Shown here one piece after another: positions 1-64,000 of a DNA stretch of 64,000 nucleotides; positions within the stretch are counted from its first letter, which is position 1, and every line of letters begins with the position of its first letter. This DNA is from Sulfurimonadaceae bacterium (GTDB lineage Bacteria; Campylobacterota; Campylobacteria; Campylobacterales; Sulfurimonadaceae). The notes under the pieces are model-generated. The model was not told the origin of the DNA. It saw only the letters and a program-made list of their open reading frames with translations, and searched no databases. Made by a program: the position numbers and the translations under genes. The DNA lies in contig JADGDM010000001.1 of NCBI GenBank assembly GCA_016744905.1, positions 1 to 64,000 of the forward strand, given 5' to 3'.

Positions 1-146
1 GATTCAGAGAAGAGTATACTTTGCTCAATCTGCTCGAGCGCTTTATTTACAAAAAAATCATCTAAAAGATAATAGAAGATAGTAGAACCTATAATAAAAG
101 TAGCCAACATAAAGCCAATGATTTTTCTAAGAAGTTTATCTAACAT
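1..146 (-). CDS. N-terminus of a membrane-anchored protein (partial)
   Basis: The reverse strand is open from an ATG at 146 to the window edge, giving 48 residues. An AGGA ribosome binding site lies about 8 bases before the ATG. The peptide begins with a short basic stretch, MLDKLLRKI, then one hydrophobic helix at about residues 10-26, then an acidic, presumably periplasmic stretch. This layout is typical of the first membrane segment of a sensor kinase, chemoreceptor or diguanylate cyclase, and the next gene on the same strand is a response regulator. The domains that would show its function lie outside the window, so the sensor role is inference from layout and neighbours. Confidence 0.6.
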   Translation of the reverse strand, partial: MLDKLLRKIIGFMLATFIIGSTIFYYLLDDFFVNKALEQIEQSILFSE

Positions 147-226
147 TTTTATGTCCTGTATTATAATTTAATTTTATATATTGAGTGTATGTTTACTATA
201 CTGATAAGCTGCTTAATAAAACTAAA

Positions 227-1753
227 CTAATCTTTAGTTGTTAATATCTCTTTAAACTCTTTTATGAGTTCTAACTGTCTTATGGCTAAATAATTAAGCA
301 AATCAGTATGCTTTTTATCTGTTAAAGTATAAATCAATACAATGTGAAATATTTTCTTTTTTTCTTCCAGTTTGAGAACTTTTGCACTGGTATTAATAAT
401 AAGTGGTTTTTTGTTTGTATATAGAACAAGGTCTATATGCGCTAGGCTTTTGACATGAAATCCACTGGGAATATTTGTCATTGTGATACTTATAGAGTTG
501 ATACTAAGATCAACTATCTCTATATCGGTAACAAAATTATGCTCTTCATAAAAAAGAGTAAGACGTGCCTGCTCATCAGCTTCAACACAGACATTTTCTC
601 TGTGTGTTGGAGAATTGATTAAAAATGAGAATTCGCAGGATTCTATACTTTGGTCATGCGTATTATTGTTAAGTATTGAACGACATTGAATATCATGAGG
701 AAAGGTAGAAGAACTTAAAATCATCATTCTTTCATAATTGACTGCTTTTTGCTGTTTGAGGGAAGTTTTGAGTCGCATACTCTTTTCATGAATGTCGACA
801 ATTACTGCTGTATTTGTGATTTTTATCCCTCTATAAAATGAATTAATACGAATTTCTGCACTGTTACGCTTTAACATTTTAAAGAGATTATAGATAGTTT
901 CTTGATTATTGATGGCACGTTCATGATTCATAGATTTTTTATCAAAAAGATCCAGTAAATTTAATTCGGTGATATCATTCAGCGAGAGAATATATTTTTT
1001 TGAATTGTCTTCTATATTTTCTATCACCGTAGTTCGGAGCATGAAATGATGAGAAACATTGTTATTATCTGAAATTTTAGTATGAAAGAGTCTTTTAGGA
1101 TGTTTAATTATGTTTTCAAAATAATTCGTTTCTTGCGTTGAAAAAAGGAACTGATCATGTTCTAGGAGGTGATCGCTTAGTTCAAATGATGCATTTATCA
1201 TCTCGTCAATATTTTTAAATGAGAAAAATTGAATACATTTATCATTGGCCATGACGACCTTCTCACTTTCCATTAGTAAAACAAAATTATCTTGATGATT
1301 GAAGATATTGTTAATTTGTTTGACAAAAATATCTTTATTTTCAGTTGCTTTGATTTGAACGACACAATCATATAAAACATCAATGAGTAGCTCAAGAGCT
1401 AGGGGTTTAATGATATATTTAAAAATTTTATAATCAATAGCATTAAGCATGTATTTTGAATCATCACGTGCAGTTGTGAAAATAATTTGCACAGCACTGT
1501 CCAGTTCTCTAAGCGCTTTAGAAAACTCTATTCCATCCATATTTGGCATGGTGATATCTGTAATAATTATTTTTGGATTATTGAGTTTAAAAGAGGCTAA
1601 GCCTTCTTCCCCATCCCCTGCAGTATAGACTTTTGAAAACATTTTTTCTAAAAAATCAGCTGCTTGGGTGCGTAGACCTACATTGTCCTCTACGTATAAG
1701 ATAGGAATAGTATTGGCTATTTTTCTAAGGGTTTTGACCTTTTCAATGTCCAT
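227..1753 (-). CDS. Response regulator with receiver, PAS-like and PilZ-like regions
   Basis: The 508-residue protein starts with a receiver domain (about residues 15-130) that has all key positions: the acidic pair E22/D23, phospho-acceptor D66 in ITDITMP, T93 and K116 followed by Pro. Residues 150-270 look like a PAS fold ending in a typical LNDITEL edge. The rest, about 275-500, has beta-rich segments and a DLSINSIS motif that resembles a PilZ or YcgR-like region; this assignment is weak. There is no DNA-binding or catalytic output domain, so it may pass phosphorylation on through protein contacts or c-di-GMP binding. The gene is followed on the same strand by the partial membrane protein, a possible sensor partner, and lies downstream of an HD-GYP gene. 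The ATG at 1753 follows an AAGAG ribosome binding site. Confidence 0.75.
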   Translation of the reverse strand: MDIEKVKTLRKIANTIPILYVEDNVGLRTQAADFLEKMFSKVYTAGDGEEGLASFKLNNPKIIITDITMPNMDGIEFSKALRELDSAVQIIFTTARDDSKYMLNAIDYKIFKYIIKPLALELLIDVLYDCVVQIKATENKDIFVKQINNIFNHQDNFVLLMESEKVVMANDKCIQFFSFKNIDEMINASFELSDHLLEHDQFLFSTQETNYFENIIKHPKRLFHTKISDNNNVSHHFMLRTTVIENIEDNSKKYILSLNDITELNLLDLFDKKSMNHERAINNQETIYNLFKMLKRNSAEIRINSFYRGIKITNTAVIVDIHEKSMRLKTSLKQQKAVNYERMMILSSSTFPHDIQCRSILNNNTHDQSIESCEFSFLINSPTHRENVCVEADEQARLTLFYEEHNFVTDIEIVDLSINSISITMTNIPSGFHVKSLAHIDLVLYTNKKPLIINTSAKVLKLEEKKKIFHIVLIYTLTDKKHTDLLNYLAIRQLELIKEFKEILTTKD

Positions 1754-1846
1754 GTAGTCTCTTGCCCTTTATAATAATTAATAATAGAATTAGTTATTAT
1801 AATCACCTAGTATAAATTTAATCTAAAAGATGATAAAAAGATTATT

Positions 1847-2854
1847 TTAATGCTCACTTTCATATTTATCACGGATATCTAGGAACAGTCCAAAGTTGTC
1901 TATAAGTAAGGTGACGAGTGAAGGATCAAATTGCTTACCACTTCTGGCTTTAAAAAATGAAAAAACATCATTCATATCCCAGGCTTTTTTATAAACTCTG
2001 GTACTACTAAGCGCATCAAATACATCAACAAGACCCAACATACGACCTAAAATATGGATCTCATTACCAACCAAGCCTTGTGGATATCCACTGCCATCAT
2101 AATATTCATGATGTTGATGTGCCATAATAGCGGCGACTTGGAATAGGGGTAGTTTAGAGTGTTTTAATATATCATAACCAGATTGGGCATGTTTGTGCAT
2201 CACTTTACGCTCTTCATCGGTATGTTTATCAGGCTTTTTCAAGACATAGTCAGGGGTTGTTACTTTTCCGATGTCATGCATCTCAGCGGCATTTTGAATC
2301 ATCTCGACACGTTTATCATCATAGCCTACCAAACGCGCCAGCAGACCAGTGTACTCTGCAACGCGCATGACATGATCGGCTGTCTCTTTATCATGGATAC
2401 TAGAGAGTGTACTGAGGACATGAATCAACTCTTTTTGAATCTCGTTTTGTTCACTATTTTTATAAAAGTGAAGTTTGAGTTGTGTGACAACACGCGCTAA
2501 AAGCTCGACCTTGTTAAAAGGTTTTAAAATATAATCAACCCCACCTGAATCATAGGCTGATTTAATATTCTCTTCTTTATGGTCTGACATTAAAAAGATG
2601 ATAGGAATGTTGGCGTATTCACTCTCTTTAAGAGTTTTAGCTACCTTATAACCACTTGTCTGTTGTAAGTTGGAAGCCATAATAATGAGATCAATATCGG
2701 TAGTCTCTTTAAGCTTTAGCAGTGCTTTTTTTCCACACTCTTCAGTACTTACAAGATAGCCTTGTTTGCCTAAGACAGAACTGAGTAGTTTTAAAGTCAT
2801 TGCATTGGGGTCGATACAAAGAATATGAGAAACTTTCTCTTCAAAGTTTGACAT
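1847..2854 (-). CDS. HD-GYP phosphodiesterase with a degenerate receiver domain
   Basis: Residues 10-125 form a receiver fold and residues 150-325 an HD-GYP domain, the family that hydrolyses cyclic di-GMP. The HD-GYP part is intact: H193-D194 in MHDIGK and HHEYYDGSGYP at 248-258. The receiver is not: the phospho-acceptor Asp aligns with A60 (IIMASNLQ) and the N-terminal acidic pair is reduced to D15-Pro, although K111 in ILKPF is kept. It therefore probably cannot be phosphorylated in the usual way and may instead serve as a protein-binding or dimerisation domain. Its ATG overlaps the stop codon of the upstream MATE gene (TAATG), so translation is probably coupled. It would act in the cytoplasm to lower c-di-GMP. 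Confidence 0.88.
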   Translation of the reverse strand: MSNFEEKVSHILCIDPNAMTLKLLSSVLGKQGYLVSTEECGKKALLKLKETTDIDLIIMASNLQQTSGYKVAKTLKESEYANIPIIFLMSDHKEENIKSAYDSGGVDYILKPFNKVELLARVVTQLKLHFYKNSEQNEIQKELIHVLSTLSSIHDKETADHVMRVAEYTGLLARLVGYDDKRVEMIQNAAEMHDIGKVTTPDYVLKKPDKHTDEERKVMHKHAQSGYDILKHSKLPLFQVAAIMAHQHHEYYDGSGYPQGLVGNEIHILGRMLGLVDVFDALSSTRVYKKAWDMNDVFSFFKARSGKQFDPSLVTLLIDNFGLFLDIRDKYESEH

Positions 2855-4188
2855 TATTTACCTTTAGTAGTATTGAAATATCGATACTCACTCTGTTTTA
2901 GTTCGCGACCCGCATAGAGCCAGACGACGATGGCTGAGATTATAACACTAAGTGCGATGGCTAACCAAACAAAAAGAACATTGTGTGTCGTTCGTGATAA
3001 AATTTCTAATAAGATAAATGGAAAAATTAGTTGTCTAATGGCAGAAAGATAGAAAATAAATTTTGGTCTCTCTATTCCTTGAAGCAAGGCGACAAAGATA
3101 AAAACGACGGCAAATGGAAAGACCATAAATGCCTCTACTTTTAAAAATATAACACCCTCTTTTATCACATTAATGTCATCAGTAAAGAGTCCAATTAATT
3201 GTGCAGGAAGAAAAATCATCACAAAAAAAGCAAAGAGTGAGATATAAAAAGAGTAAAGTAACGCTATCTTAATGACTTCATGGATACGGGGATAGTCTTT
3301 GGCTCCATTATTTTGAGAGATGAGTGCCAGAACAGCAATATTAATCCCGACAATGGGCATAATCGCCATCTGCTCTATCCGCATTCCAATACCCATCGCC
3401 GCAATAACCTCTTGACCAAAAGGGGAAGCATAATAGGTGATAATAAAGATTCCAAGTGCCATAAAAAGCATATTAGCTGTTGGTGGAATACCAAAGCGAA
3501 TGAGCTTTGAGTGTAGTGCTCCATCAAATCGAAAACCACTTTGAAGCAAGGGAGTTTTACTTAGTTTATAAAGTAGGTAGACCATAGTTATCGCTTCAGA
3601 ACTAATCGTAGCGTAGGCGATGCCTTTGATCCCAAAACCCAGTTGCACAAAAGTATAATCTAAAACTATATTTAAGAAAAATGAAAATATTAAAATATTT
3701 CTAAAAGAGATAAAGTCACCTTGTGCATTGAGAAGCGCATTGATAAACATAGTGAGTACAAAAAAAAGTGTTCCATAAACAATGACATCGATATAATCCA
3801 GTGCGCTGGCTAAATACTCACCTTCTGCGCCCATCAATGACATCAGAAAACTGTTGCTAAAGATACCAAAAATCATGACCAAGAGAGAAAGGACTAAGGC
3901 AAAGAGTAGGGCATTTTTTGTCATAACAATAGCGCGCTCTCTATCGCCTTCACCTAAAACATTTCCAATGATAGAGGTCAGTGCTTCACTCATTCCTATC
4001 GCCACACTCAAAAGAAGGAAAAATACAGGAAATGAGAGTGACAGTGCTGCGAGGGCTTGTGTCGAGATGGTTCCTGCAAAGTAGGTGTCAGTAACATTAT
4101 AAAGTGTGTGAAATAAAAAGCCAATAGTGGCGGGGAGAGCGAGGTTTTTAAGGTGTGTACGGATGTCACCTTGGGTTAAGTCTTTAAT
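2854..4188 (-). CDS. MATE-family multidrug/Na+ efflux transporter, start codon unusual
   Basis: The product is a polytopic inner membrane protein with about 12 hydrophobic segments and the duplicated layout of MATE transporters, which export drugs or metabolites using Na+ or H+. The first ordinary start codon in frame is TTG at 4011, which gives only 385 residues and begins inside a membrane helix with no ribosome binding site. The frame stays open upstream to a TAA at 4207-4209, and those codons encode a typical MATE N-terminus (KDLTQGD, then an ALPATIGFLFHTLYN-type helix and DTYFAG). An AAAGG Shine-Dalgarno lies just before ATC (4191-4189) and ATT (4188-4186). Starting at ATT gives 444 residues, the usual family length. 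The start given here is therefore ATT, as an inference. A point mutation or base error of a former ATG is the alternative. Confidence 0.8.
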   Translation of the reverse strand: MKDLTQGDIRTHLKNLALPATIGFLFHTLYNVTDTYFAGTISTQALAALSLSFPVFFLLLSVAIGMSEALTSIIGNVLGEGDRERAIVMTKNALLFALVLSLLVMIFGIFSNSFLMSLMGAEGEYLASALDYIDVIVYGTLFFVLTMFINALLNAQGDFISFRNILIFSFFLNIVLDYTFVQLGFGIKGIAYATISSEAITMVYLLYKLSKTPLLQSGFRFDGALHSKLIRFGIPPTANMLFMALGIFIITYYASPFGQEVIAAMGIGMRIEQMAIMPIVGINIAVLALISQNNGAKDYPRIHEVIKIALLYSFYISLFAFFVMIFLPAQLIGLFTDDINVIKEGVIFLKVEAFMVFPFAVVFIFVALLQGIERPKFIFYLSAIRQLIFPFILLEILSRTTHNVLFVWLAIALSVIISAIVVWLYAGRELKQSEYRYFNTTKGK

Positions 4189-4238
4189 GATGGAAGTACC
4201 TTTTGTTTATGTTCTCTTGCTTATTAATTTAAACAGTG

Positions 4239-4244
4239 TACAAT
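4239..4244 (+). promoter_or_regulatory. Possible -10 element for the aldo/keto reductase operon
   Basis: TACAAT sits 20 bases before the ATG at 4265 in a very AT-rich stretch between two divergent genes. It matches TATAAT at five of six positions. No convincing -35 is visible, as is usual in Campylobacterota. Confidence 0.4.
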
Positions 4245-4264
4245 AAAATAAAAAATGAGTGCTT

Positions 4265-5281
4265 ATGGAATTTAGATATATTGGAAAAAGTGGTCTACGC
4301 GTCAGTCCAATTTGTATGGGAACGATGACTTTTGGTACACAGTGTGATGAAAAAGAAGCCTTTAAAATTATGGATAAGGCTTATGATGCAGGGGTGAATT
4401 TTTATGACACTGCTGAGTTATATCCTGTTCCTCCAAGTGGAGAGTTAGCAGGCATCACAGAGGAGATGGTGGGCAGATGGATGAAAACGAAACCACGTGA
4501 CAGTATCATCTTAGCAACTAAGGTTGCAGGCGCAGCGTCTGGATGGTTTGTCCCACCTATGCGCCATGGTTTAACGATGATGGACAGTTTTCACATCGAG
4601 CGCGCTATCGAGGGTAGTTTGAAACGTTTAGGGACGGATTATATTGATCTGTATCAGATGCATTGGCCTGATACTATTGTGCCTATCGAAGAGTCTATGA
4701 AAGCCTTTGACAAGTTGGTTCAAAGTGGAAAGGTTCGATATATTGGAACGTCTAATGACACGGCTTATGGAACCTCAAAAGCACTGAGCACATCAAAGTA
4801 TGAAAAATTGGCACGTTTTGAGTCTATTCAAAATAACTTCTCCTTGTTAAATCGTCGGTTTTTAGATGAGCTTTCAACCCTAGCGCGCAGTGAAAATATC
4901 TCACTACTTCCATATTCACCGCTTGCAGGTGGCGTTCTTAGTGGAAAGTACAATAAAAACCCAGATGCCAAAGGGCGTTTTGGTGATTATATGAAATCTA
5001 AAAACCAGCGTCAACGTCTGATGGCAGCGCGCTTCATGAATGATCGTTCACTGCTGTCAACGCAAAAATATATCGCCATTGCACACGAGGCGGGTATGAG
5101 TCCAACGACCATGGCAACTGCGTGGAGTAAACAGTTTGACTTTGTGGCGTCAACGATTATCGGGGCAACGAGTGCGGATCAGTTAGATGATACTTTGGCT
5201 GCGATGGATATCACACTCTCAGATGAGGTTTTAAGCGCGCTGGATAAGGTACATGATGAAATTCTCTACCCTATGGGTTAG
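4265..5281 (+). CDS. Aldo/keto reductase, Tas-like
   Basis: This is a cytoplasmic TIM-barrel NADPH-dependent oxidoreductase of the aldo/keto reductase superfamily, close to the E. coli Tas/YghZ group. The catalytic tetrad is visible as D48, Y53, K86 and H133, counted from the ATG at 4265 (motifs NFYDTAELYP, LATKV and YQMHWPD). The C-terminal part contains STIIGATSADQL, the usual cofactor 2'-phosphate region. A GTG two codons upstream (4259) is possible, but the MEFRYIGKSGL start at 4265 matches the family. The physiological substrate cannot be read from sequence. The next gene, a lipoprotein, begins inside its 3' end, so the two are co-transcribed. Four AGCGCGCT palindromes lie in or at the end of this gene. 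Confidence 0.88.
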   Translation: MEFRYIGKSGLRVSPICMGTMTFGTQCDEKEAFKIMDKAYDAGVNFYDTAELYPVPPSGELAGITEEMVGRWMKTKPRDSIILATKVAGAASGWFVPPMRHGLTMMDSFHIERAIEGSLKRLGTDYIDLYQMHWPDTIVPIEESMKAFDKLVQSGKVRYIGTSNDTAYGTSKALSTSKYEKLARFESIQNNFSLLNRRFLDELSTLARSENISLLPYSPLAGGVLSGKYNKNPDAKGRFGDYMKSKNQRQRLMAARFMNDRSLLSTQKYIAIAHEAGMSPTTMATAWSKQFDFVASTIIGATSADQLDDTLAAMDITLSDEVLSALDKVHDEILYPMG

Positions 5282-5747
5282 CGCGCTACTTCTTTTTAGT
5301 TTAACTGCCTGTAGTATTAAAACCTATGAGCAGAGTGCACCTAAGCTGATTACTTTTAAAACAAAAAAAATTAAGTATCATGACTTGGGTTTTATTCGTA
5401 ATACAGGAGATGCCTTGCAGATGGAACTGTTTACGGCTGGGGTACCGGTATTTCGCGCAGATATTAACCATCTTATCTGTACGAAAGAGGGCTGTATATC
5501 TAAGTCGAAATTTCATGATGAACACTTTGAGGATGATTACAATAAGAACTTTTTTCAAGAGGTTATTTTAGGTAAACCCATTTTTGACAAAAAAGCGTAT
5601 GTGAAAACAAAAGAGGGTTTTGAGCAGATTTTCAAACTTGAGGGTCAATATAATATTATCTATCGTGTGCGTCAAGATCAGATCTATTTTAAAGACAGAC
5701 ACAATAAAATCTTGATTAAAATTCAAAGTGTTGACAATGGACATTAG
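5256..5747 (+). CDS. Small lipoprotein of unknown function
   Basis: The 163-residue product has a clear lipoprotein signal peptide: MKF, a hydrophobic core, then lipobox LTAC with C19 as the modified cysteine. The mature part is hydrophilic, rich in Lys and beta-prone, with a Cys pair in a HLICTKEGC segment. I recognise no domain. It is expected in the periplasm, anchored to the inner or outer membrane. ATG 5256 is preferred over ATG 5253 because an AAGG ribosome binding site ends 6 bases before it. The gene overlaps the end of the aldo/keto reductase gene by 26 bases and itself overlaps the acylphosphatase gene, so the three form one transcription unit. Confidence 0.75.
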   Translation: MKFSTLWVSALLLFSLTACSIKTYEQSAPKLITFKTKKIKYHDLGFIRNTGDALQMELFTAGVPVFRADINHLICTKEGCISKSKFHDEHFEDDYNKNFFQEVILGKPIFDKKAYVKTKEGFEQIFKLEGQYNIIYRVRQDQIYFKDRHNKILIKIQSVDNGH

Positions 5748-6015
5748 AGAGACAACAATCTTTATTATCAAGGGAAAAGTACAAGGGGTTTATTATCGTG
5801 TCTCTATTCAGCGCGCTGCACAAAAAGTAGGTTTTAATGGCTATGTTAAAAATCTTCCAAATGGAGATGTTGAAGCAGGGGTTTACTGTAAAAAAGAGAA
5901 CCTTGAAAAGTTTGTAAAGATATTAAAACTGGGCTCATCAAGTTCTAAAGTTAAGCGTATTACACGAAAAAAATCTGAGCTACTATTAAGCAAGGGTTTT
6001 GAGATCAGGTCTTAA
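5737..6015 (+). CDS. acyP: Acylphosphatase
   Basis: The protein has about 92 residues, the standard size for acylphosphatase, a small cytoplasmic enzyme that hydrolyses carboxyl-phosphate bonds such as that of acetyl phosphate. The family signature GKVQGVYYR gives the catalytic Arg (R21 from the ATG at 5737), and GYVKNLPNGDVE gives the catalytic Asn (N39). A GTG at 5728 is also possible. The ATG lies inside the 3' end of the lipoprotein gene, so the two overlap by 11 bases. Its end overlaps the stop of the convergent pirin gene by 4 bases, leaving no room for a terminator between them. Confidence 0.92.
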   Translation: MDIRETTIFIIKGKVQGVYYRVSIQRAAQKVGFNGYVKNLPNGDVEAGVYCKKENLEKFVKILKLGSSSSKVKRITRKKSELLLSKGFEIRS

Positions 6016-6797
6016 AACTTTCCTTCCATCGGTATCTCAAAAAGTAAAAAATCACTTCCTTCTTTCGCTTCTATTTTGAGTGTTTTAATCTCAGATATTC
6101 CTAAGCCATCACGGCTTTTTAAAATATTCTCTCCTACCACTATCTCACCTGTGATAACAAAAATATAAAACCCATTTTTTGGATTATTTAATTGAGGTTC
6201 ATAGGAAATTTTCTTGCTACTTATGGCGCGCTGTAGGTATGAATCTTGTCTGATTTGCATACTTTTTGTGTTTGTGTTTGGTGAAAATATTGGGGTGAGT
6301 TTATCTTGAAAATCTTGTAGGCTAAAACTACGCTGTTGATATCTAGGTGTGCTCTCTCTTTGGTTGGTACTGATCCAAATTTGAAGACCTTTAACTTCCT
6401 CAAACTGACTTGGATTGGTCTCGGCGTGTTTGAGACCTGAACCAGCACTCATCAGTTGCATATCTCCTGCTTTAAGCAGTCCACTGTTACCCAGTGAGTC
6501 TTGATGAAAGACTTGTCCTTCAAGTAAGATACTTAAGATTTCGATGTTTTTATGGGCATGTTTAGGTGTTCCACTAAGATGGGTGAGTTTAAAGTCATCA
6601 ATAACACGCAAGACACCAAAACCCATCTCGTTCGCACTGTCATAATCAAAATAGTTAAAACTCTGTTTCATGTCCATCCAACGTTTTTTTACTGTAGTTC
6701 GTTTACTACTGCGTAAAAGTTCTGTTTTGGAAAAAAGAAGGGAAGGAAGTGTCAGGAGTAAAACTCCTGCACTGAGAAAGAAGTTTCTGCGTTTCAT
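6012..6797 (-). CDS. Exported pirin-family (bicupin) protein
   Basis: The 261-residue protein begins with KRRNFF, a hydrophobic core and LPSLLFS, an export signal that looks Tat-like (twin Arg followed by Phe). After it comes a pirin/YhaK-type N-terminal cupin with GTPKHAHKNIEIL at about residues 77-89 and HQDSLGNSG, the segment with the metal-binding His residues, and then a second, degenerate cupin. Some pirins bind Fe and some have quercetin dioxygenase activity. Most are cytoplasmic, so an export signal is unusual. It is the last gene of a DoxX-pirin-pirin run and has its own AAAGGA ribosome binding site 12 bases after the previous gene. The substrate is unknown. Confidence 0.82.
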   Translation of the reverse strand: MKRRNFFLSAGVLLLTLPSLLFSKTELLRSSKRTTVKKRWMDMKQSFNYFDYDSANEMGFGVLRVIDDFKLTHLSGTPKHAHKNIEILSILLEGQVFHQDSLGNSGLLKAGDMQLMSAGSGLKHAETNPSQFEEVKGLQIWISTNQRESTPRYQQRSFSLQDFQDKLTPIFSPNTNTKSMQIRQDSYLQRAISSKKISYEPQLNNPKNGFYIFVITGEIVVGENILKSRDGLGISEIKTLKIEAKEGSDFLLFEIPMEGKF

Positions 6798-6808
6798 AAA
6801 CTTTTCCT

Positions 6809-7537
6809 TTAGGCGTAGGTTCTATAGGGCACCGTTTTTAGACTTTTGATACAAAACAGTTCAAGATTCTCTTTCACGTCAATATTAAGCAACTGACTTT
6901 GACTAATAATCAAAAAATCGTCTTTAATGACTGCTTGATTATTAAGTAGCGCGCTGCCCTCAAGAACATAAAGTGAATAGATATATCTTTCATCAATATC
7001 TATCTTATATGTATCCGCATTAAAGTGCATTTTTTTGATCTCTATATTGGGTGTGACGACCTCTACCTTCGAGTTTGTACCTACATACTCTATGCTCTCA
7101 ACACCCTCTTTTTCACTACTTTCAAAACTTGGGTAATCTTGATATCCCGCTTCAGTTTTTAAAGAGACTTTGAAATCAGGATCAAACCAGATTTGAAAGA
7201 GCCTTGTATCTTTGGTGATTCGCTCACTATGATAGACACCCGAACCCGTTTGTGTGACTTGTAACGCACCGGCTTTAAGTGGTGTCCATACTTTACTCAC
7301 TGTATCATAATGCTCGAGTGAACCTTCAAAAACAAAGGTCATAATTTCAAAACCTTTATGGGGATGTAGAGGAAACTCAGAAGTAGAAGAGGCCTCTAAA
7401 TGTGCCCAGTAAAAAAGGTTTGAGTAGGGCTTTTTATCGCCACCTGGAAAAGGAATCGGCTTGTTTTCAACAAAGGCACCACCAAAAAGATGCTGAATTT
7501 GTTGCGCCTCTTTAGGATAATACTCTAATGCTGACAT
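6809..7537 (-). CDS. Pirin-family (bicupin) protein, cytoplasmic
   Basis: A 242-residue pirin homologue without a signal peptide. The N-terminal cupin shows FPLHPHKGFEIMTFVFEG (about residues 55-72), containing the metal-ligand His residues, and a later SGVYHSERI segment. The C-terminal cupin is divergent. Pirins in bacteria act as metal-dependent dioxygenases or as modulators of metabolic enzymes, and no specific reaction can be assigned here. It has its own AAAAGGA ribosome binding site and lies between a DoxX gene and the exported pirin, all on one strand. The pairing with DoxX and an AraC regulator resembles redox or aromatic-compound stress loci, which is an inference. Confidence 0.85.
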   Translation of the reverse strand: MSALEYYPKEAQQIQHLFGGAFVENKPIPFPGGDKKPYSNLFYWAHLEASSTSEFPLHPHKGFEIMTFVFEGSLEHYDTVSKVWTPLKAGALQVTQTGSGVYHSERITKDTRLFQIWFDPDFKVSLKTEAGYQDYPSFESSEKEGVESIEYVGTNSKVEVVTPNIEIKKMHFNADTYKIDIDERYIYSLYVLEGSALLNNQAVIKDDFLIISQSQLLNIDVKENLELFCIKSLKTVPYRTYA

Positions 7538-7549
7538 TGGGTTTTCCTT

Positions 7550-7927
7550 TTAAGGTTTTAGTAGCGCGCTATATGCTTCTTTGTGACGAATCATAACAAG
7601 GACAGTAAAGAGGGTTAGCATTGCTGCACCACCGATTCCTGCAGGATCTAAAAAGAGGTGTGCTAAGGTTGCATTAATCATAACTGGCATTAAAACAACA
7701 GCCATTAAAGGCGCAAATTTGTTGGCTAAAAATGCCACACCTGCAACGATTTCAACGACTGCAACGAGTTTCATAAAATAACCCGTTGCAAAAAGCGCAC
7801 CCATAAAGGCACCCATAGTTTCTGGTGCTGGAGGCATAGGGATGAAGTTAAGAAACTTGTTGAGACCAAACATGACCAACATAAGACCTGCTAAAATTTG
7901 AATGCTTAAAAATATTTTATCTTTCAT
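7550..7927 (-). CDS. DoxX family inner membrane protein
   Basis: The 125-residue protein has four hydrophobic segments (about residues 7-27, 48-68, 70-90 and 95-115) and the DoxX hallmarks: an N-terminal helix followed by NKFLNFIPMPP, then a GYFMKLVAVVEIVAGVAFL helix. DoxX proteins sit in the cytoplasmic membrane and have been linked to quinone or thiosulfate oxidation and to oxidative stress complexes, but a reaction cannot be read from this sequence. It is the first gene of the DoxX-pirin-pirin group, downstream of the AraC-type regulator on the same strand, and has a good AAAGGA ribosome binding site. Confidence 0.85.
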   Translation of the reverse strand: MKDKIFLSIQILAGLMLVMFGLNKFLNFIPMPPAPETMGAFMGALFATGYFMKLVAVVEIVAGVAFLANKFAPLMAVVLMPVMINATLAHLFLDPAGIGGAAMLTLFTVLVMIRHKEAYSALLKP

Positions 7928-8000
7928 GATAAATCCTTTAGTTTTTATGCCCTTAGTTTAACAATAGTTTGGAGATAAAAGAAAGAGTCAAAAATCTGAA

Positions 8001-8933
8001 TTAATGGTTATTTGTCGGAATTGTATTGATTTTTGAATTTTTTTGGCGATAGACTTTAGGGGTGATACCTTCGAATTTTTTAAAAAATCGTCCCATCTCA
8101 GAGGGGTTTTCAAAGTTCAAATACACAGAAATTTGAGCAACACTTTTATCACTATAGGCTAAAAGATACTGTATCTCTTTCATCACTCGACTATGAATAA
8201 AACTCAGCGCGCTGGCATTGAGTGTCTCTTTGATAGTAGAAGAGAGGTGTTTGGGCGTGATATCAAGCATTTTGGCATAAGATTGAACATCTTTAATGTA
8301 CTCAAAGTTCTGCTCGATAAGACATAGAAATTGAGTTCCAATCTCTTGTGGACGTGTTATTAGTTTTGTGTTGTGTGCGCTCTTTTTTTCACGTTCTAAG
8401 ATAAAAAGAAGTTGGGTGAGTATCATTTTAGAAAGAAGTAGATACTGACTTTTCTCATTTTTAAGCTCACTATCTAATTGCTCAAAAAGTGTGACAACCG
8501 TTTTGAATGTGGGTAGGTCTAACAGTGCGTCACTAGGGTTTTCATGAAACTTATAGAGCATCTCTTCAAGTTTTTGAGTATCAATGTTTTCTTGAAGTAA
8601 AAACTCTTTTTCAAACAACAGTACATAAAATTCAGAGTCATCATCACTGTCAATAAATGAGTGAATAAGTCCTGCGGGAAGAAGTTGCAAGGAGTGCGCA
8701 TCTATTTTGTATTCTTGTTGTTTAACATTTCTGATGGAGCCACCACGAAGACATAAAATCAATATATAGTGATCACAACGAACGGGTACACCACTGCTTT
8801 TTCCCCCACTGTTGTGTAATAAAACAATATCCTTTGGCACAAAAGAAGGAGAATAAATATCCATTCCAAAGTGTGGGGCACTTGTATGAAGGTGTTTGTA
8901 AGTTTCTAGTATCTGTTTTATAGTGAGAGTCAT
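8001..8933 (-). CDS. AraC-family transcriptional regulator
   Basis: The N-terminal 150 residues look like a cupin sensing domain (VRCDHYILILCLRGG, and LQLLPAGLIHSF, the typical pattern). The C-terminal 100 residues carry the two helix-turn-helix motifs of the AraC/XylS family (YAKMLDITPKHLSSTIKE, then SVAQISVYLNFENPSEMGR with FKKFEGITPKVYR). It probably senses a small ligand and activates the DoxX-pirin-pirin genes that follow after 73 bases on the same strand. The ligand is unknown. Translation starts at ATG 8933 after a modest AAGATG ribosome binding site. The protein is full length for the family (310 residues). Confidence 0.9.
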   Translation of the reverse strand: MTLTIKQILETYKHLHTSAPHFGMDIYSPSFVPKDIVLLHNSGGKSSGVPVRCDHYILILCLRGGSIRNVKQQEYKIDAHSLQLLPAGLIHSFIDSDDDSEFYVLLFEKEFLLQENIDTQKLEEMLYKFHENPSDALLDLPTFKTVVTLFEQLDSELKNEKSQYLLLSKMILTQLLFILEREKKSAHNTKLITRPQEIGTQFLCLIEQNFEYIKDVQSYAKMLDITPKHLSSTIKETLNASALSFIHSRVMKEIQYLLAYSDKSVAQISVYLNFENPSEMGRFFKKFEGITPKVYRQKNSKINTIPTNNH

Positions 8934-9031
8934 AGTAGCATCTTAGCATGCATTTGAGTGTTTGTAAACTATTAAGAAAGACATAATTTTTAATCATATA
9001 TCATAAGAACATATTTTTATATAGGAATTTT

Positions 9032-11830
9032 ATGCATTTTTCGCAATTTAGTATCGTTAAAAAATTATTGATTTTACTCTCCATTGGTGTTCTCGTTACA
9101 CTGATTCCTTTTGTCTTGATTATGACCTCAATTGTAAAACCAAAAATCCAATCGCAGAGTCTTTTAGATGTTAAATACAGCAGTGAAAAGCTTAAACTCG
9201 AAATAGAACACACGGTTCATGATACTGAGCGCTTGGTGAAATCTTTGGCTGCACTTGGTGAGCAGTGGAATCAAGACTTTGATCAAGACAAAGCAGATTT
9301 ACATAACTTTTTAAATGTAGTTTTAGAGGATGATGTTATTGCTGGTGGAGGAATTTGGCCAGAACCTTTTGTATATGATAAGGACAAAGTATTAAGGGCT
9401 TTCTTTTGGACAAGAGACAAGCAAAAGAATTTTGTTTTTGTAGATGATTATAATAAACAAGGACGGGGCAATTATCAAGATGAAGCATGGTACAAACCCC
9501 TAAAAGAGCAAGGTGAGGCTAAGGTTGTTTGGTCTGAGCCATATATTGATCCCCATACAAAGGTTTTAATGATTACGGCTTCTGTTGGCATGTATGATCA
9601 AAAGCGCTTTATTGGGGTTGCGACTATAGATCTTTCACTTATGGGTGTCAATAGATTACTTTTAGAGGAGACATCTATTTTTAAAGGCTATGTGCTTTTG
9701 CTTAATAGTAAGCAACAACTTATAGCCTACCAAGGTCTTAACAAAATTGATGTGGATGATGATTTAATTGATAATCTTTTATTAGAACAGAAATCAGATA
9801 CAGAAATTTATAAATATTCTAATGACTCTATTTTGGGCGAAGATGCAAAAATAACCTTGTTGGAATTGGATAATATTCATTGGCAATTGGTTTTAGTACT
9901 GCCCAACAGTTATATCTACCGAAATATTGAACAAGTCTTGAAAAATGTCGTGCTTGCCATTCTTTTGATCGTTATATTGATGTTAAGCTTACCCTATATT
10001 ATTTTACAAAAAATATTGGTTAAACCGATTCAAAAGCTTTCAGAAGAACTCTCCGAAATTAAGGATCAAGATAATGAACGTAGATACTTGAATGTTGAAG
10101 GTGCTGATGAACTCAGTAGTTTGGCAAAAAGTTTTAATCTAAATGCTAGAATGGCGTACAGAGCCCAAGATAAGCAGTTAGAAACCAATATCTTTATCAG
10201 CAAAGAGATAGAGCGTAAAACAGCAGAATTACAAGCAGAAGAAGAGATGTTTGAGATACTTTTTGAAGAGGCAGCAGATGGAATATTGTTGATTAAAAAC
10301 AGCAAGTTTATCCGTTGTAATCAGACCGTTGTAAAAATGTTAAGATATGAAAACGCACAAGAGTTATTAAATGCACACCCTTCCGAACTCTCTCCTGAAT
10401 TTCAAGCTGATGGAAGAGGCTCAAAAGAGAAGGCAGATGAGATGATGAGAATAGCCATACTGAATGGTTCTCACACCTTTGAATGGATTCACCAGCGCGC
10501 TGATGGTGAGGATTTTCCGGCTTTGATTACCTTAACCAATATTAAACTCAAACATGAAGATATTATTCATGTCACGTGGAGAGATATTACACAAGAGGCT
10601 TCTTTAAAAGTAGAAATGGAAATAAAAAATATAGCGTATAAAAAACTGGCTGAAAGCCTTGAAGAAGAGGTGGAAGAACGTACCTATGAACTCTCCAATG
10701 CGCTACGCTCTAAGTCGGATTTTTTGGCCAATATGTCTCATGAGATTCGCACACCTATGAATGCTATCCTTGGATTCATTGATATATTAAGTAAAAACGA
10801 GAAAGATACCGCACGTATCGAGCAGTTTGGGATGATTAAGGAGTCTGGAAAAACATTGTTAAGTATTATCAACGATATTTTAGACTTTTCAAAAATGGAG
10901 AGTGGAAAAATGAGTATCGAATATGCGATATTTGAGACTTGTAAGCCTTTTGAGCAGTTGGTGGATTTTTATCAAGAGAAGGCACATGAGAAGTCGATTG
11001 AACTGCAGATGAATGCTTGTCCTGAAATGCCTTCTCATGCGATGGGAGATGTGGTAAGGATTAAACAAGTTGTGACCAATTTACTCTCTAACGCTATAAA
11101 ATTTACGCCAAATTTTGGAAGTATAGAGATCAGTATTGAGTATCTTGAAGTTGAGAAAAGTTTTGCCTTTGTTATTAAAGATAGTGGGGTGGGTATAAAA
11201 GAAGAAGCACTGGAAAAAATCTTCTCACCCTTTGAGCAAGAAGATGTTTCAACAACAAGAAAATTTGGTGGAACAGGCCTTGGACTTGCTATCTCCTCAA
11301 ATCTAGTGGAGCTTATGGAAGGTGAGATCAGTGTTGAGTCTGAACTGGATGTTGGAACAAGTTTTAGAGTTGTTTTACCTCTGTTTAAAGAGGACATCGC
11401 CAGTGATGCTTTAGAAGTAGTTGAAGAGTTAGATGATGAGCTAGAGTTCCTTGGTGATGTTTTAGTGGTGGAAGACAATAAGGCAAATCAGATGTTGATG
11501 AAATTACTTTTACTCGACCGTGGTTTGATGTGTGACATCGCAGAGGATGGATTGATTGCACTGCGTATGTGTAAAATTAAAAAGTATGATCTTATTTTGA
11601 TGGATGAAAATATGCCCAATATGAATGGGATAGAAGCAACAAAAAATTTAAGAGAAGACAATATTTATAAAAATGCGACAACACCAATTATAGCAGTCAC
11701 TGCGAATGCGCTCAATGGTGACAAAGAGCGATTTTTGAATGTGGGGATGGATGAGTATATCTCTAAACCAATCGATCATAAAGAGTTAGATAGAGTGCTC
11801 TCTTTATATCTAGAACGAGATGAGAGTTAG
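9032..11830 (+). CDS. Hybrid sensor histidine kinase (Cache-HAMP-PAS-HisKA-HATPase-REC)
   Basis: The 932-residue inner membrane protein has a transmembrane helix at about 10-32, a periplasmic double-Cache sensor (about 35-300, with DEAWYKPLKEQGEAKVVWSE and VLMITASVG typical of Cache), a second helix at 308-330, HAMP at 330-385, a PAS domain at 405-525, a HisKA dimerisation helix with H570 in MSHEIRTP, an ATPase domain with DSGVGIKEE and GTGLGLAIS, and a C-terminal receiver with D858 in LMDENMP. All catalytic residues are present, so it should autophosphorylate and relay internally. The final partner and periplasmic ligand are unknown. An AGGAA ribosome binding site precedes the ATG. Confidence 0.92.
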   Translation: MHFSQFSIVKKLLILLSIGVLVTLIPFVLIMTSIVKPKIQSQSLLDVKYSSEKLKLEIEHTVHDTERLVKSLAALGEQWNQDFDQDKADLHNFLNVVLEDDVIAGGGIWPEPFVYDKDKVLRAFFWTRDKQKNFVFVDDYNKQGRGNYQDEAWYKPLKEQGEAKVVWSEPYIDPHTKVLMITASVGMYDQKRFIGVATIDLSLMGVNRLLLEETSIFKGYVLLLNSKQQLIAYQGLNKIDVDDDLIDNLLLEQKSDTEIYKYSNDSILGEDAKITLLELDNIHWQLVLVLPNSYIYRNIEQVLKNVVLAILLIVILMLSLPYIILQKILVKPIQKLSEELSEIKDQDNERRYLNVEGADELSSLAKSFNLNARMAYRAQDKQLETNIFISKEIERKTAELQAEEEMFEILFEEAADGILLIKNSKFIRCNQTVVKMLRYENAQELLNAHPSELSPEFQADGRGSKEKADEMMRIAILNGSHTFEWIHQRADGEDFPALITLTNIKLKHEDIIHVTWRDITQEASLKVEMEIKNIAYKKLAESLEEEVEERTYELSNALRSKSDFLANMSHEIRTPMNAILGFIDILSKNEKDTARIEQFGMIKESGKTLLSIINDILDFSKMESGKMSIEYAIFETCKPFEQLVDFYQEKAHEKSIELQMNACPEMPSHAMGDVVRIKQVVTNLLSNAIKFTPNFGSIEISIEYLEVEKSFAFVIKDSGVGIKEEALEKIFSPFEQEDVSTTRKFGGTGLGLAISSNLVELMEGEISVESELDVGTSFRVVLPLFKEDIASDALEVVEELDDELEFLGDVLVVEDNKANQMLMKLLLLDRGLMCDIAEDGLIALRMCKIKKYDLILMDENMPNMNGIEATKNLREDNIYKNATTPIIAVTANALNGDKERFLNVGMDEYISKPIDHKELDRVLSLYLERDES

Positions 11831-11843
11831 AGAGGATTTTGTA

Positions 11844-12536
11844 ATGTATAGTGGTTTTTCTAAAAACGCCAGTGATTTTTTAAGAGAGTTGGGCGAAAAT
11901 AATTCTAAAGAGTATTTTGAGTCTCGTCGTGAAGATTATGAAAAATATATCAAGCAAGCCAGTATTGAGTATGTAACTGAAATGGGTGAACACCTTATGG
12001 CATTGGCACCGGTGCATCTCAATGCAGTACCGAAAGTAAATGGTTCACTCTTTCGTTTTTATCGTGATACCCGTTTTGCTAAAGACAAACGTCCTATGAA
12101 AGAAGAGGTTGGTTTGGTGATTTGGCAGGGAAAAAATCCCCGTCTAAAATCCTCTTCTTTTTATCTTCAGTTTAATGCGGAGCGCCTTTTTTTAGCCGTA
12201 GGTATCCGTTGGTTTGATAAAGAGACACGTGATGTTTATCGAGACTATCTCAAAGATGAAAAAAATTCGGCGCGCTTGCATGGTATTTATGAAACGTTAA
12301 AACAAAAGGGTTATGATATTCCAACAGACGCTTATAAACGTTATCCAAAAGGTTTTAAAAAAGAGGACAAGTATGCCTACCTCGCTTTAAAAGATGCGGC
12401 GTATGCCATTAAAAGTTTTGATGTTTCAGATCTTTATGGCGATGGTTTGATTGATTTTGCTTACAAACATTATGAGACTATGTTTGAACTGCAGGCCTTT
12501 GTTTATGAGATGAGTCTAAATGTTGAGTACGAATAA
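11844..12536 (+). CDS. DUF2461 / TIGR02453 family protein
   Basis: The protein of about 230 residues matches the DUF2461 pattern: a start like YSGFSKNASDFLRELGENN, then FRFYRDTRFAKDKRPMKEEVG around residues 65-85, and FYLQFNAERLFLAVG. The family is widespread in bacteria and has no established function. ATG 11844 is chosen over ATG 11820 because a GAGAGGA ribosome binding site lies 8 bases before it; the earlier ATG would overlap the kinase gene. It is downstream of the kinase on the same strand and probably co-transcribed, and it is 8 bases before the thioredoxin-like gene. Confidence 0.85.
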   Translation: MYSGFSKNASDFLRELGENNSKEYFESRREDYEKYIKQASIEYVTEMGEHLMALAPVHLNAVPKVNGSLFRFYRDTRFAKDKRPMKEEVGLVIWQGKNPRLKSSSFYLQFNAERLFLAVGIRWFDKETRDVYRDYLKDEKNSARLHGIYETLKQKGYDIPTDAYKRYPKGFKKEDKYAYLALKDAAYAIKSFDVSDLYGDGLIDFAYKHYETMFELQAFVYEMSLNVEYE

Positions 12537-12544
12537 GGAAAAAA

Positions 12545-12970
12545 ATGAAGTTATTAGTTCTAATATTGAGTTTATATAGTTTACTATTTGCCGCACATAT
12601 TGATACATTTGCACAAGAGATGAACTATAGTCGAGATTATAATAGTGCGCTGGCACAGGCAAAAAAAGAGAATAAAATGTTGATGATTTTAGTCGTCGGT
12701 GACTACTGCCCTTGGTGTAAAAAGTTTGAGCGAAAAACGATGAAACGTAAGTGTGTTGATGCCAAAGTGAAAGCGGATTTTATACCTGTGATTATTGACA
12801 AGTATAAAGACAAGGGGAAGTATCCTGAACAATTTTACTCGCCTGTTATCCCCAGTGTTTATTTTGTAGATGCGCGCAATGAAGAGAGTTTGCATCAAAG
12901 TGTGGCGTATATGAAAAAAGATGAGTTTTTAGATAATTTAGACGACGCTTTGATGTCGTACGAGGAGTAG
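12545..12970 (+). CDS. Periplasmic thioredoxin-like protein
   Basis: The 141-residue product has an N-terminal signal peptide (about residues 1-17, ending LLFAA) and a thioredoxin-like domain with the redox motif C55-P-W-C58 in VVGDYCPWCKKFE, plus IPSVYFVDA, whose Ile-Pro corresponds to the cis-Pro loop. This suits a secreted disulfide reductase of the thioredoxin_7/SoxW-like group that works on periplasmic proteins. Its target is not evident: no Sox or cytochrome maturation genes are adjacent. An AAGGA ribosome binding site is 8 bases upstream of the ATG and the following gene starts 2 bases after its stop codon. Confidence 0.85.
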   Translation: MKLLVLILSLYSLLFAAHIDTFAQEMNYSRDYNSALAQAKKENKMLMILVVGDYCPWCKKFERKTMKRKCVDAKVKADFIPVIIDKYKDKGKYPEQFYSPVIPSVYFVDARNEESLHQSVAYMKKDEFLDNLDDALMSYEE

Positions 12971-12972
12971 AT

Positions 12973-13416
12973 ATGAAAAAAATATTTTTAAGTCTGATGA
13001 TGGCGATGAGTCTGTTTGGTGCCTCGTCATTTTATTCACTAGATAATGTGGATTCTTTAAGTTATTACTATGCGGGTAAAAATAACTTTATTTCTAAAGA
13101 GCATGCTAAAACAATGAAAGCAGATGTGACCAATAGGTTAATCAAGGCGGGTTTTAGTTTTGGACAAACCGATGCACTTATCTTGGTGGTGAAAATAAAT
13201 GCGATTGTAGTGGATAAAACGCAGGTAGTAAATGTTGAAATCTCTTTAGCAGAAGATGTAGTGACCAATAGAAAAGAGAAAATCGAAGCATTTTCACTGA
13301 CGTACATTGACTCTAAAATGTTTAAAACGCAGACCCCATATAAAGACAGTATGAAGACACTAGATACTTTAATTGATAAGTTTATTGCCCTACATAAAGA
13401 TGATAACGAAGAGTAA
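12973..13416 (+). CDS. Secreted protein of unknown function
   Basis: The 147-residue product has a clear signal peptide (MKK, a hydrophobic stretch, SLFGAS) and a mature region of about 130 residues with alternating charged and hydrophobic residues but no cysteines. I recognise no family. Its position 2 bases after the thioredoxin-like gene suggests co-expression and a periplasmic location. It ends 2 bases before the stop of the convergent HD-GYP gene. Confidence 0.7.
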   Translation: MKKIFLSLMMAMSLFGASSFYSLDNVDSLSYYYAGKNNFISKEHAKTMKADVTNRLIKAGFSFGQTDALILVVKINAIVVDKTQVVNVEISLAEDVVTNRKEKIEAFSLTYIDSKMFKTQTPYKDSMKTLDTLIDKFIALHKDDNEE

Positions 13417-13418
13417 AA

Positions 13419-14831
13419 CTACTTCGCTTCATCTGTATATTGATGAATCAAATCTATATATTCAAAGAGATTGTCTAGGACAATCTCTACTAAACGTGGC
13501 TCAAAAGCTTTCCCACTCTCTTCTCTTAATAGACTTTCTATACTCTCTATATTCCATGCCTCTTTATAAATACGTTTAGACGCTAAGGCATCTAAAACAT
13601 CAACTATGGCTACAATACGTGCACACTGAGGGATATCATCGCCACTTAGACCCTGAGGATAGCCACTCCCATCATACTTCTCGTGATGTGAATAGGCAAT
13701 GATAGAAGCGGTATTTAGTATACTTCTTTGAGAGTGTTTTAAAACATCATATCCTAAGACTGCATGTGTTTTCATGATCTCATACTCTTGAGTAGTCAGC
13801 TTTGCGGGTTTAAGTAAAATACTATCAGCTATACCGACTTTACCTATATCATGAAGTGGTGAAGCAAATTGAATGAGTTTTATATCTTCATCGCTAAGGC
13901 CATACTCTTTTGCAATGAGTGCGCTGAGTTTAGAGACTCTCAGTGTATGAAATTTGGTGTCTTCTGAACGTAGCTCTTCCATATTACCCATGGCCATAAT
14001 TGTCTCTTCAAGTGTCAGTTCGATCTCTTCATTAAGTTTACTAAGCTCATCATTTTTTCTTTCCAGTGCTTTCTCTCGTGCAATAACATCACCAGTAAAA
14101 TGATTGATATTTTCTGCGAGTTGTTCCATCTCTTTGATCTCATATTCCTCACTTTGAATTTGCTTATGAGATTGATAGGCTTCTTCACCTGAACTGATGA
14201 TATTTGCTAGTGGTCGGCTCAAATAACGCTCTATAAAATTAAACATATTAAAAAGAATAAGCAGTGCAATAAAAAGTAGAAAAGCAATAATAATATAGGT
14301 ATATTTAAGCATAATACTTTGGGATTGATTGATGTCAATTTCTAATGAAATAGCGCCTAAAACGTCATTTTCTTGCGCATTGTGACACTCAAGACAGTTG
14401 AGTTGTTCTTTAGAAGAAGCAATATATGGAACCAATGCTTGAACTTTTTTTTCATTATAATCCCAAGTGAAATTAGGCTCTGTATTAATAATTTTATCTT
14501 CAAGGTTAAGGTCATTCAGTTCTTGTTTAAGTGTAGAGTTTCCAAACTGCTTAAGTATATTGCTTGAGCGAATTATATGCAGTGAATTTATATCTTGAAG
14601 TCTAATTATCTCGTTAAGAAAATATTCTCTCTTAGACATAATTCCTGCTTTCATATGAGAAGTGAGACCTGCTTTAACGAGGTTTGCTATCTCTAAGGCT
14701 TTGGTTTCTACACTCAACTGAAACAGCTGTTTATAACTTAGTGCTAAAAGCATCAATATAGTGATGATTGATATTGTGAAGATCTGAACGAGCCGTATGA
14801 AAGTCATACGTTTAAGGGTTCTTTTGTGCAT
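13419..14831 (-). CDS. Membrane HD-GYP protein with a periplasmic CxxCH haem motif
   Basis: The 470-residue protein has a first transmembrane helix at 15-33, a periplasmic segment at 34-175, a second helix at 177-198, a HAMP-like linker, a coiled coil at about 250-285 and an intact HD-GYP domain: H327-D328 in LHDIGK and HHEKYDGSGYP at 382-392. Near the end of the periplasmic part is C146-L-E-C149-H150, the c-type haem attachment motif. It is therefore likely a redox, oxygen or NO sensor that controls c-di-GMP hydrolysis in the cytoplasm. Covalent haem is inferred only from the motif. The next gene upstream on the same strand starts 1.8 kb away and encodes a sirohaem enzyme. Confidence 0.88.
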   Translation of the reverse strand: MHKRTLKRMTFIRLVQIFTISIITILMLLALSYKQLFQLSVETKALEIANLVKAGLTSHMKAGIMSKREYFLNEIIRLQDINSLHIIRSSNILKQFGNSTLKQELNDLNLEDKIINTEPNFTWDYNEKKVQALVPYIASSKEQLNCLECHNAQENDVLGAISLEIDINQSQSIMLKYTYIIIAFLLFIALLILFNMFNFIERYLSRPLANIISSGEEAYQSHKQIQSEEYEIKEMEQLAENINHFTGDVIAREKALERKNDELSKLNEEIELTLEETIMAMGNMEELRSEDTKFHTLRVSKLSALIAKEYGLSDEDIKLIQFASPLHDIGKVGIADSILLKPAKLTTQEYEIMKTHAVLGYDVLKHSQRSILNTASIIAYSHHEKYDGSGYPQGLSGDDIPQCARIVAIVDVLDALASKRIYKEAWNIESIESLLREESGKAFEPRLVEIVLDNLFEYIDLIHQYTDEAK

Positions 14832-14894
14832 CTATTACCTTAGGTATTAAGTCCTCTAAAGTGTAACATAATTATAAATAAATAATAATAAAGC

Positions 14895-16640
14895 TTAAAT
14901 ACTTCCTCTCGCATAGGTTCTTTTAATTGGTGGTTTATAATGTGGATCTTGACCTTCAACCGTCCAAAGTTCTCGACTGAGTTCGCTAATGGCTAGTGAA
15001 AATTTATCTTCGATGAGTTCTAAAGTTTTGTCATTTTTGAAGTACTTCTCTAGTAAAGCTTTCTCTTGCTCAAAGGAGAGTAGCGCGCTGGGTACTTCAT
15101 CAGAAGGCAATAACTCAAGTTCTTGAGAAGTTTTAAGATTGAGCAGAAACCATAAAGATAAAAACTCTTCACTATAATGATTTAAAATCTCTGTACTATA
15201 AGACTCAAAATTCTTATATGGGCTTTTTTCAAACACAGTAATAATCAGTGAAACCACCTTATGTAAAGAGGGAAGTGGTACCATCTCAAAAAGCTGGCGC
15301 GCTACTGAATCTCCTCTATTATGCTCTGCTCCGATAAAGACTCTTGCACCCCCTTCAACAGCCCCAAAGTTATTGGTCTTCAGTCCAATAAGTCCGATAT
15401 CTACATGACGGTGACGACCACATCCTTTGGCACAACCAGAAAATCCAACATGAATTTGATGTTCTTTTATTTTTTCAAGAGGGAGATACTGTGTTTCATC
15501 TTTGATGTTCCAAAAGGCAAAAGGACAGTACTCACTACCCGCACACGCCATAATGGTGTTACTTATTTTTGGTGACTTTAATGTCTCTAGTTTTGTTTTT
15601 AAACCAAGAAGGTAGATGTTTTGATCGATACCTATACGGATTTCAGCCTCTTCTTTGAGTGCTAAAGAAGAGATACTCTCTAACTCCAGCGCGCTGACTC
15701 GTCCAAAGTCACTCTCATAACAGTGTGAAAAACTACCATCATTTAAGGGCTCATCAATTTCAAAACGACCTGTTTCTATAATGCGCTCACCAGCGGAAAC
15801 AAACTCTTCCTCATACGCTTCATGTAGATAATTTTTAAAGGTGTCTAATCCTATCTCTTTGAGTAGATAAAACAGTCGTGTGCGGGCACGACTAGCGCGT
15901 GATCCGTGTTTGTTAAATGTCTCAACAAAGGCTTTGAAAAATTTTAAAACTTGATCAGGAGTTAAAAAGATATCTGCGCAGCGTGCTACTTCTGTATTTT
16001 TTCCACCTAGAAAAACATTAAAGCCATAACTGCCATCTTTAAGTGCCAGTGCGAAGAAGAGATCATTGGCGTATAGTGAAGTTACATTGGCACTGTTCCC
16101 AGAAATACCAACAGATATTCGACGTGGTAACATACCCACATAAGGGGGATTTTGAATGATAAATTCTTGCATATCCATCACAATATCTGAGGCTTTAAGT
16201 TTTGAGTAACGACCCTTATCATCATAAACATCACAGACGATATTGCGGATATTATCACCAAAACTTTGCCAGGTAGAAAGACCCGTTGCATTGACAGCCT
16301 TCCAAATTTCTAAAATATTTTCTGCTTCTAAACCAGAGATTTGCATCCCTGCACGTGCAGTTAAAATGAGGTCTAAGTCATACTCTTCTAATATTTTAGA
16401 AATTGAGAGTGATTGTTTGGCTGTGATACGTCCAGCAGGGAGTCTTAGTCGGAGGGTGAAGTCTTCTTCTGCAAACTCAGCATTATAGATACCAAAGTCT
16501 TGAAGATAGTAACGATCTGCCTCTTGAAGATTTTCAAAGTCAAGTGTTTCAAACTCTTTAAAAAAATCTATAGGACGCAGTCGCGCCTTATATCGTTCAC
16601 GTTTGTTTATCTTTTTAAAAGCATCTGTCATTTCACTCAT
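14895..16640 (-). CDS. Sirohaem-dependent nitrite/sulfite reductase
   Basis: The 581-residue cytoplasmic protein has the repeated ferredoxin-like half-domains of sirohaem reductases and the four cysteines that bind the coupled 4Fe-4S cluster and sirohaem: C366-x5-C372 in CAGSEYCP and C403-x3-C407 in GCAKGCG. Such enzymes carry out six-electron reduction of sulfite to sulfide or nitrite to ammonia. Sequence alone does not tell which, and the family in Campylobacterota is simply called nitrite/sulfite reductase. Length matches the assimilatory one-subunit group. An AAGGGG ribosome binding site precedes ATG 16640. No sirohaem synthesis or sulfate assimilation genes are next to it. Confidence 0.88.
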   Translation of the reverse strand: MSEMTDAFKKINKRERYKARLRPIDFFKEFETLDFENLQEADRYYLQDFGIYNAEFAEEDFTLRLRLPAGRITAKQSLSISKILEEYDLDLILTARAGMQISGLEAENILEIWKAVNATGLSTWQSFGDNIRNIVCDVYDDKGRYSKLKASDIVMDMQEFIIQNPPYVGMLPRRISVGISGNSANVTSLYANDLFFALALKDGSYGFNVFLGGKNTEVARCADIFLTPDQVLKFFKAFVETFNKHGSRASRARTRLFYLLKEIGLDTFKNYLHEAYEEEFVSAGERIIETGRFEIDEPLNDGSFSHCYESDFGRVSALELESISSLALKEEAEIRIGIDQNIYLLGLKTKLETLKSPKISNTIMACAGSEYCPFAFWNIKDETQYLPLEKIKEHQIHVGFSGCAKGCGRHRHVDIGLIGLKTNNFGAVEGGARVFIGAEHNRGDSVARQLFEMVPLPSLHKVVSLIITVFEKSPYKNFESYSTEILNHYSEEFLSLWFLLNLKTSQELELLPSDEVPSALLSFEQEKALLEKYFKNDKTLELIEDKFSLAISELSRELWTVEGQDPHYKPPIKRTYARGSI

Positions 16641-16716
16641 AGCACACCCCTTAATTATAAAGGAGATTTTAGCGAAGTAGATAACTTTTAAGGATGACCT
16701 GGGTCAATTGAGTGTA

Positions 16717-17358
16717 CTAAGGTGTATCTGGTGCTCTTGTGATCTCTTGTACGGCAGAAATGACACATGTTTTTCCAGTATCGTTATCCAGGTCATTTTC
16801 TCCACATAAGCCATTGACTATGTCCTCTGTTGATATTGCTTGATTGTTATTACTATTTAGAAGACCATAATCAGTACAACTTTTTACTTCGCTACCATCA
16901 TAAACAATTTGAGCACTTTTTGTTGAGGGGTTTCTTAAAAGTTCAGCCAATAAGTTGGTACAGGTTAACTGAGGAACCATATTGATCATGATGGTATAAA
17001 TTTCGATACTACCAGAACTCAGTGTACTATCATCCCACGAGGTGGCAAATTCTTGTGAGCTCGTATAAACTTGCTTTCCGCTCGGTGTAGTAAACCCTTC
17101 TAAACTAATTTTATAACCCAAGCTATTACAAGTACTGGCGCTGATGACTTTAGCAGTGGTACCGTTATCAGGATCTGCTACACAGTCTACTACGGCATCA
17201 TTAGCGCATAACTGAAGTTCAAAACCATTAGTGACTTCACTTTGTATACAAGCATCCGTGACTGTTTCAGTATCTGAACTGTTGTCGGTAGGGTCTAGGG
17301 GACAACCTGTAAAAAGTAATGGAGTGAATAAAAGAGAGAGAAAAAAACATTTTTTCAT
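16717..17358 (-). CDS. Lipoprotein of unknown function
   Basis: The 213-residue protein starts with a lipoprotein signal ending LFTGC (C19). The mature part is Asp/Ser/Thr-rich, has about nine cysteines likely paired in disulfides, and resembles small calcium- or cell-surface-type domains without a specific match I can name. It is divergent from the diguanylate cyclase gene, with 91 bases between them, and its own start is preceded by an AAGGA-type ribosome binding site. Confidence 0.75.
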   Translation of the reverse strand: MKKCFFLSLLFTPLLFTGCPLDPTDNSSDTETVTDACIQSEVTNGFELQLCANDAVVDCVADPDNGTTAKVISASTCNSLGYKISLEGFTTPSGKQVYTSSQEFATSWDDSTLSSGSIEIYTIMINMVPQLTCTNLLAELLRNPSTKSAQIVYDGSEVKSCTDYGLLNSNNNQAISTEDIVNGLCGENDLDNDTGKTCVISAVQEITRAPDTP

Positions 17359-17420
17359 AAAAAATCCTTATTTAGATTTGTAATAATATACTAATTAGTG
17401 TTAAATAAATATATTATTAG

Positions 17421-17426
17421 TATAAT
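17421..17426 (+). promoter_or_regulatory. -10 element for the diguanylate cyclase gene
   Basis: A perfect TATAAT lies 23 bases before ATG 17450, preceded by AT-rich periodic sequence and followed by an AAGGAAG ribosome binding site. The short leader suggests transcription starts near 17433. Confidence 0.6.
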
Positions 17427-17449
17427 GGGAGATATAAACAAGGAAGAAA

Positions 17450-19036
17450 ATGTTGATACGTCTTTTAATCATTCTTACACTTTTAGCACTTGAACTTTCA
17501 GCACTAAATGTAGAGTACTTCTATGATAAAAATTCAACATTAAGCTTTACTCAAATCCAAAGTGTCGACTTTAAAAAATCAAAAAACCCTTTCACGTACG
17601 GATATAAAGAGGGTGATGCTTGGTTTAAAATTGAGATCGAAAATGTGTATGACAGTGAAGAGTTGATTCTCTATTTTAGTGAACCTCTCTGGGAGAAATT
17701 TGATTTCTATTCACTAGATAATGGTGAAGTTACCGTATTTAATGCGGGACTATTGGTTTCCTTAGAAAAACGACAAATTTTAGATGTTAATCCCGCTTTT
17801 GTACTAAATATCCCTCTTTACAGTTCTAAAACGTATTATATAAATGCCAAGACTGTTTCTGGACAATTGGGTGAATTTCAAGTAAAAACCGCCAAAGAGT
17901 ATTACAGTCCCACACATTTTAGTTTAACAGGGAAATATCTTCTTTTTCTAAGTATGCTTTTAGTGGTTTTGATTTTAAATCTTTATCTATTTATTAGACG
18001 ACGTGAGCGTATTTATGGATATTATGTGGCTTATCTTGCTTCGTTTATGGCTTGGATTGCAATTCTTAGTGGAATTTATCTGATTTTTGGATTTAATGGT
18101 TGGAACGAAGGGTTACACGCTTCTGGAACCTTTGTGGTACTCTTTTTAGCACTGTTTTCAGCAGAATATTTAGAATTAAAGGAACGTAGAGACAAACTCA
18201 ACCTGGTATTTAATCTTTTTATTGTGTCGTTTATTTTGTTGGCAATTTTAATTACTCTAAAAATCCCATATGCTACACCTATATTTAATATTTTTGCTTC
18301 TGTATTTTTTACACTGCTCCTTATTGTGGCCATTAAAGTCTATCAAGAAGGGCATCTAAAGATGCGCTATTATTTGGTAGCACTGATTGTTTATATGCCA
18401 ACAATGATGATTATGACCCTTAATTTTAATAATATTATTGCTAACAATGACATTACACGTTATGCCTATGTCTTTGGATCTATGGCTGAGATACTATTTT
18501 TTAACTCTTTGATGATTACGCGTTATAGTGAAGCAGCAACGGAGGCCAATGTAGATGTCTTATCTAACCTTTATAATAGAAGATATTTTCAAAGCTACTC
18601 TCAAAAAAGCTTTTCTGAAATGCGTAATAATGATGAGAAGTTTTCTATTTTGATGATTGATATTGATAATTTTAAAATAGTTAATGATACCTATGGTCAT
18701 GCGGTAGGGGATGAGGTTATTAAAAAATGTGCAGAGATTATGAGTAAATTGACACGACTTGATGATATTGTAGCGCGCTATGGAGGAGAGGAGTTTATCG
18801 TGATGATGAAAAACTCACAAGCGCCAAGTGTTCTTGATGTGGCCAATCGAATTAGAGAGACCATCGCTTCTTCAGGGCTTATATTGAAAAATGAAGAGCG
18901 CGTTTCTTTTACAATTAGTCTGGGGATCAGTCATCTTGAATTTAGTGATGAAGATATAGAGATGGTTATTCAGCGCGCTGATAAGGCGCTGTATCAAGCG
19001 AAGGCCGAGGGTAAAAACAAAGTGGTGGTTTTTTAA
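17450..19036 (+). CDS. 7TMR-DISM diguanylate cyclase
   Basis: The 528-residue inner membrane protein has a signal sequence, a periplasmic 7TMR-DISM extracellular domain (about 20-150), seven hydrophobic helices (about 160-360) and a C-terminal GGDEF domain. The active site is GGEEF at 445-449, and an inhibitory I-site R436-x-x-D439 lies exactly five residues before it, so the enzyme should make cyclic di-GMP and be inhibited by its product. The extracellular domain belongs to a group thought to bind carbohydrates. The gene has its own TATAAT promoter. It opposes the two HD-GYP enzymes in the window. Confidence 0.93.
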   Translation: MLIRLLIILTLLALELSALNVEYFYDKNSTLSFTQIQSVDFKKSKNPFTYGYKEGDAWFKIEIENVYDSEELILYFSEPLWEKFDFYSLDNGEVTVFNAGLLVSLEKRQILDVNPAFVLNIPLYSSKTYYINAKTVSGQLGEFQVKTAKEYYSPTHFSLTGKYLLFLSMLLVVLILNLYLFIRRRERIYGYYVAYLASFMAWIAILSGIYLIFGFNGWNEGLHASGTFVVLFLALFSAEYLELKERRDKLNLVFNLFIVSFILLAILITLKIPYATPIFNIFASVFFTLLLIVAIKVYQEGHLKMRYYLVALIVYMPTMMIMTLNFNNIIANNDITRYAYVFGSMAEILFFNSLMITRYSEAATEANVDVLSNLYNRRYFQSYSQKSFSEMRNNDEKFSILMIDIDNFKIVNDTYGHAVGDEVIKKCAEIMSKLTRLDDIVARYGGEEFIVMMKNSQAPSVLDVANRIRETIASSGLILKNEERVSFTISLGISHLEFSDEDIEMVIQRADKALYQAKAEGKNKVVVF

Positions 19037-19040
19037 AATT

Positions 19041-20534
19041 TTACAAACATCCACCATGGGTTAAAATAAAGACACCAAAAACTCTTTTTGGATCTTCTTG
19101 GTCAGTCACATCACTGGTTCCCGTTGGTTGAGGAGGTTTGACACTTCCCATAGGCAAAGAGATATTTTCTCCATCATAAACACCCTTGATGATGGGATCT
19201 TTGAAAAGTGCAAAACTACTATGAATACGATACGCTTCGCCAATTTTTAAAACACTAGAGAGATCAACTTCTACATCGGGTGTATTGTTATGATTAAAGA
19301 TTGTAATATCTGCGCGTCTTGGATCATAAGTGTTGGCTTTTATAAAGACTTTTAGCCCTTGTTCTGGAGGGCTATTTTTGACAACATTGCCATTAACGCC
19401 ACTACTAATATAATCTTCTGCACTCCCCGTTAATCCTCTGTTGACTTCTGTATTATGGATGCTCATTGATGACCACGTCCCAGTAATCCAAAGATTTTCA
19501 TTAAGATAATTGTCTGAAAGGAGAGCATCTTGATCTTCAACACTGCCTCCATAGCCTAAGCGCGTACCACGTGAATTCATAGAGAAGCCAAGATTATTTT
19601 TTAAAGTGAGGTCTTTGACGGGTTGAAAACCACCTATAAGACAGTTGTCTTTGTTTTGTCCAAGAGATTTATTGGATGCACCTGTCATAAACCAAGTGTT
19701 GTTTTGAACATCAAAACCATTCATCTGTCCGTTTTGTGTATAGACATGAATGCCCGTACCATAACCAAAAAAAATGATGTTGCCTTTGAGGTTTTTATAG
19801 CCTTCTCTATTTTGCGCATAGATGGCGTGACCATGGCCACGATCAGGCCCACTCCAGCCATTGTTATAGATGATATTTCCATAGAGTTCAGAATTCGGTG
19901 CGTCACTCCATGTATTCATCCCACTACCAACATTGTCATGCACGATGAAGTTAATGACTTTGGTATTGGCACCATTCACCGTGACGCCACTATTGGTGTT
20001 TAAGTCGCTGGGATTTGAACCTGTCTCACTGGAGTTGTGGGTGGTAGAAGAGCTATAAATCTCAAGATCATAATACTCTGTCCACGCCCCCTTAACCCAA
20101 AGACCAGAGCCTCCATCAGGAATATTGCTATCAATGCGTACCTGTTTTCCAGGATAAGGTTTTACCTTGATTGGCAGCGCGCTGGTTCCTCTCAGTTCGG
20201 AGAGAAAGTTGCCTTGATAGGTCCCTTCTAAAAGCCAAAGTGTTTCACCTTCTTGGATGGGAGAGTCCGTTCCCAGCGCGCTGGCCAAATCTAAAGGATC
20301 ACTCTGTGTTCCACTCGCATCTTCTTTACCTGTAGGAGAAGCAAAAATACCTACAGGCAGTTCTAAGTTTAGATTCTTACATGTAGAGTCTGCAAATGTC
20401 TGTTCAGTGATGATATTAAACGCATTGAGGTTGGCAGTTGATGTTGGTATTCGAACTTGCGTGGGTGTATCTTCACTACAGGCGCTAAAGATAAGGGCAA
20501 GAAGAAGAGAATTTATCGCAAGATGAGGTCTCAT
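19041..20534 (-). CDS. Parallel beta-helix lipoprotein (pectate-lyase-like)
   Basis: The 497-residue protein has a lipoprotein signal with FSAC (C19). The mature part has an SDPLDLASAL... motif and repeated short beta-strand rungs with Asn/Gly-rich turns such as NFIVHDNVGSGMNTW and GNIIYNNGW, typical of right-handed parallel beta-helices (DUF1565/polysaccharide lyase-like folds). It may bind or cleave polysaccharides outside the cell. A catalytic site cannot be identified with confidence. Its ATG overlaps the stop codon of the nitroreductase gene (ATGA), so translation is coupled. It ends 4 bases from the convergent diguanylate cyclase gene. Confidence 0.8.
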   Translation of the reverse strand: MRPHLAINSLLLALIFSACSEDTPTQVRIPTSTANLNAFNIITEQTFADSTCKNLNLELPVGIFASPTGKEDASGTQSDPLDLASALGTDSPIQEGETLWLLEGTYQGNFLSELRGTSALPIKVKPYPGKQVRIDSNIPDGGSGLWVKGAWTEYYDLEIYSSSTTHNSSETGSNPSDLNTNSGVTVNGANTKVINFIVHDNVGSGMNTWSDAPNSELYGNIIYNNGWSGPDRGHGHAIYAQNREGYKNLKGNIIFFGYGTGIHVYTQNGQMNGFDVQNNTWFMTGASNKSLGQNKDNCLIGGFQPVKDLTLKNNLGFSMNSRGTRLGYGGSVEDQDALLSDNYLNENLWITGTWSSMSIHNTEVNRGLTGSAEDYISSGVNGNVVKNSPPEQGLKVFIKANTYDPRRADITIFNHNNTPDVEVDLSSVLKIGEAYRIHSSFALFKDPIIKGVYDGENISLPMGSVKPPQPTGTSDVTDQEDPKRVFGVFILTHGGCL

Positions 20535-21160
20535 TTTATAAACTCAACGATGTCTGCAAAAGGTTCACGAAGCTGTGTTGACTGTTCGTTGAGACGATAA
20601 CCAAATGGTAGAACCATACTGACTTGATGTTTGCTTGTATCAAGATTTAATATCTGTTCAAGTTGTGTTTTATCAAACCCTTCTATCGGACAAGAATCAA
20701 TCCCAATATAGGCTGCTGCACTCATCATATTACCCGCTGCGATATAGGTCTGGCGCGCTGTCCATGCATAGATATTTTCATCACTGCTCAAAGTAGTGTC
20801 TAAATGTCCGGCGTAAAGACCTAAGTAAAATTCTAACTTATCCTCAGGCATCTCTCTACGTGCAAATCGTTTTTTAGGAATTCCCGTCTCAACTTTAACG
20901 CCCTCTATCCCCGCAAGAACAACGACAAGATGTGAACATGAAGTGATTTGAACCTGATCCCAACACGCAGGACGAATTTTAGCCTTGAGTTCTTCATTGG
21001 TGATCACTAAAAACTTCCACGCTTCCATCCCAAAAGAAGAGGGGGAGCGATGTGCCGCGTCCATAATGAACATCATCTCTTCATCACTGATTTTTTTACC
21101 CTCATCAAATATCTTACAAGCATGACGAAAATCCATCGCCTTAGTGAAGTTGTTTTGCAT
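20531..21160 (-). CDS. NfsB-like nitroreductase family flavoprotein
   Basis: The 209-residue cytoplasmic protein fits the FMN-dependent nitroreductase family. FRHACKIFDEG near the N-terminus corresponds to the phosphate-binding Arg region, AHRSPSSFGMEAWKFLVI is the family signature, and ACWDQ with a later QTYIAAGNMMSAAAYIGIDSCPIEGF block follows. These enzymes reduce quinones or nitro compounds with NAD(P)H. A specific substrate is not shown. It is the first gene of a two-gene operon with the beta-helix lipoprotein. Confidence 0.88.
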   Translation of the reverse strand: MQNNFTKAMDFRHACKIFDEGKKISDEEMMFIMDAAHRSPSSFGMEAWKFLVITNEELKAKIRPACWDQVQITSCSHLVVVLAGIEGVKVETGIPKKRFARREMPEDKLEFYLGLYAGHLDTTLSSDENIYAWTARQTYIAAGNMMSAAAYIGIDSCPIEGFDKTQLEQILNLDTSKHQVSMVLPFGYRLNEQSTQLREPFADIVEFIK

Positions 21161-21218
21161 AGTAAATCCTTTAAATTATTAGACATATAGTATCACATAT
21201 TTAAGATAAAAATTAATA

Positions 21219-21252
21219 TTGCAATGGTTTTGCAATGCTTTAGAGTTATCAT
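21219..21252 (+). promoter_or_regulatory. Paired TTGCAATG element plus -10 of the Kelch-like lipoprotein gene
   Basis: Two copies of TTGCAATG start 11 bases apart at 21219 and 21230, nine bases before a TATCAT (21247-21252) that can serve as -10. The same arrangement lies before the giant lipoprotein gene at 31946. Copies one helical turn apart suggest binding of an activator dimer near -35, but no regulator is identified. Confidence 0.55.
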
Positions 21253-21283
21253 TGGGGTAGATGATTAAACCAAGGAGTTTGAG

Positions 21284-23833
21284 ATGTTTACCTTACAAAA
21301 AATAACAATAATTTTACTGTTGGCTTTGTTACCGCTTTTTATGACAGGATGTGATGACGGAGCGGATGGTTCGGTGGGTCTTACAGGAGCCTCAGCAAAT
21401 GACGCCATAGTTAAGGTTTTAGCTGAACCTGTGGGAGAAAACTGTGTCACAGGTGGTCAGTTGATTATGAGTGGTAATGATGTGAACCGAAATGCTCTTT
21501 TAGATGTTGAAGAGATTACAAGTTCGGAGTATATTTGTAATGGAACGGCAGGATCGGATGGTCTAACTGGGAGTGATGGCATCGATGGGGCCACTGGTGA
21601 GACTGGTACGGCAGGAGAATCAGGTGTGGATGGTGCAACAGGGAGTACTGGTGCTACTGGTAGTACTGGAGCAACTGGGCTTACCGGATCAACAGGAAGC
21701 AGTGGTTCAACAGGTCTTTCTGCTTTGGTTTTAGTCAGCGAAGAGAGTGTTGGCTCCGCCTGTGAATATGGAGGTCAGCGTATAGAAGTGGGACTGGACA
21801 GTAATCGTAATACTGTTTTAGATACCAGCGAAGTAACACAGACCTCGTATATCTGTAATGTAACACCTACCTATGAACCCAGAGTTCAGGTAAAAGCCTC
21901 AATAGATATGGGATTTGAAAATATCATCAAGACAGTGACCACAAAAGACGCTGGTTTTGAGTTGATTAGTGCCAGTAATGCAGACTGTAATATAAGTCAA
22001 CTCTATCACTGCGACAATCTCAATATTAGCACCATCTCCAATACAGAATCGGTAAACCTCAACGTTTTTAATTCTAATTATATCTGGTTGAAAAATGAGT
22101 ATCAGAGCTCAAAAAGGGTGAATACTCAAGGGCTGGCTTTTAATGCCAGATATAATCATCAAGTGGTCAGTTTTAACGACAAACTTTGGCTTATTGGGGG
22201 TAGTGGTGAGACACGTAAAAATGATATCTACTCTTCGGATGATGGGGTTATCTGGACACAAGAGAGTGCTTCGGCGGCATTTAGTGCAAGGTCTTCTCAT
22301 CAAGTAGTCAGTTTTAATAACAAACTTTGGCTTATCGGGGGTAGCGATGGTAGCAGTCTAAACGATATCTACTCTTCAGCAGATGGGGTCACTTGGGTAC
22401 AAGAGAGTGCTTCGGCGGCCTTTAGCGTAAGATATGATCATAAAGTAGTCAGTTTTAACAACAAGCTTTGGCTTATTGGAGGTAGAGATAGTATCAATCT
22501 AAACGATATCTACTCCTCAGTTGATGGGATTACTTGGATAGAGGAGAGTGCTTCGGCAGCCTTTAGCGCAAGATTTGTTCATCAAGTGGTCAGTTTTAAC
22601 GACAAGCTTTGGCTTATTGGGGGTCACGATGGCGGATTTCAAAATGATATCTATTCTTCAACTGATGGAGTCACTTGGATAGAAGAGAGTGCTTTGGCGG
22701 CCTTTAGTGGAAGGTATGGTCATCAAGTGCTTAGTTTTAACAACAAACTATGGCTTATTGGAGGGTATGATGGCGCATTTAAAAACGATGTCTACTCTTC
22801 AACTGATGGGGTCACTTGGATAGAAGAGAGTGCTTCGGCAGTTTTTAGTGGAAGGTATGGTCATCAAGTGGTCAGTCTTAATAACAAGCTATGGCTTATT
22901 GGCGGGTATGATGGGACATTTACAAAGGATGCCTACTCTTCAACTGATGGGGTCACTTGGACACAAGAGATTGCTTCGGAAGCATTTAGTGGAAGATATG
23001 ATCACCAAGTGGTCAGTTTTAACAACAAACTATGGCTTGTTGGGGGAAATAATAATGATACCCACTCTTCGGCTGATGGAGTCACCTGGACACAAGAGAT
23101 TGCTACGGCGGCATTTAGTGCAAGAAGTAATCACCAGGTGGTCAGTTTTCAGGGCAAGCTTTGGCTTATTGGGGGTTACGATGGTAGCTATAAAAATGAT
23201 ATCTACTCTTCAACTGATGGCGTGCTCTGGACACTAAGGAGCGCTTCGGCGGCATTTAGTGCAAGAACCAATCATCAAGTAGTCAGCTTTAATGACAAGC
23301 TTTGGCTTATTGGGGGTTACGATGGCACAAGTAAAAATGATATCTACTCTTCGACTAATGGAGTGACTTGGATACAGGAGAGCGCTGCGGCAGCATTTAG
23401 TGCAAGAACTGCTCATCAAGTGCTTAGTTTTAATAACAAACTATGGCTTATTGGGGGTTATGATAGCACTTATGAAAATGATGTCTACTCTTCAACTGAT
23501 GGCGTTACTTGGGTACAAGAGAGCGCTTCTACGGCATTTAGTGGAAGGAATAATCATCAAGTAGTCAGTTTTAACAACAAACTTTGGCTGATTGGCGGAT
23601 TTGCTGGCACAGCTAAGAACGATATCTACTCTTCAACAGATGGCGTTACTTGGACACAAGAGAGCGCTTCGGCAGCTTTTAGTGGAAGGCTTGGTCATGA
23701 AGTGGTCAGTTTTAACAACAAACTTTGGCTGATTGGCGGTAATGATGGCAGCACAGCTAAAAACGATATCTATTCTTCGACTGATGGGGTTAACTGGTAC
23801 GAGACCAAAGAGTTTAATTTTGTCTTTGAATAG
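21284..23833 (+). CDS. Collagen-like and Kelch-like repeat surface lipoprotein
   Basis: The 849-residue protein has a lipoprotein signal with FMTGC (C23). Next comes a small module with GGQ...D.NRN..LD..E.T...YICN, then about 19 Gly-x-y collagen-like triplets (about residues 87-145), then a second copy of the same small module. After a linker come 12 tandem units of about 49 residues (residue about 283 to 840), each with an R..HQVVSFNNKLWLIGG and NDIYSSTDGVTW pattern, which resemble Kelch beta-propeller blades; 12 would make about two six-bladed propellers. Unit 7 is a few residues shorter. Such proteins are usually adhesive. The gene is preceded by the paired TTGCAATG element and a GGAG ribosome binding site. 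Confidence 0.85.
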   Translation: MFTLQKITIILLLALLPLFMTGCDDGADGSVGLTGASANDAIVKVLAEPVGENCVTGGQLIMSGNDVNRNALLDVEEITSSEYICNGTAGSDGLTGSDGIDGATGETGTAGESGVDGATGSTGATGSTGATGLTGSTGSSGSTGLSALVLVSEESVGSACEYGGQRIEVGLDSNRNTVLDTSEVTQTSYICNVTPTYEPRVQVKASIDMGFENIIKTVTTKDAGFELISASNADCNISQLYHCDNLNISTISNTESVNLNVFNSNYIWLKNEYQSSKRVNTQGLAFNARYNHQVVSFNDKLWLIGGSGETRKNDIYSSDDGVIWTQESASAAFSARSSHQVVSFNNKLWLIGGSDGSSLNDIYSSADGVTWVQESASAAFSVRYDHKVVSFNNKLWLIGGRDSINLNDIYSSVDGITWIEESASAAFSARFVHQVVSFNDKLWLIGGHDGGFQNDIYSSTDGVTWIEESALAAFSGRYGHQVLSFNNKLWLIGGYDGAFKNDVYSSTDGVTWIEESASAVFSGRYGHQVVSLNNKLWLIGGYDGTFTKDAYSSTDGVTWTQEIASEAFSGRYDHQVVSFNNKLWLVGGNNNDTHSSADGVTWTQEIATAAFSARSNHQVVSFQGKLWLIGGYDGSYKNDIYSSTDGVLWTLRSASAAFSARTNHQVVSFNDKLWLIGGYDGTSKNDIYSSTNGVTWIQESAAAAFSARTAHQVLSFNNKLWLIGGYDSTYENDVYSSTDGVTWVQESASTAFSGRNNHQVVSFNNKLWLIGGFAGTAKNDIYSSTDGVTWTQESASAAFSGRLGHEVVSFNNKLWLIGGNDGSTAKNDIYSSTDGVNWYETKEFNFVFE
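22132..23796 (+). repeat. Twelve tandem units of about 147 bp within the Kelch-like region
   Basis: The DNA repeats in units of about 147 bases with strong identity between neighbours, as in the recurring caagtggtcagttttaac and ctttggcttattggggg blocks. Unit 7 is shorter. Such repeats may expand and contract by recombination or slippage. The repeats also create long false ORFs in other frames (for example 22830-23237). Confidence 0.85.
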
Positions 23834-23860
23834 TAAAGCAAAAATGCAAGAATAAGTTTA

Positions 23861-23899
23861 AAGCCTTATAATGTTGAAAAACAATTATAAGGCTTTTTT
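23861..23899 (+). terminator. Perfect 12-bp hairpin with T-run touching the endonuclease IV gene
   Basis: AAGCCTTATAAT (23861-23872), an 11-base loop, then ATTATAAGGCTT (23884-23895), and six T residues at 23894-23899. It looks like an intrinsic terminator for the upstream gene, but the AAGG Shine-Dalgarno of the endonuclease IV gene (ATG 23901) lies in the 3' arm, so it may also control that gene. Confidence 0.8.
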
Positions 23900-23900
23900 C

Positions 23901-24746
23901 ATGGCAAAATTTATCGGCGCACACACTTCAGCAGCAGGAGGTGTTTTTAACGCTCCTGCAAACGCAGCAAAGATCGGTGCTCAAGCCTTCGCACTGTTTA
24001 CAAAAAACCAACGTCAATGGGTTGCTAAAGATTTAGAAACTGAAGTTATTGATAAATTCAAGCGCGCGCTTGATGATGCAGGAATATTACCCAAGCATGT
24101 TCTTCCTCATGACTCTTATCTTATCAACCTTGGACATCCTGAAATCGAAAAACGAGACAAGTCATTTAATGCTTTTATTGATGAAGTTCAGCGTTGTGAA
24201 CTGCTTGGTTTAGATAGACTGAATTTTCACCCAGGAAGCCATCTTAAAAAGATTCCTATTGATGAGTGTTTAGACGCCATCGCTGAAAACATGAACCGCA
24301 CGCTTGATCAGACAACAGGTGTGAGCCTTGTTATGGAAAACACTGCAGGTCAAGGAAGTAACCTTGGTTGGCAGTTTGAACATTTGGCACACATCATTGA
24401 CAAGATAGAAGATAAAACTCGTGTGGGTGTTTGTTTGGATACCTGTCATATGTTTACGGCAGGTTATGACATCCGTACTAAAGAAGCGTATGATATCAGT
24501 ATGGGTCAGTTTGAAAATCTTGTTGGCTTTAAATACTTGATGGGTATGCACCTAAATGATTCAAAACCTGATTTGGGATCTCACGTAGATAGACATGATT
24601 CTATTGGCGTAGGTAAAATCGGACTGGATGCTTTTAGATTTATTATGAATGATGAACGTATTGATGATATTCCGATGGTTTTAGAGACCATTGATGAGAC
24701 GATATGGGACAAAGAGATTAAGTTACTTTACTCACTACAGGATTAA
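23901..24746 (+). CDS. nfo: Endonuclease IV (AP endonuclease)
   Basis: The protein of about 281 residues from ATG 23901 ([14 protein letters not shown]) matches the usual Nfo length. It is a Zn-dependent TIM-barrel enzyme that cuts DNA 5' of abasic sites in base excision repair. Family motifs with metal-ligand residues are present: [38 protein letters not shown] and DRHDSIGVG. The ATG at 23871 lies inside the upstream hairpin and the added residues are not conserved, so it is not the start. The next gene starts 1 base after its stop. Its ribosome binding site is buried in the hairpin arm. Confidence 0.95.
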
Positions 24747-24747
24747 A

Positions 24748-25011
24748 ATGAAAAATAAAATTTGCCAAAGTTGTTCGATGCCGATGGTGAAAGATGAGTA
24801 TGGTGGTGGGACTGAAAAAAATGGTTCAAAAAGTGAACTTTACTGTTCTCACTGTTATAAAAAAGGGAAGTTTATTCAGCGACACATCACTGCTGAAGAT
24901 ATGCAAGAACTTGTAATTTCTAAATTACAAGACATGAAAATCCCCCGTTTTATAGGAAAGTTTTTTGCACGTAATATCCCTAACCTAGCGCGCTGGAATA
25001 AAGAAAACTAA
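24748..25011 (+). CDS. Small putative zinc-ribbon protein
   Basis: An 87-residue protein from ATG 24748, with CQSCSMPM near the N-terminus and CSHCYKKG about 30 residues later. This CxxC...CxxC pattern, with GTEKNGSKSELYC between, matches the putative zinc ribbon domain family found in many anaerobes and Campylobacterota. The C-terminal half is helical. Its role is unknown. It is very close to endonuclease IV and to the DUF1059-like gene, so the three are probably co-transcribed. It carries an AGCGCGCT palindrome at 24987-24994, near its end. Confidence 0.75.
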   Translation: MKNKICQSCSMPMVKDEYGGGTEKNGSKSELYCSHCYKKGKFIQRHITAEDMQELVISKLQDMKIPRFIGKFFARNIPNLARWNKEN

Positions 25012-25026
25012 ATAAAAAGGAAATTT

Positions 25027-25263
25027 ATGAAAACAATGACATGTAAGGCGCTTGGTGGCGCATGTGATACAGTATTTAGTGCGGAGACATTTGAAGAGAT
25101 GGCAGAGCAGAGTAAGCAACACGGTATGGAGATGTTCGCTCAAGGCGATGAGCCACACATGAAAGTGATTCAAGAGATGATGGTATTGATGCAAGACCCC
25201 GCAGCAATGGCGGAATGGTTTGAAGGCAAACGACAAGAGTTTGAGGCATTGCCAGAAGACTAG
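25027..25263 (+). CDS. DUF1059-like small protein
   Basis: The 78-residue protein begins MKTMTCKALGGACDTVF and continues AETFEEMAEQSKQHGMEMF, the conserved core of the DUF1059 family, with two Cys and a downstream helical segment. Family members are small, possibly metal- or stress-related, with no proven function. The ATG follows an AAAAGGAA ribosome binding site. It lies between the zinc-ribbon gene and mcrC in one direction, with short gaps. Confidence 0.8.
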   Translation: MKTMTCKALGGACDTVFSAETFEEMAEQSKQHGMEMFAQGDEPHMKVIQEMMVLMQDPAAMAEWFEGKRQEFEALPED

Positions 25264-25268
25264 TATTG

Positions 25269-26390
25269 ATGAATACTATTTTTGAATATGCTAAAGTTGA
25301 TGATACTAAGCTTTCAAAACATATTATAGAAACACCTTCTTTACACAAATATTTTAAAGAAGAGTGGGGTGAGGTTAAGGCGAGACACTATTGTGGTGTG
25401 CTAAGTTTTGAAGATCAAGACTATTATGTTTTACCAAAGATCTCAGATGAGGAGAGCAACTTAGATATTTTTATCTATATGCTCTCTTATGTGTATGAAA
25501 TTAAAATAGAAAATGAAGACTTCGCCTCTTGTAAAAATGAGAAGCATCATATCTTAGAGGTTTTCATACAGCTTTTTGCGCAAAACTTGTTTAAAGAACT
25601 TAAACGTGGAGTGTATAAAGAGTATGTCACTCAAAGTGATAATCTTACCCGTCTACGTGGAAAATATCTTATCAATGAAAACCTCAAATACAACCATGTA
25701 AAAAATAAAATCTACTGCGAATTTGATGAGTTTACGATGAATAATGAACTTAATCAATTCTTTTTATTTTCCCTAAAAACACTTTTAAAATACACCAAAA
25801 ATAAGAAGCTTTTAAAACAGTGCGCCTTGGTTTTTGATGAGGTGCAAGAGCGAAGTTTTTCTCTTAGCGCGCTACAACTTCATTTTAATAGAATCAATGG
25901 GCGTTTTAAAAGCTCTTTTGAGTTTGCCTTACTGCTTCTGAAACACTCGGTTCCTACGTTCTCAAAAGATAAAAAAAGCTTTGCGTTTTTATTTGATATG
26001 AATGTTCTGTTTGAGAAGTTTATTGGAAAACTATACTGCGAGATAGAGCCTAGCGCACAGCTACAAAACCAAAAGAACTTTGGCGCGCTACAACTCAAAC
26101 CAGATATCATGACAAATGAGATGATTATAGATACCAAGTACAAACGAGTAAGCCAGCGCGCTGAGCTATCGGCAGCGGATAAGTACCAGATGTTTGTCTA
26201 TGGACGTAATTTTAAGAAGAGCCAGAGTATGTTACTTTATCCTAAACATCTTGAAGAGGTGCGTGAAGATTTAGAGTTAGGTGAGGGTAGTGAGATGATA
26301 GAGTTAAAGATGCGAAGTATTGATTTGGATAGTGATGAGAGTTATGAAGGGTATATAAAAATGATAAAATCTAGAATTAAGGAAATATAA
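25269..26390 (+). CDS. mcrC: McrC-family component of a type IV (McrBC) restriction system
   Basis: The 373-residue protein matches McrC, the nuclease subunit that works with the McrB GTPase to cut DNA containing modified cytosine. A PD-(D/E)xK nuclease site is visible: LKPDI with D279, then IIDTKYK with D288 and K290, followed by DKYQMFVYG. FLFDMNVLFEKFI is a conserved McrC motif. ATG 25269 follows a TTG that could also start translation. It is upstream of mcrB, the reverse of E. coli, and the next gene begins 1 base after its stop. Two AGCGCGCT copies lie inside the gene. Confidence 0.88.
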   Translation: MNTIFEYAKVDDTKLSKHIIETPSLHKYFKEEWGEVKARHYCGVLSFEDQDYYVLPKISDEESNLDIFIYMLSYVYEIKIENEDFASCKNEKHHILEVFIQLFAQNLFKELKRGVYKEYVTQSDNLTRLRGKYLINENLKYNHVKNKIYCEFDEFTMNNELNQFFLFSLKTLLKYTKNKKLLKQCALVFDEVQERSFSLSALQLHFNRINGRFKSSFEFALLLLKHSVPTFSKDKKSFAFLFDMNVLFEKFIGKLYCEIEPSAQLQNQKNFGALQLKPDIMTNEMIIDTKYKRVSQRAELSAADKYQMFVYGRNFKKSQSMLLYPKHLEEVREDLELGEGSEMIELKMRSIDLDSDESYEGYIKMIKSRIKEI

Positions 26391-26391
26391 A

Positions 26392-27915
26392 ATGCTAGAA
26401 AATGTAATTGATAAATTTATAAATGAGTTAGTGTTGAACAATGAAAATGAGTCTTTGGTTGGGATGGAGTTTAAAACTAAAAGTAGACATAAACGTTATT
26501 ATGTATACACTAATGATAATAGAAATATTATGACAAAACCAGTAGATGGGCAAAAGCAATTTTCACAGCCAATACCTGTAATAAAAAGATATTTAGAAAC
26601 AGGAATGATTAATACAGATAACGATAGCTCATATATTATTCCTATTGGAGATTATATTAAGACAAAATATTTAAATAAGGTATCCAATTCTGATTTGATT
26701 GAAATAAAAATTGGCAAATTTATTACAGAGCATTTAGATAATATAATAAAGTACTGTCATATTAATGAATCTGAAATAGCTAAATTAAAAGACATTAACT
26801 ATTCGGGAAAGATATTTGATATTGCATATAGTTTTATGAGTAATATTAGTGATATTACAGAAGAAAAGAATAAAAGATATTGGAAAAGTGAATATCTTCT
26901 TAACAATTCTAAAGTGAGGTTCTGCAGTCAATTCGGGTCATCAAAAATTAGAAATGAAGGAAAAACTATATCTCAGGAGCAGGGTGAGTATTTTTACCAA
27001 TATTTAAGTGAGCGTTCTCTTCTTGCTGAAAAGTATAAAAATAAAAATATAAAATTTATAGTCGGTTCTGAAAATATTAATACCAATGTAAGTTTCATTA
27101 ATACAAAAATATCGGGAATAAAAAATATAATATTATACGGTCCTCCTGGTGTTGGTAAAACACATAATTATCAAAGAATAATCTCTGAAATTGAGTCTGA
27201 CATTCCTCAAAATAAAATCTTTCAAAATATAAAAGAAAATGAAAAAATAATATTAGGCAGTGAAGCTTTTCAAAAAATAAAAGACGAGGGTCGAGTTGAA
27301 TTTGTCACTTTCCATCAGAGTTACTCTTATGAGGATTTTATAGAGGGGTTTAGACCAACTGAAGATGGCTCTATTAAACTTGAAGATGGAATCTTTAAAG
27401 AGATGGTTGAAGCTGCTAAATCAAATTTAGAGAAAAACTATTATCTTGTTATCGACGAAATCAACCGTGGAAATATCTCCAAAATATTTGGTGAGTTGAT
27501 TACTTTGATTGAGGAAGATAAGCGTGATGTTTATGAAGTAACACTGCCTTACTCAAAAGAGAAGTTTAAGATACCTTCAAACCTATATATCATCGCAACT
27601 ATGAACAGTACGGATAAGTCTATTGCCACGATTGATATCGCTCTTCGACGGCGTTTTACTTTTTTAAAGATGAAACCAAATATAGATCTTATCTTAGATG
27701 AGCGCGCTAAAGAACTGTTCACTTACTTAAATGTATTTATCAAAGATACTCTTGGTGAAGATTATATGCTGGGGCATAGTTATTTTATGAAGATCAATAG
27801 TAAAGATGACTTGGAGTTTGTGAAAGAGTATAAAATCAGACCACTTTTAGAAGAGTACTTTTATGCAGATGATGAGAATTTTGAAAAAGCAAATAGTATA
27901 TTAGAACAAGTTTAA
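26392..27915 (+). CDS. mcrB: McrB-family AAA+ GTPase of a type IV restriction system
   Basis: The 507-residue protein carries a C-terminal McrB-like AAA+ motor: Walker A GPPGVGKT at 250-257, LVIDEINRGNISKIFGEL (Walker B region) and MNSTDKSIATIDIALRRRF with the sensor and arginine-finger region. The family hydrolyses GTP to translocate DNA toward the McrC nuclease. Residues 1-240 do not match a domain I recognise and should recognise DNA. They are encoded by a segment clearly more AT-rich than the AAA part, which points to domain exchange. It follows mcrC by 1 base and is followed by a terminator. Confidence 0.87.
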   Translation: MLENVIDKFINELVLNNENESLVGMEFKTKSRHKRYYVYTNDNRNIMTKPVDGQKQFSQPIPVIKRYLETGMINTDNDSSYIIPIGDYIKTKYLNKVSNSDLIEIKIGKFITEHLDNIIKYCHINESEIAKLKDINYSGKIFDIAYSFMSNISDITEEKNKRYWKSEYLLNNSKVRFCSQFGSSKIRNEGKTISQEQGEYFYQYLSERSLLAEKYKNKNIKFIVGSENINTNVSFINTKISGIKNIILYGPPGVGKTHNYQRIISEIESDIPQNKIFQNIKENEKIILGSEAFQKIKDEGRVEFVTFHQSYSYEDFIEGFRPTEDGSIKLEDGIFKEMVEAAKSNLEKNYYLVIDEINRGNISKIFGELITLIEEDKRDVYEVTLPYSKEKFKIPSNLYIIATMNSTDKSIATIDIALRRRFTFLKMKPNIDLILDERAKELFTYLNVFIKDTLGEDYMLGHSYFMKINSKDDLEFVKEYKIRPLLEEYFYADDENFEKANSILEQV

Positions 27916-27936
27916 TATTTTATTTAAACAGATTAT

Positions 27937-27967
27937 AAAAAAGACCAAACGCAACTAAGCACTTGGT
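27937..27967. terminator. Terminator between mcrB and the small ORF, both directions possible
   Basis: ACCAAACGC (27944-27952), a 6-base loop and GCACTTGGT (27959-27967) form a 9-bp stem with two wobble pairs. On the reverse strand it is followed by a run of Ts, so it ends the reverse-strand small ORF. On the forward strand it is followed by TTTT and may also end mcrB. Confidence 0.7.
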
Positions 27968-28077
27968 TTTGAGTCTTTAATCATCTCTTCAGAAGACGTT
28001 ACACGCCCAGAAACAGAATCATTGTTATAACCCATTCCCGAATGAAGTTCCTTGCTATTTGATTCATTTGTTGACAT
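27955..28077 (-). CDS. Small 40-residue protein of unknown function
   Basis: This ORF is short but has strong signals: a consensus AAAGGAG ribosome binding site 7 bases before ATG 28077 and an intrinsic terminator overlapping its stop. The peptide is hydrophilic, rich in Ser and Asn, and contains the segment HSGMGYNNDSVSGRV. It has no membrane helix or cysteines and I know no family. It lies convergent to mcrB and divergent to the acyl-CoA synthetase gene. Confidence 0.65.
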   Translation of the reverse strand: MSTNESNSKELHSGMGYNNDSVSGRVTSSEEMIKDSKPSA

Positions 28078-28145
28078 AAAAACTCCTTTAAAACACTGTT
28101 TTGGCTTATACACTTATGATAACATAACTTATAAGTTTAAAAGTT

Positions 28146-28151
28146 TATAAT
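28146..28151 (+). promoter_or_regulatory. -10 element for the acyl-CoA synthetase/AAA+ operon
   Basis: A perfect TATAAT lies 26 bases before ATG 28178, in a very AT-rich region between divergent genes. TTAGGATG serves as the ribosome binding site. Confidence 0.6.
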
Positions 28152-28177
28152 GTTGATAGATGAATTTAGGATGATGC

Positions 28178-29749
28178 ATGAAATTAACTTACAAATACAA
28201 TAGCTTTTACGAAATGATAGAGGCCAATGCTAAAGTGGCTCCAAAAAAGACAACGGTTTTTATTGATAAAGAAAAAATTAGTAATGCAGATTTTTTGAGT
28301 CGTGTAGACTCTTTTGCACGTTTTTTACAAATTACGGGGATTGGTGCAGGAGATAAGGTTGCTCTTATTTTGCCAAACTCTTTAGAGTTTATCATTGCTG
28401 TTTATGCGACCACAAAACTGGGTGCGATTATTGTGCCTATCAACAATCTTCTCAAACGTAGTGAATATGAATTTATCTTAAATGATTGTCAAGCAAGCAT
28501 CTTGATTACTTCAAACGACTTTGAAAAAGAGGTGAGTAACCTTGATGAGAAAACGCCGATACATCAAACCGTTTGGATAGATGATTACAGCGCGCTGGAT
28601 AAGAAAAACATCCAGTATGGTGAAGTGTCTCATACCAATGCCAGTCAAGATGAACAATTTGCACAAGTGCACTTAGATGATTTAGCGGTTATCTTTTACA
28701 CCTCAGGAACAACGGGTAATCCAAAGGGTGCGATGCTTTCGTATCGTAATATTTTTTCAAATATGATTGGGGCAGAAGAGAGTTTTAATATTACACAAAA
28801 AGACAGATTTATTGTTTATCTTCCAATGTTTCATGCTTTTACATTTTCAGTGATGGTGATGTTGCCATTTTACTCTAATGCCTCATCTGTTATCATCCGT
28901 AAAATACTGCCTTTCTCAAACATCATTAAACAAACCCTCCTTAAAGGGGTCACTATCTTCTTAGGTGTACCAGATATTTATAACGCACTAATTCGTGCGA
29001 AACTGCCTTGGTATTTTTTATGGTTTAACCGTATCCGTATCTTTATCTCAGGAGCCAGCGCGCTGAGTGAAGATACGATGAATAAGTTTAATGCCATCTT
29101 TAAACGCGCTCAAATGTTAGAGGGTTATGGTCTGAGCGAATGTTCACCCGCAGTTTGTGTGAATCGCATGGGAAAACAAAAAGTACTTTCAGTTGGTCAA
29201 GCACTCCCTTCTTATGAGATGAAAGTTGTTGATGATGAGATGGTTGAAGTGCCTTTAGGTGACGTGGGTGAAGTCATCGTTAAGGGTGACTGTGTCATGT
29301 TGGGATATCTTAATAATGAAGAAGCGACTAAAGACAGTATTTTAAATGGTTGGTTTCGAACGGGTGATTTGGGAAAAATGGATGATGAAGGGTATCTTTA
29401 TATTGTTGATAGAATGAAAGATCTGATCATCTCTAAGGGGATTAACATCTACCCACGTCAGATCGAAGAGGAGTTGATGAAGCTCCCTTATCTTAAAGCT
29501 GCAGCAGTCATCGGAATAAAAGACACTAATAGTGGGGAAGTGCCTATCGCTTTTGTCGAACTTGAAGATGAGGGTGATCACTCTCATGTTAATCAAGCGC
29601 TTATGAAAAAAGAGCTCAAGCTTACTTTGGCAAACTTCAAAATTCCAAAGGTTATTACAGTTATCGAAGAGTTACCTAAAAATGCAACAGGTAAAGTCCT
29701 AAAACGGGTGCTTAAAGATAAAGTAAATGAAAAAGGTGAGTTAATATAG
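28178..29749 (+). CDS. Long-chain acyl-CoA synthetase (AMP-binding), FadD-like
   Basis: The 523-residue protein is a full-length member of the adenylate-forming family: IFYTSGTTGNPKGAMLS (ATP-binding motif, about 170-187), YGLSECSP, GWFRTGDLG, and KNATGKVLKR with the C-terminal catalytic Lys. It should activate a fatty acid to acyl-AMP and then acyl-CoA. Chain length or another acid substrate is not determined. It has a perfect TATAAT and its stop overlaps the GTG start of the AAA+ gene by one base, so the pair is co-translated. Two AGCGCGCT copies are inside. Confidence 0.88.
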   Translation: MKLTYKYNSFYEMIEANAKVAPKKTTVFIDKEKISNADFLSRVDSFARFLQITGIGAGDKVALILPNSLEFIIAVYATTKLGAIIVPINNLLKRSEYEFILNDCQASILITSNDFEKEVSNLDEKTPIHQTVWIDDYSALDKKNIQYGEVSHTNASQDEQFAQVHLDDLAVIFYTSGTTGNPKGAMLSYRNIFSNMIGAEESFNITQKDRFIVYLPMFHAFTFSVMVMLPFYSNASSVIIRKILPFSNIIKQTLLKGVTIFLGVPDIYNALIRAKLPWYFLWFNRIRIFISGASALSEDTMNKFNAIFKRAQMLEGYGLSECSPAVCVNRMGKQKVLSVGQALPSYEMKVVDDEMVEVPLGDVGEVIVKGDCVMLGYLNNEEATKDSILNGWFRTGDLGKMDDEGYLYIVDRMKDLIISKGINIYPRQIEEELMKLPYLKAAAVIGIKDTNSGEVPIAFVELEDEGDHSHVNQALMKKELKLTLANFKIPKVITVIEELPKNATGKVLKRVLKDKVNEKGELI

Positions 29750-31482
29750 TGAAGTTTTTAATTGATTTTTTAGACAGCAGCGATATTACACGTACAACTA
29801 TCTATCCCCACCTAAAGTGCGAGCTTGATGAGGCTTTGATGTTGCAGTCTCTTTCTCGTCGTTATATTGATGGGATTGAAGATGCGATGGGGATTGAGAT
29901 CCTTTCTGAACTTTATGGTGTTGAGAAGTATGAGTACCTTAAACATCTAAGCAAGATAAAAAACCTCCTTGAACTGGGTTGGATAAATTTGAACTCACTA
30001 CTTACTTTTAAGATAGCAGATTTGAATTCATTAGAGCTTCTAAACAGTTCTATCTCTTTAAGTGCCCCATTTTTACGTCTCTTAGAAGAGGGTGCTCTGG
30101 GTGAGAGTGAAAATTCTGAGATTAAAGCCTATCATGATCATTTAGAGTATCTTCAAGATCAGTTTTATAAGGTAGAACTGTATCAAAAAATGGTTGAGGT
30201 TCGTGAAAACGCAGGAGAAAATTCTCTTGGTCTAACACGTCTTCAAGCCAAGTTGGTGCATCTTGAAGAGCGTATTGCTCTAAGACTTGAATCAGGTGAA
30301 CTTAAAATCCCACTGGCAGAATTTTTAGAAAAACATAAGTTTGATACCCAAGAGGAGTTGATATTTTTAGCTCTTTTAAAAGAAGAATATAATGCAGGTG
30401 ATGTCTCAATAAGAGAGATGAATGCTTTAATTGATCTTATCAGTATTGATGAATATGGACGTATTAAAAATCGCTCTTATCTTGAAGATGGTTCACGACT
30501 ACTGGGTGATGAAATCTTAGAATATGAAGAGATGTTGAGTCCATTTGGTGGGATAACTCGTGCATTTTTTATTCATGAAGAGATACTACAAAGTATTATT
30601 CATCCTCAAAAGAAGAAAAAAGTAAGAACGATGAAACTAGATATGTTGGTCAAAGATCAAGATACGTTTGAGCTACATAGTCCGGGCACGACCCTTGATG
30701 ATGTGGTTTTAAATGAAAAAACAAGAAAAACACTGAACAACCTTTTAATGCAGATGGATAAAGAAGTGGTGGCGCGCTTAGTGGAGTGGGGCATTAAAGA
30801 TAAAAAAAGTGGCATGGATGCACGGATTATTTTTTATGGCCCAGCAGGAACAGGTAAAACTATGAGTGCCTACTCTTTGGCAAAGTCATTGAAACGTCAA
30901 GTACTTAGTTTTGATTGTTCAAAAATCCTCTCTATGTATGTAGGAGAGAGTGAAAAAAATGTACGCAATATCTTTGACTCGTTTCATGACTTGAGTACCA
31001 AGTCTAAGGTAGAGCCGATTTTACTGCTAAATGAAGCCGATCAATTTCTCTCAGCGCGCTCATCAGGCCCAGGTGGTGGCGCAGAACAGATGCACAATCA
31101 GATGCAAAATATCTTTTTAGAACAGATAGAAAATTTTAGTGGAATTTTGATAGCAACAACGAATCTTCTTGAAAATATTGATACTGCATTTTCACGTCGT
31201 TTTAACTATAAGATCGCTTTTGCTCGACCAACCAAAGTGCAGCGCGCTGAGTTATGGGAAAAAATGTTGCCTCGCAATGCACCATATGAGAAAAACTTTA
31301 AGGTAGAAAAACTACATGAATATGATCTTAGTGGTGGACAGATAAACCTTGTCATCAAAAACACGGCTTACGCAGTGGCAACTAAAGAAGAACCACTATT
31401 TAAAGTAGACGACTTCATCTACGAGATAGAACGTGAAAAAAATGGGGACTTTGATTCTGAAAAACAGTTAGGATTTTTGTAG
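29749..31482 (+). CDS. AAA+ ATPase with a helical N-terminal region
   Basis: The 577-residue protein has a long N-terminal region (1-330, mainly helical, with a coiled-coil-like stretch near 140-185) and a C-terminal AAA module: Walker A GPAGTGKT at 364-371, Walker B LLLNEADQF with N428-E429, and SRRFNYKIAFARP as the arginine-finger end. The usual Walker B Asp is Asn here, but the catalytic Glu is kept, and this NEAD form is seen in some AAA proteins. It is a single-ring AAA, likely acting as an unfoldase or remodelling factor. Its substrate is unknown. Start is GTG, overlapping the FadD-like stop codon. Confidence 0.82.
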   Translation: MKFLIDFLDSSDITRTTIYPHLKCELDEALMLQSLSRRYIDGIEDAMGIEILSELYGVEKYEYLKHLSKIKNLLELGWINLNSLLTFKIADLNSLELLNSSISLSAPFLRLLEEGALGESENSEIKAYHDHLEYLQDQFYKVELYQKMVEVRENAGENSLGLTRLQAKLVHLEERIALRLESGELKIPLAEFLEKHKFDTQEELIFLALLKEEYNAGDVSIREMNALIDLISIDEYGRIKNRSYLEDGSRLLGDEILEYEEMLSPFGGITRAFFIHEEILQSIIHPQKKKKVRTMKLDMLVKDQDTFELHSPGTTLDDVVLNEKTRKTLNNLLMQMDKEVVARLVEWGIKDKKSGMDARIIFYGPAGTGKTMSAYSLAKSLKRQVLSFDCSKILSMYVGESEKNVRNIFDSFHDLSTKSKVEPILLLNEADQFLSARSSGPGGGAEQMHNQMQNIFLEQIENFSGILIATTNLLENIDTAFSRRFNYKIAFARPTKVQRAELWEKMLPRNAPYEKNFKVEKLHEYDLSGGQINLVIKNTAYAVATKEEPLFKVDDFIYEIEREKNGDFDSEKQLGFL

Positions 31483-31486
31483 AGCC

Positions 31487-31825
31487 TTACTTTAAGCGCT
31501 CTACCATCTCCAATTCTTCTTCTTCTGACTCAGGATAGGTGACATCTTTGAGTTCTGCGCCTTCATCATCTACGGTAAACATCTCATCATCCAAGTTATC
31601 CATTAAGTATGTAGGTGCTATTTTTTTTAATTTTTCTTCTATAGTTTTTACTTTTGAGGCTAAAATAGCAACAATATCACCCTTTTTAAACTTCGCACTA
31701 ATTGCACCATCTTTATCTACACTGGCAACAAATATCTCTTCAAGTTCACGTTTATGTACCATCGCTATGAGGGTATTGAGGACATTTTTACTGGGAACTT
31801 TTATGACCCATGTTCTTATCTGCAT
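31487..31825 (-). CDS. Conserved-looking cytoplasmic protein of unknown function
   Basis: The 112-residue protein has a basic N-terminal half and a strongly acidic C-terminal tail (EESEPYTV-type residues), no signal peptide and no known motif I can name. It is convergent with the AAA+ gene, its stop 4 bases away. Its own promoter and ribosome binding site are clear: TATAAT at 31849-31854 and AAAGGA just before ATG 31825. Confidence 0.72.
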   Translation of the reverse strand: MQIRTWVIKVPSKNVLNTLIAMVHKRELEEIFVASVDKDGAISAKFKKGDIVAILASKVKTIEEKLKKIAPTYLMDNLDDEMFTVDDEGAELKDVTYPESEEEELEMVERLK

Positions 31826-31848
31826 TTGAATTCCTTTTAAGTACTGAC

Positions 31849-31854
31849 ATTATA
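31849..31854 (-). promoter_or_regulatory. -10 element for the gene ending at 31487
   Basis: TATAAT on the reverse strand lies 23 bases before ATG 31825, with AAAGGA between. This region is divergent from the giant lipoprotein gene. Confidence 0.6.
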
Positions 31855-31945
31855 CTTTTTTATAGGTATAAGTTTTGATAGTCCTCACATCTGCAATAGC
31901 TCAGTTTAAGTGAACTGTTACTTGTATCACATAAATGTAATAACT

Positions 31946-31979
31946 TTGCAACGTTTTTGCAATGTTATTATCGTACTAT
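31946..31979 (+). promoter_or_regulatory. Paired TTGCAAYG element plus -10 of the giant lipoprotein operon
   Basis: TTGCAACG (31946) and TTGCAATG (31957) start 11 bases apart, and nine bases after the second comes TACTAT (31974-31979), a -10-like hexamer. Arrangement and spacing match the element at 21219-21252 exactly. The shared consensus TTGCAAYGKTTTTGCAATG suggests one transcription factor controlling both lipoprotein loci. Confidence 0.6.
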
Positions 31980-32010
31980 TTTAGCATGACATTAAACTAA
32001 AGGTATTATC

Positions 32011-35000
32011 ATGCGTTTATATCAATTCCGCTCTTATCTATTCAGCTTTTTTTTGGCATTGGGATTTTTCCTGATGTTCTTGGGATGTTCAGATGACAAT
32101 AATAGTACGCCACCAGCTAAAGCTGTAAAAACATACTCCATTAGTGGGTTTGTTCAAAAGGGTCCATTTAAAGCTGGATCTAAAGTAGTCGCTTATCAAT
32201 TAGACGAGAAGGGACAAAAAAGCGGAAAAAAAGTTTCTGCGGTTGTTAAAGAAAAAGGGGCTTATGAAGTTAAGGTTCCCTGGAAGGGAGAGACCCTTGT
32301 TGAAGCAGAAGGTGAGTACTTTGATGAAGTCAAAGGCGAATACAGTAAAGAGAAGGTCAAACTCTCGGCTGTTGAAAAAGTAGAAGAAAAAGGTCTTAAA
32401 GCCAATGTGAATGTTTTTACTGAACTGGAAGGAAAACGTAAGGTTGTTCTTTTAGAAGAGGGTAAAAAATACGAAGAGGCTGAAGAAGAGGTAAAAAAAG
32501 AGATGGAAGATCTTTTTGGATTGCCTAGAGATGTTAAAGCCAGCGAACTGGACATCTCTAAACTTAAAGAGGAAGAAGATCTCAAAAAAGAGAATGCACA
32601 ACTGCTGCTATTTTCAGTCAACCTTTTAGAGAGTACAAAAAAAGATTTTAATGCCTCTTCAAACCTAGGAAAATTGGTTAAAGATTTTGGTCAAAATGGT
32701 GAGGTTGATGAAGAGGGTAAGGTTGTTTGGAACGAGATTGTTCAAGGGGGCTCACGTAGTATTGGCGTAGCGGTCATAGACAAAATCAATGAATTTTATA
32801 AAGAAGAATTTGTTGTTGCAGATATTCCTTCGATACCAGGAAATATTTATAGACCACATATCAATGTAGAAAACATGGGATTTTTAACACCTGATGAGAT
32901 CACTATTCATGTGGAACTAACGGCGCTACTTTTACAAGATACCAATATCAGTGTTGATTTTAGCAGTATTAATGACAGCGCGCTAGAAGGGATAAATTAT
33001 GTTGCCAGTAGTGGGACAGTCGAATTGCGTAGTAATGGTGATAGTGGGGCAGATATTGTTATTCCTATTATTCAACGTAGTGATGAAGAGATCGGTTTTT
33101 ATATTGAGTTTAATACCAGCGATATTGCCAGTATATCTGGTGCGCGTACAGAGGTAATTATTCCACCTTTAGAGATAGATGCGGTTGAAGCAGGGAGTAT
33201 TAAACTCACATCACTGAGTTTGACAGAGACCGTGGTCAATGGCGTGGCACATGCGGGTGATACGCTTTTTGTAGAAGATGATGCCAACATCAGTGCCAAA
33301 CTTTTTCTTAAAAGTGAAAAAGTATGTTCTGCTGATAAAACATGTCCAATCCAGCCATATTATGTCGATATCTTTGCTTCAAGTGGTGGGGAGAGTATCT
33401 CTTTAGGCTCTCAATATATCCCAGCAAGTGCCATCACTTCAAGTACGGCGACAAAAGGCAGTACCCTTTTTGGTAAATCTGTTGGACACAGTCTTATTAT
33501 CAATCTGAATAATACTGAATATCGTACCTTGGCAGATGAGGCATTTAGAGAAGGTAATGATGTTGAGTTTAAGTTGGTAGTTCAAGCTGAGTTGGGCATC
33601 GCCTTACCTGGTCAAAAAATACCAACAGTTGAGTGGATTACAACACAAGCTGCTACCTTGGCAAAAATTGATTTAGAATTGCATGTTGGTACAGCGGTCA
33701 TAAACTTAGATGACTTAGAACTTATAAATATGGTTGAGGACTGTAACTATCGCGCTATATCAGAAGTTTCAAATGAAGTGATTATTATTGATGGTATAGG
33801 GAAAACAGCTGCTCCTGTGGAGCGAAGAGCATCGAGTTCAGAGCTGTTTGTTCGCGTTGATGCCAGTGGAGTTTGGGGTGATTATGATGCAGGTTTAAGT
33901 TATCAAGATGCCTGTGTAAAACTCACTTATGATGATACGGCTAAGATCTATATCCCGAGTTTAATTCAAGGTCATTCGAGTGTCACAACGATAAATACCA
34001 ATATAGACTCTATAGAGATTTCAAGTATAGATTTTCAGCTTAATGCGGATGGAGTCTCTTTTAGTGGCGATGCCAGCATTAAACTGCCTAGAAAATTGGC
34101 TGCAAAAGAGTCGAAAGAGAATTTTCAAGAAATTTTTATGAAGCGTCTGTATTCAAAAAGTATGCATGTTGAGTTTATAGATGAAGAGAGTAAGTACGAC
34201 TTAAATTCACTTAGTGGTAAATTTTCTAAAAAATATATCCTGACAACAGAAGATGTCCCTTACTCTCTTATCTTGGCTAAAGATGAAACCTTTACAATCA
34301 CTCAAGAGGAAGGATTTCACTCACGTAGTGAAGGGCAGATAGATTTACAACTTTACAACAGCTTGAATTTTCTTGCACTGGGGGGAAACAGTTTTGACAA
34401 GGTGGTCAGTAATACAGCGCGCTCAATCAATGTGATCTCTACATCAAGACCTTTTAGTTTTGATAGTGGGGGTCTTGATTTTGAGTTAGACTTTTCAGCA
34501 ACGAAGAGTTTTACGACACACTATCCTAAGTTAAAAGTAACGCCAATTGCGCAAGGTTATCAACGTATTGAAAATTCAAATATCGTGGAGAGTCGTTTTC
34601 CTGAGAATTATACGATGGATCAAAGAGTTAACTGTAAAAACTGTGTAAAACAAGTGCTCAGTGAAACTTTGACATTTACAACACTTGAATCCAATCAAAG
34701 TAAGCTTTTATCTCATGGGGCTATTGCAACTCAAGTACAGCTTAATCAAGATGTTCATTGGGGTATTCGTGGAATATCAACAAAAGTATATACCCATAAA
34801 AACAGTGAGAGTGAATCGGTGAGTTCACTTTTATATATTCCCGGGATGAGTTTTGCCACAGATTCGGAGCATTATGTTACAGATTACTTGATGGGGAATG
34901 TTGATCTTATAGAAAATGATCAAAACAAAATACTTGAAAATGCCTTTTATACTATAGATACTTTAGAGAGTCGTCGTGGTAACCATTTTATGGCAGGAGT

Positions 35001-38000
35001 AAATGTGGGGCCACAACATCTCAGAGATGCACAAGGTCAACCATCATTTACTTCAAGCTTAGGTGATACCTTAAATGATGAACTTTTCTCTGTTGTTATC
35101 GGAGGCGCTTCTGCTAGAGAGTTTAGCTCTAATGCCGGAAGTAAATATCTTCTTCGTCCAGAAGGAATCACCGGAACATTTAACAATCAAGTAGCAGATC
35201 TTGGCTTTGATGTGTATGGTTTTGATATGAATTTTGATCGTTTTAGTTTTAGAAATATTATCAATGTCGGTGATACATACAGTTGGATAGATGGTAATAT
35301 TTATGTACCAAATAAGGGTAAGTTTGATCTTGGCTTTAAAAGTTTGGGACTCTCTTGTCGGGGTGATTTTGATGGTGGTCGTATAGATAGAGATTTTGCT
35401 GAAGCTTTTTCACAATCTTTAGACGGTTGGAAAACTTCAACAGACTTTACCACCATCGCTTTTGAAAGTGACGATGCACAGAGCTGTTCAGAATCAACAA
35501 GACTCTTGGCACTAGGACATATTTTAGAGATTAACGCTTTTGAAGACAACTTGGCTCTGCGAGCGCGCTGGAGTAGCGCAGGAGATGTGAATGATGCACG
35601 TATCTTAGGTAAAAGCTTTAATGTTTTAGATGCGAGTGAAGATAATGAAGGATTCAATGTTGTTTTTGATCCAGAATCAGTGACAATGAAAGAGAGTTGG
35701 TACCAACTTAATGCGATGTTGGGTCTTCCATTTTGGGAAGCACTTAGTACAACTATACGTGTAAATAACAGTACAACAAACAGTGCTGGACAGAGTGTTG
35801 TCACGCAAAAAGATGTTTTAACTTTAGATGATACACGTTCAGCAGAGAGTATATTAGCAACTAAAGATGCCAATGGTTTGAAAGCAATTTATAACTGGGG
35901 AAGTATCGGTTTTAAAATTACCCTACCCATCTATTATGAGGTTGGACGTGCGGTAAATAATCTTATTCCTAAATTTAAAGGAGTTAAAGAGAGTCAAGAT
36001 CTGTATGCAATGAGTGCAAGTGCAGGTGTACGCTTAATCGAACCCGATAGAACGGGTGTAGATTTTGGCGCGAGTGTAGATGTGGCTGCATTGACCGATT
36101 TAAATCTATCTATACATATTGATATTAATGATCCGGTCAGTGTTTTAAGTATTGATAACTTTTTAGCAACCTATCTTCAAATAGGGAACTCACCACAGAG
36201 TGATGGTCCACTTAAAAGCTCTATTGGTGAACTTCAAGAAAAACTTTCTATTATGAAAAGGCTTACGGGTAAAAGTATTGAGTTGGTTATGAACAGAGTT
36301 TTACATGAACTGCTGTCTCAAAAAATCAATGGTCTGGATCCTTTTGAAGAAGTTTCTAATGCCTTTGCGATTATCCATGCTATGCCAGCGCGTATTGCGA
36401 ATCTTTCAAATGTATTTTTAAATGATCAATTAGAACGGGTGGTGTCTCCTTTAGAAAACCTGGTGAGTGCGGGTTATGATATGAATACAATTTATCTTGA
36501 TTTACCTCAGTTGATAGTGGATACGCCGATTGAGGCTGATGCAACAGAAGTGCCCTCAGAGATCAAAATATACACAGATAAACTACGTGCAATTGCACAC
36601 GGTTTTGGTGAAGTGCGATATGTCTTAGATGAGACACATGGAAGAATTGATGAAGCGCAGGCGGCTTTAGATGAGATTTATACAGTTTTAGAGTACGCAG
36701 ATACTATTGAAGCGACGATGAATACACTGAATTCTCACCTTGAAAGCTTGCTTGTAATTGGGAACAGTGCAGGCAGTCAATGTATCTTAAATACAGATCC
36801 GATTAACTTTAATGTAAGTACCAACTTTGGTATGTTAGAGCCGATGAGTGAAATGTTAAATGCCTTAAATCGAGCAACAGATCTTTTAAATGAAGTAGAT
36901 GTTGTGAGTGGATTTGCTTCTCCTGTGGGAGAAATTGTTGGTATTGATATGGCACCTTATGAGCAGATGCAACGTCAAATTCATCTCCTGTCTCAAAGTG
37001 TGAATGATCGACGTGCAAGCTTAATGCAGGGACTTCAAACAGAGGTAGATAAGATTTGTGCCAGTGGTGGAGATGTTGTTGGAATTATCTCTGATACGCA
37101 AGAAATTTTAAGTTCGATGACAAGCAAAGTAAGCAATGTAAAAATGGAACTGCTTAATATTATTGATCAACAGAAAATCCTTTTTGATCAGCTGCGCGCT
37201 GCTGAGATTGATGGAATGATGAGTCTCGAAGAGTTGGCACTACTTTCACGTAGTATGGAAGAGTATTTTAATTACTTGGCAGATGAGATTGATGGAACAT
37301 ATCTCTCATTAAACCAGACATTCAACAATCCTTATGATGGATCTTTAGAGGTATTTCAAAGAACTTTTCAAAGAGAGCTAGAACAGTATTTAGCACCTTA
37401 TAATGCGTTTGCGCTTGAGGGTGAGATTCGTTGGGATTTACCGGGTGAACAGTTGATTTTAGGGGCGATAGAAGATCGTTTACGTATCCCATTTGAAAAA
37501 GCCATTGATGAGATGACAGATAAGCTAGAACAAGGTTTAGTAAATTCAATCGCACAAGTACCAAATCCAACAGCAGATGAGTTACGTGAGTTGGTTGTAG
37601 CACAGATTATGAATCTTGAAGTTGTTGAGTCACTACGTATACAAGCCAATGATATTTTAAGTGGCTTAAGTGAAGATATAGACAAGCTTTCATTACAACT
37701 TTTTGCAATGATTAATAAAAGTGTGCAAGAGATTGTATCGGCTGCAGTGGCTGAGATAAATGAAAAATTGGCAGGGGCAACAGAGTCATTTAAAAACAAT
37801 ATCCCTATCAAGGCCGTTGGTGTTGATGGATATGCAATTGTTGCGGGTGAAGAGTTAGAACAGGTACATCTCAGTGCAGACTGGGAAGTTGCTGGTGACA
37901 GTGATGATTCAAGTCTGAAATATGGAGCTGATTTTGATATGAGACGTTGGAGTGCTAGAGATGAAGATGGTGAAACGCAAGGGTGTGTTAGTGATGCAGA

Positions 38001-38760
38001 AGCTAAAGATTTGATTGACATCACTATTGCAGCGCGTAACCTAGGTATGAACTTAGGAGAACAGAGTTTTAGATTTGATCTTATTGAGTTGGGTATTACC
38101 ATTAAAGACTCTATTCCAAATGGTGTCTTTGGAAGCATTACCTCGTATGATGGTTTTGATTTAGATGCTTTCAAACTTTACGATATGGCCTTGGTTACAG
38201 GAGTGGGTCAATTACAAAACTTCTTAGGGGCTAAGGTATCTGCTATCTTTGATCAGTATCAACTCTCTGCTGCATTTCTAGCAGGTAAGACATGTGGCGA
38301 CAAATATTTAAAACGTTTAGACCCTGAGGTTGCAGAGTTTATAACCCTACCAAATAATGTCTTTAATGGTGTTTATCTCCGTGGTGGTGCGAGTATCCCT
38401 GTTTATAATGGAGGTTGTGCATTGACCGTAGGTGTTCAAGCAGATATGGGTCAATGGCTCATTTTAGGACCACCACTGACCATCGGTGGTCTAGTTGGTG
38501 GTGGTGCGAATGGGGAAGCCTTGTGTATTGCATCAATTAAAGGATATGTACGCGCTATGGCTGAGGTCTCAGGTGATGTGGTTAAATTCAATGGTTCAGG
38601 ATGGGCTGTTGCAGGAGTAGGTTCATGTTCACGTAGTAGCTGGACATCAGTGAGTCGTAGTAGAGGTGATAGTTGGTGTGGAACCGGAGATGCTAAATTT
38701 GAAGTTTCGTACGATCAGGGTTGGTCTTTAGATGAACTTTCAACATCAGCAGTACATTAA
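32011..38760 (+). CDS. Giant (2249-residue) surface lipoprotein of unknown function
   Basis: The protein starts with a lipoprotein signal with MFLGC (C26). Residues about 40-70 (SISGFVQKGPFKAGSKV) look like a small beta domain common at the N-terminus of big surface lipoproteins, followed by a Lys/Glu-rich region. About 284-384 resembles a Calx-beta domain. The long middle (400-1500) is beta-rich and unrecognised. Residues about 1510-1940 are helical with coiled-coil-like heptads, and the C-terminal about 300 residues are Gly- and Cys-rich. No catalytic motif is seen. It heads a four-gene operon with the paired TTGCAAYG promoter, and the next gene begins 10 bases after its stop. A structural role in a cell-surface complex is plausible but unproven. 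Confidence 0.85.
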   Translation: MRLYQFRSYLFSFFLALGFFLMFLGCSDDNNSTPPAKAVKTYSISGFVQKGPFKAGSKVVAYQLDEKGQKSGKKVSAVVKEKGAYEVKVPWKGETLVEAEGEYFDEVKGEYSKEKVKLSAVEKVEEKGLKANVNVFTELEGKRKVVLLEEGKKYEEAEEEVKKEMEDLFGLPRDVKASELDISKLKEEEDLKKENAQLLLFSVNLLESTKKDFNASSNLGKLVKDFGQNGEVDEEGKVVWNEIVQGGSRSIGVAVIDKINEFYKEEFVVADIPSIPGNIYRPHINVENMGFLTPDEITIHVELTALLLQDTNISVDFSSINDSALEGINYVASSGTVELRSNGDSGADIVIPIIQRSDEEIGFYIEFNTSDIASISGARTEVIIPPLEIDAVEAGSIKLTSLSLTETVVNGVAHAGDTLFVEDDANISAKLFLKSEKVCSADKTCPIQPYYVDIFASSGGESISLGSQYIPASAITSSTATKGSTLFGKSVGHSLIINLNNTEYRTLADEAFREGNDVEFKLVVQAELGIALPGQKIPTVEWITTQAATLAKIDLELHVGTAVINLDDLELINMVEDCNYRAISEVSNEVIIIDGIGKTAAPVERRASSSELFVRVDASGVWGDYDAGLSYQDACVKLTYDDTAKIYIPSLIQGHSSVTTINTNIDSIEISSIDFQLNADGVSFSGDASIKLPRKLAAKESKENFQEIFMKRLYSKSMHVEFIDEESKYDLNSLSGKFSKKYILTTEDVPYSLILAKDETFTITQEEGFHSRSEGQIDLQLYNSLNFLALGGNSFDKVVSNTARSINVISTSRPFSFDSGGLDFELDFSATKSFTTHYPKLKVTPIAQGYQRIENSNIVESRFPENYTMDQRVNCKNCVKQVLSETLTFTTLESNQSKLLSHGAIATQVQLNQDVHWGIRGISTKVYTHKNSESESVSSLLYIPGMSFATDSEHYVTDYLMGNVDLIENDQNKILENAFYTIDTLESRRGNHFMAGVNVGPQHLRDAQGQPSFTSSLGDTLNDELFSVVIGGASAREFSSNAGSKYLLRPEGITGTFNNQVADLGFDVYGFDMNFDRFSFRNIINVGDTYSWIDGNIYVPNKGKFDLGFKSLGLSCRGDFDGGRIDRDFAEAFSQSLDGWKTSTDFTTIAFESDDAQSCSESTRLLALGHILEINAFEDNLALRARWSSAGDVNDARILGKSFNVLDASEDNEGFNVVFDPESVTMKESWYQLNAMLGLPFWEALSTTIRVNNSTTNSAGQSVVTQKDVLTLDDTRSAESILATKDANGLKAIYNWGSIGFKITLPIYYEVGRAVNNLIPKFKGVKESQDLYAMSASAGVRLIEPDRTGVDFGASVDVAALTDLNLSIHIDINDPVSVLSIDNFLATYLQIGNSPQSDGPLKSSIGELQEKLSIMKRLTGKSIELVMNRVLHELLSQKINGLDPFEEVSNAFAIIHAMPARIANLSNVFLNDQLERVVSPLENLVSAGYDMNTIYLDLPQLIVDTPIEADATEVPSEIKIYTDKLRAIAHGFGEVRYVLDETHGRIDEAQAALDEIYTVLEYADTIEATMNTLNSHLESLLVIGNSAGSQCILNTDPINFNVSTNFGMLEPMSEMLNALNRATDLLNEVDVVSGFASPVGEIVGIDMAPYEQMQRQIHLLSQSVNDRRASLMQGLQTEVDKICASGGDVVGIISDTQEILSSMTSKVSNVKMELLNIIDQQKILFDQLRAAEIDGMMSLEELALLSRSMEEYFNYLADEIDGTYLSLNQTFNNPYDGSLEVFQRTFQRELEQYLAPYNAFALEGEIRWDLPGEQLILGAIEDRLRIPFEKAIDEMTDKLEQGLVNSIAQVPNPTADELRELVVAQIMNLEVVESLRIQANDILSGLSEDIDKLSLQLFAMINKSVQEIVSAAVAEINEKLAGATESFKNNIPIKAVGVDGYAIVAGEELEQVHLSADWEVAGDSDDSSLKYGADFDMRRWSARDEDGETQGCVSDAEAKDLIDITIAARNLGMNLGEQSFRFDLIELGITIKDSIPNGVFGSITSYDGFDLDAFKLYDMALVTGVGQLQNFLGAKVSAIFDQYQLSAAFLAGKTCGDKYLKRLDPEVAEFITLPNNVFNGVYLRGGASIPVYNGGCALTVGVQADMGQWLILGPPLTIGGLVGGGANGEALCIASIKGYVRAMAEVSGDVVKFNGSGWAVAGVGSCSRSSWTSVSRSRGDSWCGTGDAKFEVSYDQGWSLDELSTSAVH

Positions 38761-38770
38761 AGGATATATG

Positions 38771-41700
38771 ATGAAATTATTATTAACACTACTACTACTT
38801 CTATTTAGTTTGAATTTAAATGCTGCTGATCAGCAATTTTACTTTATCGCAAAAAAAGCACCATTGGGTTCACTCAGTAGTTTTGGGCAGTCTGAAGAGG
38901 GTGTTTACTTAAGATGGGAGACGGTGGAAGGTTCTTTACCTTCAGAGATAGTTGCGTTTGAATTAAGACGTGATGGCGCAGTTATCGAAGTTTTTGATGC
39001 ACATCTTTTTGAGGACACTAAAGGTATTGATGCTCTGTATGGTGACATGGAAAATGAACGTAGAAGACTAGAGACTATGAGTGCGTTGAGTCGTTATGGC
39101 GCTTCTCAAGACCCTGTTGTAAATGTTGGATTAAGTAATTTTTCCATTGTTTTAAGAAGTCAATTAAGTGAAGAGTATTGGTCATTTCTTGCTTCGCGTC
39201 TGGATTTTAATGTAGCGCGTGCACGCCACCGTGCTTACTTGGATACGGCGGTTACTTCAGGGTTACATAACTATGAACTTTTAGCCATCTCCGCTACCGA
39301 TGTGGCCAAACGTTTGGCCTACTTAGAAATCGATTTGGATGTTGATTATCAAAGTTCAGGTGCGGTAGATTTAGAGCAGGTGTATAAGTCTCAATGTACT
39401 TCTCCTGAGTATGCACTGGATCATTTTACAGTGGCACTACACTGGAGCAATGCAGGAACAAATGAGGCGGAGACGTTTCTTAATTCTGTTAATATTGCAG
39501 GGTATGATGTTTACCGTACTAAAAAACGTAATGCGACAGATGCGGACTTGGGTTTAGATATCAAGACGATGGCCAAAGATTATTCGCATAATGCTTATGG
39601 TGTAGTAGAAATTGCAAGTTTAGAAAAAGTAAATAATTCTCTAATCGTTTTAGATTCTGATGACAACAGCAGTGAAAAGTCTGTAGCTTTTTTAGAGACT
39701 ATCGATCAGTTGAAAAAAGCTGGAATCAAAGCTGGTGACAGTATGGCTTACTATGTCGTCTCTCGAGATTTTACTGGTAATTATGGACCTACTGCGTCTA
39801 TTTTGGTGAAAGTTCCTGATTTAACACCACCACCAACACCATGGATGATTCAAGTAGCCAATGACAGCAGTTTGGAAACCAGTGTGATTAGTTTTGATGC
39901 GGTGAGTCAACAAAATTATATTCAACAATTTCAAAATTATCGTAAGTTCTGTTCACATGACATAGAGAATAAACTCTATTTTGTGGATTTAGATAAAGAG
40001 TGTGGTGAGGGTGAAGTTGAAGTTAACTTAGATGTGGAAAAATATCTGGTTTATCGTTTTGGTAGTTTTGAAGAAGCAGCGAATTTTAGTGATGCGGATG
40101 GAGATGGATATAGTGATGTGAGTGAAACATTGGTTCCGTCGAACAATGCAGAGTGTCGTGATGATATGATTCCCGTTGGTGTAAAAAATTATTTACTTCA
40201 AGATCTGGAGTTTGAACATAAAGTTTTTGATAACGCACATGAAATAGTACGCTTTAGTGACAGTACAGCATTTGAAAACTTAGGTGAGATTTATTGGTAC
40301 CGTATCGCTTCTGCTTCATCACAAGACAATGTTATCAGTCCATTATCAGGGCCAATTAGACTTTACTTTCCAGATAGAGCCTTACCTGCGCGTGCTGATA
40401 TTGAGGCAGAGCTAAGCTACTGTACGAAAAATTTATATATTGCAGAGGGTGAACCTTATTTGAGATATGTGAGACATCTTGCAACAGATGAGACAGGACT
40501 TGCGCAAAAGTTTGCGGTCGAATGTCTTAAACAAGATGGTCCAGAGAAGATGATTTTTGATGTGAATGATGGCATTGTTTATAATGAAACAAACACAGAT
40601 ATCTTTACTTGGAGACGTGAGTGTTTAGAAGGAGAAGCAAAAGGCAAGGTTAAAATATCTTTTAACAAGGTTGATGGTAAAGGGACATTATTGCCTATCG
40701 AGTCAAAAGTGCTTGAAGATGATGAGGTTCATGTGGGTAAAAGTGGCTTGAGTATCTACTCATGTAAATACAAGTATGCGCTAAAAGGAAAAGGTTGTGA
40801 AAGAAAAGAGGATTTTACGGCGGTCATTCCTGGACAAATTTTGCCTGAAACACCTATACTAACGGTTGCAACAGATGATTGTGTTGAGCTTGGATATACC
40901 CATCAAGGTCGTTACCATAAGATAAAACAAGAGTGTAATACAACAGCTGAGATAAATTGGTTAGATGAACTTCTTCCACATGAGATTGATAATATCTGTT
41001 TAAGTGTGCGCACACATAATCACAACAATCAGATCTCAGCAGCACTGAATTTATCTTGTTTTTCAATTTTACCAACTAAAAAACCATCAGCACCATCGCT
41101 TCAGTCGCTTAGCTTTAATGGCAACAGTGCAAATTTCACTTGGTTGCCTCCAGTAGAGCGTGTTAATGGTACTTTAGTTGAGTTAAGAAGACAAGATTCA
41201 AATGAGAGCTACAGTATTTTTACCCCACATGTTGATTATGAACTAGATGGGGTGAGATTAGAAAATAATCAGACCCTATTAACATTGATTAATGAGGAAC
41301 AGTGGTGTATTAGAGCGCGCTCTGTTGCTAAAGGTGCGAGTGTTAGTAGTGTCGATATGCTCTCCCAATGGTCCAGTGAAATTTGTGAGATACGTTCAAA
41401 CGAGATCTCTCAAGCACAATACCTACCATGGCCTGAAGTTAAAAGAATAGAGCCAGATACTGAGTTACTTACGACTTCTTATAATGCAGATGAAGAGCAT
41501 ATAGAGCTCTTTTTAAGTGATGTTAATGTCGTTATAAAAAATCAAGACTATCCTGGAGCAACTTTAATAGAAGAGTCTTGTTATACCTTAGAGAAGAAAA
41601 TTAGACCCCATCTTAATTATGTGGTTTACCGACAAAGTATCTCACCACAAGGTGCGGTTTCAAGAATGATACAGGTTTCTGCTCAAGTTAATGAGATGAC

Positions 41701-42046
41701 ATTAATTCCTTTAAGTAGCTCAGAATCTCTCGCCGCTACTTTTGGAATTACACCAAAAACGGCAGGAAACTATTGTGTTATTCTAGATCTTCAAATGGAC
41801 ATTACCGATGGTCGTTTATTGGGTACGGAGTTGGTTTATTTAGATGGTATTGCAGAGTTACCTGGATATACCTACAGATTTGAGGTGGTTTATTTTGACG
41901 ATTATGGTGAAATTACCGGACTAAAAGTGAGTGATCCAGTTTTAGTACCTGAAGTACCTGTGTACTATATTCCGGTATTTTCAACACCAATATTTATGCA
42001 AGACACATCGGTTAATACACCGGTGTATTTGATTGGAGGAAATTAA
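38771..42046 (+). CDS. Secreted fibronectin type III-like protein
   Basis: The 1091-residue protein has a cleavable signal peptide (MKLL, a Leu-rich core, LNLNA) from ATG 38771; the AAAGGA ribosome binding site is 6 bases before it, so ATG 38768 is less likely. The mature protein has several beta-sandwich stretches that look like fibronectin type III modules, for example PSAPSLQSLSFNGNSANFTW and PTPWMIQV. A DADGDGYSD motif near residue 445 resembles a thrombospondin type 3 calcium loop. There are many Cys residues. It is not lipid-anchored, so it is secreted or held by the giant lipoprotein. It lies 10 bases after that gene and 1 base before the next. Confidence 0.8.
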   Translation: MKLLLTLLLLLFSLNLNAADQQFYFIAKKAPLGSLSSFGQSEEGVYLRWETVEGSLPSEIVAFELRRDGAVIEVFDAHLFEDTKGIDALYGDMENERRRLETMSALSRYGASQDPVVNVGLSNFSIVLRSQLSEEYWSFLASRLDFNVARARHRAYLDTAVTSGLHNYELLAISATDVAKRLAYLEIDLDVDYQSSGAVDLEQVYKSQCTSPEYALDHFTVALHWSNAGTNEAETFLNSVNIAGYDVYRTKKRNATDADLGLDIKTMAKDYSHNAYGVVEIASLEKVNNSLIVLDSDDNSSEKSVAFLETIDQLKKAGIKAGDSMAYYVVSRDFTGNYGPTASILVKVPDLTPPPTPWMIQVANDSSLETSVISFDAVSQQNYIQQFQNYRKFCSHDIENKLYFVDLDKECGEGEVEVNLDVEKYLVYRFGSFEEAANFSDADGDGYSDVSETLVPSNNAECRDDMIPVGVKNYLLQDLEFEHKVFDNAHEIVRFSDSTAFENLGEIYWYRIASASSQDNVISPLSGPIRLYFPDRALPARADIEAELSYCTKNLYIAEGEPYLRYVRHLATDETGLAQKFAVECLKQDGPEKMIFDVNDGIVYNETNTDIFTWRRECLEGEAKGKVKISFNKVDGKGTLLPIESKVLEDDEVHVGKSGLSIYSCKYKYALKGKGCERKEDFTAVIPGQILPETPILTVATDDCVELGYTHQGRYHKIKQECNTTAEINWLDELLPHEIDNICLSVRTHNHNNQISAALNLSCFSILPTKKPSAPSLQSLSFNGNSANFTWLPPVERVNGTLVELRRQDSNESYSIFTPHVDYELDGVRLENNQTLLTLINEEQWCIRARSVAKGASVSSVDMLSQWSSEICEIRSNEISQAQYLPWPEVKRIEPDTELLTTSYNADEEHIELFLSDVNVVIKNQDYPGATLIEESCYTLEKKIRPHLNYVVYRQSISPQGAVSRMIQVSAQVNEMTLIPLSSSESLAATFGITPKTAGNYCVILDLQMDITDGRLLGTELVYLDGIAELPGYTYRFEVVYFDDYGEITGLKVSDPVLVPEVPVYYIPVFSTPIFMQDTSVNTPVYLIGGN

Positions 42047-42047
42047 A

Positions 42048-45000
42048 ATGAAAACATTTATCTATAAGCTTCTACTGTTTCTTGCGCTGAGTACTTTAGT
42101 AGAAGCAAACTATTTTGAAACCAATCAGGCAAATGTTTGGAGTTCACAAGGTAGTCAAGAGGGATTTCGCAGTTACTCTTTAGGCTATGGTTATGTCTGG
42201 AGTCATGCGGTTACGGAGGAATCAGAGTATTTTAATATCTCAGACTTTATGGGCTATGATAATATTCAAATTCCTCATACGGAACAGTCTTTTTTCTTAC
42301 TGAATAATTTTAATGCAAGTTATCCTAAGGTGAATGAGACCTATGTACGTCTCTCTTTAAGTGGCTTGGATGCACCTAACTCAGATTCGTATGGAGATTC
42401 TCAGCCGATTGTCTCACTGGTTCCTGGTGATATGCATAATTTAAATGAGACCACTGCTTTACGTTTTTTTGTTCAAAAGGCAGAGGGTGATGACAGCCCC
42501 TTACTGTTGAACTACAGTATCAGTAGTAGTGTTGATGGAGTACAGTCTTATAAAATTTTGTATGATGATAACAGTTACTTTGAAAAAAATAGCACCATTT
42601 ATTTGATCAAAAATGCAGACTACAATGTAACATTTTCTGTAAATCAAGATGCTCGATCTTCCCAAGAGTACAGACAAGAGTACACTTTATACAGTGATGT
42701 GAATTTCAGACGTGATAGTGACAGTGATGGTTTTCCAGATCTTTGGGAAGCCGAACATGGATTAGACCCTTTGGTAGATTCACGACAAGTTGATAGTGAT
42801 GGTGATGGATGGAGTGACGCTGATGAAGCACTACGTGGTAGTAACCCTTTTGATGCAACTGGTGCACCACGTGACAGTGATGGTGATGGTTGGAGTGATT
42901 ATGATGAAGAGGTTCGTTTTACAGATTATAATGAAAGCACACTTCCAAATTGTAGTCAAAGACCAACAGCCAGTAGCCTTTATGGCGCGGAATATAATGT
43001 TAGTGGCTTGATTGATACAACTTATGCATATGCTCTAAAAGTCTATACCGTAGCAGGTGAAGCACAGTTTAATTCAGATGCACCCAATGCTGTTTTAGAT
43101 CAAAATCTTACAGGGAAGCCTGATTGTAATGTTTCTGTTTCAGAAATCGAGAGCGCATTGTCTGTTCAAAAAGTTCCAAATGCACGTTTTTCAGCTTCAG
43201 ATTCAATGGTGAGTGCGGTGCGTAGTTCAAAAGTTCATTTTAACAAGACTTATAGAGGAAAGTATGTTTTAAAATCATATATTCCAAGTAAAGCAGATGC
43301 AGATATTTCACAAGTGACACAGTGGCTGGAAGATCAAGACCTTGCTTGGCAGAGTGTCGCAGATTGGGAAAATGGAGTAAAAGCTTATCTCTCAACACAT
43401 CTTTTATATAATCAAGAGGTGAATGTGACTGCTCAAAGCAGTATAGATGTGGCTGTTTTAGAAGCGGCTATTGCTTATGATGAGGATTTGGATTTTACAC
43501 AGCGTAGTTTGGTTCTTTTAGGAAAAGATACCTTGTCTCTAGAGAGTCGTTCTACTTGGTTGAGAGATGTAAATACGTATAGACTCAGTATAAATGCACT
43601 TTTTGAAGATATTAAACTCATGCATGCCAGCGCAAATGAAGAGTTGGAAAAAGTATTTTTTGGTTTAGAAACCATTATGTCGGAATATGAGCTAAATACA
43701 CAAGACAGTGATGTGTTATTGGCACAAGCTATTCAAAAACGCAGTTGGAGTCAAGATTATTTCATCTATGTACTGAGATTGATTCACTATATCCCTTTTG
43801 AGTCGACTGAAACAAATCCTTTTGATTTTAATTATGATAGTGATGGTGATGGGGTGAGTAATTATAATGAACTACTTGCATTAGGAACTTCAAATCCATT
43901 TGATGCAGACAGTGATGATGATGGATTAAATGACGCAGTTGACCCTTGTCTATTATCGGCAAACAACAACTGTTTAAATGAAGAAAACCTTGATAGTGAT
44001 GGCGATAGTATTTTAGATGGTTTTGATAACTGTCCAGCGCGTAGTAATGTCAAACAACTTGATAGTGATGGTAACGGTGTTGGTGATGCTTGTGAACTTG
44101 ACAGTGCCTTCGTCATTACTTGGCCACGACGTGATATGACAGTTGTTTTGGGTGAAGGTGTTCAGTTTAGACTACAAGAGACACAGTTGGCTACAGGTGA
44201 AGTGGTAAGTAACGAAAGTATCCTTTGGAGTGATAATGCCATCAACATAGATACGGGAATGGAACCGGATGTATTTAGATTTAATTCATTAGGTGCACAC
44301 ACGGTTTGTGTGCACGTTCCACTGGCTGCTTCTACATTAGAACAGTGTCGTAGTGTAATGGTGGTTGGAAGTAACAGTAATGGGCCAACTATATTGGTAC
44401 CAAGTGATGTTGTTGCGATGGAGAGAACAGCTAGCGAAAATAGTACGGTGATTATAGAATTAGAGCGTAGTGGAGACTTGAGTAAAGAGAGCTCATTTCA
44501 AGTGAATCGTCATTTGGATGCTCTTATCACACCTGCGGACTTAAATGACGTAGGAATATATACAACCCATGTTAAATTTTTGCCTCAACAAGTATTTGCA
44601 TATATTCGTGTTGAGATTGTGGCAGATAGTCTTCACGAGGATGATGAACTTTTCAGTCTAAGTTTTCAAGATGCTGTTGGAATTGGCTCATTTAGTGCAA
44701 ATGAAATTAATGTGAGTATCGTCGATGATGAAAGTAATCCTAGTGTCTCTTTTTTAACAGACCTTTCGAGTGTTAATGAAGATGAGGGTACCTACAACTT
44801 AGGTATAAGTCTGAGTGAAGTCTCTACACAGACGGTTAGTGGAGAGGTTGTCCTAGTTGCCAGTAGTGCAACGCTGGGTTCTGATTTTAACTTTACAGGT
44901 ACTTTTAGTATAGCAGCGGGTGAAAATCTTACGCAGGTAGTCTTAAATGTTGATAATGACACACTCTTTGAGGATACAGAGTATGTAGAGTTGGTGCTCA

Positions 45001-45710
45001 GCGCGCTTAACAACGCAGAGGAGGGTTTATATGAGAGTGTATACATTGAAATACTGGATGATGATGCTAAAGATTATGCAATTGCTATTAATGATTCTAA
45101 TATTTTAACCTGTGCATCAGAGACAAACAACAGTGCATCATGTAGTTTAAGTGGTTTTCCTAATCAAGATGCAACACATGGCCGAGATATTATATTGACT
45201 GATGATAGTGATGGATTAAAAGGTTTTGAATTCATCAAAATGACCAATGAGGGTGATGTCTTGGCGAATCAAAGTGATACTAATCATACATGTGTGTATG
45301 ACAGTACAACCAAATTAATGTGGCGTGTTCCTTTGGTAGCTGATTATGATACATTGTATACGTGGCACGATAGTAACAATTCAAACAATGGTGGGGACAG
45401 TGGATATGGTGATTTTACTCCAACGACTAAAAACTTGGTAGATGCAAGCAATAGCGATGGTCTATGTGCGCTTAATCATTGGAGAGTTCCTACGAGACAA
45501 GAGCTATTTGATATTATGAGTTTGGATGATGTTGCGTATATGCAAGGTGCATATTTTCCATATATTAATAATACCTCATATTGGACAGCAGATACTGACC
45601 TTAATCAAACTACAAATGCCTATGTCATTGGATTAGATACGTGGGAATTTACAACAATCAATAAAAACCAAGGATGGAGAAGTCTTATCTTGGTTAGTGA
45701 TACAAATTAG
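42048..45710 (+). CDS. Secreted protein with thrombospondin type 3 repeats, Calx-beta and DUF1566-like end
   Basis: The 1220-residue protein has a signal peptide (MKTF to about residue 20). At about 221-290 and 598-683 are Asp-rich DSDGDGWSDADE-type thrombospondin type 3 repeats that should bind Ca2+. Two Calx-beta-like domains follow at about 788-905 (DESNPSVSF boundary) and 905-1005 (SVNEDEGTYNLG, then DTLFEDTEYVELVLS). The C-terminus (about 1080-1217) has the DUF1566/Lcl pattern: LMWR, NHWRVPTRQELFDIM, YWTAD. The last gene shares that final domain. This domain set suits a calcium-stabilised surface fibre or adhesin. GGAGG is the ribosome binding site, 10 bases before the ATG; the ORF could extend to a TTG at 42033 but that is not needed. 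Confidence 0.85.
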   Translation: MKTFIYKLLLFLALSTLVEANYFETNQANVWSSQGSQEGFRSYSLGYGYVWSHAVTEESEYFNISDFMGYDNIQIPHTEQSFFLLNNFNASYPKVNETYVRLSLSGLDAPNSDSYGDSQPIVSLVPGDMHNLNETTALRFFVQKAEGDDSPLLLNYSISSSVDGVQSYKILYDDNSYFEKNSTIYLIKNADYNVTFSVNQDARSSQEYRQEYTLYSDVNFRRDSDSDGFPDLWEAEHGLDPLVDSRQVDSDGDGWSDADEALRGSNPFDATGAPRDSDGDGWSDYDEEVRFTDYNESTLPNCSQRPTASSLYGAEYNVSGLIDTTYAYALKVYTVAGEAQFNSDAPNAVLDQNLTGKPDCNVSVSEIESALSVQKVPNARFSASDSMVSAVRSSKVHFNKTYRGKYVLKSYIPSKADADISQVTQWLEDQDLAWQSVADWENGVKAYLSTHLLYNQEVNVTAQSSIDVAVLEAAIAYDEDLDFTQRSLVLLGKDTLSLESRSTWLRDVNTYRLSINALFEDIKLMHASANEELEKVFFGLETIMSEYELNTQDSDVLLAQAIQKRSWSQDYFIYVLRLIHYIPFESTETNPFDFNYDSDGDGVSNYNELLALGTSNPFDADSDDDGLNDAVDPCLLSANNNCLNEENLDSDGDSILDGFDNCPARSNVKQLDSDGNGVGDACELDSAFVITWPRRDMTVVLGEGVQFRLQETQLATGEVVSNESILWSDNAINIDTGMEPDVFRFNSLGAHTVCVHVPLAASTLEQCRSVMVVGSNSNGPTILVPSDVVAMERTASENSTVIIELERSGDLSKESSFQVNRHLDALITPADLNDVGIYTTHVKFLPQQVFAYIRVEIVADSLHEDDELFSLSFQDAVGIGSFSANEINVSIVDDESNPSVSFLTDLSSVNEDEGTYNLGISLSEVSTQTVSGEVVLVASSATLGSDFNFTGTFSIAAGENLTQVVLNVDNDTLFEDTEYVELVLSALNNAEEGLYESVYIEILDDDAKDYAIAINDSNILTCASETNNSASCSLSGFPNQDATHGRDIILTDDSDGLKGFEFIKMTNEGDVLANQSDTNHTCVYDSTTKLMWRVPLVADYDTLYTWHDSNNSNNGGDSGYGDFTPTTKNLVDASNSDGLCALNHWRVPTRQELFDIMSLDDVAYMQGAYFPYINNTSYWTADTDLNQTTNAYVIGLDTWEFTTINKNQGWRSLILVSDTN

Positions 45711-45719
45711 GAGTAGAAG

Positions 45720-46238
45720 ATGAAATATATATTAACGGTTATCTTATTGGGTATGTCTCTATTTGGTTCTTGTGTCACGAATGTAGTACCAAGTAGTGAT
45801 TCAGAGCGTTTTGTAGATAATGAAGATGGAACTATTAGTGATAACAAGACAGGATTGGTTTGGCAAAAATGCAACTATGGATTGACTTTTTCAGATGGTA
45901 TTTGTGGCGGTTCAACAGAGGTGATGACTTGGGGAGAAGCCTTACAAATAGAGAGTGATATAGATGCTTCAGATGAGTATGTTTGGAGAGTTCCCACGAT
46001 TAAGGAATTACATTCGATTACTGAGCGCGCTTGTAGTGCTCCCGCTTTATTGGATATTTTTGATTATGAAGGGGGTATTGCCCAACGTTATTGGAGCAGT
46101 ACACATGCAGAGTCAACTGGAAGAAAAGATGAAAACTTGGAAGCGATGATGATTGATTTTACTAACGCTCAGATAGGTTTACAAAATAAAATGGATGACA
46201 CCAATATTACTTTACGTTTGGTACGTATACGTCAATAA
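45720..46238 (+). CDS. DUF1566-like small lipoprotein
   Basis: The 172-residue protein has a lipoprotein signal with LFGSC (C18) and one DUF1566/Lcl-type domain: NKTGLVWQKC, YVWRVPTIKELHSITE and YWSSTHAES. It shares this domain with the C-terminus of the preceding protein, so they may interact or have arisen from the same gene. The domain is found in many surface proteins of proteobacteria and is of unknown function. It is the last gene of the surface operon and is followed by stem-loops at 46261-46308. Confidence 0.85.
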   Translation: MKYILTVILLGMSLFGSCVTNVVPSSDSERFVDNEDGTISDNKTGLVWQKCNYGLTFSDGICGGSTEVMTWGEALQIESDIDASDEYVWRVPTIKELHSITERACSAPALLDIFDYEGGIAQRYWSSTHAESTGRKDENLEAMMIDFTNAQIGLQNKMDDTNITLRLVRIRQ

Positions 46239-46260
46239 AAAATTGTTACTTATTTACACA

Positions 46261-46308
46261 GGGGGTAGTTTTACCCTCCTGCTTATAGAGATAAACTGTT
46301 TCTATAAG
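46261..46308 (+). other. Two stem-loops after the surface operon
   Basis: GGGGGTA (46261-46267) pairs with TACCCTC (46272-46278), a 7-bp stem with one wobble. CTTATAGA (46282-46289) pairs with TCTATAAG (46301-46308), a perfect 8-bp stem. Neither is followed by a T-run, so they may act as RNA stabilisers or weak terminators. Confidence 0.5.
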
Positions 46309-46363
46309 TGACAAACACATCATCGGATAATCTCAAACTAACTTAATTTAATTCAGTTTAGGC

Positions 46364-46369
46364 TATAGT
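46364..46369 (+). promoter_or_regulatory. Likely -10 of the nuo operon
   Basis: TATAGT lies in GGCTATAGTG, 94 bases before nuoA ATG 46464. The leader contains a small hairpin (CGCT-TGAA-AGCG, near 46410) and a run of Ts, and an AAAAAGG ribosome binding site just before the ATG. A second AT-rich candidate, TATATAAAA, is at 46386-46394. Confidence 0.45.
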
Positions 46370-46463
46370 GCTAGTAACTGTTTTTATATAAAAGCAATGT
46401 CCTCTAAAACCGCTTGAAAGCGATGTTTAAGAGTGTTTTTAAATAACACAAAAAGGTATATGT

Positions 46464-46853
46464 ATGGATCATATTAATACGGCGCACCCTTATTTTGGGG
46501 TATTTGTTCTCTTTGTTTTAACGTTTGGTGCATTTTTTATGACCACCGTTATTGCCAGATTGGCATCACGTGCTTTGGCTGCAAAAGATACTGAAAAGAT
46601 TAAACTTTCAGTATACGAATGTGGACCTGAAGTAACTAAGCAACCAAATAGAATTTCTCCACAGTTCTATCTGTTTGCACTACTGTTTTTACTATTTGAC
46701 GTAGAAATTGTCTTTATGTTCCCATGGGCTGTTGACTTTAAACTACTAGGCTGGTTTGGATTTGTTGAGATGTTAACATTCATCTTACTTTTAGCAATCG
46801 GTTTTATTTATGCATGGAAAAAAGGAGCACTTGAATGGCACAACATCAAGTAG
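46464..46853 (+). CDS. nuoA: Complex I subunit NuoA
   Basis: The 129-residue membrane protein has three hydrophobic helices and the loop motif [11 protein letters not shown], then [24 protein letters not shown], the NuoA signature. It is part of the membrane arm next to the peripheral arm. It heads the nuo operon and overlaps nuoB by 19 bases. Confidence 0.95.
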
Positions 46854-47344
46854 ATTTTACACAATCAGGTGGTTTACCAATCGCCTTAACTACAGTTGAC
46901 AAACTTGTTAACTGGGGACGTTCAAATTCACTTTGGGCATTAACTTATGGACTGGCATGTTGTGGTATCGAAATGATGGCCTCAGGTGCATCTCGTTATG
47001 ACTTTGACCGTTATGGAACAATTTTCCGTTCGTCACCACGTCAATCAGATATCATGATTGTTGCGGGAACATTAACGAAAAAGCATGCCGAATTTATTCG
47101 TCGTCTTTATGATCAAATGACAGAACCTCGTTGGGTTATCTCAATGGGTTCATGTGCAAACACTGGTGGTATGTTTAATACTTACGCAACCGTTCAAGGG
47201 GTTGACCGTGTTATTCCTGTTGATTTATATCTTCCTGGTTGTGCCCCTCGTCCTGAGACTTTACAGTACGCAGTAATGATGCTTCAAAAGAAGATTCGTG
47301 CAGAAAAAGCTGGTAAAGCGCAACGTCCTAAAAGGCTAATGTAA
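46835..47344 (+). CDS. nuoB: Complex I subunit NuoB (cluster N2)
   Basis: The 169-residue protein carries the N2 cluster ligands: the adjacent Cys pair in [10 protein letters not shown], then [10 protein letters not shown] and [10 protein letters not shown]. It links the peripheral arm to the quinone site. Start is ATG 46835 inside nuoA; the stop overlaps the nuoC start. Confidence 0.96.
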
Positions 47345-48150
47345 TGAGAGCGTATTCGGATAAAAAAGACGTTCAGAAAAAAGCGTATTATACAGATCGT
47401 TATTGGGTTGCCCCTACTGTGCCTCGTCAAACAGTTGAAAGTGATGATGTTTTTGCTGCGGACTTAGCTGCGATTAAAGCTAAGTTTACGGTACTTGAAG
47501 CGTACATCGAAGTTGAACAGTTGGTGATAGTCATTAATCCTGATGATAACTTTGGTGTAATGAAGCTTATGAAAGAAGAACTTCAATTTGAACAACTCAT
47601 CGAGATGGCAGCTGTTGATTGGCTAGCGCGCTCAAATGAGTTTGAAATTGTAGTTATGATGCTTTCAATGGCAAAACGTAAACGTATGCGTGTCAAATAT
47701 ACTGTTGCTAAAGATCAAGCGGTTGAATCACTTAATCCACTTTACAGATCAGCAGATTGGGCAGAGCGTGAGATGTATGACATGCATGGCGTTAAGGTAA
47801 ATAACCACCCATACATGAAACGTATTCTTATGCCAGATGATTGGCAAGGACATCCACTTCTTAAATCATATCCATTACATGGAGATGAGGCAGCACAGTG
47901 GTATGAAGTTGATAAAATTTTTGGAAAAGAAGCGCGTGATATTATCGGGCCTGAAATCCGTGATTCAGCAGCAATCGAGCGTTACGATACTGAGCGTTTC
48001 TCACGACTAGGTCACGAGGTTCCTTATGGTACTGATATCTCTGAGGGTGAGCCAGATACACCTTTAGCATATCAAGAAGAAGATGGAGTTTTCTTAATTA
48101 GAAAAGTTCACGAAGATGATTCTGTAGAAATTACAGACAGAGACAGGTAA
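47344..48150 (+). CDS. nuoC: Complex I subunit NuoC (30-kDa type)
   Basis: The 268-residue protein has the 30-kDa signature [19 protein letters not shown] and a divergent N-terminal extension of about 60 residues. NuoC and NuoD are separate genes here, not fused. It carries the only exact AGCGCGCT in the nuo operon (47625-47632). Confidence 0.94.
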
Positions 48151-48154
48151 GCCT

Positions 48155-49381
48155 ATGCAACATACTAATAAACTTTCGCCATTTTTTGAAAACATCACTT
48201 TTGATCGTGATGACAATGAGTTAATTTTAAACTTTGGTCCTCAGCATCCATCAGCTCATGGACAGTTACGTCTTTTACTACATCTACAACAAGAGCAAGT
48301 TGTTAAAGCGCATCCAGATATTGGATACCTTCACCGTGGAATGGAGAAGATGGCTGAGAACATGATTTATAATGAGTTCTTACCTACAACTGATCGTATG
48401 GATTACATTGCATCAAGCTCAAACAACTACGGCTTTGCCCTAGCTGTTGAAAAATTAATTGATGTTGATGTCCCTCGTCGTGCACAAGTTATCCGTATGT
48501 TACTACTAGAAGTGAACAGACTTATGTCTCACCTTTTCTGGTTGGCAACAACAGCGCTTGATATTGGTGCAATGACAATCTTTTTATACGCGTTCCGTGA
48601 ACGTGAATATCTAATGGACTTAATCGAAGACTACTGTGGAGCACGTTTAACACATGCCGCCATTCGTATCGGTGGAGTTCCTTTAGATTTACCAGATAAC
48701 TTTATGGATGATTTGAAAAAATTCCTAGATAAGTTACCTCAAAATATGAAAGATTACGAAGATTTACTAGACACAAATAGAATCTGGTTAATGCGTATGG
48801 AAGAGGTTGGTACTATACCAACTGAAATGGCTCTATCATGGGGTTGTACAGGTCCAATGTTACGTGCTTCTGGTGTAAATTGGGATCTTCGTAAAGAAGA
48901 GCCATATGAGCTTTATAGCGAGATTGATTTTGATGTTCCTGTTTCTGACAAGGGTGACAACTATGCGCGTTACAAAATTTATATGGAAGAGATGCGTCAA
49001 TCAGCAAAAATTCTATATCAAGTAATCCCTATGTACTACGAGACTACGCCAGAATTAATGGCACATGCACCTCAGTATATTTCAGCATCTAAACTTGATA
49101 TCATGACTCAAAACTACTCTTTGATGCAACATTTTGTTCTTGTGACTCAAGGTATGCGTCCACCAGTTGGTGAAGTATATGTAGCAACTGAATCACCAAA
49201 AGGTGAGCTTGGTTTCTATATTAACTCACAAGGTGGTCCTTACCCATACCGTCTTAAAATGCGTGCGCCATCTTTTTGGCATACCGGTGTTTTAACTGAT
49301 CTATTACCAGGTCACTATATTCCAGATGTCGTTGCGATTATTGGTACTACCAATATCGTCTTCGGTGAAATTGATAGATAA
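48155..49381 (+). CDS. nuoD: Complex I subunit NuoD (49-kDa type)
   Basis: The 408-residue protein shows [15 protein letters not shown] and [15 protein letters not shown], the 49-kDa signatures around the quinone pocket. It sits with NuoB at the junction of the two arms. It starts 4 bases after nuoC, and the following small gene begins 8 bases after its stop. Confidence 0.96.
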
Positions 49382-49389
49382 GGAGACTC

Positions 49390-49614
49390 ATGAAACGTTA
49401 TGATTTACGTCACTTAAAAAGTGATTTCGATGCTAGAATGGTTGAAATTATCAAAAATGACACACAGTATGGTGAAGTAGCAATTTTTCTTTTTGAAATT
49501 GGTGACTTTTCTGCGATTCAACGCTCAGCTGATCTTGTAAAAGAGAATGGTTGTGAGTTAATGAATTCATTAAAATTCAACGAAGTCGACTGGACTATCG
49601 TCGTTAAAAAGTAG
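49390..49614 (+). CDS. Small NuoE-replacing subunit (HP1264/Cj1575c-like)
   Basis: The 74-residue protein sits where NuoE would be but lacks the 2Fe-2S cysteines of NuoE. Its size and sequence style match the small protein HP1264/Cj1575c found at this site in Helicobacter and Campylobacter, thought to help connect an alternative electron donor. It has one Cys, no signal peptide and a good GGAG ribosome binding site. Confidence 0.8.
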   Translation: MKRYDLRHLKSDFDARMVEIIKNDTQYGEVAIFLFEIGDFSAIQRSADLVKENGCELMNSLKFNEVDWTIVVKK

Positions 49615-49626
49615 TAGGAATTAATT

Positions 49627-51660
49627 GTGAGTAAAGTATTTTTTTCCACATGGCGCGGTGAAGCTATTAACAATAGTAAAGTTGACGTTGAAAAGTGGGA
49701 AGAGTCTGCATATAATCTGCCTCAGCAGTACAATGAGCATAGTAGCTCTAAAGCATTTATCGGATGGGATGGCGTTGCGCTTTTTCAAGAAGATGTTGAT
49801 GTTGTACGTTTAGCAACTGAGTATGCAGCGCAATATCAAGTTTATTCTGAAGCTTGTGGGCGTTGTGCACCTGGTCGTTGGGGTGGTCGTATATTGTATG
49901 ACCTCTTAGATAAAATCGCTCGTGGTGAAGGTGATAGAGCTGATATGGATCACTTAAAAGAAGTTGGTCGCAATATGCAACTGACATCTAAATGTGAAAT
50001 TGGTAAAACAGTTCCTACACCACTGCTTGATTTGATGGAACATTTTGAAGACGCTTTTATTGATTGTATTGATAATAAAAAGGCGTCTAAAGATTATCAA
50101 GCGGATATCAACTATATTGCAAAGATTACAGCACCTTGTACAGATGCTTGTCCTGCGCATGTTGATATTCCTGGATATATTGAAGGTGTACGTGATTTAC
50201 GTTTTGATGACTCACTACGCGCTACACGTCAAACAATGCCACTGGCACATGTTTGTGGTCGTGTTTGTCCACATCCATGTGAAGATGAGTGTCGTCGTAC
50301 GAACTTAGACTCTCCGATTTCTATTATGGAACTCAAGCGTTTAGGTGCGGATTACGAAACTGATCATGGTTTTGGTTTCTTTCACCCTGCTGAGAAAAAA
50401 CCTGATAATGGTAAAAAAGTTGCTATTGTTGGCGCTGGTCCTGCTGGCTTAACAACTGCGTACTACTTAGCCCTTGATGGTGTCCAATGTGACGTTTATG
50501 AAGAGTTGGCTGTTCTTGGCGGTGAAGTAGCTGTTGGTGTTCCTGAATACCGTATGCCAGTTGATAAATATAATCAAGATATTCAGTCAGTAAAAGATCT
50601 AGGCGTTAATTTTATTGTTAACACCAAAGTAACTGCGGATATGTTACGTCAGTTTGAAAAAGACTATGATGCGATTATGTTGGGATTTGGAACACGTCTT
50701 TCTAAGAAAGTACGTTGTGGAAATGAACGTCCTGAGGTTCAAGGTTACTGGGGAGCTATTGACTTTCTTGATAAGGTAAATCTTTATGAGAAGTATGGTT
50801 ACAAAGTAGATGAAGAGACTCAAAAACAACAGATGTTACCAACAGATTTTGTTGATTTAACTGGCAAAATAGTGGCCTGTGTTGGGGGTGGATTTACCTC
50901 TATGGATGTTGTTCGCTGTTCAATTCGTGCGGGTGCTAAAAAAGTTATAATGATCTACCGTCGCGATGAAAAAACAATTATTCGTAATACAACTTATGAA
51001 GAGTATCATGAAGCAGTTGAAGAGGGTGTTGAATTTATCTTCCATTCAGCGGTTAATGAGATGAAAGATGAAAATGATGTCTTAAAATCTCTTGATATTG
51101 ATAAGTTTGAATTGGTACCTGATCCAAATGGTGGTCGTCCTCAATTGGTAAAAATTGAAGGAGCTACATTTAATCAAGAAGTTGATTATTTGATTCCAGC
51201 TGTTTCTCAAGCAGCCAATCTTGATCTATTACCAGAAGAGTGGGAATTAGAGATGACCTCATGGGCAACTCTACTAACCAATGGTACTGATTATATGACA
51301 TCACGTAAGGGTGTTTTTGCAACTGGTGACTGTGAATACGGTCCGATGACGATTGTAAATGCTGTTGGTCAAGCCAAACGTGCTGCTTCAGTTATGACGC
51401 GCTACCTTCAAACTGGTGAGATCACTTTAAGTGATGATGAAATCATGGAAGACCATCTACGTAAGATGAAAGTCTATGATAAAAAAGAGAAAGTAACCGG
51501 TTGGTTACCAGGATTACTACGTCAAGAGAGTGAAAAACTTGATGTTGACGTACGTAAAGATAACAACAAAGAGGTAAATCTTGGCTTCACTCAAGAAGAA
51601 GCTCTTAGTGAAGCTGATCGCTGTATGCGTTGTTATTATATCGCTATGGTAGCGATGTAA
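49627..51660 (+). CDS. NuoF-like and GltD-like fusion, NAD(P)H-type oxidoreductase subunit of complex I
   Basis: The 677-residue protein replaces NuoF. Residues 70-150 resemble the iron-sulfur end of NuoF (SEACGRCAPGRWGG and SKCEIG), but of the four N3 cluster ligands C77, C80 and C123 are present and the third is Gly83. Residues 160-650 match the GltD/glutamate synthase small-subunit module: cysteines C171, C175, C210, C214, C218 and C222 in a Fer4_20-type domain, an FAD Rossmann at VAIVGAGPAGL (265-275), and a second Rossmann with VGGGFTSMD followed by IYRRDE, whose Arg pair suggests NADPH. The NuoF NADH-binding part (its FMN fold) is absent. Start is GTG after TAGGAA. Electron donor or acceptor is inference. 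Confidence 0.85.
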   Translation: MSKVFFSTWRGEAINNSKVDVEKWEESAYNLPQQYNEHSSSKAFIGWDGVALFQEDVDVVRLATEYAAQYQVYSEACGRCAPGRWGGRILYDLLDKIARGEGDRADMDHLKEVGRNMQLTSKCEIGKTVPTPLLDLMEHFEDAFIDCIDNKKASKDYQADINYIAKITAPCTDACPAHVDIPGYIEGVRDLRFDDSLRATRQTMPLAHVCGRVCPHPCEDECRRTNLDSPISIMELKRLGADYETDHGFGFFHPAEKKPDNGKKVAIVGAGPAGLTTAYYLALDGVQCDVYEELAVLGGEVAVGVPEYRMPVDKYNQDIQSVKDLGVNFIVNTKVTADMLRQFEKDYDAIMLGFGTRLSKKVRCGNERPEVQGYWGAIDFLDKVNLYEKYGYKVDEETQKQQMLPTDFVDLTGKIVACVGGGFTSMDVVRCSIRAGAKKVIMIYRRDEKTIIRNTTYEEYHEAVEEGVEFIFHSAVNEMKDENDVLKSLDIDKFELVPDPNGGRPQLVKIEGATFNQEVDYLIPAVSQAANLDLLPEEWELEMTSWATLLTNGTDYMTSRKGVFATGDCEYGPMTIVNAVGQAKRAASVMTRYLQTGEITLSDDEIMEDHLRKMKVYDKKEKVTGWLPGLLRQESEKLDVDVRKDNNKEVNLGFTQEEALSEADRCMRCYYIAMVAM

Positions 51661-51669
51661 GGGGTCGGG

Positions 51670-53934
51670 GTGAGTAAAATTAATATAACTAACTTTACAA
51701 TTGATGGCCGTTCTGTAACAGCAAATCATGGTGAGACTATTTTAAATGTAGCGCGTAGAGAAGGAATATATATTCCAACTATGTGTTACATTGAGAAAAC
51801 AACACCATGTGCTTCTTGTCGTCTTTGTTCCGTTGAAGCTGTTGGCGTTGATGGCTTTGTACTATCATGTAATACTCCTCCAACGGAGGGTATTGAGATT
51901 GTAACAAATTCTGATAGCTTACAGACTGAACGTACCAACATTATGAAGCTTTATGATGTAAACCATCCTTTAGAGTGTGGAGTATGTGATAAGTCAGGGG
52001 AATGTGATCTTCAAAACAAAACTTTAGAGTTTGATGTTTCTCAACAAAACTTTACTGCACGTGATCAAGAACGTTCTATCGAAAACTGGGGATTGATTAA
52101 TTACAATCCATCTCTTTGTATTCTTTGTGAAAAATGTACACACGTCTGTAATGAAGTAATCGGTGATGATGCTATCGATCTTCAATTTGGTGGGTATAAG
52201 TCTAAGGTAGTTCCAAAAGACTCAGATATATTAGACTGTACTTTTTGTGGTGAATGTATCGCAGTATGCCCTGTTGGCGCGCTGGTAAGTTCTGAATTTC
52301 AATACAGCGCAAATGCTTGGGAATTGTCAAAAATTCCAGCAACTTGTGCCCATTGTAGTGCAGGATGCTCATTAGAGTATGAAGTGAAGACAGTAGGTGC
52401 TGCAACGGCCGGTCAGTCTGAAATCATGCGTGTAACCAATAACTTTGAATTTACCTCTCTTTGTGGAGCAGGAAGATTTGGATTTGATTTTGACAAACGT
52501 GATGTTAAAGATGTTAATGAATTTAATAAAGCCATTGAAAAATTCAAATCAGCAAATGCAATTAAATTTACATCTATGGTGACGAATGAAGAAGCAATGA
52601 TTCTAAATGCTCTTAAAGAGAAGTTAGGTCTTAAGCTATTTAATGAGGAAGCACGTAATTATCAAAAATTTATGCGTGCATATTCTAAAGTCAGTGGTAA
52701 ATTACATCATAGTGCAACGCTAGATGCAGTGAAACAATCTGACGCAGCGATTGTGATAGGTTCTCGAATCAGTACGGATAATCCAGGTGTACGTTACGCA
52801 TTAACTACTGCGTCACGTCATAATGGTGCAAAAGTGATTTATCTTCATCCTATGGAAGATGCACTGATGCAAAATGTCGTCACGCAGATGATTCGTTATG
52901 AAGTTGGTACAGAAGAGGGTGTCTTGGCTTTAATCGCTAAAGCACTTTTAACTGAGGCTGATCTTGATGAGACTTCACAAAACTTTTTAAATAGCTTAGA
53001 TGATGGCTACTTATGTGCTGAATCTAATGTTGGTGAAGAAGAGTTAGAAATGATTCAAAAATCACTTCGTCGTACGAAAAATAGAGTGATTATTTTAGGT
53101 AATGACGTGATTAATCATGACAGAGCTGAAAATATTGCACGAATAGCAGCTTTAATTGAGGAGTACACTGATTTTTCTCTTCTTATCGTTCCAAGTGAAG
53201 TTAATACCTTAGGTGTTTCACTGATTTGTGACTTAGACGAAGAAACTAGTGTTAATTCTGTCGTGGGTTACAATGCTAAAGCAGACTATACTGTTGCTTC
53301 ATTTGGTGAAGCAGACTTGAATGTGGCTGCACTTAATCAACAAGAGGGAACTTTTGTAAGTGTTGACAATCAAGTGCTACCAACGAATGTGGCAATCGCT
53401 TATGAGGGTTATACTCTAAATGAGATTGCTGGCGCGCTGGGTGTAGAAGCTGAATATAGCATTGATTATACGCCTCAGCTTCCACAAACATCTGGCTTTA
53501 AAGCCACTGCTTTTGATGATTTAGAAAATTTTCTAACTCATGATGGTAAGGATGTACGTGGTTATATTTTAGACAACGTTAATCGTGAAAAAAGTGTAAA
53601 ATTTGAACAAATAGCTGATCTACCAGAATTTAATGGAACGGTTATTTACAGTTCCAATCCAGTATTGCAATTTAATCCTTATACAGCAGATGCTAAACAA
53701 CTAGAATCTGATATCAGTTTACGTGGGTCTGCGCAATTTGCAGCAGCAGCACGTATCGCTGATGGTGATGAAGTAGAGATACAAACATCATTATCTTCAG
53801 TCATTAGAGTGTTTAAGTTAGATGCTGAGTTAAAAGGTACGGTTGCACTAAATCCTAACTTTGATTTGGGTCTTGAAAGAACTCTCGGATCATACCGTTA
53901 CGAGATAGCAAAAATAAATAGAGTGAGTAATTAA
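51670..53934 (+). CDS. nuoG: Complex I subunit NuoG, first copy
   Basis: The 754-residue protein has the 2Fe-2S domain (PTMCYIEKTTPCASCRLC), the His-Cys cluster N5 site (HPLECGVCDKSGECDL), the 2x4Fe-4S motifs CILCEKCTHVC and CTFCGECIAVC, and the extra N7 cysteines (CAHCSAGC, SLCGAG), then a degenerate molybdopterin-oxidoreductase fold. It begins with GTG after AAGGGG and ends overlapping the start of the second nuoG (TAATG). Confidence 0.94.
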   Translation: MSKINITNFTIDGRSVTANHGETILNVARREGIYIPTMCYIEKTTPCASCRLCSVEAVGVDGFVLSCNTPPTEGIEIVTNSDSLQTERTNIMKLYDVNHPLECGVCDKSGECDLQNKTLEFDVSQQNFTARDQERSIENWGLINYNPSLCILCEKCTHVCNEVIGDDAIDLQFGGYKSKVVPKDSDILDCTFCGECIAVCPVGALVSSEFQYSANAWELSKIPATCAHCSAGCSLEYEVKTVGAATAGQSEIMRVTNNFEFTSLCGAGRFGFDFDKRDVKDVNEFNKAIEKFKSANAIKFTSMVTNEEAMILNALKEKLGLKLFNEEARNYQKFMRAYSKVSGKLHHSATLDAVKQSDAAIVIGSRISTDNPGVRYALTTASRHNGAKVIYLHPMEDALMQNVVTQMIRYEVGTEEGVLALIAKALLTEADLDETSQNFLNSLDDGYLCAESNVGEEELEMIQKSLRRTKNRVIILGNDVINHDRAENIARIAALIEEYTDFSLLIVPSEVNTLGVSLICDLDEETSVNSVVGYNAKADYTVASFGEADLNVAALNQQEGTFVSVDNQVLPTNVAIAYEGYTLNEIAGALGVEAEYSIDYTPQLPQTSGFKATAFDDLENFLTHDGKDVRGYILDNVNREKSVKFEQIADLPEFNGTVIYSSNPVLQFNPYTADAKQLESDISLRGSAQFAAAARIADGDEVEIQTSLSSVIRVFKLDAELKGTVALNPNFDLGLERTLGSYRYEIAKINRVSN

Positions 53935-56423
53935 TGAGTGAAATTACGATTAACATTGATGGTAAAGACGTTCAGACGCAAGAAGGTGAGTTTATTCTTA
54001 ACGCTGCTCGTGCCAATGATATCTTTATCCCAGCAATCTGTTATCTAACACGTTGTAGTCCTACACTTGCTTGTCGTATCTGTTTAGTAGAAGCAGATGG
54101 CAAACAAGTATATGCTTGTAATGCCAAGGCAAAAGAAGGCATGCAAGTTACAACAAGTACTGAAAATATTGAGTTAGAACGTCGCGCTATAATGGAAGTT
54201 TATGATGTAAATCATCCTCTTCAATGTGGTGTGTGTGATCAATCTGGCGAGTGTGAACTTCAAAATTATACGTTAGAATTGGGTGTAGATGAGCAACATT
54301 ATGATGTGGCTGATGTAGCACGTGAGTCTATTGATTGGGGTCATCTTCATTACGATCCGGGTCTCTGTATTGTATGTGAACGTTGTGTGACTGCGTGTAA
54401 AGATATGATTGGTGACAACTCATTAAAAACTGTCGCACGTGGGGCAGGTCCTTTGGCTGATACGCATAAAGAGAATATGCCTAAAGATGCATACGCAATG
54501 TGGAATAAGTTAAACAAATCTGTCATTGGACTAACGTCAGGTGAAGAGATGCTTGACTGTACTTCATGTGGTGAGTGTTCTGCTGTTTGTCCTGTTGGCG
54601 CACTTGTAGACACACATTATATGTATACTTCAAATGCTTGGGAACATAAACAAATTCCTGCAACTTGTGGACACTGTTCTGCGGGTTGTCAAATATCTTA
54701 TGATACTAAACACACTTCTGTTGAAAATGCAGATGAGAAAATTTACCGTGTTATGAATGAGTGGAACTATGTATCACTTTGTGGTGCAGGACGTTATGGT
54801 TTCAATTATGAAAATGCAAAAGTACAAAAAGATGAAGTGGCTTTTGAAAAAGCGGTTGAAGCATTTAAAAATGCGTCAAGTGTTGCATTTACAAGTACAA
54901 TTACTAATGAAGAAGCATTCATTTTACAAAAACTAAAAGAGAAACTAGGTTTCAAATTGGTTAATAATGAAGCAAAATCATTCCAAACATTTATGAGTGA
55001 ATACTCTAAAATATCTGGAACAGCGGTATACGGTTCAACACTAAAAACAGCACATGATAGCAATTTTGTTATCTCTGTTGGTTCAGCACTTAAATCAGAT
55101 AATCCAAATGCACGTTATGCACTTAACAATTCGATGACAGTCAACAAAGGTGCGGGACTTTATTTCCACCCTGTTGTTGATCCTATCATTGATGGTATGG
55201 GTAAAAGCATTATGAGCATTAACCATGCACCACTTCAAGAAGAAGCAGTGTTATATCTTATCTTAGACCTATTTGCTGATAAGTCTAAATTACCAACTGA
55301 TGTTGCTGAATATATCGCATCATTTCACTCAATGAAAACGATTACAGTAACAGAGACTATTAAAGAAAAAGTAGTTGAGATGGTTAAAGAGATGAAGGTT
55401 AATGAAGAGACTGGTGAAGAAGAAGAAGTTGAAGTTGAAAAATCTAAAATGGTACCTAAGAAAGTTGATAAAGAGGTAGAAGTTGATGAAAATCGTCTAC
55501 TATCTATTGTTAATGTACCTAAGAAATTTGACGAGAATTTAGAAAAATTCTTGAAGAAAAAAGACAGCTTTACATTGATCGCTGGACCAGATCTTTACAA
55601 TCATGTAAATAGTAAAAACTTAGCACGTCTTCTTGGTCTAATTGAGAAGCACTCTAAATTTAATCTAGTTATGATTCCAACATTGACCAATACTTTAGGT
55701 GTTAGTATGATTTGTGATCTTGATGAGAGTAGTGAGTCTGCTTCTGTCGCTTATAACTGTGAAGGTGACTTCGTTCTTTCTGCATTGGGCAATGGTGACT
55801 TAGATATGCCAGCTCTTAATCAGCAAGAGGGAACACTAACAAGTATCAATAAACGTGTTAATCCAACCAATGCTGCACTTTCATATGGTGGCTATGAGTT
55901 AAATGATATCGCTAATGCTTTAGGTCTTGACTCTAAGTTAACTATTGATTATACAGTGCGCCTTGGCGAGTTAGATGGATTTGAAGCTCAAAGTTTTGAT
56001 GACCTCCCAAATCATTATGAAAATGATGGTAAAGAAGTTCGTGGTTATGTATTGGCTGAAATTTCTGCTGAAGTTGATAGTGATGAAAATGCTAAGGCAT
56101 TTGATGAGAATGCTAAAATGGATGGTGAGATTATCTATCTTGCAAATCCTGTTCGTCAATTCTCAGAATTTACAAACAAGTCAACAGAACTGGATGAAGT
56201 AGCTGGATTGTGTGTAAGTGAAGCATATTTAAAATCTCATTCACTAGAAAATGGTGATATGGTAGATGTTAAAACGGCTTTAGGTACACTTCGAGTTACG
56301 GTTGTAGTTGACAATAAAATCGATGGTGAGATAGCTTATCTGCCAACGTTTGACACTGAAATTAAATCTGAAGCACTGTTTGACGGTTACCGTTTTACTC
56401 AAGCTTCGATAACAAAGGGATAG
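53934..56423 (+). CDS. nuoG: Complex I subunit NuoG, second copy
   Basis: The 829-residue paralogue has the same cluster set: CYLTRCSPTLACRIC, HPLQCGVCDQSGECEL, CIVCERCVTAC, CTSCGECSAVC, and CGHCSAGC with SLCGAG. Compared with the first copy it has an insertion in about residues 465-520 that is rich in Glu, Lys and Val. It follows the first copy with a 1-base overlap and precedes nuoH by 1 base. Confidence 0.94.
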   Translation: MSEITINIDGKDVQTQEGEFILNAARANDIFIPAICYLTRCSPTLACRICLVEADGKQVYACNAKAKEGMQVTTSTENIELERRAIMEVYDVNHPLQCGVCDQSGECELQNYTLELGVDEQHYDVADVARESIDWGHLHYDPGLCIVCERCVTACKDMIGDNSLKTVARGAGPLADTHKENMPKDAYAMWNKLNKSVIGLTSGEEMLDCTSCGECSAVCPVGALVDTHYMYTSNAWEHKQIPATCGHCSAGCQISYDTKHTSVENADEKIYRVMNEWNYVSLCGAGRYGFNYENAKVQKDEVAFEKAVEAFKNASSVAFTSTITNEEAFILQKLKEKLGFKLVNNEAKSFQTFMSEYSKISGTAVYGSTLKTAHDSNFVISVGSALKSDNPNARYALNNSMTVNKGAGLYFHPVVDPIIDGMGKSIMSINHAPLQEEAVLYLILDLFADKSKLPTDVAEYIASFHSMKTITVTETIKEKVVEMVKEMKVNEETGEEEEVEVEKSKMVPKKVDKEVEVDENRLLSIVNVPKKFDENLEKFLKKKDSFTLIAGPDLYNHVNSKNLARLLGLIEKHSKFNLVMIPTLTNTLGVSMICDLDESSESASVAYNCEGDFVLSALGNGDLDMPALNQQEGTLTSINKRVNPTNAALSYGGYELNDIANALGLDSKLTIDYTVRLGELDGFEAQSFDDLPNHYENDGKEVRGYVLAEISAEVDSDENAKAFDENAKMDGEIIYLANPVRQFSEFTNKSTELDEVAGLCVSEAYLKSHSLENGDMVDVKTALGTLRVTVVVDNKIDGEIAYLPTFDTEIKSEALFDGYRFTQASITKG

Positions 56424-56424
56424 G

Positions 56425-57414
56425 ATGGATACAGCACTACTAGTTGAAACGGTTATAAAAATCGTTGTTATTCTCTTGGTATTTTCAGCGTTAGCTGGAT
56501 TTGGTACGTACTTTGAACGTAAAGTACTGGCATTTATGCAACGTCGTCTTGGGCCAATGAATGTTGGACCTTATGGACTTTTACAAATTGCAGCAGATGG
56601 TATTAAACTCTTTACAAAAGAGGATATTATTCCTGCTGGAGTAGTTCCACTTATATTTAAAATTGCACCAGTTATCACTGCAGCAACTGCTTTTATGGCA
56701 GCAGCAGCGATACCTTTTTTACCATCATTTACAATTTTCGGTTACGAAGTACACCCAATTGTAGCTGATATTAATATTGGTATTTTATATGTAATGGGAA
56801 TGATGGCTGTGGGTCTTTATGGTCCACTACTTGGTGGTTTAGCATCAAATAATAAATACTCACTTATCTCTACGGCGCGTGCGGTTGCGGTGTTTATCTC
56901 TTATGAGGTAGTAAGTGGTTTGGCAATTCTTGCACCACTTATGATGGTAGGTTCACTTTCATTACTTGATATTAATGATTATCAAGCAGGTGGAATAACA
57001 CACTGGATTGCATTTTCTCAGCCAGTAGCCTTTATTCTTTTCTGGATTGCTGCATTTGCTGAAACTGGTCGTACACCATTTCACCTAATCGCAAATGATC
57101 ATGAGTTGATTGATGGTTTTGGTACGGAGTATTCAGGTATGAGATGGGGTCTTTTCTTTATTGGTGAGTACGCAAATATGTTCTTTATCTCATTTGTAAT
57201 GGCGATAATGTTCTTAGGTGGATATGGAGATGGTAGTGTTGCCGGTGCTTTTGCACTTCTCGGTAAGGTTGCTTTCTTTTTCTTCTTTTTCTTATGGACA
57301 AGAGCAGCTTGGCCAGATGTTAGACCAGATCAATTGATGTGGTTAACATGGAAAGTTCTAATGCCACTAGCAGTAATTAACGTAGTTATTACTGGCTTTG
57401 TGTTGATGTTTTAA
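56425..57414 (+). CDS. nuoH: Complex I subunit NuoH
   Basis: The 329-residue membrane protein has about eight helices, KVLAFMQRRLGPMNVGPYG near the N-terminus (quinone site region) and AETGRTPFHLIANDHELIDGF, which replaces the usual PEAE loop. It forms the link between the arms at the quinone cavity. Spacing on both sides is 1-10 bases. Confidence 0.95.
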   Translation: MDTALLVETVIKIVVILLVFSALAGFGTYFERKVLAFMQRRLGPMNVGPYGLLQIAADGIKLFTKEDIIPAGVVPLIFKIAPVITAATAFMAAAAIPFLPSFTIFGYEVHPIVADINIGILYVMGMMAVGLYGPLLGGLASNNKYSLISTARAVAVFISYEVVSGLAILAPLMMVGSLSLLDINDYQAGGITHWIAFSQPVAFILFWIAAFAETGRTPFHLIANDHELIDGFGTEYSGMRWGLFFIGEYANMFFISFVMAIMFLGGYGDGSVAGAFALLGKVAFFFFFFLWTRAAWPDVRPDQLMWLTWKVLMPLAVINVVITGFVLMF

Positions 57415-57424
57415 GGGTTGATGT

Positions 57425-58036
57425 ATGAGTTTAGAACAATATAAAGATAGAAATGTCGGTGAACAAAACTACTATATGGTAGACATCGAAGATTATCCTA
57501 CTACTGGTTGGGGTAAATTTACACGTGTTGTAAAACGTACTTTCAGTGGTGAGTTATTTGTAGGACTATGGGTAGTGCTTCGTGAAATGATTAAATTTGA
57601 TATTCACACAGTATCTTACCCTCAAGAGAAGTTGCCTATTGGTCCACGTTATCGTGCGGTTCATAAGTTACTTCGCCTTTGGGAGTCAGGTTATGAGCGT
57701 TGTATCGGTTGTGGTCTTTGTGAAAAAATCTGTATATCAGATTGTATTCGCATGGACACTAAAATTGATGAGAATTCTCGTAAAGAAGTGACTGAGTATA
57801 CTATTAACTTTGGTCGTTGTATCTTCTGTGGTTACTGTGCTGAAGTTTGTCCAGAGCTTGCTATTGTACATGGTGGAAGATATGAAAATGCTTCTGAGCA
57901 ACGTGCCCACTTCGTACTTAAAGATGATATGTTGACACCTATGGACTTGCTAACACAACAGCAAGAATATCCAGGTTTTGGTGCAGTTATCCCAGGAACA
58001 GACAAGAGCGTTAAGAAAACGCCTCTTGCATATTAA
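57425..58036 (+). CDS. nuoI: Complex I subunit NuoI (2 x 4Fe-4S)
   Basis: The 203-residue protein has two four-Cys motifs, CIGCGLCEKIC and CIFCGYCAEVC, that bind clusters N6a and N6b. An upstream basic amphipathic segment attaches it to the membrane arm. An AAGGAG ribosome binding site after its stop codon serves the next gene. Confidence 0.95.
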   Translation: MSLEQYKDRNVGEQNYYMVDIEDYPTTGWGKFTRVVKRTFSGELFVGLWVVLREMIKFDIHTVSYPQEKLPIGPRYRAVHKLLRLWESGYERCIGCGLCEKICISDCIRMDTKIDENSRKEVTEYTINFGRCIFCGYCAEVCPELAIVHGGRYENASEQRAHFVLKDDMLTPMDLLTQQQEYPGFGAVIPGTDKSVKKTPLAY

Positions 58037-58045
58037 GGAGAGTTG

Positions 58046-58618
58046 ATGTTTGAAGCTATCGCTTTTTATACGTTTTCGTTTTTAACAATTTTAATGTTTA
58101 GCATTACAGTTATGACTTCACAAGCACTATATGCTTTAACAGCTATGGCTGCGGGTATGATTTTCATCTCAGCATTTTTCTTTATGTTAAGTGCTGACTT
58201 TTTAGGTGCTATTCAAATCATCGTATATACTGGTGCAGTTATGGCACTTTATGCATTTGGTATGATGTTCTTTGATACAACTAGAGAAGTTAAAGAAAAA
58301 ATTCAAAACAAAAATATTGTTTTTGTTTTAGGAACAATGGTGGCTCTTTTGGTTGTTGCAATCTTTATGGCTCCTGTCGTATCTGAAAATATTCATGCAC
58401 TTTATCCTATTCAAGAAGGTTTAGGTAATACTGAACAAGTAGGTATCGTACTTTTCACTAAATATTTGATTCCATTTGAGTTAGCGGCTATTATGCTTCT
58501 ATCTGCAATGATCTCAGGTATTGTTCTAGCTGGTAAGAAAATGGATAACTCTTTAACTCTTATGGCTGATGAAGAGATTGAACTTATGCAAGAAGCTAAT
58601 GAAAAGGTTAATTCATGA
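58046..58618 (+). CDS. nuoJ: Complex I subunit NuoJ
   Basis: The protein of about 190 residues has five hydrophobic helices, with QIIVYTGAVMALYAFGMMFFD, the NuoJ helix 3 region. ATG 58046 with AAGGAG is the preferred start, with TTG 58043 in frame just before it. Its stop overlaps the nuoK start. Confidence 0.92.
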   Translation: MFEAIAFYTFSFLTILMFSITVMTSQALYALTAMAAGMIFISAFFFMLSADFLGAIQIIVYTGAVMALYAFGMMFFDTTREVKEKIQNKNIVFVLGTMVALLVVAIFMAPVVSENIHALYPIQEGLGNTEQVGIVLFTKYLIPFELAAIMLLSAMISGIVLAGKKMDNSLTLMADEEIELMQEANEKVNS

Positions 58619-58923
58619 TGGAAATTGGTTTATCACACTACCTAATACTAACTACTATTCTTTTTTCAATTGGTTTAGTAGGTGTAATGAGACGTAAAAA
58701 TCTTCTAATGCTTTTCTTTGCAACAGAGATTTTACTAAATTCTGTAAATATCGGTTTTGCAGCTATCTCTTATTATATTGGTGACTTTACTGGTCAAATG
58801 TTTGCATTCTTCATCATCGCTATCGCTGCGTCTGAAGTTGCCGTGGGTCTTGGACTTCTTATTGTTTGGTTTAAAAGAACTGGCAATATCGATCTTGACT
58901 CTATGATATCGATGAAAGGATAA
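58615..58923 (+). CDS. nuoK: Complex I subunit NuoK
   Basis: The 102-residue protein has three helices and the Glu of the NuoK helix-2 motif in MLFFATEILLNSVNI, plus the second conserved Glu in AASEVAVGLGLLI. It starts at ATG 58615 (a second ATG lies at 58618) within an ATGA overlap with nuoJ. Confidence 0.95.
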   Translation: MMEIGLSHYLILTTILFSIGLVGVMRRKNLLMLFFATEILLNSVNIGFAAISYYIGDFTGQMFAFFIIAIAASEVAVGLGLLIVWFKRTGNIDLDSMISMKG

Positions 58924-58928
58924 TACAT

Positions 58929-60839
58929 ATGGAAATGTTACTCTATACAGCGCTCTTTTCACCGCTTGTAGGTTCACTTTTTGCTGCACTATTTAGTACA
59001 AGTAAAAAGACACTAATTGCTGGTGTAATTCCATCAGCTCTACTGTTTTTATCATTTATTAGTTCTGCGATTCTTTTAACGCACGTGCTTAATGGTGAGA
59101 CAGTTCAAGTTGAGATGATGACTTGGATGGCAACTGGTAATCTTTATATTCCATTTGGATTTGCAGTTGATCAAGTGTCTGTAACTATGATGATGGTTGT
59201 AACGATTGTTTCAACTGTTGTTCATGTTTACGCTATTGGTTATATGGATCATGACGCAGGATTTAATAGATTTTTTGCATGGTTATCTGCTTTCGTTTTC
59301 TCAATGTTAATTCTTGTAATGAGTGATAACTTTGCGGGTCTGTTTATTGGATGGGAAGGCGTTGGTCTATGTTCATGGGGTCTAATTGGTTTCTGGTTTC
59401 ACAAAGAAGTTGCAACTTGGGCTGCTAATGAAGCATTTATTATGAACCGTATTGCTGACCTTGCAATGTTAATTGGTATCTTTTTGGTTTATTGGAACAC
59501 AGGAACACTTCAATATACTGAAGCATTTGCTGCAATGCCATACCTAGATCACTCAATCGTAGTTATGATGGGTGTCTTTTTATTCATCGGTGCGATGGGT
59601 AAATCTGCACAATTCCCACTACACACATGGTTGGCAGATGCGATGGAGGGGCCAACACCGGTTTCTGCACTAATTCACGCCGCAACTATGGTTACAGCAG
59701 GGGTTTACCTTGTTGTTCGTGCAAATCCTATGTATGACCTGATTCCTGAAGTTGGTATCTTTATCGCTAGTTTAGGTGCTTTTGTTGCGATGTTTGCAGC
59801 CACCATGGCGCTGGTAAATCGTGATATGAAACGTATTATCGCTTACTCTACACTTTCACAACTTGGTTACATGTTTGTGGCTGCTGGATTGGGCGCTTAT
59901 TGGGTTGCACTATTTCACCTTATGGCTCACGCATTTTTCAAGGCACTGTTATTCCTAGGTGCTGGTAATGTAATGCATGCTATGGATGATGAACTTGATC
60001 CATTTAAGATGGGTGGTTTGAAGAAATCAATGAAATGGACTTGGATTATGATGACCCTTGCTTCTGTAGCATTAGCGGGTATCTATCCACTGGCTGGTTT
60101 CTTTTCTAAAGATCTTATCTTAGAAGTTGCTTTTGTTGAGCATCACTATATTCTATACACAGTACTTCTTTTAACTGCTGGTTTAACTGCATTCTACTCG
60201 TTTCGTTTAGTGGCACTTATCTTTCATGGTGAAGAGCGTCACTTAGAGCATGGTTTCCATCCTCATGAAGCGTATAAATTTATGTTATGGTTTATGGCTC
60301 CATTAGGTGTGTTAGCGGTTATCGCTGGTATGGTATTTAAATCTCCATACTTTGAGATGGTTACACAACTTCTACCAAGAACTGAATATCATATTCATAA
60401 TCCAGTAGTATTTTGGATTATGACTATTGGAACTCAGGTTTTTGTTATCGCTGCAATTGCTTATGCATACAGCAAATACAAAAATGCTAAAATTGATAAA
60501 AAAACAGAAGAAGGTTTCTTCTACCAAGTACTATTTAACCAGTACTATATTCCACAATTTTACGAAGAGTTCTTTGTAAAACCATATCGTGAGCTTTCTA
60601 GCATTTTGTGGAAGCAAGTTGATATGAAAATTGTTGATGCTTCTGTTGATGGTATCGCAAATATATTCTACAAAACAGGTGTTAATACACGTGGTATGTC
60701 AAGTGGAAATCTTTCAACCAATCTTAAATGGATGGTTGTTGGACTTGTAATCCTTCTTGCATTAGCGGTTGTTTTCGCAGTAATAGTACAAAATGGTGAC
60801 GCAGTCATCTCAGTACTACATGATTTAGGAGCTATATAG
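58929..60839 (+). CDS. nuoL: Complex I subunit NuoL, antiporter-like
   Basis: The 636-residue membrane protein has about 16 helices and the antiporter-like core, with the proton channel segments GWEGVGLCSWGLIGFW, KSAQFPLHTWLADAMEGPTP and AYSTLSQLGYM, followed by the C-terminal lateral helix. It carries out proton translocation at the end of the membrane arm. Its stop touches the ATG of nuoM. Confidence 0.95.
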   Translation: MEMLLYTALFSPLVGSLFAALFSTSKKTLIAGVIPSALLFLSFISSAILLTHVLNGETVQVEMMTWMATGNLYIPFGFAVDQVSVTMMMVVTIVSTVVHVYAIGYMDHDAGFNRFFAWLSAFVFSMLILVMSDNFAGLFIGWEGVGLCSWGLIGFWFHKEVATWAANEAFIMNRIADLAMLIGIFLVYWNTGTLQYTEAFAAMPYLDHSIVVMMGVFLFIGAMGKSAQFPLHTWLADAMEGPTPVSALIHAATMVTAGVYLVVRANPMYDLIPEVGIFIASLGAFVAMFAATMALVNRDMKRIIAYSTLSQLGYMFVAAGLGAYWVALFHLMAHAFFKALLFLGAGNVMHAMDDELDPFKMGGLKKSMKWTWIMMTLASVALAGIYPLAGFFSKDLILEVAFVEHHYILYTVLLLTAGLTAFYSFRLVALIFHGEERHLEHGFHPHEAYKFMLWFMAPLGVLAVIAGMVFKSPYFEMVTQLLPRTEYHIHNPVVFWIMTIGTQVFVIAAIAYAYSKYKNAKIDKKTEEGFFYQVLFNQYYIPQFYEEFFVKPYRELSSILWKQVDMKIVDASVDGIANIFYKTGVNTRGMSSGNLSTNLKWMVVGLVILLALAVVFAVIVQNGDAVISVLHDLGAI

Positions 60840-62426
60840 ATGTTAGAGCACATTTTATCTATTCTTATATTCTTTCCAGCACTTGCGGGTGCTCTAGGAT
60901 TTATTGTTAACAAAAACAGTATGCGCGCTTATGGTGTTACTGTTGGTGCGATTGAGTTTGCACTCTCTTTATGGTTATGGTTCTCATATGATTCTGGTGT
61001 ATCTGGAATGCAGTTTATGGAATCAGTTTCTATTATCCCAGCATTTGGTATCACTTACCTTTTAGGTATCGATGGTATTTCACTGTTTATTATAATTATG
61101 GCTTCATTTTTTACCATGATTGGTATTGCTTCATTAAGCCCTACTAAAAATGAGAAAAATCTAATCATTACACTTCTGTTTTTACAGATGACTATGATTG
61201 GTGTATTTGCTGCGCTTGATGCAATTATCTTTTATGTGTTTTGGGAACTTTCACTTGTACCGATGTTATATATCATCGGTGCATGGGGTGGACCAAAAAG
61301 AATTTATGCGTCAGTAAAATTCTTTTTATATACATTTACTGGTTCACTAGTAATGCTTGTAGGTATGCTATTTATGGCGTATTTCTATCACCAAGCAACA
61401 GGTCAATGGTCATTCTCAATTTTAGAGTGGTACAGACTTATTCTTCCTGAAACCTACCAGTTATGGTTATTTGTAGCATTCTTCTTTGGTTTTGCGATCA
61501 AGGTTCCTATGTTCCCATTCCATACTTGGTTACCATATGCTCACGGTCAAGCACCAACAATTGGTTCGGTTATTCTTGCAGCAGTTTTACTTAAAATGGG
61601 AACGTACGCGTTTATCCGTTTTTCATTACCACTGTTCCCAGATGCTTCTGTGTTCTTTATGATCCCAATCGCAGTGATCTCAATCATTATGATTATCTAC
61701 ACTGCTATGGTTGCTTATGCTCAAGAAGATATTAAACAAGTTGTTGCTTACTCTTCAGTTTCACATATGGGTGTTATTGTTCTTGGAACATTTGCACTAA
61801 ATGTTGAAGGTATTACAGGGTCTGTCTTTTTAATGATTGCTCACGGTATTGTATCTGGGGCACTGTTCTTACTTGTAGGTGTTATTTATGACAGACGTCA
61901 TACTAAACTTATGAGTGAGTTTGGTGGTTTAGCGAAGGTTATGCCTAACTACGCAATTATCTTCGGTATGATGATGATGGCTTCAGTTGGTATGCCACTA
62001 ACGATTAACTTTGTTGGAGAGTTTTTATCTCTACTAGGTTTTTATCAGCAGTCACACATGTTGACTCTATTAGCTGGTACGGCTATTATTGTTGGTGCTA
62101 TTTACATGTTAGCAGCATACAAAAAAGCTTTCTTTGGTGAAATTACTAATGAAGCAAATAGAAATTTACCAGATGTAAACAAGCGTGAGCTTGGTGCACT
62201 AATTCCATTAGTAATCATCATGGTATGGTTAGGTGTTTATCCTAAACCAGTTCTAGAGCCAATTAATAATTCAGTTGAGTCTATTGTTCAGCTTATGCAT
62301 GACAAAGCAATTACTCCTGCGGCAAAAGCAGCTATTCCAGATGTTTCAAAGCCAAAGCCAGTTATTCAAAGAGCACCTGCACATGCAGCTGCTAAACACA
62401 CCAGCGCTCACGAAGGAGGTCACTAA
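60840..62426 (+). CDS. nuoM: Complex I subunit NuoM, antiporter-like
   Basis: The 528-residue protein has about 14 helices and [39 protein letters not shown], and AYSSVSHMG, the antiporter core. The last 40 residues are an unusual Lys/Pro/Ala/His-rich tail ([13 protein letters not shown]). Its stop overlaps the nuoN start by one base. Confidence 0.95.
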
Positions 62427-63925
62427 TGTTATCACCAGTTAATGTATCATTAGAATCACTAAACCTTGTTACTCTCGCACCAATGCTGATTGCAGTTGTT
62501 GGCGCACTGAGCATCTTAGTTATTGATTTCTTTAAAAGCAATTTGGACAAAACACTTTATGTAATGGTTTCATTACTATTTTTACTATTAGACTTAGGCG
62601 CTGTTATTGATTCAGCGGGCTTCTTTATGGAAAATGGCACGATGCTTGGTTTCTTTGATGTGATGTTGATTGATGGTCTTGCGATTCTCTCTCAAATTAT
62701 TATCGTTGGTGCCTCAATGCTGTTTATCCCTTTAGCACTAACGTCTAAGCGTTTCCATGAGTTCTCATATCCAGAGTTCTTTGCACTGTTCTTGTTTATG
62801 ATTGCAGGTTTCCAATTTATGGTTGCTTCTGACAGTCTTATATTGATCTTTATCGGTCTTGAAACAGCTTCACTCGCACTATATACACTTATTGCACTAC
62901 ATAACCGTTCAAAATCATTTGAAGCGGCTGTGAAGTACTTTACTATGGGTGCACTGGCTGCTGGTTTCTATGCAATGGGTTCAATGATTTTCTACGCGAT
63001 CACAGGATCTGTAGAGATTAACCAAATTGCAGCAGTGCTTCAAGCAGATAACTATTCTAATATCGGTTATGTATTAATCGCTGTTGTATTTATGTTGGCA
63101 TCATTTGGTTTCAAACTCTCTTTGGTTCCGTTTCATACTTGGACACCAGATGTTTATGAAGGTAGTTCAGCTGCATTAGCAGGATACATGTCAATTGTTC
63201 CTAAAATCGCTGGATTTATCGTTGTAATGAGACTTTTTGAGTTCTTAATTCATAGTGGTGTTATCTGGCTAGAAGTGGTGCTTTATGCTTCCGTAGTTAT
63301 TACTATGACAGCCGCAAATATTTGGGCATTGGTTCAAAGTGATGTTAAACGTATGTTGGCATACTCTTCGATCTCACATGCTGGTTTTGTAATGGCTGCT
63401 ATCTTAATTGGTACAACACAGTCTAATTCTGCACTTTTCCTTTATTGGATTGTATTTGCATTTACAAATCTTGGTGCCTTTACTATGCTATGGGTAAGCC
63501 GCGCTAAAAACTTACCAGCAGGTCAAAGTTCAGATCACTCATTTGAGAAATTCTCTGGAATGATTCATACTGCACCAATGACAGCTACTGTTATGGGTCT
63601 ATTTATGTTATCACTTGCAGGACTTCCGCCATTTGGTGTGTTCTGGGGTAAAATTTATATGATCGGTTCAGCAGTCTCTGCTGGTTACACAGTTCTAGCA
63701 CTTATCATGGCGCTTAACTCTGCAATTGCTGGTTACTATTACATTAAACTTATTGTTTATATGTTTATGAAAGACCCAGTGAATCCAGGTGACTATATGA
63801 TTAATGCATCTAACTCACTAAAAACTATTATTGGTGTTGCGGTTATCTTTACAATTTTTTCAATTGTAGCAATCAATCCACTACTAGAAGTTATTACAGC
63901 TTTTGTGTATAATAGCGGATATTAA
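62426..63925 (+). CDS. nuoN: Complex I subunit NuoN, antiporter-like
   Basis: The 499-residue membrane protein has about 14 helices with [34 protein letters not shown] and [10 protein letters not shown], the NuoN proton-channel core. It is the last nuo gene. It starts within the stop of nuoM (TAATG). Confidence 0.95.
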
Positions 63926-63934
63926 TATTTAACT

Positions 63935-63954
63935 CAGTGCGCTTATGCGCGCTG
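63935..63954 (+). terminator. Stem-loop after nuoN
   Basis: CAGTGCGC (63935-63942), loop TTAT, GCGCGCTG (63947-63954): an 8-bp stem with one wobble pair. It is not followed by a T-run, so it may be a weak or Rho-linked stop or an RNA stabiliser. Its 3' arm contains GCGCGCT. Confidence 0.5.
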
Positions 63955-63972
63955 TAACTATAGGAGAAATAA

Positions 63973-64000
63973 TTGTTCAAGTTCTTTCTCCTTCTTCTCA
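63973..64000 (+). CDS. Start of a secreted or membrane protein (partial)
   Basis: A TTG at 63973 follows a TAGGAG ribosome binding site and encodes MFKFFLLLL to the window edge. This looks like a signal peptide or first membrane helix. Nothing more can be said because it is cut off. Confidence 0.5.

Follow-up and report, generated by a model that had tools for sequence, protein, structure and literature searches.

A predicted haem-c sensor joined to an HD-GYP domain

The window, that is the whole stretch of 64,000 nt analysed here, carries at positions 13419 to 14831 a gene whose product is predicted to join a periplasmic haem-c sensor of the Cache type to an HD-GYP phosphodiesterase. The span agrees with the one given in an earlier note on this DNA, and the open reading frame lies on the minus strand; the plus-strand reading of the same interval contains 27 stops. 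Rfam returned zero matches over the 64,000-nt window, i.e. no RNA element. The gene and its parts are as follows.

13419 to 14831, minus strand: whole gene, predicted haem-c Cache / HD-GYP phosphodiesterase, 470 aa; stop codon at 13419 to 13421
14733 to 14801, minus strand: transmembrane helix 1, residues ~11-33 (hydropathy)
14310 to 14732, minus strand: periplasmic haem-c sensor domain (predicted), sCache_heme-like, residues 34-174 (AF2 model, Foldseek)
14652 to 14654, minus strand: Met60, predicted distal (sixth) haem ligand (invariance, and alignment to GSU0582/GSU0935 via the chemoreceptor family A6)
14382 to 14396, minus strand: C146-L-E-C149-H150, predicted covalent attachment site of haem c with proximal ligand H150 (sequence, conservation)
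14238 to 14309, minus strand: transmembrane helix 2, residues ~175-198 (hydropathy)
14082 to 14237, minus strand: HAMP-like linker, residues ~199-250 (conserved P207 and E234; AF2 helices; YfiN match below cut-off)
13980 to 14081, minus strand: signalling helix / coiled coil, residues ~251-284 (AF2 helix 233-289)
13452 to 13979, minus strand: HD-GYP domain, residues ~285-460 (Pfam; alignment to PmGH, PDB 4mcw; residue check)
Key residues of the HD-GYP domain: H295, H327, D328, K331, H356, H382, H383, GYP 390-392, D411, D414

The protein begins with a positively charged start and TM1, which together make up residues 1-33. Two hydrophobic spans were found (start residues of the 19-aa windows: 8-19 and 170-186), and since they flank the CxxCH motif, the motif is placed in a periplasmic loop. 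Pfam matched neither HAMP nor any sensor domain in the 470-aa protein. The connection between sensor and output had been described as a HAMP domain; here we call it HAMP-like. Pfam HAMP was absent in the window protein and among the first 25 of the 56 families listed for 72 aligned sequences; however, residues 199-250 have the size of a HAMP domain, P207 (71/72) and E234 (72/72) are conserved in these sequences, and the helices of the AlphaFold2 model (168-221 and 233-289) fit. The NCBIfam model YfiN gave a match below its cut-off over residues 153-273.

The CxxCH motif is kept in close and distant relatives

The protein contains three cysteines in total. A C..CH pattern arose in only 75 of 200,000 shuffles of its sequence and the motif occurs in all relatives, which rules out a chance CxxCH. 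Homologues were collected in two ways. The first 253 residues were used as a query (E up to 0.001) against 200 genomes of the window's family, 169 of which matched; 45 homologues were taken together with their loci, 34 with HD-GYP (including the window's own copy) and 11 with GGDEF. CxxCH was present in 45/45 and in a distant MCP of the host genome (L054), giving 46 rows. GTDB species genomes were scanned with the patterns AGLT[SA]HMK and KR[DEA]YFLxEI, both of which lie outside CxxCH. This yielded 80 loci, one of which (L131) had no usable ORF, and the motif was found in 79 of the 79 with a domain ORF.

Altogether, C..CH was seen in 107/107 full-length HD-GYP homologues, 84 of them distinct after removal of duplicates between the two sets, and the record labels of these homologues span six phyla. 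With all 84 carrying the motif, its loss in close relatives, named in the earlier note as grounds for abandoning the haem, was not observed. Four contig-end fragments (L075, L088, L097 and L124) have an incomplete HD-GYP domain. The sensor alignment, referred to as A4, has 79 rows and was made without L075 and without a gapped L124 row. Nine columns of A4 are invariant (full-length numbering): T57, M60, M65, E74, P135, C146, C149, H150 and G159. CxxCH is thus invariant in 79/79 rows, and sits before strand 130-139 of the model. The protein therefore has an extracytoplasmic CxxCH as expected of a c-type haem protein, the covalent haem itself being predicted.

The sensor is related to the haem-c Cache domains of Geobacter

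An AlphaFold2 model of the sensor was built from A4 with a mean pLDDT of 89.2; it is a monomer with the haem unmodelled, whereas the GSU sensors are domain-swapped dimers in crystals, as reported for the GSU0935 structure (PMC8396549; here and below, statements from papers cited by PMC number refer to those sections of the papers that were available). A Foldseek search with the model against 350,542 PDB chains placed GSU0935 (3b42) at ranks one (E 3.4e-5) and two, with Tll0287 (5b82) at rank five and GSU0582 (3b47) at rank nine, although the alignment to 3b42 had a TM-score of only 0.41, an rmsd of 14 and ~15% identity. The haem-free Cache domains of WalK, CitA and DcuS were interspersed among these matches, and VIA re-alignment gave WalK a Z of 9.9 and Tll0287 a Z of 9.3. 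GSU0935 had no row among the best 50 VIA-align entries, an absence that we do not read as evidence. Since WalK scores slightly above Tll0287, the modelled fold by itself is of the Cache type, and the haem assignment comes from the motif and the matches to haem proteins. The haem site C146, C149 and H150 was found where it had been located, in a loop placed in the periplasm by hydropathy, and the best fold match is a haem-c sensor.

Pfam searches with the sensor gave only weak or chance matches. The window protein had no match above cut-off to PF11845 (Tll0287-like) or PF21563 (Mcp40H-20_sensor). Among the 79 members of A4, six matched PF21563 at E < 0.01, the best at 6.9e-5 being below the cut-off (for scale, 7.9e-5 corresponds to 23.4 bits and the cut-off is 27), and none matched PF11845 at E < 0.01. 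Direct searches of the PDB with sensor profiles returned chiefly cytochrome c3, aligned over no more than the CxxCH stretch; GSU0935 was matched weakly by the A2 profile (E 0.31) and was not found with the A4 profile.

Because the direct profile link to GSU0935 is weak, an MCP family from the window's phylum was used as a bridge. This family, A6, comprises 19 MCP sensors (L054 and L171-L188), in all of which the Met is invariant. A4 and A6 were aligned by hhalign with a probability of 99.6 and an E of 1.7e-23, and A6 in turn matched 3b47 (E 2.4e-5) and 3b42 (E 2.1e-4). By these profile comparisons, the sensor is homologous to solved sCache_heme members through A6. PF21563 was matched by 14/19 and PF11845 by 13/19 of these chemoreceptor-sized homologues (E up to 0.01). 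Two chemoreceptors of the A6 type, L054 (by Pfam) and L169, were viewed at full length.

Met60 is the predicted distal haem ligand

Met60 was present in 111 of 112 HD-GYP or partial rows, the exception being the gapped second row of L124, and it is kept in 13/13 GGDEF proteins and in the one MCP. One of the two scan patterns contains Met60, so the loci found with it are not independent for this residue; Met60 was also present in all 45 homologues from the pattern-free protein search and in the 10 scan rows lacking the Met-containing pattern. On hhalign, Met60 of A4 falls on the invariant Met of A6, which falls on chain residue 26 of both GSU0582 and GSU0935. The offset from the CxxCH histidines of these proteins (His143 and His144) identifies chain residue 26 as their Met60. 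In GSU0935, His144-Met60 ligation is described for one haem of the crystal, with Met60 bound when the haem is reduced, released on oxidation and displaced by CO and NO (PMC8396549). The adjacent His59, too, is close to invariant: of the 111 HD-GYP or partial rows that have residues at this position, 109 keep it and two have Gln. It is an alternative candidate ligand.

The host genome encodes a Cytochrom_C_asm domain within a 1055-aa frame, a size that we take to be that of a fused CcsBA; with such a protein present, haem c can be made. We infer, with good support, that haem c is attached to C146 and C149 by a CcsBA-type synthase, that H150 serves as its proximal ligand, and that the distal ligand is Met60 of the long N-terminal helix.

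The HD-GYP domain retains the metal-ligand positions

Pfam assigned the C-terminus to HD_5 (4.2e-27) and HD (3.2e-21), and the alignment to PmGH (PDB 4mcw) ran ungapped over 205 residues (E 8.8e-49). The list of PmGH metal ligands was taken from PMC4159591. Residues E185, H189, H221 and D222 of PmGH correspond to D291, H295, H327 and D328 in the window protein, and H250, H276, H277 and D305 to H356, H382, H383 and D411; the counterparts of K225 and D308 are K331 and D414. Each of the eight ligand positions is therefore filled, with one Asp for Glu (Asp291 at the E185 position), and HD, HHExxDGxGYP and the metal-ligand set are all in place. On the Pfam assignment, the PmGH alignment and these residues, the HD-GYP domain is intact, as had been claimed.

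D183, which is essential in PmGH, is replaced by Ser289, and Ser occupies this position in 66/72 aligned sequences. The metal ligand H383 is Gln in 7/72. These seven relatives (L099, L110, L116, L120, L121, L123 and L125), which read HQE for HHE and have lost the metal ligand, are all labelled Pseudomonadota. From its sequence, and despite Ser289, we expect the domain of the window protein to be an active c-di-GMP phosphodiesterase.

Distribution of the sensor and its outputs

When 102 sensors were placed in a tree, all 88 from the HD-GYP set grouped on one branch (99/100), separate from the 13 of the GGDEF proteins and from that of the MCP. Since contig-end fragments are among the 88 and the position of the root is undefined, they are read as one cohesive group, not as a proven single origin. 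Labels within the group are Campylobacterota, Pseudomonadota, Nitrospirota, Thermodesulfobacteriota, Myxococcota and Acidobacteriota. As the records are mostly MAGs, individual ones could have been mis-binned; L116, whose title is Sulfuricella sp. T08, bears no MAG label, and L076 derives from a single cell.

Among 298 genomes of the window's phylum (Campylobacterota, as its named relatives suggest), 84 contained the sensor at E up to 1e-10. Among the matches listed for these 298 genomes, the stronger ones were mostly frames of 600-645 aa and the weaker ones mostly MCP-sized (~530-560 aa), and the HD-GYP form, judged by open-frame size, was found in four genomes (G000, G052, G063 and G323). 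The 600-645 aa class was GGDEF in 13/13 proteins inspected (by Pfam for five; a GGDEF-type motif was seen in 12 of the 13, and the thirteenth, L053, is among the Pfam five). Within the window's phylum, HD-GYP is thus a minority output of the sensor next to GGDEF among the matches listed. In the family set, the HD-GYP form occurred in 34 genomes, at least 20 of which also had a frame of the GGDEF size class, a co-occurrence that was counted by eye, with the GGDEF proteins of G063, G098 and G179 fetched and confirmed. A search of the host genome itself for a GGDEF partner with the same sensor, with E up to 1 allowed, gave an MCP and no such partner.

The GGDEF proteins with the haem-c sensor (L039-L045, L050-L053, L132 and L133) are ~611-618 aa long. 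Nine of the 13 have a CxxC near residue 372, in the cytoplasm between the membrane part and GGDEF, which is perhaps a second redox or metal site. Judging from their titles, most of the relatives' records come from bacteria of sulfur, iron and nitrogen redox gradients, which suggests a sensor family spread over organisms of sulfide, iron, nitrate and oxygen gradients.

Genome context

The host genome has 63 GGDEF matches and 14 matches to the window query, mostly to its HD-GYP part. Two further HD-GYP proteins with a periplasmic CxxCH are encoded on one contig (C48), in genes separated by ~1.3 kb and a single intervening gene. One of 783 aa (L008, 235-2583) has the motif in a Tll0287-like sensor (3.4e-21) followed by GAF, HD-GYP and GGDEF; the other, of 577 aa (L189, 5046-6779), has it in a Tll0287-like sensor as well. 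Together with the window protein, they indicate that haem-c control of HD-GYP is predicted in two sensor subfamilies of this genome. NirS-type and NosZ-type genes are also present, and periplasmic NO is therefore expected.

Upstream of the gene, on the same strand, lies a gene for a 581-aa NirA-like nitrite/sulfite reductase (14895-16640). None of the flanks searched at the other homologue loci contained a nirA-like gene, and an operon with the reductase was therefore rejected. Flanking-ORF clusters were mainly housekeeping genes shared within lineages; no conserved operon was found among the searched homologue loci, and the neighbourhood lends no support for a function. A Cache-PAS hybrid histidine kinase (9032-11830) and a 7TMR-DISM GGDEF cyclase (17450-19036) make this a stretch rich in signalling genes, though the order is not conserved. 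Elsewhere in the window, three consecutive large ORFs of 2249, 1104 and 1225 aa (32011-45710) had no Pfam match at 1e-5 except Lcl_C at the end of the third, and 49627-63925 holds a Complex I-type cluster with two NuoG-like subunits, one flavin/Fe-S subunit and three proton-antiporter subunits.

A proposed haem switch and its alternatives

The protein is probably a haem-c Cache sensor in which displacement of Met60 by haem oxidation or by NO switches c-di-GMP hydrolysis. It would be a one-component signalling enzyme, with TM1, periplasmic Cache, TM2, linker and HD-GYP in order. In the reduced resting state, by analogy with GSU0582 and GSU0935, Met60 would sit on the haem iron; oxidation of the haem, or binding of NO (or CO), would release it. 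Its release would shift the N-terminal helix and TM1, and the HAMP-like linker would relay the movement to the dimer of HD-GYP domains. More c-di-GMP might then be hydrolysed, the sign being the least certain step, and a higher periplasmic redox potential or NO would favour motility or dispersal. The earlier note had linked redox, oxygen or NO to the removal of c-di-GMP; redox and NO are retained here, and oxygen is the least likely signal, the family members investigated elsewhere binding NO/CO or acting as redox switches, and those of PMC12889525 forming no stable oxy-complex (PMC12889525, PMC8396549).

The protein may instead be primarily an NO sensor, in which periplasmic NO made by NirS binds the ferrous haem and redox only sets the NO-competent form. 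We regard this as a serious possibility, though not as the preferred reading. It fits the NirS and NosZ genes of the host and a signalling-type sCache_heme member with slow NO release and no stable oxy-complex (PMC12889525), but for the NO-binding member of that preprint the sixth ligand is deduced to be water instead of Met, and the Met-ligated GSU sensors have been interpreted as redox switches (PMC8396549). It is likewise quite possible that the sensor responds to redox only, with Met60 binding or leaving the iron as a readout of the cytochrome pool or of the potential in the periplasm. The homology of Met60 to the redox-linked switch of GSU0582/GSU0935 speaks for this, as do the relatives' titles, largely of redox-gradient bacteria (the habitat being an interpretation), but the same GSU domains bind NO and CO, so that the sequence does not tell redox sensing from gas sensing.

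An inactive HD-GYP domain, working through contacts with other proteins or by binding c-di-GMP without cleaving it, appears unlikely. The Ser289 in place of the D183 needed in PmGH and the loss of H383 in 7/72 relatives would agree with it, but none of the eight metal-ligand positions is vacant (one has Asp where PmGH has Glu), and K331, D414 and GYP are kept. Very unlikely is a CxxCH that serves as a disulfide, zinc or structural site without haem in an ordinary small-molecule Cache domain, since, although the haem-free WalK-type Cache is about equally close in fold, H150 is as invariant as both Cys, the best Foldseek match is a haem-c domain, the distal Met is retained and a c-haem synthase is encoded in the genome.

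Relation to known systems

The preferred reading, a Met60-switched haem-c Cache sensor controlling HD-GYP, has its closest counterparts in GSU0582 and GSU0935 of Geobacter sulfurreducens (3b47 and 3b42; related family PF21563), which share the Cache/PAS-like periplasmic fold, the late CxxCH, the homologous distal Met60 and two TM helices ahead of the output. They differ in having an MCP output in place of HD-GYP, and the window domain has no Pfam call and ~15% identity to them in the Foldseek alignment. Members of the sCache_heme / DUF3365 / Tll0287-like family (PF11845) likewise link a periplasmic Cache with covalent haem c (predicted here) to signalling outputs; however, the sixth ligand of Tll0287 is Cys, whereas that of the window protein is Met60 (predicted), and the window domain has no PF11845 match. 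Campylobacterota are enriched for sCache_heme according to the preprint of Deshpande et al. 2026 (PMC12889525), the available sections of which give GGDEF and EAL as outputs and contain the term 'HD-GYP' zero times.

GSU2622 of Geobacter, described as HAMP/GAF/HD-GYP with one c-haem motif (PMC8396549), also has a haem-c motif and HD-GYP in one protein; it differs by its GAF domain, and is known here by its annotation, not its sequence. Bhr-HD-GYP of Ferrovum and the globin-coupled-sensor HD-GYP of Vibrio fluvialis similarly connect an iron-based oxygen/redox sensor to an HD-GYP phosphodiesterase, but their sensors are a non-haem diiron hemerythrin (PMC8846402) and a globin haem (PMC10882959), respectively, instead of a periplasmic covalent haem c. 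PmGH (4mcw) is alike in its catalytic domain and has a GAF domain where the window protein has the haem-c sensor, and D183 where it has Ser289.

A haem-containing sensor had been called much less common for HD-GYP than for other outputs. This holds in so far as HD-GYP is the minority output next to GGDEF in the phylum, among the matches listed; it is weakened by the two other haem-c HD-GYP proteins of the host genome, by GSU2622 (as described in the available part of PMC8396549) and by the six phylum labels. Searches of the open-licence literature listed no paper on the function of an HD-GYP protein that carries haem c in the periplasm; the closest mention is that of GSU2622, in the available part of PMC8396549.

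Haem or redox inputs to c-di-GMP listed in the review tables available in PMC8846402 are globin, PAS, H-NOX, FIST and hemerythrin. The route from the periplasmic redox state or NO to the c-di-GMP network has so far been mostly obscure. Here, a predicted covalent haem outside the membrane and a c-di-GMP phosphodiesterase lie in one polypeptide, in which the role of Met60 is directly testable. As the same sensor is found on a GGDEF cyclase and on HD-GYP in many genomes of the family, one haem state could drive synthesis and degradation in opposite directions. It is conceivable, if rather doubtful, that this Met-switch haem-c Cache branch, uncalled by Pfam, generally feeds periplasmic redox/NO signals into c-di-GMP, with GGDEF and HD-GYP oppositely driven as a rheostat of electron-acceptor supply. 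In gradient habitats, the choice between attachment and movement should hinge on this supply.
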